Shown one piece after another: positions 1-64,000 of a stretch of DNA of 64,000 bases. Below the pieces are notes generated by a model. The model ran no database searches, had not been told where the DNA came from, and saw only the letters and a program-made list of their open reading frames with translations. Made by a program: the position numbers and the translations under genes. This DNA is from Inonotus obliquus. Lineage: Eukaryota; Basidiomycota; Agaricomycetes; Hymenochaetales; Hymenochaetaceae. Location: contig JAJHTX010000006.1 in NCBI GenBank assembly GCA_032164295.1, positions 496,001 to 560,000 of the forward strand. The letters run 5' to 3'. Position 1 is the stretch's first letter, and each line of letters starts with the position of its first letter.

Positions 1-264
1 TCAGGTTCCGGTGTAAGATAGGCATGGACTTTGCTCCTAACATTCGTATAGTGTACACGGATAATGGATACCTACTGTATACCTAGCTTAACGCTTGGAC
101 GATCAACGATTGTATTTACTATATGTAACATATACTACTTATCCATACTCAAACGCTCAATTGCACGCTTGCATATACAGTTTTCATGTAAGAAACCAAG
201 CACAAGTATATGGTACCGTCTACAAGGACAAGTATTTAAGTAAAGCGGAACAGGTAAGTAATCA
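1..264. other. Downstream flank of DBP10, no gene seen
   Basis: This stretch lies 3' of the DBP10 stop codon, at the edge of the window. Short open frames here are antisense to or outside the helicase and show no recognisable domain. It is probably 3' UTR and intergenic sequence. I see no RNA gene or repeat. Confidence 0.5.
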
Positions 265-3200
265 CTATCGTTTCCACTTTGTTTTGCCCTTCTTCGACGG
301 ACGAGCGTTCTTCGCCTTTTTCCTCTCCGCAATCTCCCTCGATTTACGAATTTGTTCAGCAGATTTGAGCTCGGACTTGACACGTCCGATTGGTTTACCG
401 GCATATCGACTTTTCCCTTTCTTCCCATCTCCGCTTTTCGTTCTAGTAGTGTTCTTCTCATTGACTTCCTTGTCTTCCCCGACACCGTTACGACTTCCCT
501 GCGTCTTCTTGGTTATTACCCGGACCTTCCTCTCGTAATCCTTAGCGAGTTTATCCAAAGGTTTCGCACTCGTGACTTTATTGTGCCTGAACCGCTTCCC
601 GCTCCCATTCCTCCGCAACTTCCCACTTTCAACCTCCCTCTCCCCGACTCTCGGAACACTAACCCTCATCTTCTTCTTCCATTCCTCGAACCTTCCGCTC
701 CTATAAGTAGCAGGTAACCTAGTCCCACTCTCCGTCTTGACAATCTTAACGTTATCCGCGCCTTCTCCTGTTCCTTTAACGAATCGTTTGCGCTTTCGAT
801 CCCATTTGAGCTGGGAGTTTCGGCGGGCGGGTGTTTGGAGGAGGGAATCATCTGTTAGGTCGAGAGTGAGATGGGAGGCTTGTTCGGTGAAGGATTGACC
901 ATCTTTTAGGGAGTAGCTGTAAGGAAGAGAGGTGTTGGTGTTTATCTGGGTGAATTAGAATTGGGTTTGGGGCGAGAGGATACGCACCCTTTTTCTGTCA
1001 GAGCGTCTTTTTGGATGTAAGGCATGAAGAACTCTTCGTCTCGGTGTCTACCATGCTTTGCCCCGGTAGCAAATGCAGCCTGAAGTACATCGTTAGCATG
1101 GAGACTCGGCTTGATTAAAGACGAAACGCAACACAGCTTACCTCAATCTCATCTTCATCTGCCATCTCTACTTCCCTAACAGATGGTCTCGCATTTTGCG
1201 CTTCCTCAATCTCCTCCTGGATGATGCTGGTCGTATGAACAACTCTTTCACGAGCTTTTTCCAACGCCTTTCTGCGATCTTTCATAAGGGCAGAAGCACT
1301 ACCGTTCGCTTTTCCTCTGTTCCCGATCTCGAATACTGTCTCGGCTGGTGAGAATGAGTTGACAGCTTTGAGAAGCGATCGTCGTGTTTCTTCATCTTTC
1401 TCTCCCTTTTCTTTCTCGTTGTCCTCATCCTTGTGGGGATTGGAACCATCTATCATGCGTCGGGCAAGGCGAAAGACAGGATGAATATTCGTCTCTCCCG
1501 TCGTAGTCGAAAACCCCCATAGTCCAGACCGCGTCATCTCCTTTGCACGTTTGTAGCTCGCCTGGCTAGCTTTCGCCTGACTCCGCTCGTACATCCTCTG
1601 TCCTCTCCTCATCACCTCTCGCATGCTAGACAGCGACCCATTCTCACCATCCAAACCACGCATATACTCCATCTCATCGTCAATTGTTGAACGCGAGAAC
1701 GCTCCGAGGACAAGCGAGTCGACATATGCGCTTTCGCCTATTGAGTTGTCGACTGTACTGCGTAATGGACGTCCAAGGAAGAGCTGCAAGTCGAGTAAAT
1801 GAGGAAGCTCCGTCGTATTGACAAACGACCACGCCCATCCTGTTCGTCCCGCCCTCGCAGTCCTTCCAACACGATGTACGAACACCCTCGCTCCGGCAGG
1901 AAAATCAAAGTTCACTACATTCTCTAAGACGGGGATATCTATCCCTCTCGCTGCTACATCCGTTACAACGAGGATATTCGTCTTCCCTTGTCGGAACTTG
2001 TCCATTTGTTCTGTACGTGCTGCTTGATCGAGTTGTCCGTAGATAAAAGAGACAGAGTATCCTGCTGTTGTGAGGAGTGTGCTGATGTACTCGACGTGGT
2101 GTTTTGTTGCGACGAAGATGAGCGTTTGGTGCGGTGCGGCGTGGTGAGAGTCTTTGCCCTTTCCTTTCCCTTTGTTCTTAGTTTTCGAATTTTCATTGTC
2201 CCTTTCCGATTCCGGAGAACCGAGTGGTACGCGGATAACATTTCGAAGCAAGACGAGAAGACACGCCTCCTTCTCCGCCTGTTTGACAGAAAAGAAAGCC
2301 ATGCGGAGATCACTACTGATCTTACTTTCTGCATCCAATCGAACGAGTTTCGGATCTTGTAAGCCAGCCTTTGCAAACTCCACCAACGATTTTGGTAGAG
2401 TCGCAGAGAATAGGACAGTTTGACGGTTAGATGGTAGTCGATTCAAAATTTCTGTCAAGGCGGTTGAGAAACCCATTTCGAAGAGCCTATCAGCCTCGTC
2501 GAAAACGACGTATTGAACTGAGCGCAAGTCGAGGTTCATTTCGACTACGAGATGTAGAAGTCGGCCTGGAGTGGCGATTATACTAAATAATTCAGATAGT
2601 CAATAATAACAATAAAAGAAGTAAAGTGACACTGACACGTCCGGATTGCTTGTAATCATCTCAAACTGCTCGTCCATACTCTCCCCTCCAACAATCACAC
2701 CCCATCTCAAACTTCGTCCCTTCTGACTCGTAACTCCTCCATGGACCACTTCATCATCGTCGTTATCCCCCACATGTCCTCCTCCCTCCTTCCTATTCCA
2801 CCCTCTCACAAGCTCCTTCCCAACCTTCAACACCTGAACCGCCAACTCTCTCGCTGGTACCAAAACCAGCGCACGGACTCCAAACGTCGTTGAGTGTCTC
2901 CCACCACCACCCAGGCGCTGGATGAGCGGAATCATATACGCTAAGGTTTTACCGGAACCTGTACGTGCCATACCGACGAGGTCTCTTGGAGGGTCGGAAA
3001 GGAGAGATGGTATGCTGAGACGTTGGATTGGTGTCGGGATTTTGTAGCCTCGGAGGGTTAGGGAGCGTAAGATAGATGTATGGAGCCCTATGGATGAACA
3101 TTGGATTAATTACAAGATCGAATACGAATAGTTAATTGAGAGATCAGTGAACGTACCCATACTCTGAAAACTGCCTCCACCAACTTCACCCTTGGTAATC

Positions 3201-3466
3201 TTCGTCTTCCCTTTCGTCTGCTTCAGCAGTTTCGTCCCTTCCTTCTTGTCCCTCTTCGCGACTGAATCCTTGATGAGAGCTTCCAGTTCTTCATAGTCAT
3301 CCTCTTCATCCAGTGTAATGCTTTTGTCGTGTAATTTCGAGCTGCGTCCTCCAGCTAAAGCAGCTATGATGTCCACATCACCGTCGGAAAGTTCGGGATA
3401 GCTTGATTCAGCTGTGACATCAGACTCAGAGCCTTCTGAAGTGTATTTTCGTTTTTGTAAGACCAT
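265..3466 (-). CDS. DBP10: ATP-dependent RNA helicase DBP10 (DDX54 family)
   Basis: This is a DEAD-box helicase of the Dbp10/DDX54 type, which in yeast acts in the nucleolus in 60S ribosomal subunit assembly. Five exons are read: 3466-3157, 3087-2637, 2582-1142, 1079-988 and 916-265, giving 981 aa. Visible motifs in order are an acidic N-terminus, a Q motif (GYKIPTPIQ), motif I ARTGSGKT, PARELA, TPGRL, DEAD (FDEADRLFEMGF), SAT, TDVAARGID and HRVGRTARAGRTG. After the helicase core come a DBP10CT-like segment and a very basic Lys/Arg tail ending KWKR, typical of the family. The second helicase domain carries an inserted Lys/Gly-rich low-complexity run. The start is the first ATG (MVLQKRKY) of the acidic exon. 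Family assignment rests on the core motifs plus the C-terminal layout. Splice sites are by eye. Confidence 0.93.
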
Positions 3467-3906
3467 GAGACGATAAGTTCACGCACCTTATACCGAGACT
3501 GATGTTTGTAGAATTTTTGAAGAAACGATCACGTGCATCAGGACAAAATTATAAACTGGCAAAGATGATAATATAACGCCAGCATGGATGGACAGCAGAA
3601 GGATAGGTCAGATTGAAAGAAAAAAAGAAATGCTACACAAAGCAGACCGGAAAGCCAGCGATCCTAACATGACTATTATATCTTATGTTCCGCTACCCAC
3701 TACAATTACACGAACCCGAACCCAGGCAGCAAGAAGAAGGATTGCATGCATATTAAGCCGTATGTCAGAACGATTTGTAGGCGCCCGAAGCAAGTCTTCA
3801 TAAAAAGGGAGTGTGGTATTGTTCAGCACGTTTCCTCCGCGAGTAAACATAGGCAGACGCACGTTTTATCTTCCCAACCCTACTTTGCAACCCCGAGGCA
3901 TTCCCT
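3467..3906. promoter_or_regulatory. Intergenic, probable DBP10 promoter region
   Basis: These 440 bases lie upstream of DBP10 and downstream of the next minus-strand gene. The only open frames are short and without recognisable domains. I infer promoter and 3' UTR content from position only; no specific element is claimed. Confidence 0.35.
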
Positions 3907-4890
3907 TCATTCATCCTTTCCTTCCCCCGAAATTTCGGACTTTGGCAGTTCATCAACCTCTTCCAAAGTTCCCACAGGCTGAATCCTAGCTTGCTTCAGC
4001 CAGCGGCGAATTCTTGGAGGAGCGGGCGCAGCTGGACTGCGACTCCAGACCGGACTCGTCTCCCTGATGTCGGAGGACCGCGACCGCGAAGCAGAGAAGA
4101 AATCGAACTCTGCAAGGCTGAGCGTTGGTAAGTCTTCAAGCCTTAACTTCTCTAGCGGTGCAGTCAGTGGTACTGGCGGCGGTCGAGCGGGTCGCTTCGT
4201 CAGCTCTTGCTGCGGTGACTGAGAAGGCACCGATAATAACGTAGGTGAAGTCGACGTGTTAGCGGTAGCAGTAGAAGATGATGACCCATTTTGGTATTCC
4301 TGTTGTAGCATCTTGAGCTCCTTTAGCAGTTCGGAGTAGTCAGCAGCAATCAACGGCACCGATACCGGCATTCCCAAATTCTCAATCTCAGAAACGAGTG
4401 CGCCTATCACATCCGAGCGCAAACTTCGAGTGTATGACGTCCGGAACGTCCCGCGCGGTGGTGGAACGTATTTCTCTGGCTTCGGGTGAGGCGCGACTGT
4501 CAGTACAGTTGTAGTCCGCCTGCGATTTGTTTCGTTTCCTATCGTGTTAGCTTTGGTATTCGAGGCCTTGGATGAAGTAGTCGATTTCGCTTTTGACTTG
4601 TGCTTGCCCTTGGAACTAGTGGCTTTCGATAGGGATTTTGTACTAGAACAGGAACAGGACGACATCGTGCGTGTCGTTGACCTGGACGATGTCGAAGCAC
4701 TTCTCCCCATGCTGCCTCTAGACCGAGGGCGCCTCTTGAAGGCCGACTCTGCACTTCCATTTACGATTTCAAGGGGATTATTGCTGCCGCTATCTGCAAA
4801 CAACTTGGACGCCGAGTCTGTCATCGCAACGAGGTCAGAGCCAAGTGCGGTCAAGGCTGCGATGGCGATGGCATGAGGATTAGACTGCAT
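3907..4890 (-). CDS. Hypothetical Ser/Thr/Lys-rich protein
   Basis: An uninterrupted 327-aa frame starts at an ATG (MQSNPHAIAIAALTALG) and ends in TGA at 3907. The N-terminal 30 residues are mildly hydrophobic and helical. Residues ~50-130 are a Ser/Arg/Lys-rich, probably disordered stretch. Around residues 145-200 a more ordered segment contains PPPRGTFRTSYTRSLRSD followed by a leucine-rich helix (YSELLKELKMLQQEY). The C-terminal third is Pro/Ser-rich. I do not recognise the family. It lies on the same strand as DBP10 and the ataxin-3 gene with clear spacers on both sides. The open frame of about 1 kb and typical codon use make it likely to be real, but the function is unknown. Confidence 0.7.
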   Translation of the reverse strand: MQSNPHAIAIAALTALGSDLVAMTDSASKLFADSGSNNPLEIVNGSAESAFKRRPRSRGSMGRSASTSSRSTTRTMSSCSCSSTKSLSKATSSKGKHKSKAKSTTSSKASNTKANTIGNETNRRRTTTVLTVAPHPKPEKYVPPPRGTFRTSYTRSLRSDVIGALVSEIENLGMPVSVPLIAADYSELLKELKMLQQEYQNGSSSSTATANTSTSPTLLSVPSQSPQQELTKRPARPPPVPLTAPLEKLRLEDLPTLSLAEFDFFSASRSRSSDIRETSPVWSRSPAAPAPPRIRRWLKQARIQPVGTLEEVDELPKSEISGEGKDE

Positions 4891-5270
4891 CCTAGCGGAA
4901 GAAAAGACGGTTGGAAAGATACCCTCCGGGAATACTCTGCTGTTTTCTCAAAGATTAAAATGAGTTTACAGAGCTGCGAAGGGCAGTCATGAGAGGAATG
5001 GTTAAGGGCACGAATCGGCGACGCACTCGTTTATATTTATATCTCGGGATATCCATTGCCGATCATATTACCGTAACAGTAAGATTGTCCATACTTTACG
5101 TAACGTGTACTGATATAACTCTGCACGATTCACCTCGGCAAGTATACCATATCGTCGAACGTAAGCAAGGCTGTAAGGAATTATTCCGTGCACTCATTGA
5201 ACACACCATACCTCGAATCTTCCAAGTAACTTTTACAGTATCATTACATCAATGAGAGTTGTTACAGAAT
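4891..5270. other. Intergenic spacer
   Basis: About 380 bases lie between the 3' end of the ataxin-3-like gene and the start of the hypothetical gene, both on the minus strand. They should hold the promoter of the hypothetical gene and the 3' UTR of the other. No repeat or RNA gene was seen. Confidence 0.35.
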
Positions 5271-7313
5271 TTAATTCGAACCCGAGCCAGAACCGGATTC
5301 ATCTCCAGTACCAGTACCAGGGCCAGCACCAAACCTTGCAAGCCTCCTCCTTCTCATCTCTTCCACATCGACCTGGGCAGGTGGAGGAGGTGGGGAAGAC
5401 GCTCTTTCTTCCTCTTCCTCTTCCCCTTGGGTCACTTCTGCATGTTTTGGTTCCTCAGGTTTTAGGAATGACGACGTGACCCCTGGTCTAGAGCTGGACG
5501 GGTTTGCGGGGGCAGCAATCACGGGAGGGACGGTAGTAGCAGGCGCAGGAGCGGATCGCGATGGTAGAGGAGAGGGTGGATGCACAAAACCCTCTGGCAT
5601 CGTCTGTAACGACGCGCGAAGCGCCTCTTGCAACGCCTCGTCTTCATCATCGTACACTCTGTGGACTTCTCCAGCATCCATCCTTACGCCACTACTAGTG
5701 ACATTTTCATCACCACTAGCAGGATTAAGATTAACGGCGTTACTAGAGGAAGGTCGAGCTCGCACACGTCGACGTGCTGAAGCTGAAGTAGGAACATTTT
5801 CTTTATCCACGTCGTCTGGAAGCCAATCTTCGTCGTCGTCGGCATCGTCGGCGTCTTCTCTTATTCTTGTCCCCGTGCCTGTTGTCGCATCGTGATCAGC
5901 CATACTAGCAGCAATAGCGCGCTCTAATTCATCTTGCGCTCTTGACCTCCCTCCGGTCTGCGCGCCTTGTTGGTGGGGCAACCGACCAGCCGCTTCCTCC
6001 TCGTATGTCTCTCTTAGAGCTTCCTCTTGCATACGCCTCATGCGCTCGAGCATCAGTCGGTTCCGTTCCATACTCGCTGCAACCGGATCCAACCCCACCT
6101 CCCCGTGGGATGGTGTCTGCGCTGATGATGATGTTCGAGTAGACGTTCTTGGCAGTTCGACTATGTCCATATCGTCATCATCGTCATCGGGAGGTGCAGG
6201 CGCCTGACGAAGAGCCGGAGCAGGTACAGGTGCCCGAGGCACATACGCGTGCTGTCCAAATGACTGATCTTCACCTGTAAGAGAGGCAGCAAGAGCCGCC
6301 TGTAGCTCCACATCCTCGTTGTTGATGTCGTAATCGTCTTCATCGGGAATCACAACTTCCCCTGTACCTTCCGTGTTCGGAAACGACCCGGGCATTGAGG
6401 TTGATGAAGACGAGAACGAATGTCCTGGTGCGGCGTCTGGTGCGTTGCGTGTTAGTCCTGCTAGATCAGCTTCTGTCCGTGGCAGAGCAAGTGGCTTTGA
6501 AGGATCGGCTTGAACAACTGCAAAAACAGAGTAACCTGGCGCATACATGAGCCGAAAGTTCAAAATCCAGATGAAAATACTGTGTTTACGAACCTTCCTC
6601 TTCAGATTGTTGAAGAAACATTCCGAGGTATGTTCGGCTCACCCACTTCGGGGCCGGGTATTGGCTATTCAGATTGAACCAGTGTCCCTCACCCGAGTCT
6701 GACTCAATGCTGGTGCGCGCTGGCCCGAAGCGCCTCAACGTAAACCAGTGCTGCTCGAGGTTGAGCACGAATGCCAGCACTTTGCTACTTGACGTGTGAG
6801 CATGATCGAGGCATACTATTGGTAAGACTCACTGAGGCGAGTCTTGATATGGGCGCATTTGCTCACTCCGCCATCGTACCAAACTACGGGTCATGTTTTA
6901 GTTACAAGGCGATAGTAGAAACTTAGGTGGCTCACTGTAATCCCCAAACGTCAAGAGCTTTATCCATGACTTGTACAGAGAAGAATCCTGTATCATCCAT
7001 GTTATGGCTCCCTGATCTTTGCGATTCGTCGCGCTCGAATGTATCGTGCTCCAGATCATCAAAGGAGTGAGCGATTGCTGCAAGATCGGGCGCCGTGAAC
7101 TGCAAGGATAACGTTATTCTGTATCCACGGGTATATGCTAGTTACTCTGCATACATAGCTCCCCTCTAGTGTTCTGCATGTCAGACCGAGAAAGGACGGT
7201 CAAGCAGATTACGTACGGAGTAGAGAGTTGAGAGCATGTTGAGCACAGAGCATTGAGCCCTCTTGTTGACGCTCATGATAAATCATTGCAGTTAAAGCTT
7301 CTAAACCAGCCAT
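5271..7313 (-). CDS. Ataxin-3-like Josephin-domain deubiquitinase
   Basis: A Josephin cysteine protease with a ubiquitin-binding tail, homologous to ataxin-3 (MJD family), which trims ubiquitin chains. Six exons give 592 aa: 7313-7217, 7165-7155 (11 nt), 7099-6936, 6883-6833, 6784-6594 and 6535-5271. The N-terminus reads YHERQQEGSMLCAQHALNSL, containing the catalytic Cys. The family's LLQG-Y-F segment is only restored by the 11-nt exon. The catalytic His lies in LEQHWFTLRRFGP, followed by WFNLNS with the Asn. The C-terminal half has three ubiquitin-interaction-like helices: DVELQAALAASL, ELERAIAASM and EALQEALRASL. No polyglutamine tract is present. The start is the ATG just upstream of the YHERQQEGS block, matching the short family N-terminus. 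It shares a ~200-bp divergent promoter with ATG27. Confidence 0.9.
7155..7165 (-). other. 11-nt microexon of the ataxin-3-like gene
   Basis: The bases between an AG at 7167-7166 and a GTATGC donor at 7154 supply the missing Q-G-S-Y codons. They join phase-1 exon 1 (…CTC C) to phase-0 exon 3 (TTC ACG). The result matches the conserved LLQGxYF of Josephin domains. Skipping it shifts the frame. Confidence 0.8.
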
Positions 7314-7515
7314 TCTTATCTATGTGAATACCTCTATGTGTGTGCTGGGGGAGAGTGATGGTGGTGGAGGATGAAAGGTGACGCGTCGCGTATTTGTTTT
7401 GGAATTGCGCGTGCAGATCACACAAGTCACACACAACATAGCGCCAGCGCCGTCGCAGTACTTTGCGAGTCAGCAACGTAGCACTCATCCTCCATCTTCC
7501 TCTCGTCCATATCCA
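7314..7515. promoter_or_regulatory. Divergent promoter, ataxin-3-like gene / ATG27
   Basis: Only 202 bases separate the two head-to-head start codons. Both promoters must lie here or overlap the 5' UTRs. No specific element is assigned. Confidence 0.5.
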
Positions 7516-8706
7516 ATGCGAGCACCCCGAGATTCCTCGCGTCGACGCACACTCATCCCTTACACTTCGCTCCTATTCCTCCTCTCAACCTACCAACTGC
7601 AACTTTTTGCAAATGCTCAATCTCAATTACAAGACCCTTTCAATTGCCACGTCTCCTTTGACAATGGCACCTACTTTGATCTTACAAGTCTCAGTGGCGA
7701 GCATGTCGTTCGACAAGAACGCGAGACGACTCCTTCGACGATGATTGACGAAGTGAGGTTTGACTTGTGTAATGATTTACCGAGAAAGGATGGTGTTGCT
7801 CAGGAGGACCAGGTGCGTTCTTCGTTTTCATCACTCTCCAAAGGGTATTGGGATTTACGTGACAACGTATGTTTCTCTCGATTGCAACCGACGTTCGTAG
7901 TGTGAACAAGGCACGCGAGCATGCCTAACGATGACAAACCAGAAGAGCAGTCAAGAGGACCGTATAATCGAAGTCATACCTCTCGCAATCTCCTCAGCTC
8001 TCGCTCCAGAAACGATAATCCTCCCGTGTAAGTCTCACCTCTTCGCTTCTACACATCTTGCTCACTCACTTATCTCTCCCTTCTCTTCTATCTATCCAGC
8101 TCCGAACAAAGGTCTCAACCTAATCTTCCACGGCTCCGAATATCCCAAAACAAACCCACGTCCACAATCATTCAACCTCACACTCTACTGCGATACTAAA
8201 CTCTCCGAACCATCGTTCACGCAATATAATGGTGAACAGATGAGAGTAGAATGGCGTGCACCTGCCGGGTGTGCTGCTCAGGGGCAAGGGAATGAAGGTG
8301 AAGGTGGTAATAATGAGGGAGATGAAAAGAAAGAGAAGAAGGAAGAAGAAGTTGGGAGTGGGGTCGGATGGTTCTTTTTGTTGTACGTGATTCTTTCATC
8401 TTCTGGAACATATATAACTAACGGATATATTTTCATCTTATACAGACTCTTACTTGCGTTCATCGCCTATTTCGTACTGGGGGCATACTATAATTACACC
8501 ACCTATGGCGCAGCAGGCGCAGATCTCATCCCGTTCGTCACTTTTTCTATCCTGTAACAGTTCTGATTCGAATTCTAACTATAACATGCTTTGCTTGTAG
8601 ACATCGTGACTTCTGGCGAGAAGTGCCCTACGTCCTCCGAGATATCGCTTCACATCTTTGTTCAGCTATTCGTCCCTCACCAAGGAATGGTTACGTCGCC
8701 GTGTGA
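7516..8706 (+). CDS. ATG27: Autophagy-related protein 27 (ATG27), type I membrane protein
   Basis: A 299-aa protein from five exons: 7516-7812, 7901-8027, 8100-8382, 8446-8532 and 8601-8706. It has an N-terminal signal peptide (hydrophobic core SLLFLLSTYQLQLFANA). A luminal mannose-6-phosphate-receptor-like domain follows, with paired cysteines: PFNCHVSF, RFDLCN, CEQGTRACLT, LTLYC and APAGC. A single membrane segment (FVLGAYY region with LLLLAFIAYF) and a short cytosolic tail come last. In yeast Atg27 cycles between Golgi, endosome and vacuole and helps deliver Atg9 membranes. A Gly/Glu/Lys-rich linker precedes the membrane segment. An in-frame ATG lies 46 codons upstream, but this start places the signal peptide correctly. 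Confidence is high from the Cys pattern and topology. Confidence 0.87.
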
Positions 8707-9048
8707 TTCCGATTTTTCATGCCATTTGCATAGCATTTTTCACCTTTTAGCTTCTACTTCTTTTTGACTTGTCCACAGCTTACCATTCCGCATTCTTAGA
8801 CTCCTTACTTTTCTCTATCCCTGCTTTGCTTTATATCACCTTTTATTTTTTCACGTTACTTTTCTCACGTTGCTATCCCCTCGGTCTCGTTCTACCCACC
8901 TTTCAGGTTCTACTCATCTAAGATGCATTCCACATATGTACTCTACGCACTAATGGGAACGTTCATAATTCATTCTGACCAGTTCGGATACAGCACTACG
9001 GTCTGCTCTGACCTCGTCACAAATGGAAACCTCTACATACAAAGAAAA
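8707..9048. other. Convergent intergenic region
   Basis: These 342 bases separate the 3' ends of ATG27 and the dehydrogenase. They are T/C-rich on the plus strand, consistent with overlapping 3' UTRs. Nothing else was seen. Confidence 0.4.
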
Positions 9049-10244
9049 CTACAACCATTCCTTATTTCCTTTGTGCGAAAGAAAGGCACCAGTATCTTCG
9101 ATAGTAGCTCTGTCGATAATATCAAGTAAAGCTTCCACGGATTCCTCGGGTGTAATAGGACCAGCAAAATCTGGGTATGCCTTGCGGAAACCAGCGATCA
9201 TAGCTTCGAATTTCTTCACTTCCTTTTCGGTAGCTATTAATTCGTGTAAGAAGAGAAGAGGTAAAGATTGAAGTTTACGGATGGTCAGATTCTTTCGTTA
9301 CACATATCGCAACAATATAGAGATACTTACGTTCATTATCCCTCTCCTTCGTATTAACCAGCCCGGGACTCAAAGCCAAGAACACAATACCAGGACCCGC
9401 ATCCACGTCCCTATACTCTGCGGCGTATTTAGCCACAGCGAGGTTCAAAGCTGCTTTGGAGATACTGTATGGCAGTTGAACAGGGTTGTGTGTAGAGAGT
9501 ACGAATGTAGGGTCGGCGGCGCCCGAGGTTAAAGATATCACTTTCTTATGGAGTGTTGAAGAGGAAGATTGAGAGCGGAGTAGAGGGAGGAAGGCATTTG
9601 TTGTATGGATTGGGCCGATGACGTTGATGCGGAACTGGATAGCACGATCACTTAATTTCAGTTGTTAGTAGAAAAGAGTGACGTACGCTCTTGATCAAGT
9701 CCTCTTCCAAGAGGGTTTCCTTGCCTTCTGGGCTGGGAGGGAAACGAAACGTATCAGCGCCGGGCATTCTCTAGCTACACTGTCCACGACAGTAAAATGA
9801 AACGAAAGAATATGAATACTCACTATCCATCGAGAGTTAAATCATACCTCTCGTCATCAATCAACGCAGCATTGTTTATAAGTACGTCCAGACTCCCGCC
9901 TGTAATCTTGGCGACTTCTCGTGCTGCGACCTACGAGGAATCCGTCGTCAGCTCTTCGTCTTCGTTAAGAAATAAAATGAAGCGGACCTTCAAGGCATTA
10001 ACATCCGTGATGTCCGCCTCGAGGACGTGCACATTAGATCTTCCGAGAGCGAATAGCTTTCCAGAAGTCTTCTTATTCCGTACGAGAGCGAAAACCGTGT
10101 TGTCAGCCACTTGGCTCAACTGGTTGACGAACTCGAGCTTCATTGTAAAGACGAAGGAATCAGTATAAAGAAACACGGTAAGCCAGAAGTAAGCTGCATT
10201 ACCCCGAGTCCTCGAGAAGCTCCGGTAACGACGAATGATGGCAT
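9049..10244 (-). CDS. Short-chain dehydrogenase/reductase (SDR)
   Basis: A classical SDR of 277 aa encoded by six exons: 10244-10203, 10137-9988, 9930-9824, 9732-9687, 9634-9331 and 9233-9049. Visible motifs are the nucleotide-binding VVTGASRGLG near the N-terminus, a D-rich step (LEADITDV), LINNAAL, an active-site Ser region (VISLTSGAA) and the catalytic YSISK. After PGLVNT the last exon ends at a TAG. The short N-terminus before TGASRGLG resembles cytosolic C-factor-like or sniffer-like SDRs. The substrate cannot be told. The last intron is inferred from a GTAAGT donor and a pyrimidine-rich tract before TTAATAG, which is the only choice that keeps the frame. Confidence 0.85.
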
Positions 10245-11512
10245 TCCTTCGTGGAGGGATAGCAGATATACTAGCACTGTTATTGTCGAAGACACACTTG
10301 GCTTTGCCTTTTATACCACCCCATGACAAGTAAGAATTTACTCAGAAAACATTGCAACAGATGGCGAGCTTGCAATCCATCTATAGAGTACGAGTAAGGA
10401 CCAATCCTCTTATACGTAAGTGGTTGCTTGCTTGGGATGTCCTTCTTTTCATGGTCAATTCAGATTTTGAGTTATCGCTGAGTAATCTGGACCCTTTGCG
10501 AGTCGGACCTGCTCGAAATTTGTAAGAGCACGGATAAATCTTTGTAATGTAGTTATAGTGGGCTCAAAGTGAATAGTCGCATATCTTAACGGGAGGGGGA
10601 AAGTGATGATGGTTGGACTTTACCATCACAAAAAGCGGCGCGGTCTTGTTTTCAGTTGTTGACCTGACCAGATCAGGCAATGATTGACGTGCCATCTAGG
10701 GCAAGCCATGTGAATATAAGTTCTACAATTCTTTCACTTGCATATAATCTGGCTAGCAGAGTTGTAGTTCGAATACAAGGAGGGAAAAGACTTGTACAAT
10801 TCTTGGAATAGCTTGAATGAAGAATACATTTTTTTTGACAAGATTTCTGAGATAAGATGCAGCACTGCAAGTCCCCACTGACCGGCCCTAAGCTCAGGAT
10901 CGGTCACACAATACTTTCATTTTGATGGACTGTGTGTCAATCAGTGCCAAATGGAGTAATAATGTCTTACTTGACCGGCCCTAAGTTGAGCACGATCATG
11001 TGAAAGGGTTTAGGGCACAGGGCACAGACTTGGTCGCAATGCAACAAACACAACACCATGCTTTCTCCACCTTCCCTCATGTTCAAAACAACGTATAGCC
11101 AGCTACTGCCGAGGTTCCTTAGCTGGATGTGAGATTAATGTGACCTCGCTTTAGTCGTACACCATCATGGTGGACTTTAACACATTGCTCATTTTTGCAG
11201 GCTAAATCGCTGATTATAAACAGAGTGGGCTCAGTAAATCTTGTCGATATTGTCAACTTCATGCACTCCATTGTCGAACATGGTTCTGATGAACTGAAAA
11301 ACTTTCGTCTCGCCTCGCTCCTTGCTGTTGGAGCCACACTAGGTGTGTTTAGTATGTCAACTCCTTTCAAGTTTATGCAAAGAATCAAGCCAATAGGGAT
11401 CTGCTTCGTACCGTAAAGTACGGAAACAGACCGATGTATACAACATGCTGTATTGTACGCCCCATTCTCCATATCCAGTTCTCCAGATAAATCCATCTAC
11501 GACTGTATACAG
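10245..11512. other. Gene-poor interval with a short direct repeat
   Basis: No supported gene. A 14-bp direct repeat (TGACCGGCCCTAAG) occurs at 10879-10892 and 10972-10985. A 73-codon open frame at 11195-11416 (KSLIINRVGSVNLVDIVNF) has no family I can name. It lies just upstream of the myosin relic and could belong to the same decayed segment, but I cannot show that. Confidence 0.35.
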
Positions 11513-12205
11513 GATTCTGCGCAACAGCCCATGCCGATCCGACAGCTGCTGATAACAGCTTCATCCAACGTCTTGCCGCTCTTTCTTCAAGTCTGCATTT
11601 TGAATTACGAGGAGCGCAATTTGCAGTCAAACATCACACCGGCGATATTATGCACAATGTTTCTGGTATGATGAACAAGAACAAGGATACTCTCATTAAG
11701 GACTTGCTAGATCTCGTTGCATCTAGTGGCAACCAGTTTTTGCAGACCCTCTTTTTTGATCGACCTGGCCCAAATAGCAAGAAGAGGCCTCCTATCGCAG
11801 GAGACAAATAAAGGCGAGTGACTTTATCAGCAGGTGCATTGGTTGATAATCTTATGCGAGCCTAGCCATCTTACATTTGCACCATCAAACCAAACCAGAA
11901 TCGAAGCGCGATGGAGTATGATTCAAAAGCAGTTTTGCATCGAATCAAATACCTTGGACTCCAAGAGAACATACGTGTCCATCGTGCTGGCTTCGCATAG
12001 CCGCAACACTTCCGAGAAGGTCATTGAGCACTTTTATCTCTTGTCTCCCGCTACTTCCTATTCTGGAGACTACATTTGGGCAGGTGACCCGAGGTCAGGA
12101 TGCAAGCATATCCTTACTGACACTGGGATAGCGAGAGAAGAATGGCAGATGGGAGTAACAAAAGCGCTTACCAAAAATCCAGAGACAGTAAGGATACTTT
12201 TCTAT
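11513..12205 (+). pseudogene. Relic of a class I myosin motor domain
   Basis: Three successive frames encode consecutive blocks of a fungal class I myosin head. The first (from ~11515) reads [14 protein letters not shown], then [24 protein letters not shown] and [12 protein letters not shown], and ends at a TAA at 11809. The second, from about 11826, reads AGALVDNLM, then [14 protein letters not shown] and [10 protein letters not shown], with in-frame stops. The third, from about 12001, reads [19 protein letters not shown] and [10 protein letters not shown]. Both ends stop inside the motor domain, and at least two frameshifts and several stops break it. Possible splice signals remain at both edges, so it looks like a copied genomic fragment rather than a processed cDNA. 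Confidence 0.82.
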
Positions 12206-12239
12206 GTTGCTTCTGCTGTCACTGTTAAGGCGTAAACTG

Positions 12240-14187
12240 GAATAGCCTTAACGTACCTCGGCACAGGAGGCCGAGTCGCGTCATGTGGGGAGGACGAACG
12301 AGGTCACATGATAACTAACCATATAACCTCATCCAGGGGTTTGGAGGAGGTTCTCAAGGACAACGGAAGAGGAATGATATCGAGGAGAATAGAGGAGAAT
12401 GAGGGATCAGTACGGTCATCAAATAGACGAGAGAAGGGGGTGAGCAGCAGTCGAACCACTACTACTAACCTAAAGGGCGTCGGTGTTTAGGAAAGGACGG
12501 AGTCTATGTGATACGTCGGAGGGATGATGACAACGGCCCAGAGGTTCCCACACCCTTAGCACGTATATCCCACGGTACGAGGCCTAGAGAGTTAATCCCT
12601 AAACCAAGAAGATACACCGTCGAAGGAAGACAACGCGCAAGGTAAGGCACATCCTTGGTAGCCTCGTTTAATAACCCTGTACGACTCAGGTACGTCTACT
12701 ATACAACCACCCACCAGTCTATCCTACAAAGAGGACATCGAAGGGGCACTCTAACGTCCATGCGTCACGACGTCGTTTATTACGCAGTGCGACTCTGCAA
12801 CCTCAGATGAGGAACTACATCCCGTCATCCACAATACACCTTGACGTCCTATCTCAGGCACGTCCCTCAGCCATTGGATCAGATGGTTAAACCACCTAAC
12901 CACGAGACTGGCACCAACGTCGTCAACAAAGGTGTATGCACTTTAATATCCCAGAGTGCTACTGGTACGTCTTCTTCACAACACTCCCCTGCGAACTACA
13001 TTGAGAGCTAGCGGTAATGCCCTCACATTGATGTTTGTAACGCAGTATGTCTCTGCTCCCTGCACCTGTACACCTAGCGCATCAACACACATACTAGAGT
13101 CTCAGCGGCGAGCACTCCGATGACGAGTAAGGTACTCCTCGTCAAACCCTGTTTGTGGTACAGTAACAGCTCAGCATTGAATATGACATCCAGCGAGGAG
13201 CCGGACGTCGGTATAGGGGCGACCCCAACATCATATCACTAAGAAGTAGTCCTTACCCGTGAAGGTTTGGCACAACTCCCTAGATCATTTACGACGTCGA
13301 GATCGGAAGGGGAGGAAGGCGAAAGGGGGGGAGGACTCATCAGATTTACACGGTCAACATTACTGCCGCCGGGCCTGGGTAATAAACCTTAATGCTGAAC
13401 AACGTCTCCAACGTAAGGGGAAGCCAGCACGCTCAGTCCGAGGGCCGAGACATTCGTTGTTCGCCATCATCGGCGAAACAGCACGCGAGAACTCCACTAC
13501 TGCGCCGTACACCGTCAAAGGTACCAACGAGGATACCGACGATGCACAAAGGCTAACAGATGGAAGGGGCACACCGAGACACCTAGACAACTTGTCAATG
13601 GGATTGTACTCACAGTCGGCGCTTGAGCACTTCTCCCACGAGGTTAATCGAAGGGACATTGTCATACTAGGAAACTAGACTAGAGGATGATCAGAGGATA
13701 TGCATAAGAGACGGTAGAAGCTAGCAACAGGGGGCGACGGAGTCTCGTCATTCACAACTAGGTCTACGCAAGAGTAAGCATGGGAGGAACCCGACATCAA
13801 AGATACAGAGGCTACAGGCAAAGCCGAAAGCACAAGGAACGTGCGGCAATACCAGATGCAGCATGCATCGACATCGGTAGAGGTGAGCCAGGCAATTAAC
13901 CCTGTCTCCACGGCTTTACTGCACTTACAATGCATAGCGTCGAGATGGGCTACACCCCCTTAGAAGGACAGCACACATCAGATGACTTAACACCAGGAGA
14001 TGGAGAGAATACCAAAGCTAAGGTAGCTAAGGTGGGCTCTCCACTTCTTATATACTATTTGGGAACATGGGACTATCTATGACATTGAGCGTGCACAGAC
14101 CAACGTCAAAGATGGTGCACAGACCAACTAGTGTCAGTCGGCGGTTCAGTCTTTTATGTAAGGGAAAAAAGGAGTGAGAGGTCATGG
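12240..14187. other. Unrecognised, probably decayed sequence
   Basis: Nearly 2 kb with no convincing gene on either strand. The longest frame (13259-13678, 139 aa, plus) is Arg/Lys-rich and is overlapped by an antisense frame of similar length. No intron-exon pattern or domain is visible. A 14-bp motif (GTGCACAGACCAAC) occurs twice near 14091-14128. The position next to a myosin relic and a CTG-element suggests old transposon debris, but no motif supports a class. Confidence 0.3.
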
Positions 14188-14663
14188 GTTCTGTTAGAAA
14201 ACGCTCACCCTAAAGGGACTATACAGTAACCACAATAGGACGGTCCGCAGTGTTACGGGTTCGGCGATGCTTTTCTAAGAGTTTCCGGAGCCTACTCGGT
14301 TTTCACAAGCAGGGCAGATTCCCAAGTATACTAAGCGTTGCCTCAGATGCTCTCGTTTACTAATCAAGTTGGGCCTCAACCTCATTGACAGACTAGTAGG
14401 ACAGTATCGACTGCCGTTCGTAAGCTTCCCTAGTCGGTGGGCGACTAATCAATCGTTCCACGCCATAGAGTAAGAGAGGTTAAGCAGATTAGGTGGTCTT
14501 CAGATTAGAAGCTAGATGCCTAAGAGGACTCGATGTACAAGACGATCGAAAGAAAGATAGGGAGCTACGGTCTAAGTCTACAACTATTTATACCTTTTCC
14601 TCATGTTGTGGACGGACCACTTCCTACGCTCCGTAGTTCCTACTCTCGATCTGATTTGTTGTT

Positions 14664-14957
14664 CTAGCTTCCAAACTCGTCTGGTATTCCTATTGTTCTG
14701 CTGCGGATTGACTCATCGACTGCGCCCTGTGCAAGGCGATGACTCAGCGTTGACTCATCTTGACTTGAACTGAATTGAAACCTATGCTCGGGGTCGGCCT
14801 TGTGCTGCGCCCTGTGCATAGAGTGAGTCAGTGAGTGAGTCATTGAATGCGTGTTCGTATGCCATTGGTTTTGCATGGCTGCGCCGTAGTTAGAGTTTGC
14901 TCGTCCGCAGTTGCTCGTGTATTTAAGGAATTCCGTTGGGGTTCCGTTGTATAGCAT
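14664..14957 (-). CDS. CTG-element protein 2 (97 aa), copy A
   Basis: A second frame, overlapping the 3' end of the 258-codon frame by ~35 bp in a different frame. It starts MLYNGTPTEFLK, has a His/Thr/Ser-rich middle (THSMTHSLTHSMHRAQH) and ends DEFGS. It is open in all three copies at the same length, with a handful of substitutions. No known domain. It could be translated by re-initiation, or be part of a spliced product. Confidence 0.55.
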   Translation of the reverse strand: MLYNGTPTEFLKYTSNCGRANSNYGAAMQNQWHTNTHSMTHSLTHSMHRAQHKADPEHRFQFSSSQDESTLSHRLAQGAVDESIRSRTIGIPDEFGS

Positions 14958-15699
14958 CTGGGGCTATGAAGGCTGTGATTTGCTTGTCGCCTCGGGACTC
15001 TCGTTCGGGGCCGTCAAGTGTGATTCGACATCGGATATCATCGTGGGGAAACCAAGGTGGTTTAACGTAGGTGCCTATGGCGATGAGTAGCCGTACACTT
15101 CGTCGAGTATCGTTCGAAGGTATTCTCCAGCCTAGGTATAGGTCTCCTTGTAGTCGAATAGCTTTGCAGTATGCCCATAGTTCCCTGAGTGTGTTTGCAA
15201 CCCATACCACTGTTATCGGTGAGCGGCGGTTCGTAACATAGTCTGCACTGATCTCCACGAATGTGCTTGGGCACTCGAGTGCTAATATATCGTGGATTCC
15301 TACTATTGTCCAGTGCGTCTTTGGTTGCATGCCTATTGCCGTATCCATTGCTATTGTTGACCTCGTGCGATTTCGAATGACCTCCGGGGGATTGTGGTAT
15401 TCTCGATAAGCTGTTGCTCGTTCGCTGGACACATGATATGTCAACATGCTCGTTGCCTCCCGTAGTATTATCTTGTGTAGGTCTTCGATGATCTGTCGCA
15501 CTCTTCTGCATTTATAGCAAGCTGTTGGAGGTTGCTGTACTTGCTGCATCGTTTGCGAAGGTTTAGTGTGATCGTCGGGATTAGCGTTGCTAGCCGATGC
15601 TTCTTGATCGTCAGCTTCGGATTGTATTAGCCGTGCGTGTTCTTCGCTTCTCGCTGTCGATCCTGATCGTCTCCGGCCAGTGAAATTAACCGGTCCCAT
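14923..15699 (-). CDS. CTG-element protein 1 (258 aa), copy A, intact
   Basis: An unbroken frame starts MGPVNFTGRRRSGS about 60 bp inside the element end. The first ~70 residues are polar and low complexity (EADDQEASASNANPDDHTK). A CYKCRRVRQ segment near residue 62 offers one CxxC pair. The remainder (HKIILREATSMLTYH, ILALECPSTFVEIS, LRELWAYCKAIRL) looks globular and alpha/beta. No family is recognised. The equivalent frame is open in copy C and broken by one stop in copy B, so the reading frame is preserved across insertions. Confidence 0.7.
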   Translation of the reverse strand: MGPVNFTGRRRSGSTARSEEHARLIQSEADDQEASASNANPDDHTKPSQTMQQVQQPPTACYKCRRVRQIIEDLHKIILREATSMLTYHVSSERATAYREYHNPPEVIRNRTRSTIAMDTAIGMQPKTHWTIVGIHDILALECPSTFVEISADYVTNRRSPITVVWVANTLRELWAYCKAIRLQGDLYLGWRIPSNDTRRSVRLLIAIGTYVKPPWFPHDDIRCRITLDGPERESRGDKQITAFIAPDAIQRNPNGIP

Positions 15700-15904
15700 C
15701 CGGGGTAGTTTCGATCGACGTTCCTAATCGAATCAAAATTTCAGCACAATCCTTTCAGGTTCAAATCACGACGTCGGAAAATTTAAAGAATGGATGACGA
15801 AAAGGGTAAAAAGGGATCGGCAAAATGCTTAGTGAAAAGTACGTCGTAACAGTCACAGACATTGACGAAATTCATCCTTATTAGCTCTTTACTCTCAAGC
15901 ACAT

Positions 15905-16457
15905 GTGAGATCGGTATTGGCACAACATGGCGGTTTTGCCCGCGAGATTATTTGGACCCTGCAAATCTTTGTAGGCGCGATATTCTCTAGTTCGTGTCCA
16001 GAGAGTCCATCGAGCGTTATGAGATCCCGAGGTCCATTATTCATCGCAAATCAACTTGGCCCGATTTCACCCCCCGCCTCACCTCAACCTAGTTCACCAG
16101 GCGCCCCGGCTACCGCCCCACCTCCGAACAAAAGAACCAGCACTGGTTTGAGCAACGTCTCAGTTCCTTCGTTAACTAATATTCCTGCTACCACATCTGC
16201 CCACATCTGCTACAGGACCACCTGCCGCAGTGTTTGCATATTTAGCCGAGAAGCAGAGACTAGCACGGAATGACATGATTTCTTCGGCTTCTGTTTATTT
16301 GCAGCCTTCTCAGCCTTCTCGGGCGCTGACGACTCCTCCGGCAAAAGCTTTAAATATACAGCCTCAACGAACGAGTAGCGCGAATGTGGTTGTTCATACG
16401 GATGTGGGACATTTTGCGAGGGAACCTTCTGATCAACCTCCAGCTTATCAGGAATGA
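15905..16457 (+). pseudogene. Broken Pro/Ser-rich reading frame (frameshifted)
   Basis: Two overlapping plus frames read as one protein if a 10-bp tandem duplication (CCACATCTGC at 16191-16200 and 16201-16210) is counted once. The joined frame contains LGPISPPASPQPSSPG, then GPPAAVFAYLAEKQRLAR, and ends SDQPPAYQE plus stop. The Pro/Ser-rich character and PPAY end resemble cytosolic tails of fungal membrane proteins, but no membrane segment is present in what remains. The 5' part is missing; no true start codon is seen (the open frame begins at GTG). It lies just downstream of CTG-element copy A. Confidence 0.5.
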
Positions 16458-16989
16458 GCTTGACGTGGTGCTTTGGGATGCCTGGCTCCAGTGCATCATC
16501 ATGCTTCCTTTCTTCCTTCGATTGTATGCGCTGTGGTCATATCACTGTACTGTAGAGAGTATAATACAAATTGTTTTGCATCTTACCATCGGATAACATG
16601 TCTTGAAAAATCTGACAATGGGCTCCATGTCTTGTATATTTCGAAATACTTGTCAAAATTGACAAGTATTGTACATATTGCCAATATATATCACCCTAAT
16701 AAATGTGATGACAATTTGATGTACAAGCCTTCTACATATTTTACATATTACTTATCTTACATGTACTGGTTTTACATTCTCAGATCGTGCACTTTTTTGT
16801 GATGACTGTAAGAAATTCGGGATTCGGAAACAGATTCTATCACGTAAGCAAAGCGCCAAGAGATATTATGTGAATGACGTCGATCACTGCGGATCACTGC
16901 GTCGGGCTGTGCGTAGGTAACAACCAATCTCATGCCCCTCACAGCGCCCACGTCTCTTTCTGCCACCACCACGACAACAACTCAACAAA
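16458..16989. other. AT-rich intergenic region with a perfect inverted repeat
   Basis: No gene seen. At 16645-16670 there is a 12-bp perfect inverted repeat (AATACTTGTCAA) around two bases, which could form a hairpin. The last ~100 bp should hold the NIPA gene promoter. Confidence 0.4.
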
Positions 16990-18874
16990 ATGTATCTCTT
17001 AAGTACTCTAATGGCGAGAGATGGCGATGAGCCTGCGTCGGACGTCTCTGAACTTGAAGGACATGATGATATCCCGGGTGCTCCACGCGATAGTCCTGCT
17101 GTTGCGTTCATCATTGGTGTTTCTATCGTTTTACTTGCGTCTATCTTGAATGCTGGAGGGTTGAATTTGACGAAATTGGATCATGTGAGTTGCTAGCAAT
17201 GATATTTATTAATGCCAATGCTGAACGATTGTTTTGCTTGCCAGGTGCGAACGAGTGCGATTCCGAAAGCATCAAGACGGAAGGATTGGTTGAGACCTCT
17301 TTGGTTACTGGGAATGATACTTTACATGTGCGTCAGGCAACCCATTTGGACTCTACAAACTCGCTTACCTGAGCGTATACAGATTATCCCAATTAATAGG
17401 CAGCACGCTCGCTCTACGATATTTGCGTGCCGAATACGTCGCACCTCTCGGTGCAACCTCCCTCATCTTCAACTTCCTCTTCGCTTCATTATTAGTGGGA
17501 ACACCTGTTACCAACACTGATATATACGTATGTCTAGCCTCTTCTATCTCTCAGACATGGGACACTGACATGACTTCCTTTGCTTTCGCGTTGCTTTGCA
17601 ACCTCTCGTGCACATCCTATATATAGGGCACAATCGTCGTCATCCTCGGTGTTATCGGGATAGTCGCCTTTGGCTCAATCAATTCTGGCCTTGAAAATGG
17701 AATGGATCCCGATTTACTCAAATCACTCTGGGGACGACCTCACTGGCTTTTACTCTTCATCTTAATGACGATCGTCTTATCACTCGTTTATATCTTCGCT
17801 TCTCAACTCGAACGCGTATTAACGGCACGAGGAGATATCAGCGCTGTTCCATTTGCGGCACAGGCACAATTTCAATCGCAATCGTTGGCAACGCGTGGTG
17901 ATACTGCGCTTGGTAGAGGGGCATGGTGGAATTGGAGGAGGATGAAGTTGAAGTGGGGAGGAATGATGAGTTGGGTTGCGGAGAGACTTGAAACCTGGAC
18001 TGCTGCAAAAGACGATAAGACACTGGCGTGGACGCTCGGTATCGCTTGGGCATGTTGTGGTGGAGGTCTAGCAGGCGGTTGTCTAGTCTTCGCACGAACA
18101 TCCGTCCAACTCATCTCGTACGCTGTCGATCCCCAACAACAACAAACCTTCTCCAAATCACAACTCCTCCATATCAGCGTCATCTCGACATTCACCCTCC
18201 TCCTCCTAACCGCCATCCTCCAAATCATCTGCCTAAATCGCGGACTAAGAGTATACGACAGCACACTCGTCGTGCCCGTTTTTTACGGAGTTTATACTGG
18301 GACTGGAGCGTTGGATGCGTTGGTGTTTAATAATGAGATTGAGAGGTATCATTCTTGGACGTTGGTTTTGATTTTTGTTTCGATTTGTGTTTTGGTTTGT
18401 GGAGTTGTTTTGTTGACGCATAAGAAGCCTGAGCCTGGGGCTGGTAGGGCCGGTTCGTCATCTGGAGGAGGAGGGGGAGTGAACGGACATGTGTCCCCGC
18501 TTTCTTCGATCCCGGCTTCGAAAAAACGTAGGACGAAAGGAGGGAAGGTTGGACATGGGGAGACGGAATCATCTCCACTTCGAGGTAACGGCGATGGAGA
18601 CCTAGAAACCGGGAACGATCCTGTCCTTTGGCAAGTCGGAGATGTTAGCGACGATGAGGACGACGATGCTACCGTGCACGACCACAATCATGACGGTTCT
18701 AGACCATCCCCTTCACGCATCTCGAAAGACGACGTCGACGACGACGGCGATGATAAAAATCGGACTGCGAAACGTGGGTTGGCGGGTAGCACACCTGGTG
18801 AAGAAGGTCGAGGTCTCATGCGTCGGGATAGTCGCAGTGGCCACGACAATGATAATGATAATGAAGACTGGTAA
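16990..18874 (+). CDS. NIPA-family magnesium transporter (DUF803)
   Basis: A multi-pass membrane protein of the NIPA/Mg_trans_NIPA family, related to EamA/DMT transporters, thought to move Mg2+ across plasma or endosomal membranes. Four exons give 556 aa: 16990-17184, 17245-17327, 17383-17527 and 17627-18874. Membrane segments include AFIIGVSIVLLASILNAGGL, LRPLWLLGMILYI, the family hallmark APLGATSLIFNFLFASLLVG, VVILGVIGIVAFGS and LLLFILMTIVLSLVYIFA. Four more helices follow up to LVLIFVSICVLVCGVVLL. The central part holds an unusual Gln/Arg/Trp-rich loop. The last ~140 residues are a disordered acidic tail rich in Asp, His, Ser and Gly. A second in-frame ATG (MARDGDEP) seven codons in is an equally good start. 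Confidence 0.88.
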
Positions 18875-20258
18875 AAAAAGCCACGCATACATCCTTGTCG
18901 GAGTTTTTCACTTTACGATACGAGCGCCGTTTCGTTTTGCTTTTGCTTTTTTTTTGCTTTGTTTAGCGTAGATGGAAAATAAGTAGGAATGGTAATGGTA
19001 ATGGAAGGTTTCAGTCCTCAATATGCATACGCAATATCTTTCTTGTCTTTGTCTTTGGTTATACGTTCTCTTTCCTCCTTTCCTCCCTTTCCCCCGTTCA
19101 CCTTCCCCCCGTCCCCTTTCCGCCAAGTCATTATATCCTCCATCTTTCAAGCCTAGGTCACCTCTTGCCTCTTGTCAAGCTTGTATACTTATCAACCCTT
19201 TTTCATTCATCGGTAACATAGTAATAGACTTCTGAGCCTTCCCCTCCCCCTCCCTCTCCCTCCTACCACGAGTCAATTTCTCTTCCATTATTACTTCATT
19301 CATACAGCAATATCAACACAATAGTAAAAGGCACGCTATCTTTTCCATAGTACCACAGCTTGGAAGCTCATCTCTCGCTTCAGGTAGTCAATCATACTTT
19401 AGATTATGTAATAAACGTGTACAGGCATAACCAAAGATATAGGTCGCGTCAAACAAAAGTACGAGCGAAAGAAACAATTCGCAGATTTTTCAGATTCAAA
19501 TTCGTTAAAGTCCAACGCGCGCTATGGAATACATGTGTAGATGTATATACGGGATAAGGAGAGAGAAAACTGACAGACGATATGGACGGGACGAAAATGT
19601 TAACCAGACCACTAAACCACTACGTAGAACAGTGGAAAATAATGAGGGGAAACAAAGATGAGACAGGAGACAACTCATGCGGTACGGTTACAGTTACACC
19701 TTTTTGGCTTTTGAGAATCGCAGTCAGTCGGTCTGAAAGGGGAGGGAAGGGGAAGAGAGCTGTAAGGAAAGAGGGATGGAGAAGGGGGGGAATCGGAATT
19801 GGGAGGCGCGAGGACATAACAAGATGTTGGGGCAAGACAGGGAAATAGATGTAAGAAAAAAGACAAGAAACACCACAGACAGAACACGGCATTGGTAAAA
19901 CACTGCGAGCGCAAATACGACCAAACGAAACGTATCGACACGGCGAATGCGTTGAACACTGAGATGTGCGTGCGTGCCTGTGTGTGTATGAGGAACGCCT
20001 TAACAATCGTCCTCAAAGGCGTTCTTTACATATATACACAATCAGAGAGGGGGAAAAATTCATAGTGAAAAGATAGAGCTGGCTGGAAATTTATTTGGCC
20101 TTGCGATACTTGGACGGACACCGATGATTGGAAGGCGAGCGATGAAAATAAAGAGAAATGTGGAGTCGGAGCCGTGGAAAGTCATAGCTAAGTGAAGGAG
20201 TTGTTATTAGAATCTTCTCGGCAGTGGGCTGAAGCAGAATGCACAAACCCTTGGTGGT
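18875..20258. other. Convergent intergenic region, no gene seen
   Basis: About 1.4 kb between the 3' ends of the NIPA and RRM genes. It is strongly strand-biased for pyrimidines near 19050-19270 and purines near 19740-19870. Short frames here are low complexity and not supported. Probably 3' UTRs plus spacer. Confidence 0.4.
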
Positions 20259-21358
20259 TTAGTAGCCTCCACCGCCCTGCTGGGGGTAGCCGCCACCGAA
20301 GCCTTGTTGGGGATAGCCGCCACCGTAGCCACCGCTGAAGCCTGTACCTTAGTCAGAGAGAGATTAGACTCAACACCTCAGTAAGCACACAGGCGCCTCG
20401 ACACACCGGCGTTAAACCCACCTCCTAGTCAAAAATTGGGACGCGATTAGCTCGTTTGCCAAAGTACTAGAATTCAAGGAGCTTACCATAGCCTCCGACG
20501 TTGTATCCGCCTGCTGATGAAACATTCGTTAGATTGTCCACTGTGAACTAGACATTCTTCTTACCACCAGCATTGTAACCACCGCCCATTCCTCCGCCGT
20601 ATTGGCCTACACGATGGAGTTGAGACTATCCTTGATCAATTAAAAGACGAGTTGTACTCACCACCGCCACCTTGGGAGTTCTGGTTAGGTTGAGGGCGAG
20701 CGTTGGCAAAGTTGACCTTGATGCGCCTGCCCTCAAACTCCTGCTCGTTGAGGGCGCTGATTGCGCCAGTTGCCTCAGACTCGTTACTGAAGGTCACGAA
20801 GCCGAAGCCACGGGAACGGCCTGTGTCGCGGTCACGCATGACGATCGACTAGTGACGCAAGAGTGTACGTCAAGAGTGACGAATGTAATGTGTGGCGAAG
20901 TGGCGGGGTGGCGCGCATATATCGAGTCAACAACGTAGAAGCGCCCAGTTTATTACGAAATCATGGTCAATTTACCGCGCAGACGAATGAAAAAATTCAT
21001 GTGTTTCATATGGAGAGACGGTCTTTGTGAGGCACGGGAACAAACGGACAGATAGGAGGGAGAGAGCGCACATCAACAACCTGGCCATAGTCCGAGAACG
21101 CCTGTAAACGTGCAATGCAGGGTCGAGGCAAGCAGCACAAAAGCAATGAAAAAAAAAACAGTCACAGTTCGCAAATCGGTCACGGAAAACAAGCAGACAC
21201 GGAGCAGACTGACTTTACGAAGGGTATCATCGGTTGTATTCCACGACAAATTGCTATACATGTGGAGACGCATCAGTCGACATGGATAAAGATGATTCGA
21301 GAGGGACAGGAGCCCAGTGAGGAGAGACGGACCCGACGTAAACTTTTGTGGAAGTCAT
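20259..21358 (-). CDS. Glycine-rich RRM RNA-binding protein
   Basis: A small RNA-binding protein with one RRM and a glycine-rich tail, of the type linked to cold/stress response and RNA processing. Eight exons give 149 aa: 21358-21333, 21253-21214, 21101-21072, 20848-20662, 20606-20565, 20510-20487, 20424-20407 and 20341-20259. RNP2 is KVYVGNLSW and RNP1 is RGFGFVTF. The fold ends [14 protein letters not shown]. The tail is built of short Gly/Tyr blocks ([28 protein letters not shown]). Exons 5-8 all begin in phase 1 at a split Gly codon, so the 42-, 24- and 18-nt cassettes can be skipped without a frameshift. Reading through after exon 4 would give a short alternative tail. The RRM is interrupted by three introns. 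Confidence 0.9.
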
Positions 21359-21728
21359 TGTGAGTAATGGGGAAGCAGAGAGCGACAAGTGGGAAAACGA
21401 GCCGGACGGAAACAGGACGCGGATGGAGGGAGGAAGAGGGGGATGGGGAGAACGGAGATGAGAAGATTTGTTCCTTTATATAGTAAATGCTGTGCGAATC
21501 GAGAACAGATCTGCACTCCAGAAATGGGTCGAGGCCATCTCAACTCATAGCCGCTTTCATTCCACTTCCCCCCTCACAGATAAGGTTCCCATTCGGATCT
21601 CCTGACACTAAAAACATGCATGCTTGCAGAAATGATATGTGGTTCAAATATGAATGAAAAGAAAGAAACAGTCGTCGCGATCGTGAAAAAAAATCAATCA
21701 TGTAACTATCATTCGTCCGTCGTAGAGT
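21359..21728. promoter_or_regulatory. Intergenic: RRM gene promoter side, ABC transporter 3' side
   Basis: These 370 bases lie upstream of the RRM gene start and downstream of the ABC transporter stop. Purine-rich on the plus strand near 21395-21460. No discrete element is assigned. Confidence 0.35.
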
Positions 21729-24700
21729 CTAAGACTTGCCCATAGATAGCCGCTTCTTCAATTTGTCTCTCATCTTCTTGCCCTCTTGTACACTTGCCGC
21801 TGGGCTATCATCCCGGACACTCCCTTCTTCCCGTTCGCTTCCTTCGTCCTTGCTTTCGCGGCCCTTGAGCGGAGAACTTTGTCCAGACGGCGTTGATCCC
21901 TGGCGCCGCATGAGCGAAACTCTACGGGCGAAGCGCTGGATAGATGCCGTCCGCTTCCTCTTCGGATCCGTCGGGTCAGGTGTCCCACTACGCGGCGACC
22001 CTCGCACGCTGCTATCAAACGTTACCCCTCCAGGCGGCGACACTCCCAAGTCCGTCTGCGATCCAGGTTCGTCCGTCGCTGGGAACGACACAGCTTCACT
22101 GCTTGTTGGGAATGCCACACCTGATTCGCCGACCGGGAAAGCGACAGGGGCATCGGCGGATGTAGAAGGCTCGGACTTGTGGCTCACGGCATGCTCATTC
22201 GCAGCTGACTCCGGGACTACAACTGAGGATATTGCCTCGGGTATTTTATCCGTCGGTTCTTTTCCATCCGCGTAAGGTACTGCAGTAGATTCTTCAGACA
22301 CCGCAGCGGCCACGACCGTATCCTTCACAGCACCAGCGGCAGCATCTTGAGGCACAGCGGAACTCGGAGCCTCTGTCTCGGCGCCTTTACCGCTCTGCTC
22401 CACAGAGAACCCGCTAACTTCTTGTTTGATTTCATTCGTTGCAAATTCAGGATCCTCCGAACGGATTTGGTCGGCCCACATTGCGGCAAAGACGCCTCCC
22501 CTTTCGAGCAGCTCGCGATGGCTTCCTTGTTCAATAATTTGTCCATCTTTGAGAACCAGAATCCTACAATTGGAAAGACGGTTTGAGTATGATTGCGAAG
22601 CTCATGTAAAAATGCAGGGAAGCAGAGCGGAAGGGATTTACGTACACATCCGCCGAGGCAATGGTCTATGAAAAGATCGTGCGCGATAAGCTTTAGATAT
22701 AGACACGCGAAATAGGAAGCGCTGTGCACATACCGAGAGGCGATGAGCAATGGATAGGGACGATCGGCCTTGCACGAGGTTTTGAAATGCATTCTGAATA
22801 TCTTTCTCCGTTGACGTGTCCAATGCACTATCAGAGTCAAATATGAATACTCATCAGTCGCCGGACAGATCGCGCCCGTGGTAGGACATAACAGCACGGG
22901 GAGCAAGAACTCTAAACCTACCTCGTTGCCTCATCAAGCAGCAGGATTGGTGGATTCTTGAGAAGTGTCCGAGCGATAGCGACACGCTGCTTCTCGCCGC
23001 CGCTCAAGCGCACACCGCGCTCGCCAACCTTAGTATCATATTCATCCGGGAAGGTCAATATTCTATCGTGGATTTGGGCGGTCTTTGCAGCAGCTTCGAT
23101 CTCTTCACGAGACGATCCGAACTTGCCGTATCTTACGAGAGACGTGAACAAATGAAACTCTAAACTGCTTGCAGTTCGACTTACCCAATATTGTAGGCAA
23201 TGCTTGCGTTGAAGAGAACAGAATCTTGTGGCACGACACCAATTGCTTTACGGAGGGAGGCCTGCGTAACGTCACGAATGTCTTGGCCGTCAATAAGAAT
23301 TTTCCCATTCCCCTCCTTCAGATCGTAGAAGCGATAGAGGAGGCGAAGAATTGTCGATTTGCCAGATCCCGATTCGCCAACCAGGGCAACCGAGGAGCCT
23401 TTGGGAACCTTGAAGGACACTCCTTTGAGTGCAGTAGTTCGGCTGTCGTATGAGAACGACACATTGTCTATGATCCAATTCTTAAATTACTTCTGCTTCT
23501 CTTCACATCAATTCAATGCTCACCGAACTCGATTTCTCCATTGTCGACAATCAGGTCCGGAGCTCCCGGTCTATCATTAACATCTGTTGGCTCGTCAAGG
23601 AGCTTCATTAGACGCTCCGTATCTACCAGACTCGTGTTGATCTGTCTGTAGATGAAACCCAGCTGATTCAAGGGTCCGTACACCTAAGAAGGATTAATAG
23701 TTAATATTGAGCCAGAATCTTGGCGAAATAAGCTCAGAATGCTACTCACTTGAGCCAAGAACGTGATAAAGACCACGAAGTCACTAGCTGAAGATAGATG
23801 ATTGGTCACACGTAAAGCAACGATCATTCCTCCGACAAGGAATCCGATGGTCTGTGAGAAAGCAACCGTGGAAAGGGGGTTCGTGAGCACTCTCGGTCGT
23901 AATCAATTAAAGTTTTCGTGCATACCATTAACAAGTTCTGAGTTAGATTCAGAAGATTAAGGGACACTGGAAAGGAGGGTTTGAATCGGCACGAAAGCAT
24001 AGGCATCCCCGATATTACGTACTGATAACGCGGTATTCCAGTGACTGATAATCCTTGATCGCATTAGCATACCGTTCATTCTCGAAGCCTTCGCCGCCAA
24101 AGTACTTGACAGTTTCGTAATTCAAGAGGCAGTCGGTGTGTATTCCTCGCGTGATCTTGATACAGCATAAGATATAAGACCAAGAGACTGATCTTAAAAG
24201 CACGCACAATGTCCTTGTCATTCATCTGTCTCCTCAAGCGAGTACGCCAGGTAGTGAGAGTGACGCTAACACCAACTGGTTCGCGTAGTCAGAAAAGGAT
24301 AAATCTTGGAACTAGATCGCAGGACATACCATAGCTAAACATGACGAAGGCGACAACCACGGCGAGCGTCCAGTCAAACTTCCAAACGAAAATGGCAAGG
24401 GCGAATAACATATCGATGAAAGTTGGCAGGATGTTGAATAACAGAAGTTCAAACACGCGGTTGATAGCGGAGCCTCTGTCAAGAATACGCAGGACTTCAC
24501 CAGTCTTGCGACGAAGGTGCCAGGAAAGAGAGAGAGACAGGAGATGATTGAAGCTCATTTGTGACATCTCTGCAATCCTGTAGTTAATACCTGAAAAAAT
24601 GGTGGATAAGCATGCTTCTTGGCTCACCTCGATCCGAGTACTGCATGACGGGTGCCCAAAAAGTCTGAAACACGTACCGTCAGTATGGTATTGTTATGAT

Positions 24701-26160
24701 TCATGACCACTTACATCACGCAGGGCATTTAACCCTCCAGGCCCTTGTAGGAATCGAAGAACGATAAAACCGACAAGATACGGCCAGAACGATTCCTGTG
24801 TTGGCTCAGACCTGTACTGCTTTTCGAGGATTTCAAGTAGGCGACCTAGGGTCAGCGGGACTGCGATATTAACCAGGCGACCAACGAGAAGCACGAGCAC
24901 ACATAGAAACTGATGGATGACGTCGTCACGAGGTCAGCATTTTATTATTCATTAATAGACTGCATTTTCGGGACTCACGGCAAGAAATTGCAACCACACA
25001 TTATTCTTGGGCCAGAGGTACGGCGTCAGCTTTTTAAGTCGACGATAGACATCTCCCCACGTAAGGTCTTCTGGTCTCATCGCGTTGGACTCTACCTTGA
25101 GTTTGGACGATGGACCCTTCACGGTCTATTTGAGGTCACACGACTCAGTATCTGACCATGACTTTCCCCAGAATATACTCACCTGAAGAACATCCTGAGT
25201 TACGCTTGGCGCAGGTGTATGCGATCTCGTAGGCGTCGTCGGTGCAAGTGAACGCGACGACCTGAAGGTACCGTATGCCGATTGAGTATCGGTGGCTCTC
25301 AATCCCTGATTGAGTAAAGCACCCTCTTCTGCCGCTGGTGCGAGCAAACTCGTGTTTTCCTCCACCACAGCAGCTGTGCTCCCATTCGTTTGACGGATGT
25401 CGGATGCTGGAACATAGCTCACACGTGGGAAAGCCAAAATCGCGTACAACGGAACAAGGACGAGAAGACGGAGGGCAGGGAAAAGGACATGGATCAGAGT
25501 CACGAAATTTGTTCTGGGAGGAGCTTCTGGAATTCCAATTGGAGCTGTATCAAGAAACCATCTGGGTTAGCAGATTACTACGTAAGAAAGACGGATAACA
25601 CACGTCGGGTGCGGAAGTCCACGGTCAACGCGAGCAGTACAACCTCAGCGATAGTCCCAACAAGAGCCAGTAGGGTCCATGCCTTCGGCCTCTTCAAGGT
25701 CCAAACGGTGGCACCTTGGGTCTCCTTCCATACACCAAGGATGGCGAGAAGTCCAGAGGCTAGTAAACCACCCACGGCTTCAGCTTCCAAACCAGTCCAT
25801 TGCGCGATCCATGGTCCATGCGATGGAGTTCCTTGCCATATTTTGCTCAGTACAGAATGAAGTATGAGTGCAAATCCATCTAGGAAATATGTCAATGCGA
25901 TAAGAGAAACCTAGAACAGTGAAACAAGCTTCAGCGATGATAACGGAGTGCTGCGAAAAAGGCGAGCTCACAAGCGATATGATAAGTGAACGGCGCGGGG
26001 TAGTAACAGAGACAACAACAGAAACAATGGGAGAAGAAGAAGATACAAGAGTAGATGCAGGCTTAACGGCGAGCAAAGACAGAGCTGTGGCGAGTAACAA
26101 CACGACATAGGAAAGGCGAACAGCGAATAGTGCCACCAGAAGAGCGCCTTGAGCGGCCAT
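21729..26160 (-). CDS. HMT1/ABCB6-like half-size ABC transporter
   Basis: A half ABC transporter resembling fission yeast Hmt1 and ABCB6, which act in vacuolar heavy-metal (phytochelatin) or porphyrin transport. Seventeen exons sum to 1147 aa. The start is the ATG at 26160 ([19 protein letters not shown]). Order: an N-terminal multi-helix TMD0 (~270 aa) with an acidic/Ser linker, a six-helix ABC membrane domain containing [20 protein letters not shown], then the nucleotide-binding domain. That domain has Walker [11 protein letters not shown]-loop VVPQDSVLF, signature [12 protein letters not shown], Walker [10 protein letters not shown]-loop SALDTSTE and H-loop IAHRLS. One exon is only 20 nt (22665-22646), splitting IASADV. 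After the NBD come ~220 disordered Ala/Glu/Val/Ser-rich residues ending KKRLSMGKS, longer than usual. The exact substrate cannot be told. Confidence 0.88.
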
Positions 26161-26407
26161 TTTTGTCAACGACGACGTCGACGGTGGCAATGAGAAATCT
26201 CAATGCGAGATGTGAACCTGGTTGAACAGGGAGTACGTTGAAGGTCGTGAGCAGGATGCAAAGCGCGTGTTGTGAGGGTCTTATAATCGGAGTTCACCCA
26301 ATTTTACGCGACTATTTTTTCATCATTTTTCATCCTACTCCTTCCATCATTACTCGCTACGCTACTTACGTCCAACATGGACTACGAATCGCTAGATAAG
26401 GGCGTGT
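26161..26407. promoter_or_regulatory. Probable promoter of the ABC transporter
   Basis: These 247 bases sit between the stop of the small unknown gene and the ABC transporter start, both on the minus strand. Promoter content is inferred from position only. Confidence 0.4.
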
Positions 26408-26752
26408 TTATCTACCACCATCCTCTTGTGTTTCTAAACCGATGAGAATCTCCTCCAACTCGGTACGGACTTTGTCGACTCTCGCGCCCTGACTATCTAC
26501 GTCTCCGCGATGGAGTAGTCTAATGGCGGCCCTCCCTTCACGGACATACTCATATGACTTGTCCGCCAGTCGATCGCGCTCAGAGACTGAGATATCCGCG
26601 GATGTTTGGATAGGAGGTGCATTCTGAGAGTGATCGGAAGGAACTGGCAAGAATGCAGCCAAATCAACATCCGCCGCCCGAAGGACAGCAAGATCGTGCA
26701 GAGTATCGCTGAGCGGGAGTGGATTTGACTCTAGTATTGCTTTGGCTGGCAT
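26408..26752 (-). CDS. Small hypothetical protein, 5' end uncertain
   Basis: An open frame of 114 codons from the ATG at 26752 (MPAKAILESNPLPLSD) to TAA at 26408. It contains a probable helical segment (ERDRLADKSYEYVREGRAA) and ends ELEEILIGLETQEDGG. I do not recognise the family. The frame is open upstream to a possible acceptor near 26790 (AG before GTATCT), and an exon starting MEDYFKAVFRIHV near 26885 could precede it. A 13-nt gap between the simplest donor and acceptor is too short for an intron, so the upstream structure is unresolved. The composition and isolated open frame suggest a real small gene. Confidence 0.5.
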   Translation of the reverse strand: MPAKAILESNPLPLSDTLHDLAVLRAADVDLAAFLPVPSDHSQNAPPIQTSADISVSERDRLADKSYEYVREGRAAIRLLHRGDVDSQGARVDKVRTELEEILIGLETQEDGGR

Positions 26753-27150
26753 ATCTACAGGTATTTTGTTCAATGCGAATGGTTTAGATACCTGAAGTAC
26801 TCACTGTGAACGTGTAGACAACGTGTTGGTGACGGACCAAGCAAAACACGTGGATACGGAACACTGCCTTGAAATAATCTTCCATTTTCCCTTTATTCTT
26901 CCTATGTCTTTGCAGGAGGTAGATGTGACTATGCCTTTTGTAGCATCGGTCTTCGTATTTTCTGAACCGTGCTCGGAACGCTACCGAGCTCGTACTGGTT
27001 CGGAGTGCTGCCGACTGGATCACGCAATGACCACACAGCCTGGTGTAATTTGAAAACTGGACTGTGCCAGTGACTACATTTTCTAGGAGTCTAGGACAGA
27101 GACTCTACCCTCCTTTCATGAATAAATACTGGTTTCTGCATGTATCTAAA

Positions 27151-27165
27151 TTTAAGGGCAATTGA
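27151..27165. repeat. LINE target-site duplication, 3' side
   Basis: TTTAAGGGCAATTGA here is identical to 41087-41101, almost 14 kb away. It directly borders the LINE 3' tail on the minus strand. Confidence 0.92.
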
Positions 27166-27340
27166 CAAACGAATTTATTCGTAATATAATAATAATGGCT
27201 TGTCGCCTACATATCCCCAACGTACTGAGACTGGGTTGCACCGAACACAAGTAAACTTGAACCGAAGTTGTATCTATAAAGTCGCTCGCGGACGATGTAG
27301 GAAAACGTCACTCAAGAGAGCGCGTACAAAAACCTACTGT
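27166..27340 (-). other. LINE 3' UTR
   Basis: This stretch runs from the ORF2 stop (TGA at 27343-27341) to the target-site duplication. The minus strand ends with ATT repeats followed by ATTACGAATAAATTCGTTTG. No poly(A) tract is present. Confidence 0.65.
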
Positions 27341-30027
27341 TCACGGCGGTTTGAAAACATCCACCAAAAGGTGAATGGAAGGGAAGAGGTTGTTAAACCG
27401 GTGAAACCAGTCTAAGTTCCAGGCGTCCGGGAAGGCCCTGCGGCAAATCGGACATTCCAACAGGCGATGTCGTATCGTTTCCAGTTCCCCGCACATCCTG
27501 CATGCTAGGTCTATCGAGGGGTTTATTCTCCCCATGACTTCTCCTACCGCGGCGACCCCTGCTAGTAATCGTAAGGCGGTAGTCTCACCGATCCTGTTTA
27601 GATTAGAGTGAGTGATGTGGACCGGCGTTGGTTTGGCTTGGCTGAGTAGGAAACGTTAAGAAGGAGTTTCCATCGTGTGATGTGCTGCGGTGTTCGTCTG
27701 TTGCAGTATAGCTTTCCACGCTTCAGGGATAGCTGCGCGTGCAGACTCCCTGACGCCTTCGACCGTCGCTGCCGGGAAGAGAGAGAACTCGTCGTCTTCC
27801 AGAGGTGGTTTTCTCGGGAAGCACCTGGTGGGTAAACATAGAAAATAAAAGAAAATGTTCGTCTGAGCAAGCGCCCCTACGATTTGTTCGATCAAAGCGG
27901 TATGAAGGCGCGATGGTGAAATCAAGGCTGATCGAAGCTCTAAAGGGAAATAAATGGGGACTCTGGTGGGAACTACATATTCTACGAAGGGGTGAACCAA
28001 ATGATTATAGATAAACTTTGAAATCGAAACTAAAGCTAAAGAAAACACGTTGGTGTCTGCCGTGGCCGCGTAGGCTACCTGTTTTTCCAGGGCCGCCGAC
28101 CCGTTGTCCGTCCAAACTTCCACCCTCCGCGGTATCTCACTCGTGTACAGCCATACGCATGGGGTGCGACTATTCGTGCTGCGCTCTAGGACACGCGCCG
28201 TCATTCGGTGCCACACCGTCGTGTACTCCGGTCTTGGGAAAGGTGAGCATGGGACTATAGGTCGCCTTGAGATGCCGCGCATGTATTCCTCTCTGATCGC
28301 GGGCGATCCCATTCTATTCGCATCAATCATCGCGTTTTGCGTTTCTGTAATGTAAGAAAACGAAAGCGCCAGGGGTGGGATCCCTGCCAGTACTTCCATA
28401 ACTTCTAACTTTGTGTAGGGTAGCCAGCCACCTATGTCCTTCATCGCGCGTAGGTGTATTCCATTGAATTGTGTTATCAGCTCCGGTTGGGAGACCATCC
28501 ATATAGGCGCTCCCCATGACATGACCGGTAGAAGGATATTCTGATAGTAGCGCCTAAGCGCTTTAAGTCGAAGACCTCGTGACGCGCCCGACATCCATCG
28601 TAGAGTGTTCCATGTGTGTCTAGCCGCGTTTACGCGTCCCATAACGTGCGGCGAGAAACTCCTGTCGTGCCGCATCTCTATTCCCAACCATTTAATTGTA
28701 GGTTGGGACCATTCCACCTGAACTCCGTCCACACTCATTGGTACACCGACGATGCCAAAAGCACCCGCGCTTCCCCCCCTATACATCCTTCTACCGGTTT
28801 GGGTAGTTCCCTTAATTGACGACTTGTCGATGTGTAGACCAATGTCTTTGAATACATTGTTGACCTCGTTGATTCCCTCTTGAGTGGAACAGCGAAGTTC
28901 GTAAGCGCTTCGTCCTTCAGTGAGTAGAAGGCCATCGTCCATGTAAAACCATAGGTTCCTGTTGTTAGCTCGTTGTAGTGCAACGTTGGCCGCTATGTTT
29001 GCGAGCACCGGGGACATGGGGGAACCTTGGGGCACTCCAATGTATGGCTTTGTATACCATTGCGATCTTTGTCCGTTAAAAGAGAAAGCGATGGTACGTT
29101 CGCGCATGAAGGCCATGACCGTCCTTGTAATGGATTGCGGGACTCCTAGAGCGTCCATACCCTGTTGGAGGAACTCCGGCTTGACTGCATCGAAGAAACC
29201 TTGGATATCGAATCCAACCATCGTGTACATTGCTTCTCTGTCGCGAATGTTTGAGAGGAGGGAGTGCCAGGCCGTCATAACTGACAAGCCTCTTCTGCCG
29301 CTGTATTGTCTTCGGTCGAACCTCTGGTGGTGATGCAGAAGGGACTGGATACGCGCTGTCAACATACGTTCGAGCAGTTTTGCTAGCACTTCTTCCACGC
29401 ATATTGGGCGGTAAGCTCTTGGTGTATCTGACGGATAGGGCTTGGGCTTCTTGACCATTGCTACGACGGAGCGCTTGAATTCTGCAGGGTAAATTTCCCA
29501 CCGGGTGATGGCATTGAAAAGCCGAGTAAACGCTCCTACATGAGCAATCACCAGGGGCCGTATTGCATGATACGTCATCCCTGACGGTCCCGGTGCGCTG
29601 TTGGGTGGGATTCCCTTCAGGCTGATCAGGACCTCGCTTTCCGTGAACGGTCTCCAGGTGTTGCGGGACTGCAGGGCCACGTCCCGAGCGCCTTGTTGTC
29701 CCTGTTCTGGGAAGTAGTGTTGCTTGAACACTTCCGCAATCTTGACGTGTCTAACTGCCCGAAAGGGAACTGTCAGCGTAGGGATCATTACTTGTCGGCG
29801 GGGAAGGCCATGTTTATGGAACTTCCACGGGATACTGTTACCGACTTCATCGAAGCGTGTCTTGTACCACTGCATCCTCTTATTGCGGATCCAGTACAGG
29901 AGGTCTGGCACCGCCTCTTCCACCCGCCGATCGCACTCCTCGTCCCACCACCGCTCCTTCCTTTGAGCCGTCGTGTTGTATGCCAGGGCGTTTGTTGCTA
30001 ACCCTGCGCAGGCCCACAGACGGGATA
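27341..30027 (-). pseudogene. LINE ORF2, reverse transcriptase part (3' part)
   Basis: A long frame continues ORF2 from the CTG-element B junction (30027, TSD ATA) to the stop at 27341. It opens with RLWACAGLATNALAYN and the KERWWDEECD block typical of LINE ORF2 linkers. RT blocks follow: SAPGPSGMTYHAIRP, AYRPICVEEVLAKLLERML, GFDIQGFFDAV (first catalytic Asp), GVPQGSPMSPVLAN and FYMDDGLLL with the Asp pair. Downstream is VEVWTDNGSAA, reminiscent of an RNase H start but not followed by a full domain. Near the end ACRMCGELETIRHRLLECPIC gives the LINE C-terminal zinc motif. One in-frame TAA at 27658-27656 separates that zinc segment from the rest. Confidence 0.88.
30025..30027. repeat. 3-bp TSD (ATA) beside CTG-element B
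   Basis: ATA borders the CTGAAAG end of copy B. Its partner, read as TAT on the plus strand, is at 35552-35554 beside copy C, not at the other end of B. The pair becomes adjacent only if the interval between B and C is re-inverted. Confidence 0.8.
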
Positions 30028-30086
30028 CTGAAAGGATTGTGCTGAAATTTTGATTCGATTAGGAACGTCGATCGAAACTACCCCGG

Positions 30087-30863
30087 ATGGGACCGGTTAA
30101 TTTCACTAGCCGGAGACGATCAGGATCGACAGCGAGAAGCGGAGAACACGCACGGCTAATACAATCTGAAGCCGACAATCAAGAAGCATCGGCTAGCAAC
30201 GCTAATCCCGACGATCACACTAAACCTTCGCAAACGATGCAGCAAGTACAGCAACCCCCAACGGCTTGCTATAAATGCAGAAGAGTGCGACAGATCATCG
30301 AAGACCTACACAAGATAATACTACGGGAGGCAACGGGCATATTAACGTATCATGTGTCCAGCGAACGAGCAACAGCTTATCGAGAATACCACAATCCCCC
30401 AGAGGTCGTTCGAAATCGCACGAGGTCAACAATAGCAATGGATACGGCAATAGGCATGCAACCAAAGACGCACTGGACAATAGTAGGAATCCACGACATA
30501 TTAGCACTCGAGTGCCCAAGCACATTCGTGGAGATCAGTGCAGACTATGTTACGAACCGCCGATCACCGATAACAGCGGCATGGGTTGCAAACACACTCA
30601 GGGAACTATGGGCATACTGCAAAGCTATTCGACTACAAGGAGACCTATACCTAGGCTGGAGAATACCTTCGAATGATACTCGACGAAGTGTACGGCTACT
30701 CATCGCCATAGGCACCTACGTTAAACCACCTTGGTTTTCCCACGATGATATCTGATGTCGAATCACACTTGACGGCCCCGAACGAGAGTCCCGAGGCGAC
30801 AAGCAAATCACAGCCTTCATAGCCCCAGATGCTATACAACGGAACCCCGACGGAATTCCTTAA
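30087..30863 (+). pseudogene. CTG-element protein 1, copy B, one premature stop
   Basis: The 258-codon frame of copies A and C is here interrupted after 222 codons by TGA at 30753-30755, where the other copies have CGA. Downstream codons stay in frame and similar. A single C-to-T change explains the break. Confidence 0.75.
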
Positions 30864-31122
30864 ATGCACGAGCAACTGCGGACGAGCGAACTTTAACTAC
30901 AGCGCAGCCATGCAAAACCAATGGCATACGAACACGCATTCAATGACTCACTCACTGACTCACTCTATGCACAGAGCACAGCACAAGGCCGACCCCGAGC
31001 ATAGGTTTCAATTCAGTTCAAGTCAAGATGAGTCAACGCCGAGTCATCGCCTTGCACAGGGCGCAGTCGATGAGTCAATCCGCAGCAGAACAATAGGAAT
31101 ACCGCACGAGTTTGGAAGCTAG
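30829..31122 (+). CDS. CTG-element protein 2 (97 aa), copy B
   Basis: The same His/Thr/Ser-rich 97-codon frame as in copy A, open throughout, starting MLYNGTPTEFLK and ending HEFGS. Differences from the other copies are scattered substitutions only. Confidence 0.5.
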   Translation: MLYNGTPTEFLKCTSNCGRANFNYSAAMQNQWHTNTHSMTHSLTHSMHRAQHKADPEHRFQFSSSQDESTPSHRLAQGAVDESIRSRTIGIPHEFGS

Positions 31123-31598
31123 AATAACGAATCAGATCGAGAGTAGGAACTACGGAGCGTAGGAAGTGGTCCGTCCACAACATGAGGAAAAGGTATAAAT
31201 AGTTGTAGACTTAGACCGTAGCTCCCTATCTTTCTTTCGATCGTCTTGTACATCGAGTCCTCTTAGGCATCTAGCTTCTAATCTGAAGACCACCTAATCT
31301 GCTTAACCTCTCTTACTCTACGGCGTGGAACGATTGATTAGTCGTCCACCGACTAGGGAAGCTTACGAACGGCAGTGGACACTGTCCTACTAGTCTGTCA
31401 ACGAGGTTGAGGCCCGACTTGATTAGCTAAACGAAAACGTCTGAGGCAACGCTTAGTATACTTGGGAATCTGCCCTGCTTGTGAAAACCGAGTAGGCTCC
31501 GGAAACTCTTAGAAAAGCATCGCCGAACCCGTAACACTGAGGAGACCGTCCTATTGTGGTTACTGTATAGTCCCTTTAGGGCGAGCGTTTTCTAACAG

Positions 31599-33386
31599 GA
31601 GCTCCACACCCCGGAATTAGTTGCTGAATCAGTCGGATCCCAACTGGGCTCGGAAGCACACAACTTCGAACAGATGGGCCACACACTAGGCAAAGTCACA
31701 GCGATGCTTTTCTCAGCTATTTCCCAGTCACGTGAAGATGGCCCTTTCGCGACGGGCGACAGCATGGACCGTTTCATGTGGGGTTTCTCAGGGGGATACA
31801 TGAAGGAGTCTCTCTACCCAGGAGGTTTCGAGGATGGTCTACGCCTCCTGGCCAGCAATTGTGCGATCACACCGGCCGTATACCCGACGTACGGAAAGGA
31901 TGTGGACCCGCAGCTTTACGCGATTCTGGACCGCCTTAAGGTGATGAGTGAGGAACAGGTGTTGGCCGGCCGCCAGGCACGAGAGGCGGCGGATGAGACC
32001 AGGAAGCAACTGGCCGTCTTAGGGGAAAGGATGAAGAAGGTAGAACAGGGACGTTTGCCGGTTCCCGTCCACCAGGCGGCCACAGGGGGTCAAGGACTCT
32101 AGGCATCTAGGTGGGCACAACCTCCCGCTGTGCAGGGTGCTGCCCCGGGTGGAGGACAGCATAAAGCACCCCAGGCCGTAGGCCCTAGCCGACGTGCAGG
32201 TGTGCAGGTAGTGGCCCCTGTCGCGCAATCGGCGCATAACACTACCCCCAAAGGTGCAAGGCAGGACACAGGCCCAGGCAAGGCCCCTGCCCATGAAGTC
32301 ATTGACGTCGACGCGTTAAACTCGTCTAACGAACGCAGCGGCATACCGGAGCAATACATCCGCTACGTCCCAGCGGCGGAGCCACAAGCTTTCGTTCAGG
32401 TTACGCGTCGTAATGCAGGTTCACACACGTACGCGCAGGTGGCTGGAAACCAACCCAGGGCCCCTAAACCTATTCAGAAGAAGCGGCCGATGGTTAATGA
32501 AATCCGCACGAAGAAGGCAAAAGTAGCAACCACTCTGCCTTTTACCATACAACCCCGCCCTAACCTATCGCGTGAGGAGATGTACGTCCTCGCTCGAGCG
32601 GCACGTCCTGTTCCCCCAAAGGGCGGATTGTTTGTCATCTGCAAGGCTTACTGGGCCCTTCGTGGAGATTTCCTGGTAGACATCGATGCGCGTGCAGACG
32701 CAGCGGAAATGGGCAATGCGTGGGCGGCTAACATTCAGGAGAAACTCCGCGTGACATTCGATGCAATGACTTCGGTAGAATTCACCCCGAGGGCGGAATC
32801 TTTCCAGTTTATCGTACCTGGCTTCCCCATTCTTAACCCGGTCACAAAGAAAATGCACACCCCCGAGGAAGTCGCCATCGAACTACGCCTGGCTAATGCT
32901 GTCTTCTTGGAATTCCCTTTCACGGAGGCCCCACGCTTCATGGGCAAACCAGATTTCTTACAAGGGATGCTCAACAAAAACCGCGCCGCTACATGCTCGA
33001 TCATGGTGTCAGTGTCTCACCCCCTTAAGTCGAAGGAGGCAATATTTTACAAAACCGGCACCGTAAAGAAAGCAATCCGCTTCTACGGGCACTACCAGTA
33101 CGCTGTCGAGCAGAGAGCTCGCTCAGGGCCGATTCAGTGCCGAAAGTGCTACCGCTACAGACACAGCGACCAGGACTGCGTCGAGAACTTCCGATGCGCC
33201 AGATGCGCCGAACCGCACCAGACGGAAATGTGCAAGAAGAAATGTGACACGTGCACCTCGGCTAACGAATGTACGCACGTGATTCGTTGCGTCAACTGTA
33301 AAGGGCCGCACCGGGCCAACACATCCAACTGTCCCCAACGTCCGCGGTTTGAGAACCCGCGCTCGTCGTCCCCTCCTGCATACTAA
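31599..33386 (+). pseudogene. LINE ORF1 (gag-like), main part, inverted block
   Basis: The reading frame resumes directly at the GAG duplication beside copy B (LHTPELVAESVGSQLGSE) and runs to TAA at 33384-33386. It has a coiled or helical segment (QAREAADETRKQLAVLGERM), a low-complexity linker, a central domain and three CCHC-type zinc knuckles. These begin CRKCYRYRHSDQDC and continue RCARCAEPHQTEMC and RCVNCKGPHRANTSNC. One in-frame TAG at 32100-32102 interrupts it. Its N-terminus is found on the minus strand at 41068-40768 and 39037-38849. Confidence 0.87.
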
Positions 33387-34218
33387 ATGCGGGGCCAAAT
33401 ACGAATAGTATCTTATAACGCTGGTCGTTCCACTTTGGTGCTATATATGGCTCAAAACCGGTTGCAAAAAAACTATTTATCGGCATGGGATCTCGACGTC
33501 TGGTGTATCCAGGAGATACCTCACCACCCGGTCGGGACAGCTCACACGAGAGAACAACAGGAAATGCGGGAACTGGGTGCCCCCCTTTTCAGTGGACACC
33601 GTATGGTTTTAGCTCAAGGCGCTGCGCCATGGGTCGGAATAGCCATCCCCAACGGCATTAATTTTTCGATCATCAATGACGTCCCGGCACAGACAATGGT
33701 ACATGTCGAACTCCATTTGAGTAGAGGCAACATCCATTTTTTCTCCGTATACTGTCCTCACACTTCCCACAACGAGGAATGGCCGAAAATCCGTGATAGA
33801 TTCAACGCGGGCTTCCCGGATACTTCGATAATCGGCGGCGACTTTAACGCCGCCGGCCCGTGGTCCTCCGGCAACATCTTCCATAGAAGCGAAGGGGGAC
33901 AGGAACGCACTGAATTTTTCAGTGATTGGATGGAAGATCATCCAGAAATTACGTACGCAGATGATCCAGACAAAGCAACGTGCTATGGCGCTAATCAGTC
34001 TCGGGGTACTCACCCGGATGCAATGCTCTACACTCCCCTCACAGTTCCGGACTTAAGACAGTCCTGGCGAGCTCACCATCATATAAGAACGATACGTCAC
34101 CATCACATTATGACAGCGTCGTTGACAAACTGGACCAACCCAGCCAGCTTAGAACGAATGGGTATTCCCAATGATAAAGCCAATGCGTGGGCAGCTGAGC
34201 TCGAATACGTGGTCCCGG
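33387..34218 (+). pseudogene. LINE ORF2, endonuclease part (5' part), inverted block
   Basis: The ATG follows the ORF1 stop with no gap (TAAATG), suggesting termination-reinitiation. The protein is an exonuclease/endonuclease/phosphatase (APE) domain: RIVSYNAGRS, CIQEIPHH, FFSVYCPHT, SIIGGDFNAAGP, TCYGANQSRGTHPDAML and IRTIRHHHIMT. These hold the expected Asn, Glu, Asp/Asn and His catalytic positions. The frame is broken at 34215-34218 by element E3 and continues at 35501, still in frame when E3 and one CCGG are removed. Confidence 0.87.
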
Positions 34219-35496
34219 TGAAGAGAACTACGTGCAGCTGAGCTCGGTATCAAGCCCGGTATCCCATTCTATGCTTACCCCATGCTATGGTACGGTCCTA
34301 TCTACACCTTCCAGTATCCTCCAGCACACCTAGAGAAACCGTTGGTCCCATTTCTCAAGATACCGAACGCTGAGAGTACCGGTACCGAGCGCCAAGAAAC
34401 CCGGTACCGAGAATACCGAGAGTGCCGAGTGCCGAGAAACCCGGTACCGAGACAATTTGACAATTCGACGTGCTCTCATGACATGGATCGGACGTCTCCC
34501 TCTCTGGTATTTATTCCTGATGGTTGGAGAATGCATGCTGGTTCTTTGGAGAAGCTCAGGGTCAGTATCCATTAAGGTTTTCAGGTCCGGTACCACCAGG
34601 AACGTGTCGGTATCAATTGGCAGGGGCTCAAATCTCTTGTCCTGAGGACTTTTCATCCAGGGGTACTATATACTACGTTTTCATTGGTATCTTGTCCTAC
34701 CTAACCCTTTCTTGTTGTCCCCCTGATGGCTCTACTGTATTCATTCTTCTTATGACATTTTTCTTTGTTTTGATCTTCCTTTTTTACTTTCTCCTTTTGG
34801 ACTTATGAGCTAACTACGGTACAGTAGTATAAATATCTCCTCCTGTACGTAGTAGCTCTCCAGGTAATCTTAGGAGCTAGCCTCTAACGTGAGGGCTCGG
34901 GTTTCCTCACCCCCTTCTCAGTTCCATCTCAGTCTCATCTCAAGCTTCGTCCCAGTCCCATCCCAGTTTCGTCTCAAGTGAACCTTCAGAGTTAGCCTCC
35001 CGTGTGAGGGCTCAGGTTTCCTTCCCAGTCCAGTCAACACTCTCAGCCACCAGCCTCCCCCAGACTGTTTCTTGCTATACCACCCCGTGCTAGCAGTTTC
35101 CTTGCAGTACCGACCTGTACCGATGTTTTTCCCACGGTACCGACATTTTGTTATTCTTCATATTTTGCACATCCACCTTTTGTTTCTGTACTGAGCTTTT
35201 GTTTTACAACGTTTCTGCACATACCGATCCCGTTTGTTCAAGTACCGACCTGTACCGACATTTTTCCCACGGTACCGACCCTCTCGATTCCAGACAAGAA
35301 CACATTCCCCCCGACATCTAGCTGATCCAACACCCCTTTCTATTATTCCTTTGGCTCTCTTTACATCCCCCTTCTACAGACAACAAGTACCGTGAGCGTA
35401 CTGGATAAGTACTGCCTCATTTGGCCCTCCCCGTATTCTTATACCATACATCCCTCGACCGGTACCTCCGGTACCGGCCGCGATCTCGCACATTTA
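34219..35496 (+). mobile_element. LTR-like CGGTA-rich element E3 (1278 bp)
   Basis: Inserted in LINE ORF2 with a 4-bp duplication CCGG (34215-34218 and 35497-35500). It begins TGAAGAG and ends CTCGCACATTTA. It is rich in CGGTACCG/GGTATC motifs and has a TATA-like TAGTATAAATA near 34826. A part near 34677-34770 aligns with E1/E2 (TTTTCATTGG, CCCCCTGAT, TTCATTC). With E2 ends the consensus becomes TG...CA, suggesting a solo LTR. No protein-coding frame was seen. Confidence 0.75.
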
Positions 35497-35554
35497 CCGG
35501 GTGGTTTCTGGGAGAGCAACCTGGCAAACGAGGAGGAGGTCCAAGCGTGGGTAT
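35497..35554 (+). pseudogene. LINE ORF2 linker fragment
   Basis: A 58-bp piece between E3 and CTG copy C encodes GGFWESNLANEEEVQAWV. It joins the endonuclease part (…ELEYVVP) to the reverse-transcriptase part (SRLWACAG…) in frame once the inserted elements and their duplications are removed. Confidence 0.8.
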
Positions 35555-36028
35555 CTGTTAGAAAACGCTCGCCCTAAAGGGACTATACAGTAACCACAAT
35601 AGGACGGTCTGCAGTGTTACGGGTTCGGCGATGCTTTTCTAAGAGTTTCCGGAGCCTACTCGGTTTTCACAAGCAGGGCAGATTCCCAAGTATACTAAGC
35701 GTTGCCTCAGACGCTCTCGTTTGGCTAATCAAGTCGGGCCTCAACCTTGTTGACAGACTAGTAGGACAGTGTCGACTGCCGTTCGTAAGCTTCCCTAGTC
35801 GGTGGGCGACTAATCAATCGTTCCACGCCGTAGGGTAAGAGAGGTTAAGCAGATTAGGTGGTCTTCAGATTAGAAGCTAGATGCCTAAGAGGACTCGATG
35901 TACAAGACGATCGAAAGAAAGATAGGGAGCTACGGTCTAAGTCTACAACTATTTATACCTTTTCCTCATGTTGTGGACGGACCACTTCCTACGCTCCGTA
36001 GTTCCTACTCTCGATCTGATTCGTTATT

Positions 36029-36322
36029 CTAGCTTCCAAACTCGTGCGGTATTCCTATTGTTCTGCTGCGGATTGACTCATCGACTGCGCCCTGTGCAAG
36101 GCGATGACTCGGCGTTGACTCATCTTGACTTGAACTGAATTTAAACCTATGCTCGGGGTCGGCCTTGTGCTGCGCCCTGTGCATAGAGTGAGTCAGTGAG
36201 TGAGTCATTGAATGCGTGTTCGTATGCCATTGGTTTTGCATGGCTGCGCCGTAGTTAAAGTTCGCTCGTCCGCAGTTGCTCGTGCATTTAAGGAATTCCG
36301 TCGGGGTTCCGTTGTATAGCAT
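36029..36322 (-). CDS. CTG-element protein 2 (97 aa), copy C
   Basis: The same overlapping 97-codon frame as in copies A and B, starting MLYNGTPTEFLK and ending HEFGS. It is open throughout. Confidence 0.5.
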   Translation of the reverse strand: MLYNGTPTEFLKCTSNCGRANFNYGAAMQNQWHTNTHSMTHSLTHSMHRAQHKADPEHRFKFSSSQDESTPSHRLAQGAVDESIRSRTIGIPHEFGS

Positions 36323-37064
36323 CTGGGGCTATGAAGGCTGTGATTTGCTTGTCGCCTCGGGACTCTTGTTCGGGGCCGTCAAGTGTGATTCGACATCGGA
36401 TATCATCGTGGGGAAACCAAGGTGGTTTAACGTATGTGCCTATGGCGATGAGTAGCCGTACACTTCGTCGAGTATCGTTCGAAGGTATTCTCCAGCCTAG
36501 GTATAGGTCTCCTTGTAGTCGAATAGCTTTGCAGTATGCCCATAGTTCCCTGAGTGTGTTTGCAACCCATGCCGCTGTTATCGGTGATCGGCGGTTCGTA
36601 ACATAGTCTGCACTGATCTCCACGAATGTGCTTGGGCACTCGAGTGCTAATATATCGTGGATTCCTACTATTGTCCAGTGCGTCTTTGGTTGCATGCCTA
36701 TTGCCGTATCCATTGCTATTGTTGACCTCGTGCGATTTCGAACGACCTCTGGGGGATTGTGGTATTCTCGATAAGCTGTTGCTCGTTCGCTGGACACATG
36801 ATATGTCAACATGCCCGTTGCCTCCCGTAGTATTATCTTGTGTAGGTCTTCGATGATCTGTCGCACTCTTCTGCATTTATAGCAAGCCGTTGGAGGTTGC
36901 TGTACTTGCTGCATCGTTTGCGAAGGTTTAGTGTGATCGTCGGGATTAGCGTTGCTAGCCGATGCTTCTTGATCGTCGGCTTCGGATTGTATTAGATTCG
37001 CGTGTTCTTCGCTTCTCGCTGTCGATCCTGATCGTTTCCGGCCAGTGAAATTAACCGGTCCCAT
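36288..37064 (-). CDS. CTG-element protein 1 (258 aa), copy C, intact
   Basis: Unbroken and the same length as in copy A, with few substitutions (for example GRKRSGS for GRRRSGS). The E1 insertion lies about 20 bp upstream of its ATG, between it and the element end, so any promoter there is displaced. Confidence 0.68.
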   Translation of the reverse strand: MGPVNFTGRKRSGSTARSEEHANLIQSEADDQEASASNANPDDHTKPSQTMQQVQQPPTACYKCRRVRQIIEDLHKIILREATGMLTYHVSSERATAYREYHNPPEVVRNRTRSTIAMDTAIGMQPKTHWTIVGIHDILALECPSTFVEISADYVTNRRSPITAAWVANTLRELWAYCKAIRLQGDLYLGWRIPSNDTRRSVRLLIAIGTYVKPPWFPHDDIRCRITLDGPEQESRGDKQITAFIAPDAIQRNPDGIP

Positions 37065-37086
37065 CCGGGGTAGTTTCGATCGGCGT

Positions 37087-38807
37087 TGAATGTGCGAGAA
37101 CGCGGCCGGTATTAGAAATACCGGATGAGGGGGGTACGATTTAGATGCGTTGGGAGGGCCGGTACGTGGCGGTACTAAGTCGTACAGTCACAGACAAGTC
37201 GTCAAGAGAGAATAGTAGGGCCTGGCTGGATTGATGAGTACAGGAGACTATAGGTGACCGCTCAAGAGGAGAGGTATCAGGAGACGATCAATACCGAGAC
37301 GAATCCGTCGATACCGAGTCGTCTGGTGTCCGGTATTACGGTAGAGAGAACGAAGCAGTAGAGGAAGCGAGCTGAGGAGGTGTTTTTGATAGGACTGGTC
37401 GTGAGACGAGAGACGAGGGCGACGAAGACGAGAACGACGACTACCGGTATCGATACCGGTGACTACGAGACGAGACGAACGAACGGGGACTTGAACGGGA
37501 TGAGCAAAACCCGGTCCTTCACTCTGGAAGTTCCTCTCAGATTAGCTGGTTTGCTACAGTAGAACATGCAGGCTATAAATACCATAATACCGTAGCCATT
37601 CAAGATACCAAATGGGGGGTTTTTACAAGTCGAATCGTACCGTAATCCGGTACAAGAAATGGAACATAAGGTCGAATTGAATGTAAAATTACAATCAGGG
37701 GAAACATAAGATGATGAATGAATAAGAAGTTTTATCAGGGGGTAGCTAAGAATAGGGTGGGACGAGACAAGAACCCAATGAAAACTCACGACGAGTGATA
37801 CCGAGGTAGGGCGGCGATACCGACGTCGACCAGCGCTAAATTAAGGACGTGTCTCAAGCTACCGCATGGGCGCTCCTGGCGATGTCCCTGTCGTAGGAGA
37901 AGCACGTCATCCTGATTTACCTTTGTTCCGGTATCATGATCCGTGCGGCGTCAGTCTGGGCGTCTACCGATCGATCGGACGGCGTGCTCCGATGTTGACG
38001 TGTCGGTACAACCCAACCTTGGCAATGGGGTACTCTACCGTTCGGTACCAATCAGTACCCTGGGATCGTCCCTGAGCATCACTCTAGCCCCTCGATATCG
38101 ACCGGTACGCGTCGCCTGACTCGACTGGGCATTGCTTGGCTTCCCCTCCGAGTCGGATCGATGGCCTCCTCCGAGATCGAAGCAGCGTACGGTGGACTTG
38201 ATTCATTTCCCAACCTTCCTCTCGACGTAGATCTCCGATGGCGTGGTCTTGACCTAGCACACGTAACGAACTCCGGTACCGGGGCGGACCATCGGTATCA
38301 ACACCGGTATCGTCGGTATCGATGCATGGCGGTTCGGAAGGGCATACCGTCGGGCTTGGAACCTCGACCATGATCCAACTCTTCGCAGCAACGTATGGCA
38401 GACCGAGTGCAGCTTTGTGAGCCTTTTTCTATGGTATGGGCTGTCGAGGGCGTAGTATCGACTAGGTGTGGAGTATTAAGCGTCGGTATCAGGACGGGTG
38501 GACGGTACGGTATCGGTATCATCGGTATCGAAGTCTGGTGGTTCGGTACTATGATGGAAGACGGGCGTAGGGATTGGTGATTCGGTATTGGCGCAGAAGT
38601 GGACCAGTTCTCAATCGCTCTCAGCCTTGTCGAATCGCAGAAGCCTCGTACTTTGTTGGAACCGCAGGCGTAGATAGGACGGCAGAAGTACCGTGGTCCG
38701 AAGAGAAGTAAGAAGCGGTAGAATCGCAGAAGTATTGTTAATTGGAAGAAGCGGTAGAATCGCAGAATTAAGCCCATATCGATCGTAGCCTCCGGTATTA
38801 CTCTTTA
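37087..38807 (-). mobile_element. LTR-like CGGTA-rich element E1 (1721 bp)
   Basis: Inserted inside CTG copy C with a 4-bp duplication GCGT (37083-37086 and 38808-38811). Terminal sequences on the plus strand are TGAATGTGCGAGAACG and ATTACTCTTTA. More than 25 CGGTA/TACCG motifs are scattered along it. It is the inverted near-copy of E2. In the E2 orientation it carries a TATTTATAG box about 1.2 kb from the 5' end. Open frames inside are not supported as genes. Confidence 0.82.
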
Positions 38808-38848
38808 GCGTTCCTAATCGAATCAAAATTTCAGCACAATCCTTTCAG

Positions 38849-39037
38849 CTCCGCTTCTACCCGGTCGAAAACTTCACCCACGTAAGTATATGTACGTGAG
38901 TAAGCGGCCTGTGCGTCAAAAACACTTTCCACCTCCATTTGCTCATCCCACGTTTTCTTCCCAGGCTCAGGGGCCTCCCTTGCCAGCGCCTCTCCCGACG
39001 CCTTACGTTTCCCGAGTCGTTTGTCCAGCGCGTCCGC
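38849..39037 (-). pseudogene. LINE ORF1 fragment between E1/C and E2
   Basis: An open minus frame encodes ADALDKRLGKRKASGEALA and later EVFDRVEAE. It continues in frame from the N-terminal piece (…INTAVA) and into the main ORF1 (LHTPEL…) when E2, copy C and their duplications are removed. Confidence 0.82.
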
Positions 39038-40767
39038 TAAAGAGTAATACCGGAGGCTACGATCGATATGGGCTTAATTCTGCGATTCTACCGCTTCTTC
39101 CAATTAACAATACTTCTGCGATTCTACCGCTTCTTACTTCTCTTCGGACCACGGTACTTCTGCCATCCTATCTACGCCTGCGGTTCCAACAAAGTACGAG
39201 GCTTCTGCGATTCGACAAGGCTAAGAACGATTGAGAACTGGTCCACTTCTGCACCAATACCGAATCACCAATCCCTACGCCCGTCTTCCATCACAGTACC
39301 GAACCACCAGACTTCGATACCGATGATACCGATACTGTACCGTCCACCCATCCTAATACCGACGATTAATAGTCCACGTCTAGTCGATACTACGCCCTCG
39401 ACAGCCCATACCAGAGGAAAAGGCTCACAAAGCTGCAATCGGTCTGCCATACGTTGCTGCGAAGAGTTGGATCATGATCGAAGCTCCAAGTCCGACGGTA
39501 TGCCCTTCCGAACCGCCAAGCATCGATACCGACGATACCGGTGTTGATACCGATGGTCCGCTCCGGTACCGGAGTTCGTAACGTGTGCTAGGTCGAGACC
39601 ACGCCCTCAGAGATCTACGTCGAGAGGAAGGTTGGGAAATGAATCAAGTCCGTCGTACGCTGCTTCGATCTCGGAGGAGGCCATCGATCCGACTCGGAGG
39701 GGAAGCCAAGCAATGCCCAGTCGAGTCAGGCGACGCGTACCGGTCGATATCGAGGGGCTAGAGCGATCTCGTTGATGCTCAGGGATGATCCCAGGGTACT
39801 GATTGGTACCGAGCGGTAGAGTACTCCACTGCCAAGGTTGGGTTGTACCGACACGTCAACATCGGAGCACGCCGTCCGATCGATCGGTAGACGCCCAGAC
39901 TGACGCCGCACGGATCATGATACCGGAACAAAGGTAAATCAGGATGACGTGCTTCTCCTACGACAGGGACATCGCCAGGAGCGCCCATGCGGTAGCTTGA
40001 GACACGTCCTTATTTTAGCGCTGGTCGACGTCGGTATCGCCACCCTACCTCGGTATCACTCGTCGTGAGTTTTCATTGGGTTCTTGTCTCGTCCCACCCT
40101 ATTCTTAGCTACCCCCTGATAAAACTTCTTATTCATTCATCATCTTATGTTTCCCCTGATTATAATTTTACATTCAATTCGACTTTATGTTCCATTTCTT
40201 GTACCGGATTACGGTACGATTCGACTTGTAAAAACCCCCCATTTGGTATCTTGAATGGCTACGGTATTATGGTATTTATAGCCTGCATGTTCTACTGTAG
40301 CAAACCAGCTAATCTGAGAGGAACTTCCAGAGTGAAGGTCCGGGTTTTGCTCATCTCGTTCAAGTCCCCGTTCGTTCGTCTCGTCTTGTAGTCACCGGTA
40401 TCGATACCGGTAGTCATCGTTCTCGTCTTCGTCGCCCTCGTCTCTCGTCTCACGACCAGTCCCATCAGAAGCACCTCCTCAGCTCGCCTTCTCTACTGCT
40501 TCGTTCTCTCTACCATGATACCGGACACCAGACGACTCGGTATCGACGGATTCGTCTCGGTATTGATCGTCTCCTGATACCTCTCTTCTTGAGCAGTCAC
40601 CTATAGCCTCCTGTACTCATCAATCCAGCCAGGCCCTACTATTCTCTCTCGACGACTTGTCTGTGACTGTACGACTTAGTACCGCCACGTACCGGCCCTC
40701 CCAACGCATCTAAATCATACCCCCCTCGTCCGGTACTTCTGATACCGGCCGCGTTCTCGCACATTCA
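39038..40767 (+). mobile_element. LTR-like CGGTA-rich element E2 (1730 bp)
   Basis: Inserted in LINE ORF1 with a 4-bp duplication CCGC (39034-39037 and 40768-40771). It begins TAAAGAGTAATACCGG and ends TTCTCGCACATTCA. It is nearly identical to E1 in opposite orientation, the two forming a long inverted repeat with a 230-bp spacer. A TATTTATAG box lies near 40273. The different duplications show E1 and E2 are separate insertions, not one inverted duplication. Confidence 0.82.
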
Positions 40768-41068
40768 CCGCGACGGCCGTGTTGATGCTCTGTCCGGTCG
40801 GCACGTCCCAGCGCAAGGAATCTGTACCGTCCCAGCCTGCGGAGGCTGTCCTTGCGTTGTGTTCTTCCTCCGTTTCGAATGGAGGTTCAGACCTGGCGAG
40901 TTGACTGTCAGGAACAGACGACGCTGCCCCCACGGGCTGAGAAACACGCCCGATGGCGGGTTTGGGTGGTGCAGGAGGTGCTGCCTTGTTAGACAGTACC
41001 GCCTGGATGCGTCTCACCCCTCCGCGAGTAACTGATCTCAAACTACGAGTCTCTCCATTATCACTCAT
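40768..41068 (-). pseudogene. LINE ORF1 N-terminal fragment
   Basis: It starts MSDNGETRSLRSVTRGGV at 41068 and runs to the E2 junction (SINTAVA). The stretch is Ala/Pro/Ser-rich, as expected for the disordered N-terminus of a LINE ORF1 protein. The ATG lies 18 bases inside the LINE 5' end. Confidence 0.8.
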
Positions 41069-41086
41069 GGTGGTAAAAGAGAAAGG

Positions 41087-41101
41087 TTTAAGGGCAATTG
41101 A
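41087..41101. repeat. LINE target-site duplication, 5' side
   Basis: TTTAAGGGCAATTGA, identical to 27151-27165. It begins directly beyond the LINE 5' end and lies 7 bases before the first ATG of the Smr-domain gene. Confidence 0.92.
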
Positions 41102-41108
41102 ATCCCTC

Positions 41109-44100
41109 ATGTCCCGTGACCTGCTGTCTCTGTTAGCACGTGATGCAACATGCCTGACTCGGATGCCGCTTCAAGTCAAGTTCTCCACTCACAGCGGTAT
41201 GTCTACCGCTCAGGTATTCTCCCTCGGTATCGGCGTCGCTCTCAGGCTGCTCATCAACTCATTCTGTGCCCATAATGACAAGCTAGCCGGTGCACTCTCG
41301 GGTATCTGGGACGGGGTCGTCGCGTACGCGGCATGGCGCACAGACAGATTGTTGGAACCCACAGTTCTCGTGGAAATCATTGCCGCTGTATGCTTTGATG
41401 CTCTTTATCATGGATCAACCGCCCGCCTTGTTTCGCTTGGTCTTGGTACCACGCTGGGAGTACTTGTGTCGGACACAGCAGGTTTACATACTCTTTGGGT
41501 TGATTTGGGCGAAAACGTACAAGTCAAGCTTAGGGATCTTCCTGTGGACATAAAGGACGACCTCGACTCTCCCGACGTCCTAAGCGAGTTCTCAGAGGAC
41601 GTGACCGTAATCTATGAACAAAAAATGAGTGTAACAAGCCCACGAACTCGAAAGATGACTACAGCGGAATGGATCGCAGCTCAACGTAAAGCACGGGCAG
41701 AGCGTTCGTCAAAATCGACTGCTTCTCGGACCAGACATTCATCAGCTTCTGTGAATATCAGTATTACCGATCTTGACAAGAGTCTCACATCATCGGGTTA
41801 CGATACTCAAACGCGTGCAACGACAAGGTCGCTGAGGTCGAATCCGTCGGTTACGCAGACTCAGAGTAGTCGGGCACGGAGGGATAGGGAACTGCTAGCG
41901 ACGATGACGCCGCTTCCGCCTCTTTCTGCACCTTCGGTGGCAAAGAATTCGGAGATTAATATTGATGTACTATCACCATCTATTTCGACACGAATATCCT
42001 CGCCTACTTTCAGGCCGGAGATCGTAGAAGAAATATCCGTTCGGGAGTCGAATGAAGGGGCGGCTATAGATATCTCCAAAGATATATCAAGGGTTTCGAG
42101 TCCTCCGAAGTCTACTGCACCAAAGTCTAATCGTTCTGTGCGGAAGGAAACAATTTATGTCGAAGAGACAATCTATCCGCCAGCCGATCGACCTCTATCC
42201 TCTTCGTCATCCAAAACTGAACGTGCGGTGCCATTGGAACAGCAGACCACCCCTCGCACTTTCTCCGAACGGTCCGCCCACACAACCACGAAGAATACAC
42301 ACGTTCAAACGCCAAAGTCCAAACACACACGTACAGCGTCAGCGACAGATCGCAGTCCTTTCATGTCATTCATCCCACCACGCCCGGTTGATACCAGAGA
42401 ACCCACCATCATCTCCGCTTCTCATGAATCTCGGAAAACTCCTGGTCGTTCACCGAAGGTTCTTTCTGAGGATCCAAGTCTAGATCGAGTCGCAGCAGAG
42501 ATTCTTTCTACCTGGAACGAGGATCTTCGCGCGAGGTTGGCGCAATCCCGTGCGTCTACGCATCGGTCGGAACACTTTGATGAAGAAATTCTTCAACCAC
42601 CAACCTCTGGGAGGCAAAGTCAGCATACGACAATTCGATCGAGAAGTTCGGTACGCCTTGATGACCGACAATATGACGAGACTGCCCAAGGATATGTTAG
42701 AAGTGGTGGTAATCACAGTCATAGCGAACAGCAGCCTCCTGCACCGTCCACTCATGCTCCAGAAGTTGTCATTGATTATTCGGGCGATACAACGCGGATA
42801 TACATACCTCCTCCAGCTGAGTCTGGGATAAACGTGCGAATTGTACCGAGGGCAGAAGAAAGTGAGGCCCAGGACAACACACACGATCCTAATGACGATG
42901 TTCACGTTGATCACGACTACCTATCCGAGAACTACCACTACAATTATCCAGCACTTCAGTCTGTCAATGAAAGTGCCGCTCGCAGTCAAGAAGAGATGTT
43001 ATTCATTCCTCAATACACTGGATCTTTCCCTGAGCTCGAGACTGTCCCTCCGGTAGACGAGCAGGGAATTATGGCTAGTATTGGTGAAGTCGATGATGAT
43101 GGACATCGCTCACATCACTCTCAACGCTCTCATGCGTCCCGTGCGTCTCGTACTTCCCTCGCCGAACAAAGTAGCGACCGTCATCCACCGTCGACTTTCG
43201 AACTCAACAAAGCCTGGAGGGACTCGGCAGATCCACCATCGTCTTCTTCTGATACTGATTACCGACCCCTCATTGAACCGGACGACCCGCTTCCTGTTTA
43301 TATTTCCGAGAATGTTGGTGTGGATGAAAGTGTTAGTATGCGTGCTGGTGCCATTGGTGAAGCCGGTGTAGGACTGGGAGGTCCATCCGAGTACTTACAC
43401 GTCGCTAGGTCTCGAGCAGGATCAAATTCAGGTAGTTCGCGCCACCCCCCAGTACCTACGTCTCGGAGATCACGCTCAGCTGCAGCTGATTCGCGGTACA
43501 GCCAGAGCTATAGTCATCATAATCAAAGTCGCAGCCATAGCCGAAGACGAAACGAAGGCTCCAACACACTCGATTTGAACACGCGAGGTGCTATAGGTGC
43601 AGCGGACGAAATGACAAAGACTCCATCTGTAGAATGGCTCGGCCCTTCAATTTATCGATCTCAATCCGTTCGTGATCGGTCTCGTAGACGGAGTGTTGGT
43701 GAGGCGAGTGGCACTCACAGTCACAATAATGAGGCGAAATATGACCGCGATCGGGACCAGAAGCAGGATCGACGACGCTCTGGTTCTATAGTCCCAATTG
43801 CGCGTTCACACGACCCTCGTCAATCTTCAAGTTTCGTCACATCCCCAACAGTCGACGAGAGTATCTTATCTCACCGCTCTCAACGTTCCCAACGCTCTCG
43901 CACTCCCAATTCCGCCTCTACCTCCGCTAAACCCACCATCGTCAATCCTCCAAGTACACCAAACTTACGTTCTCGCGCTACAGATTTGGAAAACAAAGTT
44001 GCGGAAATAGAAGCGCGGTGTAGAGCACTTCGAGAACGTATTGGTGAGGCTAAGAGAGAGGGAAATAATAAGCTTGCTTTTGAACTTGGATGTGAACTTG

Positions 44101-44727
44101 AAGATGCACGGGAACGTGCGGAGAAGTTGAGGAAGAGGGCTGAGAGGGTTTTAAATGCAGGTATGTAACATAACCAACTTTCATTCAACTTCATTCATGG
44201 CCTTCCCCTTCCCACGCTCTCTCTTTTCACTCCCTCTCTATTTCTAAATACTGATTGATTCTGATAATGAATGCAAACAGCGCAAGTAGCAGACGGAGAA
44301 TCAGAACGTATAGACGTGCATCGTCTAAACGCACTCGAAGCTGTTCACGCAGTCAAAAACGCTTTACAAGCCTTACAACGTCAAGCTCGTTCAATTCCCC
44401 CATCTCCATCTCAAAGTCTGAATTCGCGATCGAGATCAAGGATAAAGAATAAATTAATTGTGGTGGTTGATCATGGACAACGAGCTGCGGAAGGTTCGTC
44501 TGTGCGGAGGAATTATATCATAGATAAGATTACTCGGTAAGTGTAGTGTCTTCCCTTCTTTCTCTTTCTCTAGTTCTTGCTTCTTCACGCTCTACCGGTT
44601 CGATCTTACTTTATGCTAACACGCCGATCTATTTCTGCCCCTTTTTCACAGGCAGTACCATGTCGACGTACGGATAGACGAGACCAACCCTAATATTTTA
44701 CATATTCCCATACCGACCACCTTTTGA
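41109..44727 (+). CDS. Large Smr-domain protein
   Basis: A protein of about 1,127 aa from three exons: 41109-44160, 44281-44536 and 44652-44727. The C-terminus has a charged helical segment (ARCRALRERIGEAKREGNN) resembling the DUF1771 region. A Smr (MutS2-related) fold follows: RIDVHRLNALEAVHAVKNAL, KLIVVVDHG and NPNILHIPIP. Smr domains act as nucleases or nucleic-acid-binding modules; here the usual HGL is HRL, and the glycine motif is HGQ, so activity is uncertain. The N-terminus has hydrophobic segments (STAQVFSLGIGVALRLLINSF, VLVEIIAAVCFDALY, LVSLGLGTTLGVLV). The centre (~700 aa) is a disordered Ser/Arg/His-rich region. The start is uncertain: 41109, 41162 or 41202 are in-frame ATGs. The frame also stays open upstream into the LINE, which cannot be native. 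Confidence 0.8.
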
Positions 44728-45527
44728 TTCTTGACTCTGATTTTCGACTCTCGACTTTGATGTATTTTCGCTTTCACTTCTTCCGATTTTTTTTCGTATT
44801 GTCGCCTATCGGATGTGCTCGCTATACATCATACGTCATTGAGTGTGTTTGCTAGATGTATTTCTCCTCTCCTCTCTTCTCCTCTCCCCTACTCTCCTCG
44901 ACTCCGTATCGGTATTGATCTTATTTTACTCATTTACTTTTTTCTTTATAGCCTACGATACTCGTAAGCGCGATTGATTCATACTCCAATCTTGTTTCTT
45001 ATCAATCATTGGTATCGGTCCGATTAGGTGTCGATTGTTGTACCGGTGTAATAACTTGTTTTTGTTCTTCGCGCTGCCTTCTATAGATATGCGTGCTTTG
45101 TATTTTGTATTAACCTACTGTACGTCATTGAGATTGTATCGTCGTAGGATGTGTTTGCTCTGTTTGTGGTTGTCGCTTGGGAATGGGAATGGGAATTGAA
45201 CGCGAGAACAAAAAGCTACTGTTAGTGCCGTGCTTTGGATCGCATGAATTTGAGGTGGGAATAAGAAGTTATGAGTATTGAGTATAAGCATGAGTATGAT
45301 ACAATACAATGTATGTACAATGTGCACGTAGTAGTCGGTATGCATAGCAATGATTTTTTAATCGGGTATTGCCCAAAAGGTATCGCGCCGAGATAAAATC
45401 GAAGTATCAAACCCAAACCGAAGGGGAGAAACCAGAGTTAAAACTTGAACCCAAATCCCACCCAGAGTGAAAAGAAAATAAGAAAAATCCGAGAGAACGA
45501 AAGCCTAACCATGTCGCAACTTGGAAA
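44728..45527. other. Convergent intergenic region
   Basis: These 800 bases lie between the stops of the Smr-domain gene and the RCC1-like gene. T/C-rich at first, then mixed. One short frame on the minus strand is not supported. No RNA gene seen. Confidence 0.4.
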
Positions 45528-47533
45528 CTAAACACTACTCCCAGATCCTCTAGGCCTAACAACAAACAACGTATGTTGTCCACCCGTACTCACATCCTCA
45601 ACGACCCATTTCCATCTCCACTCTTTCCCTTCCCTTTCTCCTTCCCTCCCTCCCTCTCCTCCTTGTGCCACACCGACACCGACACCGACATCGACATTGA
45701 ATTGAACCTCATCAAAAAAAGCATTCCTAACACGCTTCGGAACTTTCTGTTCACAAGTCCTACCTAAACCAAGTTCGCCCATGAGACCTAATCCCCATGC
45801 GTATATGTGTCCTGAGGTGGAGAGGGAGAAGCTGTGTCTGGAGGAAGTCGATAGGCGTTTCATTGGGTTTGAGGGAGCTTCAGGTCGAGAAGGGGAAGCT
45901 GTATTTTTACTTGAATAGGGGGTTGGGGATGGAAGCGGGGTGGAAGCGGTGTTCGACACGGATTGGAGAGTTGAGGATGGGGGTGAGGGATGGGAGTAGG
46001 GAGGGAGCGGGGGATCGAGGTCGGATGGTGTTGGTGGTGGAGGGAACCGGATACGTGTTGGGGTTGAAATGCATTTGATTAGTCCTGCAGTCGAGGATTC
46101 GGAGTCGGATATGGCAGCCATCTCAGGATGGTCATCTCCCAATCCCAACTCGGAAGCATCACACCTCCCACATCCATAAACAGTCCCATCGCTGATCAAG
46201 AATAAAGTATGATGCTCCCCTCCAGCAATCTGCACCACTCTTCCTCCTCCTCCTAATCTCCTCGGATTAAGAGCCTCAACACGCATAGGCGTCCAAATAA
46301 CGTCTCTATCACCTTCATATCCTTCAGGGAACTGAACCCCAGTCTGTCGAAACGAATTCAATCCCCAGGCGTAAACAACACCATTCTCGTCTATAGCGAA
46401 CGAATGATAGGCTCCAGCAGCAATAAGCACAATCCGCTGAATAAGTAGCCTTGTAGGCATCAAGCCGTTAATTTTATGTCTTTCGACGATTTTTCGTCCT
46501 AGTTCAGCATGTTGGCCGTTCCCCCAGCAATAGACAACTCCTCGTTCTGAGAGAGCAAGGACATGGTTCGATCCACAGGCAATTTGGACGAAACGTTCAA
46601 AGGAGAGATGGGAGATTGGCATTGGGTCGAGTTGCAAAAGTGTTTCCGGATCGATATCCCGTTTTGATTCTGATCGGGACTTTCGTTCTTCTAAAGTGGA
46701 AGGACGGAATCCCAATAGACCATCTGCTGACTACAAACATTAATTCAAGGCAATACATGAAAGAAGCTGAACGAGGATAGCGTACACAAAAACAACCCCA
46801 TGCCCGGATATCGCCTTTGTCACTCAGTGCAACACTAATACTATCCCCTGCTGCAACTTGTACTGCGCGGAAATCCTCTTCTACGAGTTTTGTTACAAGC
46901 ATGGGTACATATTCGAGGATATCTGGGTGGATGAGTTGGCCTGGCGCGTCCGGATCTTCGATGTTACATGTTTGCCGGCCAAGGGCAGCGTGATCGTTCA
47001 CACCCCATGACCAGACCTACATGCACACAAAGTGTTAATTTCAGGAGAACGTTTTCTAACATGAAAGGCAAGTGATAGAATGAATGAAAGATACGCACCC
47101 TACCTAGCTCGTCGATAACAAGAGAATGCATCCCTCCCGCAACAGCTTGTTCAATCCCTGCGCTATGCTCGTCACCTAATATATGACTTTCACCCTTCAC
47201 AGAAACCTCGAACCAAACATGCGATCGCGGTCGACGGAGTTCCCCTCTCGCTTTGTCTGTTGAGCCCATACCGAGTTGGCCAAAAGCGCCCGATCCACAG
47301 ACAAAGAGTTGCCGAGCAGGGCGCGTGTGTGGGGCAGGTTTAGGAACAGTGTTCATCGGGCGGGGTTCCGTTCTTGTTGCTGTATCATCGGCAATGTTGA
47401 CGCTTTGTGGAGGTGAGGGAAGTTGTGAAGAAACATTTTCATGAGCACCAGTACTTCGCGTGCGTTTGTGAGTGTCAATAAGTCTGAGAAGATCTGGAGA
47501 AGGCGAGTGAGCGCGTTTCTGGCGTTTTGCCAT
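45528..47533 (-). CDS. RCC1-family protein (Pim1/Srm1-like Ran GEF candidate)
   Basis: A seven-bladed RCC1-type protein of 622 aa from three exons: 47533-47099, 47016-46786 and 46730-45528. After a basic N-terminus with a likely nuclear signal (MAKRQKRAHSPSP), RCC1 repeats are seen. Examples are LFVCGSGAFGQLGMGS, VWSWGVNDHAALGR, IRAWGCF before SADGLLGF, VYCWGNGQHAELGR, VYAWGLNSFRQTG and a late IYAWGLGLMGELGLGR. The intervening strands read VQIACGSNHVLALSE, LIAAGAYHSFAI and VQIAGGEHHTLFL. Together these fit the chromatin-bound GEF of Ran, which drives nuclear transport and spindle assembly. A Pro/Ser-rich insertion lies between the last two repeats. The layout, with SxDGLLGF after the third blade, favours the Pim1/Srm1 orthologue over other RCC1 proteins. 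Confidence 0.85.
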
Positions 47534-48329
47534 GAGGTCAATCTGGGTAGACGAAAAAAATGCGAGCTATAAAGAAACGTTACGAAGGGCAGACAAGAGA
47601 CATGGCGTCGGACAAGGCGTAGGGCAATGTTGAGCCTCCGAGCTAGTAAACGACTTGAAGGCAAGGCACCAAACAGTCGGTCTCCGCGACTCAAGAGCAG
47701 TGAGTCCTAGGTGTCACAGTGCCTTGGGTAAATTCTTGCATTTTCTTCACATTGTTGGGCTCGTCATTGAGGCTCCCATGATCGATGGCAAAATGGAATG
47801 AAGAGCGGTGTTGAACAATTAGTTCTCCATTTTTCAAAATGTTTTTTTGTGGAGGCGTAGTCAAGGTAATTTGTACACGTGACTCGATTTATCCTTGTTT
47901 TCAACACTCATCTCATCCACCGTCTGTTCAACTTCAAGAGCAAGTTAACTCAGAATTCGTCCGGAACACCCTCATCTAGTCTACGGAGTTGAATAAACTC
48001 TGAGCAATTAAGCAAAAAGATTCTGTCGGTCCGGTAGAGCATTGTCGCGAAAACGAGTATCTTTTGTATTTTTCCTTTACGGAGAACAATGAACAACACA
48101 ATAGTAATAATAGGCCACATTTTTCTCAAATGTCCACAACAAACGAGCAATGAGGCCCTGGCTGGCGACTCTTTTGGCTATCGCATTCTCTGTGCGTTTC
48201 TCTTTCTCTTTCTACTCTCTCTCTCTCCCTTCATAGTTCTGCCAGTGAGGTCGCTGGTCGACTTCCCCTCAACGTCTTCCTCCACGGCCAGCTGAGCAAC
48301 CCCTACCACCGCTATCTTCAAGGCTAGTA
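47534..48329. promoter_or_regulatory. Divergent upstream region, RCC1-like gene / PRM1
   Basis: About 800 bases separate the two head-to-head starts. Short frames in it carry no domain. It presumably holds both promoters and 5' UTRs. No element is assigned. Confidence 0.4.
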
Positions 48330-51300
48330 ATGTCCGCCATCTCCCCAACAACGCGCAGATGGTTGTCTCCGCCACCGCACTATGATACTCCTCATGTCCC
48401 ACAGGGATCAACGACCACACTTACACCCTACCTTACGCTACCCTACATCCTCTCTCTCACATGGCTCGCATACCCGATAATATCCCTCCTCTTCGTCGCT
48501 TTTCGACTTGCATTATCCTCCGCATCAGCTCAGGATTCCGTCGCAGACGCAAAGGCCAACTTAATTGCGAGCTGTGCGGCTGCAGAGAGGGCGGCTACGA
48601 CCGCAGCTAGTCTTCCGAGATATATGGCTAGGGGTACGAATAACCAGATTGCGGCTGCTGCGAATGGAATGATGAACGCTGCGCGTGCGACACTTGTGCT
48701 GGCACTCACGATCGTTGAGGCTATTATTAATTTCGTGATTGATCTATATCGGTCGACTTTCTTATGTTTCCTGGAATTGGTTGTTCGTGGTGGCTTAGCT
48801 GTGTTGATTGGTGCCGTCGCAGAAGTACGTACATTACTATGCGGAATAGTAACTGAGAGGACTGAACGATACGCTTTCTTTAGATTAACGACTTCCTCAG
48901 CAACACCTTCTCAGGCATTCGAACAGCTATCCAGAACAACGTTGCTTCCGTTAATTCTGCGATTCAGTCAGCCATAGATGGAATTAACAACATCAATCCT
49001 TTCAGCGATATTACGGCTCCGCAGTTCGACGTCCCGGATTTGAGTGCGCTTGACAATGTAACCCTTCCGGATTCCGTTCAGCAAGGTCTAGTAAACTTGA
49101 ATTCATCTTTGCCGACTGTAGACGAAATCAAGGATGCTATTAAGGATTTGTGAGTGTATTATTACTACACGAAAATCTATTGCTCGTGGGTCTAATGATT
49201 ATATAGTATCGGGACGCCTTTTGAGTTGCTCAAAGCCGATATCAATGATACGTTTGCAGGACTTAACTTCAACCCACAGACACTAGCTGTTCCAAGACAA
49301 CAAACGCTTAGTTTCTGCGGTGACATGGACACTTCAGTCGTGGACGATCTCGGCCGGGACCTCGTAAGGTTCACGAGAATCGGAATAGTCATCCTCGTCA
49401 TCCTCGCACTCTTACTCATTGCCGCGCACTGTGCTCTGGAATGGTATAAGTGGCGATGTCTTCAGCAGCATTTGGAGTACACGCGTCAGGCTTGGGTCAC
49501 GGATCCAACGATGAACAATGCTGTGCAGAATGGGGAGACGCCAACGTTGAAAATGACAAACCACAACTTGCTTGTTCTTGCGGGCAGTCAACAACATCCA
49601 TTGCTCACGCGCATCACGAATCAGTTATCGGGGTTCTTTAAGCTCACCCCCGCTCAGCACACCAACCTACAGTGGTTCTTCCACTACATCTTCCATCCAC
49701 CAGCGATGGCGGTGTTCCTGATAGGCTTCATCGGGTTGCTCTCTGTGCAAGTCCAGCTCCTCGCGATTCGTCCGATCGAGGAGAGGTACAACTCTCGTGT
49801 TGCCTCAGACGTGTCCGACTTCTCCAATACGATTGCCGCGTCGATGAATGAGAGCATGCATAATCAGTCTGTGGAGTACGCTAACTCAGTCAATTCTCAA
49901 GTCGACTCAACGCAGTCGACGATCAACGACGGTTTGTTTGGCTGGGTGAATGGCACGACGACGACACTCAATACGACTTTGAACGATTTTTATTCCGAAG
50001 TTCAGGACGTCGTGTCGTTGGTGTTCAACGGCACTGTCTTAAACGACCCGATGCAGGAGTTCATCCGATGTATCATCGGAACGAAGATCGAGGCACTAGA
50101 AAATGCTATAACCTTCCTTCACGATAACCTGGTCATCAATATCCCACGGATGAACGAATCCGCCCTAGTTCTTTCCCAGGAAGACATCGACGAAGCTGCG
50201 CGTCCCATCTCAGCTGCAGCCGTCGGCGATGGCTCAGAAGGCAACCAAGGCCTCGTTGGTAAACTCGTCGCACGTTACGTTGATTACCTCGAGAGAGAGC
50301 GCCTCATGTTCGCTATATTCCTCGCTCTGTGGGGCTTAGTTGTCCTCATCGCGCTGTTGATTATCCTTTGGCATTCGCGTATAAAGCCGAAGAGGGAAGA
50401 AATGAAGAGGAGGAAGTTTTATAGGAGTGAACAGAGGAACTTTACGTCGTTTGTCACGCCGTATAAAGCGGATGTTGTTATCACATCCGATGCCGCGCCT
50501 GCGCCTGCGTATAATGCTGATGATGCTAAAACTGATGGTAATCTTGGGGTTCCTGGGGCTAACGAGAAGACAGGCCATGATGGAGGTGCAGGAGGTGTGG
50601 GTGGATTCTTCAATATTAACCTAGCTTCGCCTACCGCACGTCGGGCAACGAACCAAGTGTACCCGCAACAGCACCAAGCGCAACGGTCGTGGGATGGTTT
50701 GCTTGACACGGGCAATCAGACAGATCGTGATAACAACTCCAACGAAGCGCCCACGGTGCCATCGAAGTCCGTGTCAAAGATAATGGACATTAGCCGACCG
50801 AGGAAGCTTATGGCAATTGGTTCGAAAGCTGGAAGGGAGCGATTCGTCAGTGATGAGGAGCGTGCGCGTATGCGAGACACTCAGGCTGCTGCAGCTTCGA
50901 CTGCGGACTGGAATGGCAACGATGAGAAGGAGAATGTTGGCTGGATGGGCCGACTTACGAACGCTTTCAGTTTCCGTGGAAAGTCTGCCAATGGAAAGAA
51001 AGACGAAGATGACGATAGTTGGTTCGGACCCGCATCAACCCCAGTTCGGGATGACCGCAGCGTTGATGACGTCTTCGGAAACAATGGCGGTGTTGGCAAT
51101 GACAGTACGGGTAGCGTCAACAGCAGTGACAGTAAACCGAGGAATCGTCCTCGGCCAAATTTAACCATCCGCACAAGTCTTTCCAACTCGGCCTTCGCTA
51201 ACGTCTCCCGGGACAAGCTTCCTACAGCCTCAGGTGATCGCCCTCCGACAGGCACACGCGCAGGTGCACTCCGAACGCCAACCGCAACTCAAGGACCGGG

Positions 51301-52291
51301 ACTGGGCTCGTCAACCTACCAGTCCCAAAACCACGTCCACGTCCGAAATAACCCACCCTCAGCATGGAGCATCTCACCCTCTCCAGGTCCTACACCCCGC
51401 GCACCTCGTTCCCTCCCTTGGCTACCTAACGCAGCGAGCACTGCAGGAAAGCGGATGAATGGATTGAAGGTTAAGAATGTCATGGCTGGGAGTAAACCTA
51501 GCTTGACTCGGGGTGTGACGACGAAGAGGCTACCTGGATTACCAGCAAGTCCGAGACCTATTGATGCTCAACGCGTTGGAGGGGTGGTGTCTCCTGGAAG
51601 TGTTGGTGTTGGTGCTGGTGCTGGTGGACTAGGTTTTAATGGCGGGAATGCACCACCGATAGGAGCCTTCCCTGGCCCGACTAGGATGCCTACTACGCCC
51701 CGCGCAGCTGCCACAGTTACATCGGCCGCTCATATTCCAACGCGGAATCAGAATCCTTTCTCTCCTCAAACAACATACACAGGCAATGGTAGTGTTCCCT
51801 CGTACTACTACAACTACACTCAAGCCTCCCAGCCATTGTCATCCTCAGTCCCAAGTTATTCCGGGATAAGAAGGGAGAGTCTCCTTCCTGAGAACCCTTT
51901 CTCTAGTTCCTACGCGGTTGACTCGAGGAGGAAACACATGCGAACATCTTCCGTACCTTTGTTGGGACCAAGCGCCGGGGTCAGAGCTAGGGCGGCGCCA
52001 CGCTCAAGGGCGGGATCTGTAACGACTCCGATGGCGTCAATACCGGAGGGGATGGGTGGTGTGAATCCTAAGGATGCAAGCAACGGAGGAACCGCAGGAG
52101 CGAAGTTGGGATCAGTATCGCAGAACCCAAATCCGTTCCAAACACCGTTTGACGATGACGCAAGGGTCGTGCCCGAGAATTGGCCTCAGCCACCATCCCA
52201 TGTCTACGGTCCCAAGGCTGGTCCTGGTCTTACTGGTACTAATTCCGGAACGCCGACGACTGGGAATCCATTCTCACCCAAGGCTTTCTGA
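48330..52291 (+). CDS. PRM1: Plasma membrane fusion protein PRM1
   Basis: A homologue of yeast Prm1, a multi-span membrane protein that promotes plasma-membrane fusion during mating or hyphal fusion. Three exons give 1,281 aa: 48330-48824, 48884-49149 and 49207-52291. Membrane segments are [21 protein letters not shown], a long one ending [53 protein letters not shown] and [20 protein letters not shown]. Large extracellular loops carry many Asn-X-Ser/Thr sites and the paired cysteines ([15 protein letters not shown]) typical of the family. The last ~640 residues are a Gly/Ser/Pro-rich, probably cytosolic tail, which makes it much longer than yeast Prm1 (about 660 aa). The start [21 protein letters not shown] matches the usual N-terminal layout. 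Confidence 0.9.
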
Positions 52292-52993
52292 AATCTTGTT
52301 TGCGCATGAGAATATTTTCAGCATTTTACACTGGACTCTGACACTGACGACGCCATGACATGCCTGCCTGATTCTTCGCATTCTGCTCAATCTGTCTCCA
52401 ATATACACATTCATTCAGACTTTCACAAACTCAGTTCTGTGTAATCTTACCCCTGATACTCCCACCTACTTTCATGCTGTAATCGTCTGCTCTTCATAAT
52501 CCCACCTTATACCAAAACATAGTCATTCCTTCCGTTTTCCAGTCTCTTTTGTTATCCAGTCTCACGTAGCCTGAACAATGACATTCAAAGTCACTCTGAT
52601 GTATCAATATCAGCATTGTTTATCAGTATTTCAAGTACATGTACATATATGAATTATCTGTGATCTGACAATGTTAAATGTGTCGTGTTGGCAACGCCTC
52701 TGCAACAAATGAAGACTGATAATTCCAGTTTATAGTACAAAAAAAGGAGCCTTTCTTATTCCACCATGAAATCAAGTGAATCTCTCGGATCCGTGTTCCT
52801 AGAGCAAGTCCTATACTGTCCAGGTTTATAATAATTCGCCAGTGTAAAGAACCGAGACTGAGGTCAAGATGGCGGTGGGTTCGTCCAAAGTTTACACATC
52901 CACAGGGCAAGAAATCGTTCTGCCACTGTGACTACGCGTATTAAAAGTTAGCCTCCAACGCGAGAAAAGAACCATTCCACTCACGCGCAGGAA
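52292..52993. other. Convergent intergenic region
   Basis: These 700 bases lie between the stops of PRM1 and the minus-strand F-box gene. Nothing beyond probable 3' UTRs is visible. Confidence 0.4.
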
Positions 52994-54343
52994 TCAGTCA
53001 TCTTTTCTTCCGAAAAGCTCCACACTGATGTAGCGACCAGTAACTAAACTGTTGGAAAACAGTTCGCGGGATACGTTGGAGCTATCGGAGGGGATTTCGA
53101 CTTTCCGGTAGTGAATGTGTGCCATCACCCAGTGGCCAGGTCGCGAATTCAACATCGCGCATAATGCATCCAAAGCTTCCTCGCGTTCATTATCGTCCAC
53201 AATATGCCAGTTTCGAATCACAATTTCGCGGAGCGCAGGGCACATTTTGCGCTCTTCGTGATTGTTAGCGAGCTCCTGGAAAAGCCAGGACAGACGTCTG
53301 CCAGAGGAGATATAGATCGTTTGTAGCGTGGGTAGTAACCGAAGTGTCCGGACCAAGGCGTCTTGCGTGGGGGGAAGGCCTGTTATTTCAAGCGACTCCA
53401 GTGGTGGGAGTGAGCGCAGCGCGAGGTCCGAGACAGCCGAGCCGGCGGGTGTTCCCTCCGTGTAACGCAGACACTTCAAGGACGGTAGTGTAAGTCCGGG
53501 CAATATCCATGACGCAAGTTGTCCATGCGAATCAAGGATTGTAAGCTTGTCAATTCCACGGACTAGGAATTCGGAAACCGTCTCCAGAGTCGGTTCTTGG
53601 GGGTGGTGGAAAGGGATTTCAACGAAGAGTTCCCTTAAATTCGGAGCGACTCTAAGCAGTTCCGCGAAGAATTGTTGAGCCACTTCAGACCTCTGTTCGA
53701 ACGTCGAAAAATGACATGCCACCCGATTCAGGTTATGCATGGGCTGCTTTCCCCATTCGATTGAAAAATATCCACCGACATCGAGGTCTTGCAACAACGG
53801 TGTATTCGAAATCTTGACTTTGAGAGGCATTAAATCGTCTTCGTCCGTCCTGGCACTAAGCAAGAATTCCAGTGATACCAGCATGGGAGTATCTGTGATA
53901 TCGATACGCTGAAGATGCTGATGAGCGGTGAAGTTCAAGTTAAACGTAACATGCTGCCATCGTCGCTGGTGAGATAGGAGAGATTCGACAATATCCTCGG
54001 CCGCGTTATGCATTTCGGTGTCCTTTGTGTTTCTAATTCGCAGGTCAACACAAAGATTGAGTGGCTTATCTTTCGACCTCTGTAGCCAGGATTCGAGCAT
54101 GCATATGTCGAGCAAAAGTTCTCGTCGCTCCGTTCTTTCATTCCCATGACATTCTATGACCAAGAATGACCACAGACTTCCGAAAGAGACGGATACTTGT
54201 CTCCAGTGGCGACAAACATGCGAAATACGTAGCGCTGTGAGGAAGCCACTCAAGTAGTCCTCTTTCTCCAGCTTCGTCCCGATTGCAGTCGGCAACGTTT
54301 TGAGGAAAATATGCTGAAGGGATTCAACGGGTAAAGTAGCCAT
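52994..54343 (-). CDS. F-box protein (449 aa)
   Basis: A single-exon F-box protein of the type greatly expanded in mushrooms. The N-terminal F-box reads LPVESLQHIFLKTLP, then RISHVCRHWRQVSVSFGSLW. Irregular leucine-rich stretches follow to the C-terminus. F-box proteins bring substrates to SCF ubiquitin ligases through Skp1. The target is unknown. The start is the first ATG (54343); the frame extends eight codons upstream only with non-ATG codons. It is related to, but clearly diverged from, the three plus-strand F-box genes downstream. Confidence 0.85.
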   Translation of the reverse strand: MATLPVESLQHIFLKTLPTAIGTKLEKEDYLSGFLTALRISHVCRHWRQVSVSFGSLWSFLVIECHGNERTERRELLLDICMLESWLQRSKDKPLNLCVDLRIRNTKDTEMHNAAEDIVESLLSHQRRWQHVTFNLNFTAHQHLQRIDITDTPMLVSLEFLLSARTDEDDLMPLKVKISNTPLLQDLDVGGYFSIEWGKQPMHNLNRVACHFSTFEQRSEVAQQFFAELLRVAPNLRELFVEIPFHHPQEPTLETVSEFLVRGIDKLTILDSHGQLASWILPGLTLPSLKCLRYTEGTPAGSAVSDLALRSLPPLESLEITGLPPTQDALVRTLRLLPTLQTIYISSGRRLSWLFQELANNHEERKMCPALREIVIRNWHIVDDNEREEALDALCAMLNSRPGHWVMAHIHYRKVEIPSDSSNVSRELFSNSLVTGRYISVELFGRKDD

Positions 54344-54579
54344 GTCCAACCTGTTACACGGGTTCAACCCGTTCGATAGTTAATGACACAACCGTGAACA
54401 TGAAACCCGTGCGAAGAGTTCCTACTAGAGAGGGACTGTCCTAGATGCTTTGAGGAGGGAGGATAGATAGTTGAGTTGTACTGGATTGGGTTTCATGCGC
54501 GTTTGCACCTATTTTATTTTGTATTTGTACTGGAATCATTACGTAAGAATTCAAGAACGACCACCTAAATAATGAGAAT

Positions 54580-55193
54580 TAGGGCTCGCAAGCGTACCGT
54601 AACGTACGGATACGGCCCGTACGTATACGGATACGCTCTGTACTCGTATGGGAGGTAGAGGACTTACCTTACGGATCGTATTGTACGGACCGCATTCCGT
54701 ATCGAGAAATCCAAATTTAGGCGTAAACGGTCGTATACGGAAAATACGGATACGGTCATGTAAGGATGGTCTTTACTTTATTTGGCAGTTTGCAGCGCAT
54801 AGAAATGATGGATATGCGTCCCATAACTCTTGGAACCGACATCAAAACGTGCAATGGCGTATGAATCATCTCATCACCCGGCCCCAGCAACTTGAATCCA
54901 CAAAACTTTCTGGTAGACATACAAGTGAGGATCCCATCCATTCTCTCGGGCAAGCACACTAAGCGTCTGGAGCGACACAAGACCATCCCCGATCAATTAT
55001 TCTTGCTGTACCTCTCTTCGTTTCTTATGAATATTCTTCTTGCTACCGTATATACGACCGTATTCTGTATACGCCCGCGGCTTATCCGTACCCTGCTTGG
55101 AAATGAAGAATACGGTGTCGTAAAGTACGCGCCGTATGTGTAATGAACGTGAATTTTACGCGCGTATCCGTATACGTACGCTTTCAAGCCCTA
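54580..55193. mobile_element. hAT-type MITE (614 bp)
   Basis: It is bordered by an 8-bp duplication ATGAGAAT (54572-54579 and 55194-55201). The terminal inverted repeats are TAGGGCTCGCAAGCGTAC and its complement at 55176-55193 (GTACGCTTTCAAGCCCTA), with two mismatches. The 8-bp duplication and TAGGG ends are those of hAT transposons. Subterminal regions hold clusters of CGTATACGG/CCGTACG motifs, as expected for transposase-binding sites. No transposase is encoded, so it is non-autonomous. Confidence 0.88.
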
Positions 55194-55201
55194 ATGAGAA
55201 T

Positions 55202-55652
55202 GAAATGAACAACTTCAACTCGGCTCTGCAGCAACACTTTACTCAACGTAAAATGGCCAAACGCACAAAAGGTATTGAGTTGGATGATTGGTTATTTGTC
55301 TGTTATTTCCCTCGAAATCTTTCTCCATCAGTCTTCGTTGCCAGCAGAATGCTAACCTTGTTGTGGTATAAACTCGGAGAAGACGTGTCCTGTTTACTTC
55401 AGTCCAGTCGATTCCGTGTTTCTTGTTTGCTTGGCGTGAGTCTCTCCGTATTGACTCTCGTGTTGAAGGATCTCTTTCTAACGGACGAAAAGTGATCGGA
55501 GCATTATATTTCCTTCACATGATCCACCATCTATTTTCCGAGCATACTCAGACTATACAATCCGAATCAATGCAGCCTACGTGTTACCTTCTCTCGCTCT
55601 GCCTCCTTCTTCATTGTCGATTGCTAGACTGCATATTGCAGAACGTGCTACG
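55202..55652. promoter_or_regulatory. Upstream region of the paraoxonase-like gene
   Basis: About 450 bases between the MITE and the start of the next gene. Overlapping short frames carry no domain. Promoter content is inferred from position. Confidence 0.35.
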
Positions 55653-57104
55653 ATGTCAGGTCGACTTCTCCTCACAGTCCTCATAGGCGTCGCAGCCATC
55701 CTCGGCGGTCTATACCAGTTCAGAATAAAACCCAAACTCATAGTCCTTGGTGAAGGTCGTCCTGTGCGTCCTGTTGGGAATACGCGATGTAAGGCCTATC
55801 CCGACGCACAGGCTTGTGAAAGTGCGTCCTACGACTACTGTTTGCTACCAGAATTACTAACGTGTGTTCAGAAATCGTACTCCATCCCGAGACTGGACTG
55901 CTTTACATGGCATGCTCCTCCCAAGAAAGCCGCCCACACTGGCTGCCTGCGACCAACCGTCTAAATGTGACGGGCAAGTCCTCCGCAGACTATGTCGCCT
56001 TCTTCGACCCTTCCACCTCCAAAATCACTCGTCTCTCCAAGGAACATTTCAAGTTCGCACGCGGGCTCTCACTGCACGGAATGGACATCCTCCCTTCCCG
56101 TGAACACCCCTCGGAATTGTTGGTCTATTTGGTGAACAACAGGGAACCGTTTGAAAATAAGGAGAGCGCGCAGGAGGTTGGAGCGGACTCGGTCGTGGAG
56201 ATCTTCACAACGACGCCGGGGAAGGATGAGATGCGGTATGTCGCGACGTTTAAAGACCCTGTGGTTGCCACTCCCAACGATATCGCTGCGACGGGCGACG
56301 AGATGGATTTCTATTTCACGAATGATCACGGATTCTCCAAAACAGGATTTGTACGTTCATTCATTCTCGTCCTGCCCATTCGATGACAAACTAACAGATG
56401 GAAAATATGTCGTTCTGGTCTGAACTTTCCCTCACAGGCCCGAAAGTATAACGTGGCCACGTTTCTTGACCTCGGCTGGTCGAATGTCGGGTATTGCCAT
56501 GCATACAAGGGCTGCAAAGTTGCAGCAGATAACCTCGTGGGTGCCAACGGCATTGTGCGCGGAAACGATGGGAAGTACTACGTCGCGAGCTCTACGTCAG
56601 GGAGAATCTACGTCCTTGAACGACAGACAGACGATTCCCTGGTATTGACGGACATTATTCCCGTCGGTGCGTTTGTCATTCCTTCCTCTCATTGAGCGCT
56701 CGTTTATTGACACGGGTCTGATCATGCTGTGCGCAGACCGACCTGTAGACAACCTGTCCATCGACCAAACTGGAGCTTTGTGGGGCGCAGGTCTTGTCCA
56801 CACCATTCACCTCGTCAAAACTCACTTCGAAACTCCTTCCATCAATACACCTTCCTCCGCCCTACGCATCACTCTCAACGAGGGTGAAGGTAGCTATTTC
56901 GGCGAGAAATACAAAGTAGAGCGGGTCTTCGAGGACGATGGTGAGATTGCTTCTGGCTCCACTTCTGTTGCGTATGACGCGAAGCGGAAGAAATTGTACT
57001 TGCATGGTACGTAGCTGTTGCTGACCTCAATTTCCTTTCCTTGTCTGAAAGTTTTCTCAGGAATCGCTGCTCCGCACTTAACAGTCTGCGACATTGAGGT
57101 CTGA
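55653..57104 (+). CDS. Paraoxonase/arylesterase-like calcium-dependent phosphotriesterase
   Basis: A six-bladed propeller of the serum paraoxonase (PON) family, which hydrolyses lactones and esters with calcium. Five exons give 396 aa: 55653-55821, 55872-56350, 56438-56666, 56737-57006 and 57061-57104. An N-terminal hydrophobic anchor (LLLTVLIGVAAILGGLYQF) suggests membrane attachment or secretion. Typical segments are IVLHPETGLLYMACSS, LSLHGMDI (HG of the PON pattern), TPNDIAATG with FTNDHGF (the metal-site ND pair), GANGIV and PVDNLSIDQTGALW (DN pair). The last exon encodes only IAAPHLTVCDIEV. The 3' half of this gene recurs as decayed copies at 59636 and 61846. Its natural substrate is unknown. 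Confidence 0.87.
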
Positions 57105-57674
57105 ACCAGAGTCGAGTGATGCAATGATTGAGGAAGTGGGGAGTAATGTCTCATTACGGTCAGGCGGATATCATTGCGGCCACGTCCTTTGCGGTTTGAG
57201 CAGCGTTGTTGGACTATTCTCCCTCTGGCTAGCTAGATTACTCCGAGTTAGTTTGATTTTAATGATTTGAGAATGTTTAGTGTCGCACCATTCATTGGGG
57301 ACCCGCTTGCAGCTATATGAATACTTGGTTTAGTTTGTCAAGGTCTGCGTAGTCTCTGCGGTAATGATCAGTATCAAATCGGACTGACCATCTGATATAG
57401 TATAAAATGAGTTGTACTTTATCAGATCTTTCGACGGTTTCAATATGCAAGTATCATCTGGAGTAAGGTGTCTACTTACGTAATGAGTACTTAAGCAACG
57501 CACAAATACGAATGCAGTGCCACAACACAACTCAGTTCGGAACGCAATATTCGTCTTTCAGCGTCTCTCGTTGATAGGGTAAGGTTTTCTCTTGATTATT
57601 GCCCCGCCTCATATTCAAGTTTGCTGATCTCTAGTACTATCGATTTGAACAGAAAGTCGTCTAAAAAGGTACAC
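57105..57674. other. Spacer between PON gene and F-box gene 1 (part of duplicated unit)
   Basis: These 570 bases contain blocks found again in later units. GGACCCGCTTGCAGCTATAT occurs at about 57300 and 59852. The stretch around 57150-57210 resembles 62233-62290. It should hold the promoter of F-box gene 1. No gene seen. Confidence 0.5.
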
Positions 57675-59018
57675 ATGGACAAGTCGCCCGTGGAGGTCCT
57701 CCAGGCCATCTTCATCTGGACGCTACCAAGCACCAAGGAAATGAGGAATGAGGAATCTGGACTACCCTCCGCTGGTCTCTTGGTCCCGCTGTATATCTCA
57801 CACGTCTGCCGTCGCTGGCGTGAAGCATCCCTCGATGTCAGCTCGCTATGGTCCCACCTATCCATCGACTACTCCGAAAAGACAAAGGATCGGAATGCAT
57901 TGCTCAACGTATATCACACATGGCTCCAGAGGACGAGGCAGTCGCCTATTAATTTTCAGATCTTCCTCTGCTTTTATCGGAGGATAAGCGACCCCGAAGA
58001 TCATAGCACGTCCGAACACATCGCCTCCGTTATGCTGAGTCACCAACGACGCTGGAAAGACGTCGATTTCGACTGGACATTTCGTATTTCCCCCGAGTCA
58101 ACAGGCTTGGAACTGACGGATATGTCTATGCTGGAAAGAGCAAAATTCTACTTTTGTATCGATTCCCATCTGGGACTGGAGACAGAACCTCAGTTGAGCA
58201 TTGCACATTCCCCACTGCTCGAAGATCTCGACCTCGGCGGTGTTTACTCGCTCGATATCGGAGACGGACCATTATACGCCTTGAGACGGGTGCGACTCGT
58301 TAACCGATCACAGAAGTGCGAAGTTGCGCAGAAGATTTGCATGCAATTACTGGAATTTGCCCCAAATCTGAAGGAACTATCAGTGAAACTATCAGTCTAC
58401 TTTTCACAAGCTGCTCACGCGGAATCTCCACAGAGCGTCGCGGTGTCAAGGGAAAATACATTGGTTCACGACGGAATCCAAGCACTCGAATTTTGCGAAT
58501 CGTTCGCCGAATACATTCTACCCATGTTGACGCTTCCCTCTCTCCGTCATCTGCACTGTTCACGGGACAAGAGATCTGAGCTTCAGATGCTTTTGGAATT
58601 CGTGCAACGCTCCTCGCCTCCCCTGGAATCCATCAAACTCTCCGGGTTCTATTCTCCGGACATCATGATCCCATTGCTTCGTTTACTTCCTACGTTGCAA
58701 AAGCTTCAATACTTCAGCACACAAAACTTATCGGGCCTGTTTCGGGAGCTTACCTTCGATGATGACAATCGCAAAACGTGTCCCGAGCTTCACACATTGG
58801 ACATTCGCGAGTGGTTCCTCACGAACGAAACTGATCGCAATGATAACATGGATGCTCTATGCACCATGTTAGACTCACGATTCAGTGGTTGTGCAACAAT
58901 ATCAGTCTCAGACGATGCGGAAGAAGTCCCGATTGAACGGTCTGATGCTTTCCATGAATGGTTGATCAGCAAGGCCAAGAGAAACAACACAATTGTCATT
59001 AAAACAACGAACCGTTGA
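57675..59018 (+). CDS. F-box protein, tandem copy 1 (447 aa)
   Basis: A single-exon frame starting MDKSPVEVLQAIFIWTLP with the F-box motif and PLYISHVCRRWREASLDVSS. Leucine-rich blocks follow, such as PNLKELSVKL, LPSLRHLHC and LLRLLPTLQKLQYF. It ends KTTNR. It is the same length as copy 2 and similar along its whole length. The first ATG of the open frame is used. Probable SCF adaptor; target unknown. Confidence 0.87.
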   Translation: MDKSPVEVLQAIFIWTLPSTKEMRNEESGLPSAGLLVPLYISHVCRRWREASLDVSSLWSHLSIDYSEKTKDRNALLNVYHTWLQRTRQSPINFQIFLCFYRRISDPEDHSTSEHIASVMLSHQRRWKDVDFDWTFRISPESTGLELTDMSMLERAKFYFCIDSHLGLETEPQLSIAHSPLLEDLDLGGVYSLDIGDGPLYALRRVRLVNRSQKCEVAQKICMQLLEFAPNLKELSVKLSVYFSQAAHAESPQSVAVSRENTLVHDGIQALEFCESFAEYILPMLTLPSLRHLHCSRDKRSELQMLLEFVQRSSPPLESIKLSGFYSPDIMIPLLRLLPTLQKLQYFSTQNLSGLFRELTFDDDNRKTCPELHTLDIREWFLTNETDRNDNMDALCTMLDSRFSGCATISVSDDAEEVPIERSDAFHEWLISKAKRNNTIVIKTTNR

Positions 59019-59635
59019 GTTCGTTGGTACGTTGTACTATCTATCAGGCTTAGGATTCATCATCCATTATCTCTTTTAGGGTTCGTTTCTGAGAGCTCGC
59101 GGATTAGATACAAATAGCGGGCTTCGGCAAACAAGTGCTGGCGGAGATGAGGTTACTCCTTAGATGCGGAGAGTGACGATTCTGGTGGGCTTTGGTATAC
59201 GCTTCTGTGCATCGTGTTATCGATAGGGCTCGCGGTCGGCCTGCCTCGTAGTACTGTACACATTTGTAGGTATGCAACCCTAACGCGTAACGACGAGTTT
59301 GTTGCATCGCTTCAGTAACATGTAACGTAGTGTCGGTTGCATGAGTTTCGAGTGTAGGTGCCTTTTCGCCCAGTAACTATACAGATCATAAAATGATGTA
59401 ATTTGTTTCGGTCGCTTGTCGTGGCCTGTAACACCTCAACTCGCCCAGGTTGCATGACTTTGAAGCGACACAAAGTGACGCTTCTCCGGATGCTGCCGCC
59501 TATCTACAGTATGTCCCTAGTTGTACCAACTGTGGCTACAATGATATATCCGGATGACTGTAATGAGACGGCACTCCCCACTTTCTCCATCATTGCATAG
59601 CTCGTCCCTCAATGTCGCAGACTTTCACGTCTTAT
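59019..59635. other. Duplicated intergenic spacer
   Basis: No gene seen. The stretch around 59095-59250 matches 61590-61760 (for example CTCGCGGATTAGATACA), showing it belongs to the repeated unit. The stretch around 59505-59560 likewise matches 61760-61810. Confidence 0.5.
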
Positions 59636-59800
59636 TGAGCGCCCGTTTCCTGACTCTGGTCTGATTACGCTACGTGCGGATTTCCCTGTTGAGATCCTGT
59701 CCACTGACCAAACTGGAGCTTTATGGGCGCAGGTGTTGTCCCTATTCACCTCGTCAAAACCCACTTTGAAACTCCGTCCATCAATACACCTTCACGATTT
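59636..59800 (+). pseudogene. Decayed 3' fragment of the paraoxonase-like gene, copy 1
   Basis: The sequence parallels 56690-56855 of the intact gene (TTGAGCGCCCGTTT, CTGACCAAACTGGAGCTTTATGG on two lines of alignment, CTCGTCAAAACCCACTT). Small deletions shift the frame (GGGCGCAGG has lost a G), and the match ends before the last exons. No intact frame remains. Confidence 0.8.
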
Positions 59801-60177
59801 ATGATGATTTGAGAATGTTGAGTATCGCACGGGATAGACCATTCATTGGAGGACCCGCTTGCAGCTATATGAGTTGCGCTCTACGGCAAGGATCAGCATC
59901 AATCAGGGTGGTCATCCGACATAGTTGTACTTTTATGACACTATGTAGGATAATGTGTCTACTTACGTAATGAGTATATAAGCAACGTACAAATACGAGA
60001 CGCTTGCCCGGAACACAACTCAAGTTCGAACAGTCGCGGATTCAGCGTCTTACGTTGTTAGGGTAAGGCTATTTCTTGTTTCTTGCGCCGCTTCATATTC
60101 GCCTCATATTCAAGTTTGCTATTATCTGGTAGCATTCATTTTGAACAGAAAGTCGTTGACGGTTGAGGAAGGTACAC
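59801..60177. other. Spacer upstream of F-box gene 2
   Basis: It matches the region upstream of F-box gene 1, including GACCCGCTTGCAGCTATATG and the TTACGTAATGAGTA block just before the 5' UTR. Presumed promoter of copy 2. Confidence 0.5.
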
Positions 60178-61521
60178 ATGGACAAGTTGCCCGTGGAGGT
60201 CCTCCAAGCCATCTTCCTCTGGACGCTACCAAGCACCAAGGAAATGAGGAATGAGGAATCTGGATTACGCTCCGCTGGTCTCTTGGTCCCGCTGTATATC
60301 TCGCACGTCTGCCGTCGCTGGCGTGAAGTATCCCTCGATGTCAGCTCGCTATGGTCCCACCTATCCATCGACTACTCCAAAAAGACAAAGGAATGGAATG
60401 CATTGCTCAACGTATATCACACATGGCTCCAGAGGACGAGGCAGTCGCCTATTAATTTTCAGATCTTCCTCTGCTTTTATCAGTGGACAAGCGAGCCCGA
60501 AGATCATAGCACGTCCGAACACATCGCCTCCCTTACACTCAGTCACCAGCGACGCTGGAAAGACGTCGACTTCCACTGGATGTTTCATCTTTCCCCCGAG
60601 TCAACAGGCTTGGAATTGACGGATATGCCTATGCTGGAAAGAGCAAAATTCCACTTTTGTATCGATTCCCATCTGGGACTGGCGACAGAACCGCAGTTGA
60701 GCATTGCACGTTCCCCACTGCTCGAAGATCTCGACCTCGACGGATGTTACTTGCTCGATATCGGAGAGGGACCATTATACGCCTTGAGACGGGCACGGCT
60801 CGTTAACCGACATTGGAAGTGCGAAGTTGCGCAGAAGATCTGCCTGAAATTACTGGAGGTTGCCCCAAATCTGAAGGAATTATCAATATGCTTTTCACAA
60901 GCTATTTACGCGAAATCTCCACAGAACGTCGCGGTGTCAAGTGCAAACACATTGGTTCACGACGGAATCCAAACACTCGAAATTGGCTCATCGTTTGCTG
61001 AATACATTCTACCCATGTTGACGCTTCCCTCTCTCCGTCATCTGCACTGTACATGGGACAAGATATCTGAGCTTCAGACGCTTTTAGAGTTCGTGCAACG
61101 CTCCTCGCCTCCCCTGGAATCCCTCAAATTCTCCGAGTTCTGTTCTCCGGACGTCACGATCCCATTGCTTCGTTTATCTTCTACGTTGCAAAAGCTCCAG
61201 TACTGCAGCACTCAATACTTATCGAGCCTATTTCGGGAGCTTACCTTCGATGATGATAATCACAAAACGTGTCCCGAGCTTCACGCATTGGATATTCGCG
61301 TCTGGTTCTTCTCGAACGAAATTGATCGCAATGATAGTATGGATGCTTTATGCGCCATGTTAGACTCACGATTCAGTGGTTGTGCAACAATATCAGTCTC
61401 CGAAGATGCGGAAGAAGTCCCGATTGAACGGTCTGATGCCTTCCATGAATGGTTGATCAGTAAGGTAAAGAGGGGCTTCGAAGAAGAGAACAGAATTGTC
61501 ATTAAAACAACGAATCGTTGA
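60178..61521 (+). CDS. F-box protein, tandem copy 2 (447 aa)
   Basis: A close paralogue of copy 1, starting MDKLPVEVLQAIFLWTLP, with the same leucine-rich blocks and end (KTTNR). Differences are scattered substitutions, a short deletion near residue 240 and an insertion of a few residues near the C-terminus (KRGFEEENR). The frame is open and both copies appear functional in coding terms. Confidence 0.87.
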   Translation: MDKLPVEVLQAIFLWTLPSTKEMRNEESGLRSAGLLVPLYISHVCRRWREVSLDVSSLWSHLSIDYSKKTKEWNALLNVYHTWLQRTRQSPINFQIFLCFYQWTSEPEDHSTSEHIASLTLSHQRRWKDVDFHWMFHLSPESTGLELTDMPMLERAKFHFCIDSHLGLATEPQLSIARSPLLEDLDLDGCYLLDIGEGPLYALRRARLVNRHWKCEVAQKICLKLLEVAPNLKELSICFSQAIYAKSPQNVAVSSANTLVHDGIQTLEIGSSFAEYILPMLTLPSLRHLHCTWDKISELQTLLEFVQRSSPPLESLKFSEFCSPDVTIPLLRLSSTLQKLQYCSTQYLSSLFRELTFDDDNHKTCPELHALDIRVWFFSNEIDRNDSMDALCAMLDSRFSGCATISVSEDAEEVPIERSDAFHEWLISKVKRGFEEENRIVIKTTNR

Positions 61522-61845
61522 GTTTGTTGGTTCGTTGTACTGTCTATCCAGTTATGATTCATTATTTACTGTCTCCTATAGGGCTCGTTTCTGAAAGCTC
61601 GCGGATTAGATACAGATGTCGGGCTTCGGCGAATACGTGCTGGTGGAGATGAGGTTAGACCTTAGATGCGTGAGAGTGACAATTCTGGTGGGCTTCAATG
61701 GTATACGCTTTTGTGTAACATGCCATCGATAGGGATTTCGGAAGGTCGGTCTGCCTCGTAGTATGTCCCTAGATGTACCAATTGTGGCCACAATGACATC
61801 CGGATGACTGTACTCCCTCTGGTTTAGACCTCAATATCACGACTA
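61522..61845. other. Duplicated intergenic spacer
   Basis: It matches 59019-59635 in several blocks, but is shorter. No gene seen. Confidence 0.45.
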
Positions 61846-62190
61846 TTGAGCGTCCATTTCCTGACGCTGGTCTGATCACGCTGCGCGCGGATTGCCCTGT
61901 TGACAACCTGTCCATTGACCAAACTGGAGCTTTATGGGGCGCAGGTCTCGTCCACTCCATTCACCTCGTCAAAACCCACTTTGAAAGTCCATCCAATCAA
62001 TACACTTTCCTCCGCCCTCCGTATCACTCAACGAGGGTGGGAGACCGTTTCGGTGGGAAATACAAAGTTGATTTGTTTGCATGATATGCAGCTGATGCTA
62101 ACTTTACTTTCCTTGCCTTGACTGAATATTTTCTGTCTCTCATGAATCGCTGCTCCGCACTTGACTATCTGCGACATCGAGGTCTAAACC
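61846..62190 (+). pseudogene. Decayed 3' fragment of the paraoxonase-like gene, copy 2
   Basis: It parallels 56690-57115 of the intact gene and is longer than copy 1. Recognisable blocks are CTGTTGACAACCTGTCCATT, TTTATGGGGCGCAGGTC, AACGAGGGTGGGAG and the last-exon stretch AATCGCTGCTCCGCACTT. A large deletion removes most of exon 4 after the AACGAGGGTG block, and indels break the frame. Confidence 0.82.
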
Positions 62191-62608
62191 AGAGTTGCGC
62201 TGTGCAGTCATTGAGAAAGTGGGAAGTACCGTCTCATAACAATCAGTCGGATATCATTGTGGCCTCGTCCTTTGCAGTTTGAGCAACAGAGTTGCTCAAT
62301 TTACCCTGTCTTTGGCTAACACTGCGAATATCCGTTCCAACTTTGATTTGAGAATAGAAGATTATCACCACGTGACGTGGACATTCAAATGCAGATGTGA
62401 TTCGCTTAGCCATCAACAAACCTGGACAGAGCTCAGCAAACAAAGAGCCAATTTGTGAGTTGAGGAAAGGCGTCCGGGATTATGTGTCCTTCTGAATTTC
62501 TTTGATCACTAGGATCAATTGCAGTCAGTTCAAGAGCTTGAAGGATGGCACCAGTGCTTTAGGGCCAGGATTCCGTGACAATAGGTGGCATCAGGCATAA
62601 GAACCGCC
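62191..62608. other. Spacer upstream of F-box gene 3
   Basis: The first ~100 bases match 57150-57250 downstream of the intact paraoxonase-like gene (GATATCATTGTGGCC). The rest is unmatched and presumably promoter. Confidence 0.45.
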
Positions 62609-63919
62609 ATGGACAAACTACCCGTTGAAGCCCTCCAGAGCATTTTCCTCAGCACGTTACCGAGCATTGCCGAAATGAGGGACAAGTCAGTAAAGCCCTC
62701 TCCCGGAATCGTGCTTCCGCTGCGTATTTCGCATGTATGCCGTCACTGGCGAGAAGTATCCATCGCGTTCGGAACGTTATGGTCTTTCCTTTCCATCCCC
62801 AGAAATACGTATGCACATCGGAATGAGGACCTACTCAGCCTCTACGATACGTGGCTGCAGAGGACGAATGGATCACCTCTCAATTTCAAGATTGCCCTCG
62901 TTGGTTCAGGGGATGGTGTGCCAGAGTATATCGTCGGCTCTCTAGTTTCCCACCACCGACGGTGGAGGGATGTCGATTTCGAGTGGAGTTTCGACGCTTC
63001 TCCTGAGTTGACGGGTATTGAGCTTACGCAAATGCCTATGCTGGAGTCGATACAACTAGAAGCCTACATTTCTTCGGATGAGGTGGAGACGATATTACCG
63101 CGCATCAGCTTCGCAAATTCCATACGGCTACAACGGTTCGATTTGCGTGGGGATATCAAGCATGAAAACGGGGAGAAGCTAATACACACATTGAGAAGAG
63201 CGCGCTTCGAGTGTAGGTGTTCGTGCGTGGAAGGAATCAAACAGTTCATGGACATATTGGAAGTTGGTCCAAACCTAGAGGAGCTCTATTTCACGTTTCA
63301 TCGTGCATGGGAAGTGTCAACGCAGCAATCCCTCCCGGCTCCCACCTTCCTGGTACACAATCTCCGAAAGCTCACGTTGCTCGAGCATCCATCATTCTTA
63401 TTCACGAGGCTGAAATTGCCCTCTCTAACGCATCTGACGTATCTGGTCGCTTCGCCCAAAGTTGACCTTTCCGCTCTGTCAGATTTCGTACTGCAATCCA
63501 ACCCTCCACTGCAAAGTCTTTCACTTGTATTACATCATGTCGCTGGTTTTCATTACGATGGCCCATCACAGGACATCCTCATCGCGGTGCTCCGTCGCCT
63601 CTCTGCGCTGCAAGAGCTCGAAATATCCCTTGGTCGAGATATGTCTTGGCTATTTCAGGAGCTCAACTTCGATAGTCATAGGACGTGCCCCGAGCTCCGC
63701 TCCTTTCGGCTATCTTCTTGGAGCGTCAGATACTTTGAGGACCGCCGTGAGATCGTGGATGCCATACGTAGCATGTTGCACTCCCGGCGCGATATCTGGA
63801 AATGTGCTCGGATCAACTCGATTCCAGTCCAATTTTCTGACTCGGACAAGGCCTACGATCAGCTTGTAAATTCGTTCTCCGACATGAACGGCATGAACGA
63901 TTTATATGTCGGCGTTTGA
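62609..63919 (+). CDS. F-box protein, diverged tandem copy 3 (436 aa)
   Basis: A single-exon F-box protein starting MDKLPVEALQSIFLSTLP and RISHVCRHWREVSIAFGTLW. It is clearly related to copies 1 and 2 in layout (LEVGPNLEELYF, LKLPSLTHLTYL, LRRLSALQELEISL, MSWLFQELNF) but much more diverged. It shares features with the minus-strand F-box gene (SWLFQEL). Probable SCF adaptor; target unknown. Confidence 0.86.
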   Translation: MDKLPVEALQSIFLSTLPSIAEMRDKSVKPSPGIVLPLRISHVCRHWREVSIAFGTLWSFLSIPRNTYAHRNEDLLSLYDTWLQRTNGSPLNFKIALVGSGDGVPEYIVGSLVSHHRRWRDVDFEWSFDASPELTGIELTQMPMLESIQLEAYISSDEVETILPRISFANSIRLQRFDLRGDIKHENGEKLIHTLRRARFECRCSCVEGIKQFMDILEVGPNLEELYFTFHRAWEVSTQQSLPAPTFLVHNLRKLTLLEHPSFLFTRLKLPSLTHLTYLVASPKVDLSALSDFVLQSNPPLQSLSLVLHHVAGFHYDGPSQDILIAVLRRLSALQELEISLGRDMSWLFQELNFDSHRTCPELRSFRLSSWSVRYFEDRREIVDAIRSMLHSRRDIWKCARINSIPVQFSDSDKAYDQLVNSFSDMNGMNDLYVGV

Positions 63920-64000
63920 GAAATAGTTAGACGCGTGCAGGTTAGTGCCAAATCTAGTTTTCCGCAACATACTTTGACGCTGAATTCGTGGTATCACTGT
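63920..64000. other. Right edge of window
   Basis: Eighty-one bases downstream of F-box gene 3. Nothing recognisable. Confidence 0.4.

What the first reader, a model, noticed from the sequence alone, without database searches (positions are those of the whole stretch)
30025..38851. Inversion caused by recombination between two CTG-element copies, proven by exchanged target-site duplications
Copy B is flanked by ATA (30025-30027) and GAG (31599-31601). Copy C is flanked by TAT (35552-35554) and CTC (38849-38851). Neither copy has a matching pair of its own. If 31599-35554 is flipped, B becomes flanked by ATA/ATA and C by CTC/CTC. The same flip places the LINE ORF1 and ORF2 pieces in one strand, order and frame (VEAE to LHTPEL; EEVQAWV to SRLWACAG). 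Ectopic recombination between opposite-facing copies is the simplest explanation. It shows these elements can reshape the chromosome.
Basis: seen in the sequence. Interest (0 to 1): 0.88.

Follow-up and report, generated by a model that had tools for sequence, protein, structure and literature searches.

The report
LTR pair flipped a retrotransposon's middle
Two copies of the same mobile-element end, lying in opposite directions inside another mobile element of a probably fungal genome, appear to have recombined and flipped the 4,000 bases between them; it is a clean case of a kind of rearrangement that is already known.

Summary
B and C are solo LTRs (about 1.57 kb, TG...CA) of a 13.9-kb LTR retrotransposon with Ty3/gypsy gene order, not 'CTG elements' with 3-bp duplications. 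Their target-site duplications (TSDs) are 5 bp. Flipping 31598-35555 gives B GATAC/GATAC and C GCTCC/GCTCC and restores both reading frames of the host LINE. Among the LINE loci fetched, all that match across a site have the unflipped order (9 of 9 at C, 25 of 25 at B); none of those measured across the present joins matches on both sides. Genome-wide, 89 of 108 solo-type copies have identical TSDs, as do 12 of 12 full-length elements that could be paired. Exactly three pairs show reciprocal exchange; each lies on one contig, inverted, 2.0-4.1 kb apart, and B/C is one. Shuffled flanks reach three pairs in 8 of 100,000 trials. Ectopic recombination between inverted LTRs is the best explanation, and it recurs here. 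Chimerism of B and C could not be shown, and no reads or sister strains were available. The event is very probably real, but of a known kind.

The parts
30029..31597 (+). Copy B: solo LTR, 1569 bp, TG...CA, of a 13.9-kb LTR retrotransposon with Ty3/gypsy gene order
   Evidence: element identity
30024..30028 (.). TSD half GATAC, outer flank of B (pairs with 35551-35555 after the flip)
31598..31602 (.). TSD half GGAGC, inner flank of B (pairs with 38848-38852 after the flip)
31598..35555 (.). Inverted segment, 3958 bp: LINE ORF1 body, start of LINE ORF2 (endonuclease) and insert E, now on the strand opposite to the rest of the LINE
35556..38847 (-). Copy C: solo LTR of the same family, 1567 bp of LTR plus nested insert D and its 4-bp duplication
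35551..35555 (.). TSD half GTATC, inner flank of C
38848..38852 (.). TSD half GCTCC, outer flank of C
27524..30028 (-). LINE ORF2 body (reverse transcriptase, PF00078), not inverted; low end approximate
31603..33386 (+). LINE ORF1 body, inside the inverted segment
33387..34218 (+). Start of LINE ORF2, endonuclease domain (PF14529), inside the inverted segment
34219..35496 (-). Insert E, about 1.28 kb, termini similar to those of D, 4-bp duplication CCGG on both sides; inverted along with the segment (strand given relative to D)
   Evidence: termini read by eye
35501..35555 (+). Short LINE ORF2 piece (...EEVQAWV) up to the B junction
37087..38807 (+). Insert D inside copy C, 1721 bp, duplication GCGT on both sides (its own direction unknown; taken as +)
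38848..39037 (-). LINE ORF1 N-terminal piece that joins 31603 in the unflipped order
39038..40767 (-). Insert D', inverted near-copy of D inside LINE ORF1, duplication CCGC on both sides (D and D' each keep their own duplication)
40768..41119 (-). LINE ORF1 N-terminal region beyond D'; high end approximate
14192..15757 (-). Copy A: un-rearranged solo LTR of the same family with its own TSD GGTTC/GGTTC (internal control)

Best explanation
Two members of one LTR-retrotransposon family inserted in opposite orientation into a single older LINE on the minus strand: one into ORF1 (TSD GCTCC, now copy C), one into ORF2 (TSD GATAC, now copy B). Each was at some point reduced to a solo LTR (inferred). 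A crossover between the two inverted LTRs then flipped the 3958 bp between them (31598-35555). Each LTR kept its outer TSD half and received the other's inner half, and the LINE was cut into three pieces on alternating strands. Shown: LTR identity, TSD size and exchange, inverted orientation, related LINE loci keeping the unflipped order at both sites, frames restored by the flip, and two more reciprocal pairs in the genome. Inferred: that homologous recombination made the exchange, its position inside the LTR, and the order of events relative to inserts D, D' and E.
For: Exchanged 5-bp TSDs. LINE pieces lie in the unflipped order in the related loci held. The unflipped joins are crossed colinearly in 9 of 9 loci with a match at the C site and 25 of 25 at the B site, with at least 56% and 33% identity on the weaker side of the join; matches that run across the present joins (25 loci at B, 2 at C) are one-sided extensions wherever both sides could be measured (weaker side 11-30% in 19 loci at B, 22% in 1 locus at C). 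Both frames are open across the joins with one TSD copy. 89 of 108 solo-type copies have identical TSDs, 12 of 12 full-length elements that could be paired have matching outer TSDs, and exactly 3 pairs are reciprocal, each inverted on one contig and 2.0-4.1 kb apart. Shuffle 8 of 100,000; a differing TSD goes with an inverted neighbour within 10 kb (11 of 24 against 8 of 84, Fisher p = 1.9e-4). All 5 close direct-orientation pairs keep their own TSDs. At C12:54653-64845 the flip also puts the gag and pol pieces of a different LTR element on one strand (genes named by eye; integrase match at C12:60605).
Against: Chimerism of B and C, the third classical criterion, was not shown: a suggestive marker pattern did not survive a whole-sequence swap test (rank 110, 38 and 17 of 465 pairs with 1, 3 and 5 neighbours) or a blind linkage test (no informative site pair, score 0; 292 of 528 pairs score at least that). 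No reads, sister strain or second haplotype was available, and inverted repeats are where assemblies go wrong. Six of 13 close inverted pairs keep their own TSDs, and at least six of the 19 differing copies have no partner.
Confidence: 0.91

Rival explanations
1. Assembly artefact: the assembler flipped the segment between the two 1.57-kb inverted LTRs, and the chromosome is in fact unflipped.
For: The signature would be the same. [quoted passage not shown]
Against: The contig is 2.98 Mb long in a 36-Mb assembly of 30 contigs. Two more reciprocal pairs exist, while six other close inverted pairs are assembled with their own TSDs. I could not see reads.
Confidence: 0.07
2. Aberrant (alternative or hybrid-element) transposition made the inversion.
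For: Such events make inversions flanked by two copies; for DNA transposons, hybrid-element insertion gives a similar outcome with identical copies (PMC2775673, PMC8225341, passages). Two exchanged or partly exchanged pairs elsewhere are nearly identical (1 and 6 substitutions).
Against: The element is an LTR retrotransposon, which does not cut and paste (general knowledge; a passage of PMC8225341 says that its route works only for class II elements). B and C differ at 32 of 1567 positions.
Confidence: 0.01
3. The LINE was already internally inverted when it inserted (twin priming), and the LTRs landed at the junctions later.
For: LINEs can carry inversions from their own insertion (recalled).
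Against: Breakpoints coincide to the base with LTR ends, both TSDs are exchanged, and a middle piece rather than the 5' end is inverted.
Confidence: 0.005
4. The TSD cross-match is a coincidence among many LTR copies.
For: A one-sided match of simple flanks does occur (C10 pair, GAGAG, with no match on the other side).
Against: Two TSDs of the family are equal in 6 of 3916 pairs; shuffles reach three reciprocal pairs 8 times in 100,000; the LINE order agrees independently.
Confidence: 0.001

Closest known systems
Galileo transposon and inversion 2z3 of Drosophila buzzatii (PMC2775673; passages seen)
   Same: Two copies in opposite orientation at the breakpoints, exchanged TSDs, a single target copy in the unflipped arrangement, nested insertions inside the copies.
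   Different: DNA transposon with 7-bp TSDs; a chromosomal inversion; non-inverted chromosomes were sequenced and chimerism was shown. Here: LTRs, 5-bp TSDs, 4 kb; the unflipped state is inferred from paralogous LINE copies, and chimerism was not shown.
Chimeric Galileo copies in Drosophila mojavensis (PMC3573991; passages seen)
   Same: Twelve copies flanked by unequal 7-bp sequences, read as products of exchange between copies.
   Different: DNA transposon; in the passages seen the partners were not named.
LTR retrotransposons with unequal flanks in Mycosphaerella fijiensis (PMC3562529; passages seen)
   Same: A fungal genome where different 5' and 3' insertion sequences around LTR elements (125 elements) are taken as ectopic recombination.
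   Different: In the passages I saw, the partners of the exchanges were not identified; here three reciprocal pairs are.
Chimeric centromeric retrotransposons with mismatched TSDs in maize centromere 10 (PMC4806543; passages seen)
   Same: Mismatched TSDs read as recombination between LTR elements.
   Different: Plant centromere; no reciprocal inverted pair in the passages seen; the same paper shows that such signs can be assembly errors.

Membership tests
Inversion by ectopic recombination between two TE copies | Two homologous copies in opposite orientation at the two breakpoints | tested here: met
   98% inverted repeats, 3958 bp between them
Inversion by ectopic recombination between two TE copies | TSDs exchanged between the two copies | tested here: met
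   GATAC/GGAGC and GGAGC/GATAC in element orientation
Inversion by ectopic recombination between two TE copies | Unflipped order in related sequence without the copies | tested here: met
   9 of 9 and 25 of 25 matching LINE loci; these are paralogues in the same genome, not a sister strain, and only part of the LINE copies was fetched (8 of 39 matches, 30 of 46)
Inversion by ectopic recombination between two TE copies | Both copies chimeric with one crossover point | tested here: inconclusive
   Marker pattern fits, controls do not support it
Inversion by ectopic recombination between two TE copies | Non-inverted chromosome present in sister strains | not testable with these tools
   No relatives of this genome are held
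LTR of a Ty3/gypsy-type retrotransposon | TG...CA ends and 5-bp TSD | tested here: met
   89 of 108 solo-type copies and 12 of 12 full-length elements that could be paired
LTR of a Ty3/gypsy-type retrotransposon | Two direct LTRs around a pol frame with reverse transcriptase before integrase | tested here: met
   One element, C4:637888-651824: RVT_1 in L146, integrase PF00665 at C4:646083 in an 1808-aa frame
LTR of a Ty3/gypsy-type retrotransposon | Primer-binding site and polypurine tract | not tested
   Only a G-rich stretch before the 3' LTR was seen
   TSDs are 5 bp and take in the outer C and G; many other copies do not have C and G there

The most novel reading that the evidence does not exclude
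Closely spaced inverted solo LTRs of this family act as reversible inversion switches: the segment between them flips back and forth often enough that roughly half of such pairs are found flipped, and repeated exchange homogenises the two LTRs. Of the 9 un-nested inverted pairs with at least 1 kb between them, 3 are fully exchanged, 1 (C7) is exchanged on one side with the other TSD displaced by 8 bp, 4 keep their own TSDs and 1 is unresolved. The first C12 pair and the C7 pair are nearly identical (1 and 6 substitutions against a median of 35), but B/C (32) is not, and the second C12 pair was not read in full. If the reading is right, both orientations should coexist in one culture.
Probability: 0.15. 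Interest if true: 0.55.

Novelty: new member of a known kind. Interest (0 to 1): 0.33.

Why it matters
It is an unusually clean fossil of an LTR-LTR inversion: both TSDs intact, the target a coding sequence whose order is known from related copies, and two more reciprocal cases in the same genome. It shows that exchanged TSDs can be read from one assembled genome to count small inversions that would otherwise need a second genome to see, and it gives a rough yield (3 to 4 of 9 close inverted pairs). It does not reveal a new mechanism.

Tried and rejected
Rejected: the 'CTG element' with 3-bp TSDs. Rejected as evidence: the reciprocal mosaic of B and C seen. A swap test ranked it 110, 38 and 17 of 465 pairs with 1, 3 and 5 neighbours, and a blind linkage test gave no informative site pair; LTRs of this family are mosaic in general. 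Led nowhere: the protein search with the LTR-encoded frame had no match at E 0.001 among 226 candidates; a literature search for flip-flop LTR inversions found no paper with all six terms; passages of PMC10085805, PMC2672092 and PMC6415491 added nothing decisive. A first TSD script ignored locus orientation and gave false mismatches; one search replaced it.

Limits of the counts: 163 5' ends were used (100 of the 111 that were listed, all 62, and one added by hand) and all 159 3' ends; only exact LTR ends were sought. 27 and 23 of these stayed unpaired and were left out. 'Solo-type' was decided from the flanking letters. At least three of the 19 'differing' copies look like pairing artefacts or a deleted element (C4:3010181, C12:419398, C7:489063); I left them in the counts. 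In one search only 19 of the 25, and 1 of the 2, matches that ran across the present joins had enough residues on both sides to be measured. The C10 pair (one TSD shared, other flank unrelated) is treated as doubtful.

Full report
What is there. The window is C6:496001-560000 of a 36.07-Mb genome in 30 contigs. The best named match of the LINE's ORF2 is a protein of Sanghuangporus weigelae, a basidiomycete, at 40% identity, so the genome is probably fungal; the species is not known to me. Three copies of one repeat lie in the window: A 14192-15757, B 30029-31597 and C 35556-38847. C carries a nested insert D (37087-38807, duplication GCGT on both sides). B and C sit inside a LINE (non-LTR retrotransposon with endonuclease PF14529 and reverse transcriptase PF00078).

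The repeat is an LTR. Ends are TG...CA and the TSD is 5 bp. Of 108 solo-type copies with both ends listed, 89 have identical 5-bp flanks, and the 12 full-length elements that the script could pair all have matching outer flanks. Start-to-start distance of their two LTRs is 12.3 to 12.5 kb in 11 of the 12 and 10.2 kb in one. In one, C4:637888-651824, the reverse transcriptase precedes the integrase (C4:646083, an 1808-aa frame), the Ty3/gypsy order. A's empty site is visible in a related stretch on C7, with a single GGTTC (by eye).

The exchange. B has GATAC on its outer side and GGAGC inside; C, in window orientation, has GTATC inside and GCTCC outside. Reversing 31598-35555 pairs GATAC with GATAC and GCTCC with GCTCC. 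In element orientation B is GATAC/GGAGC and C is GGAGC/GATAC.

Independent test with the LINE. Pieces of the window's LINE were compared with the loci then held; these are part of the LINE copies in the genome (8 of 39 matches and 30 of 46 became loci). The pieces 38848-39037 (minus) and 31598 onward (plus) are contiguous and colinear in all 9 loci that match there; the pieces ending at 35555 (plus) and starting at 30028 (minus) are colinear in all 25 that match there. Splitting each match at the join gives at least 56% identity on the weaker side at the C site (9 loci) and at least 33% at the B site (25 loci). Across the present joins, 25 loci at B and 2 at C gave matches that run over the join; in the 19 and 1 that could be split, the weaker side reaches 11-30% and 22%, which is extension of a one-sided match. 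With one TSD copy removed, both unflipped joins are in frame.

How common it is. Genome-wide (paired), 19 of 108 solo-type copies have unequal flanks. Among these, exactly three pairs are reciprocal: B/C (3958 bp between), C12:56154-57719 with C12:61779-63344 (4059 bp), and C12:1844289-1845850 with C12:1847875-1849440 (2024 bp). Each is a pair of inverted neighbours on one contig; no reciprocal pair joins distant sites or different contigs. Shuffling the right flanks among the 19 gives three or more such pairs in 8 of 100,000 trials, and unequal flanks are commoner in copies with an inverted neighbour within 10 kb (11 of 24 against 8 of 84, p = 1.9e-4). The five close direct-orientation pairs listed all keep their own TSDs. 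A fourth pair, C7:569259/572597, shares AAACT across the two copies exactly; the other TSD, CACGA, lies 8 bp away from the LTR end on one copy. A fifth, C10:777883/779687, shares GAGAG only, with no match on the other side, and may be coincidence. In the first C12 pair the flip also puts gag and pol of a different LTR element on one strand, with a gag frame across the join (genes named by eye; integrase match at C12:60605).

Results against. If a crossover made the inversion, both LTRs should be chimeric with one switch point. The first look fitted this, with a switch between alignment columns 755 and 1316, but LTRs of this family are mosaic in general and two controls gave no support. Of 13 close inverted pairs, six keep their own TSDs, two are one-sided, two involve a copy in an unresolved nested cluster, and three are exchanged. 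At least six mismatched copies have no partner (for example C1:68262 and C6:401194). Reads and sister strains were out of reach, so an assembly flip is not excluded; a maize study corrected such errors (PMC4806543, passages).

Comparison with what is known. The Galileo inversion 2z3 in Drosophila was argued from the same signs: opposite orientation, exchanged TSDs, chimeric copies (PMC2775673, passages, one of them from the abstract). In the fungus Mycosphaerella fijiensis 125 LTR elements with unequal flanks were read as ectopic recombination (PMC3562529, passages). A maize paper states that recombination between inverted elements leaves usually non-identical TSDs and makes no new one, unlike alternative transposition (PMC8225341, passages). 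The present case meets the first two signs and not, so far, the third. None of the listings and passages that I saw (searches; open-licence papers only) describes reciprocal LTR pairs as in this genome, but I opened only eight papers and those by passages.

Verdict. The finding is confirmed, its mechanism is very likely right, and it is a well-documented new instance of a known process. The recurrence within one genome is the most interesting part.

Noticed in passing
window 36288-37064 (minus), 30087-30755 (plus); L034:1559-2335: The LTR itself carries an open frame of 258 aa, full length in 24 of 33 copies examined (in two of the other nine the start was not found by the probe), with fewer amino-acid changes than expected (61 of 114 variants against 69% expected, p = 3e-4, variants treated as independent). 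No Pfam match and no homologue at E 0.001. An LTR-encoded protein under apparent constraint deserves its own look.
   Followed up: partly
L034:363-1127 (C4, between pol and the 3' LTR): A further 254-aa frame with a hydrophobic N-terminus (by eye) lies downstream of pol in the 13.9-kb element; no Pfam match.
   Followed up: no
G000 C12:464933-490516, C12:1091617-1124416, C5:1812268-1824506, C1:3135897-3158583, C8:1515238-1521354: LINE ORF1 matches recur on one strand at steps of mostly about 6.1 to 7.4 kb (two of 9 and 12 kb), and in L005 the 3' part of one LINE lies just upstream of the next: head-to-tail LINE arrays.
   Followed up: no
G000 C6:80576-105215: A nested cluster of LTRs whose flanks GGTGT and GGTAT occur on unexpected copies; it looks like a more complex exchange that involves the 3' LTR of a longer element. 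Not resolved.
   Followed up: partly
G000 C12:56154-63344 and C7:569259-574180: The LTRs of these two pairs differ by only 1 and 6 substitutions (the C7 pair also by a 40-bp gap), against a median of 35 between copies, as if homogenised by gene conversion.
   Followed up: partly
window 37087-38807 and 39038-40767: Inserts D and D' are inverted copies of another family, 96-97% alike, with 4-bp duplications, 230 bp apart, each with its own duplication intact: an inverted pair that did not exchange.
   Followed up: partly
window 56690-62318: Diverged copies of a roughly 2.5-kb unit in tandem, two to three copies by the repeat families found.
   Followed up: no
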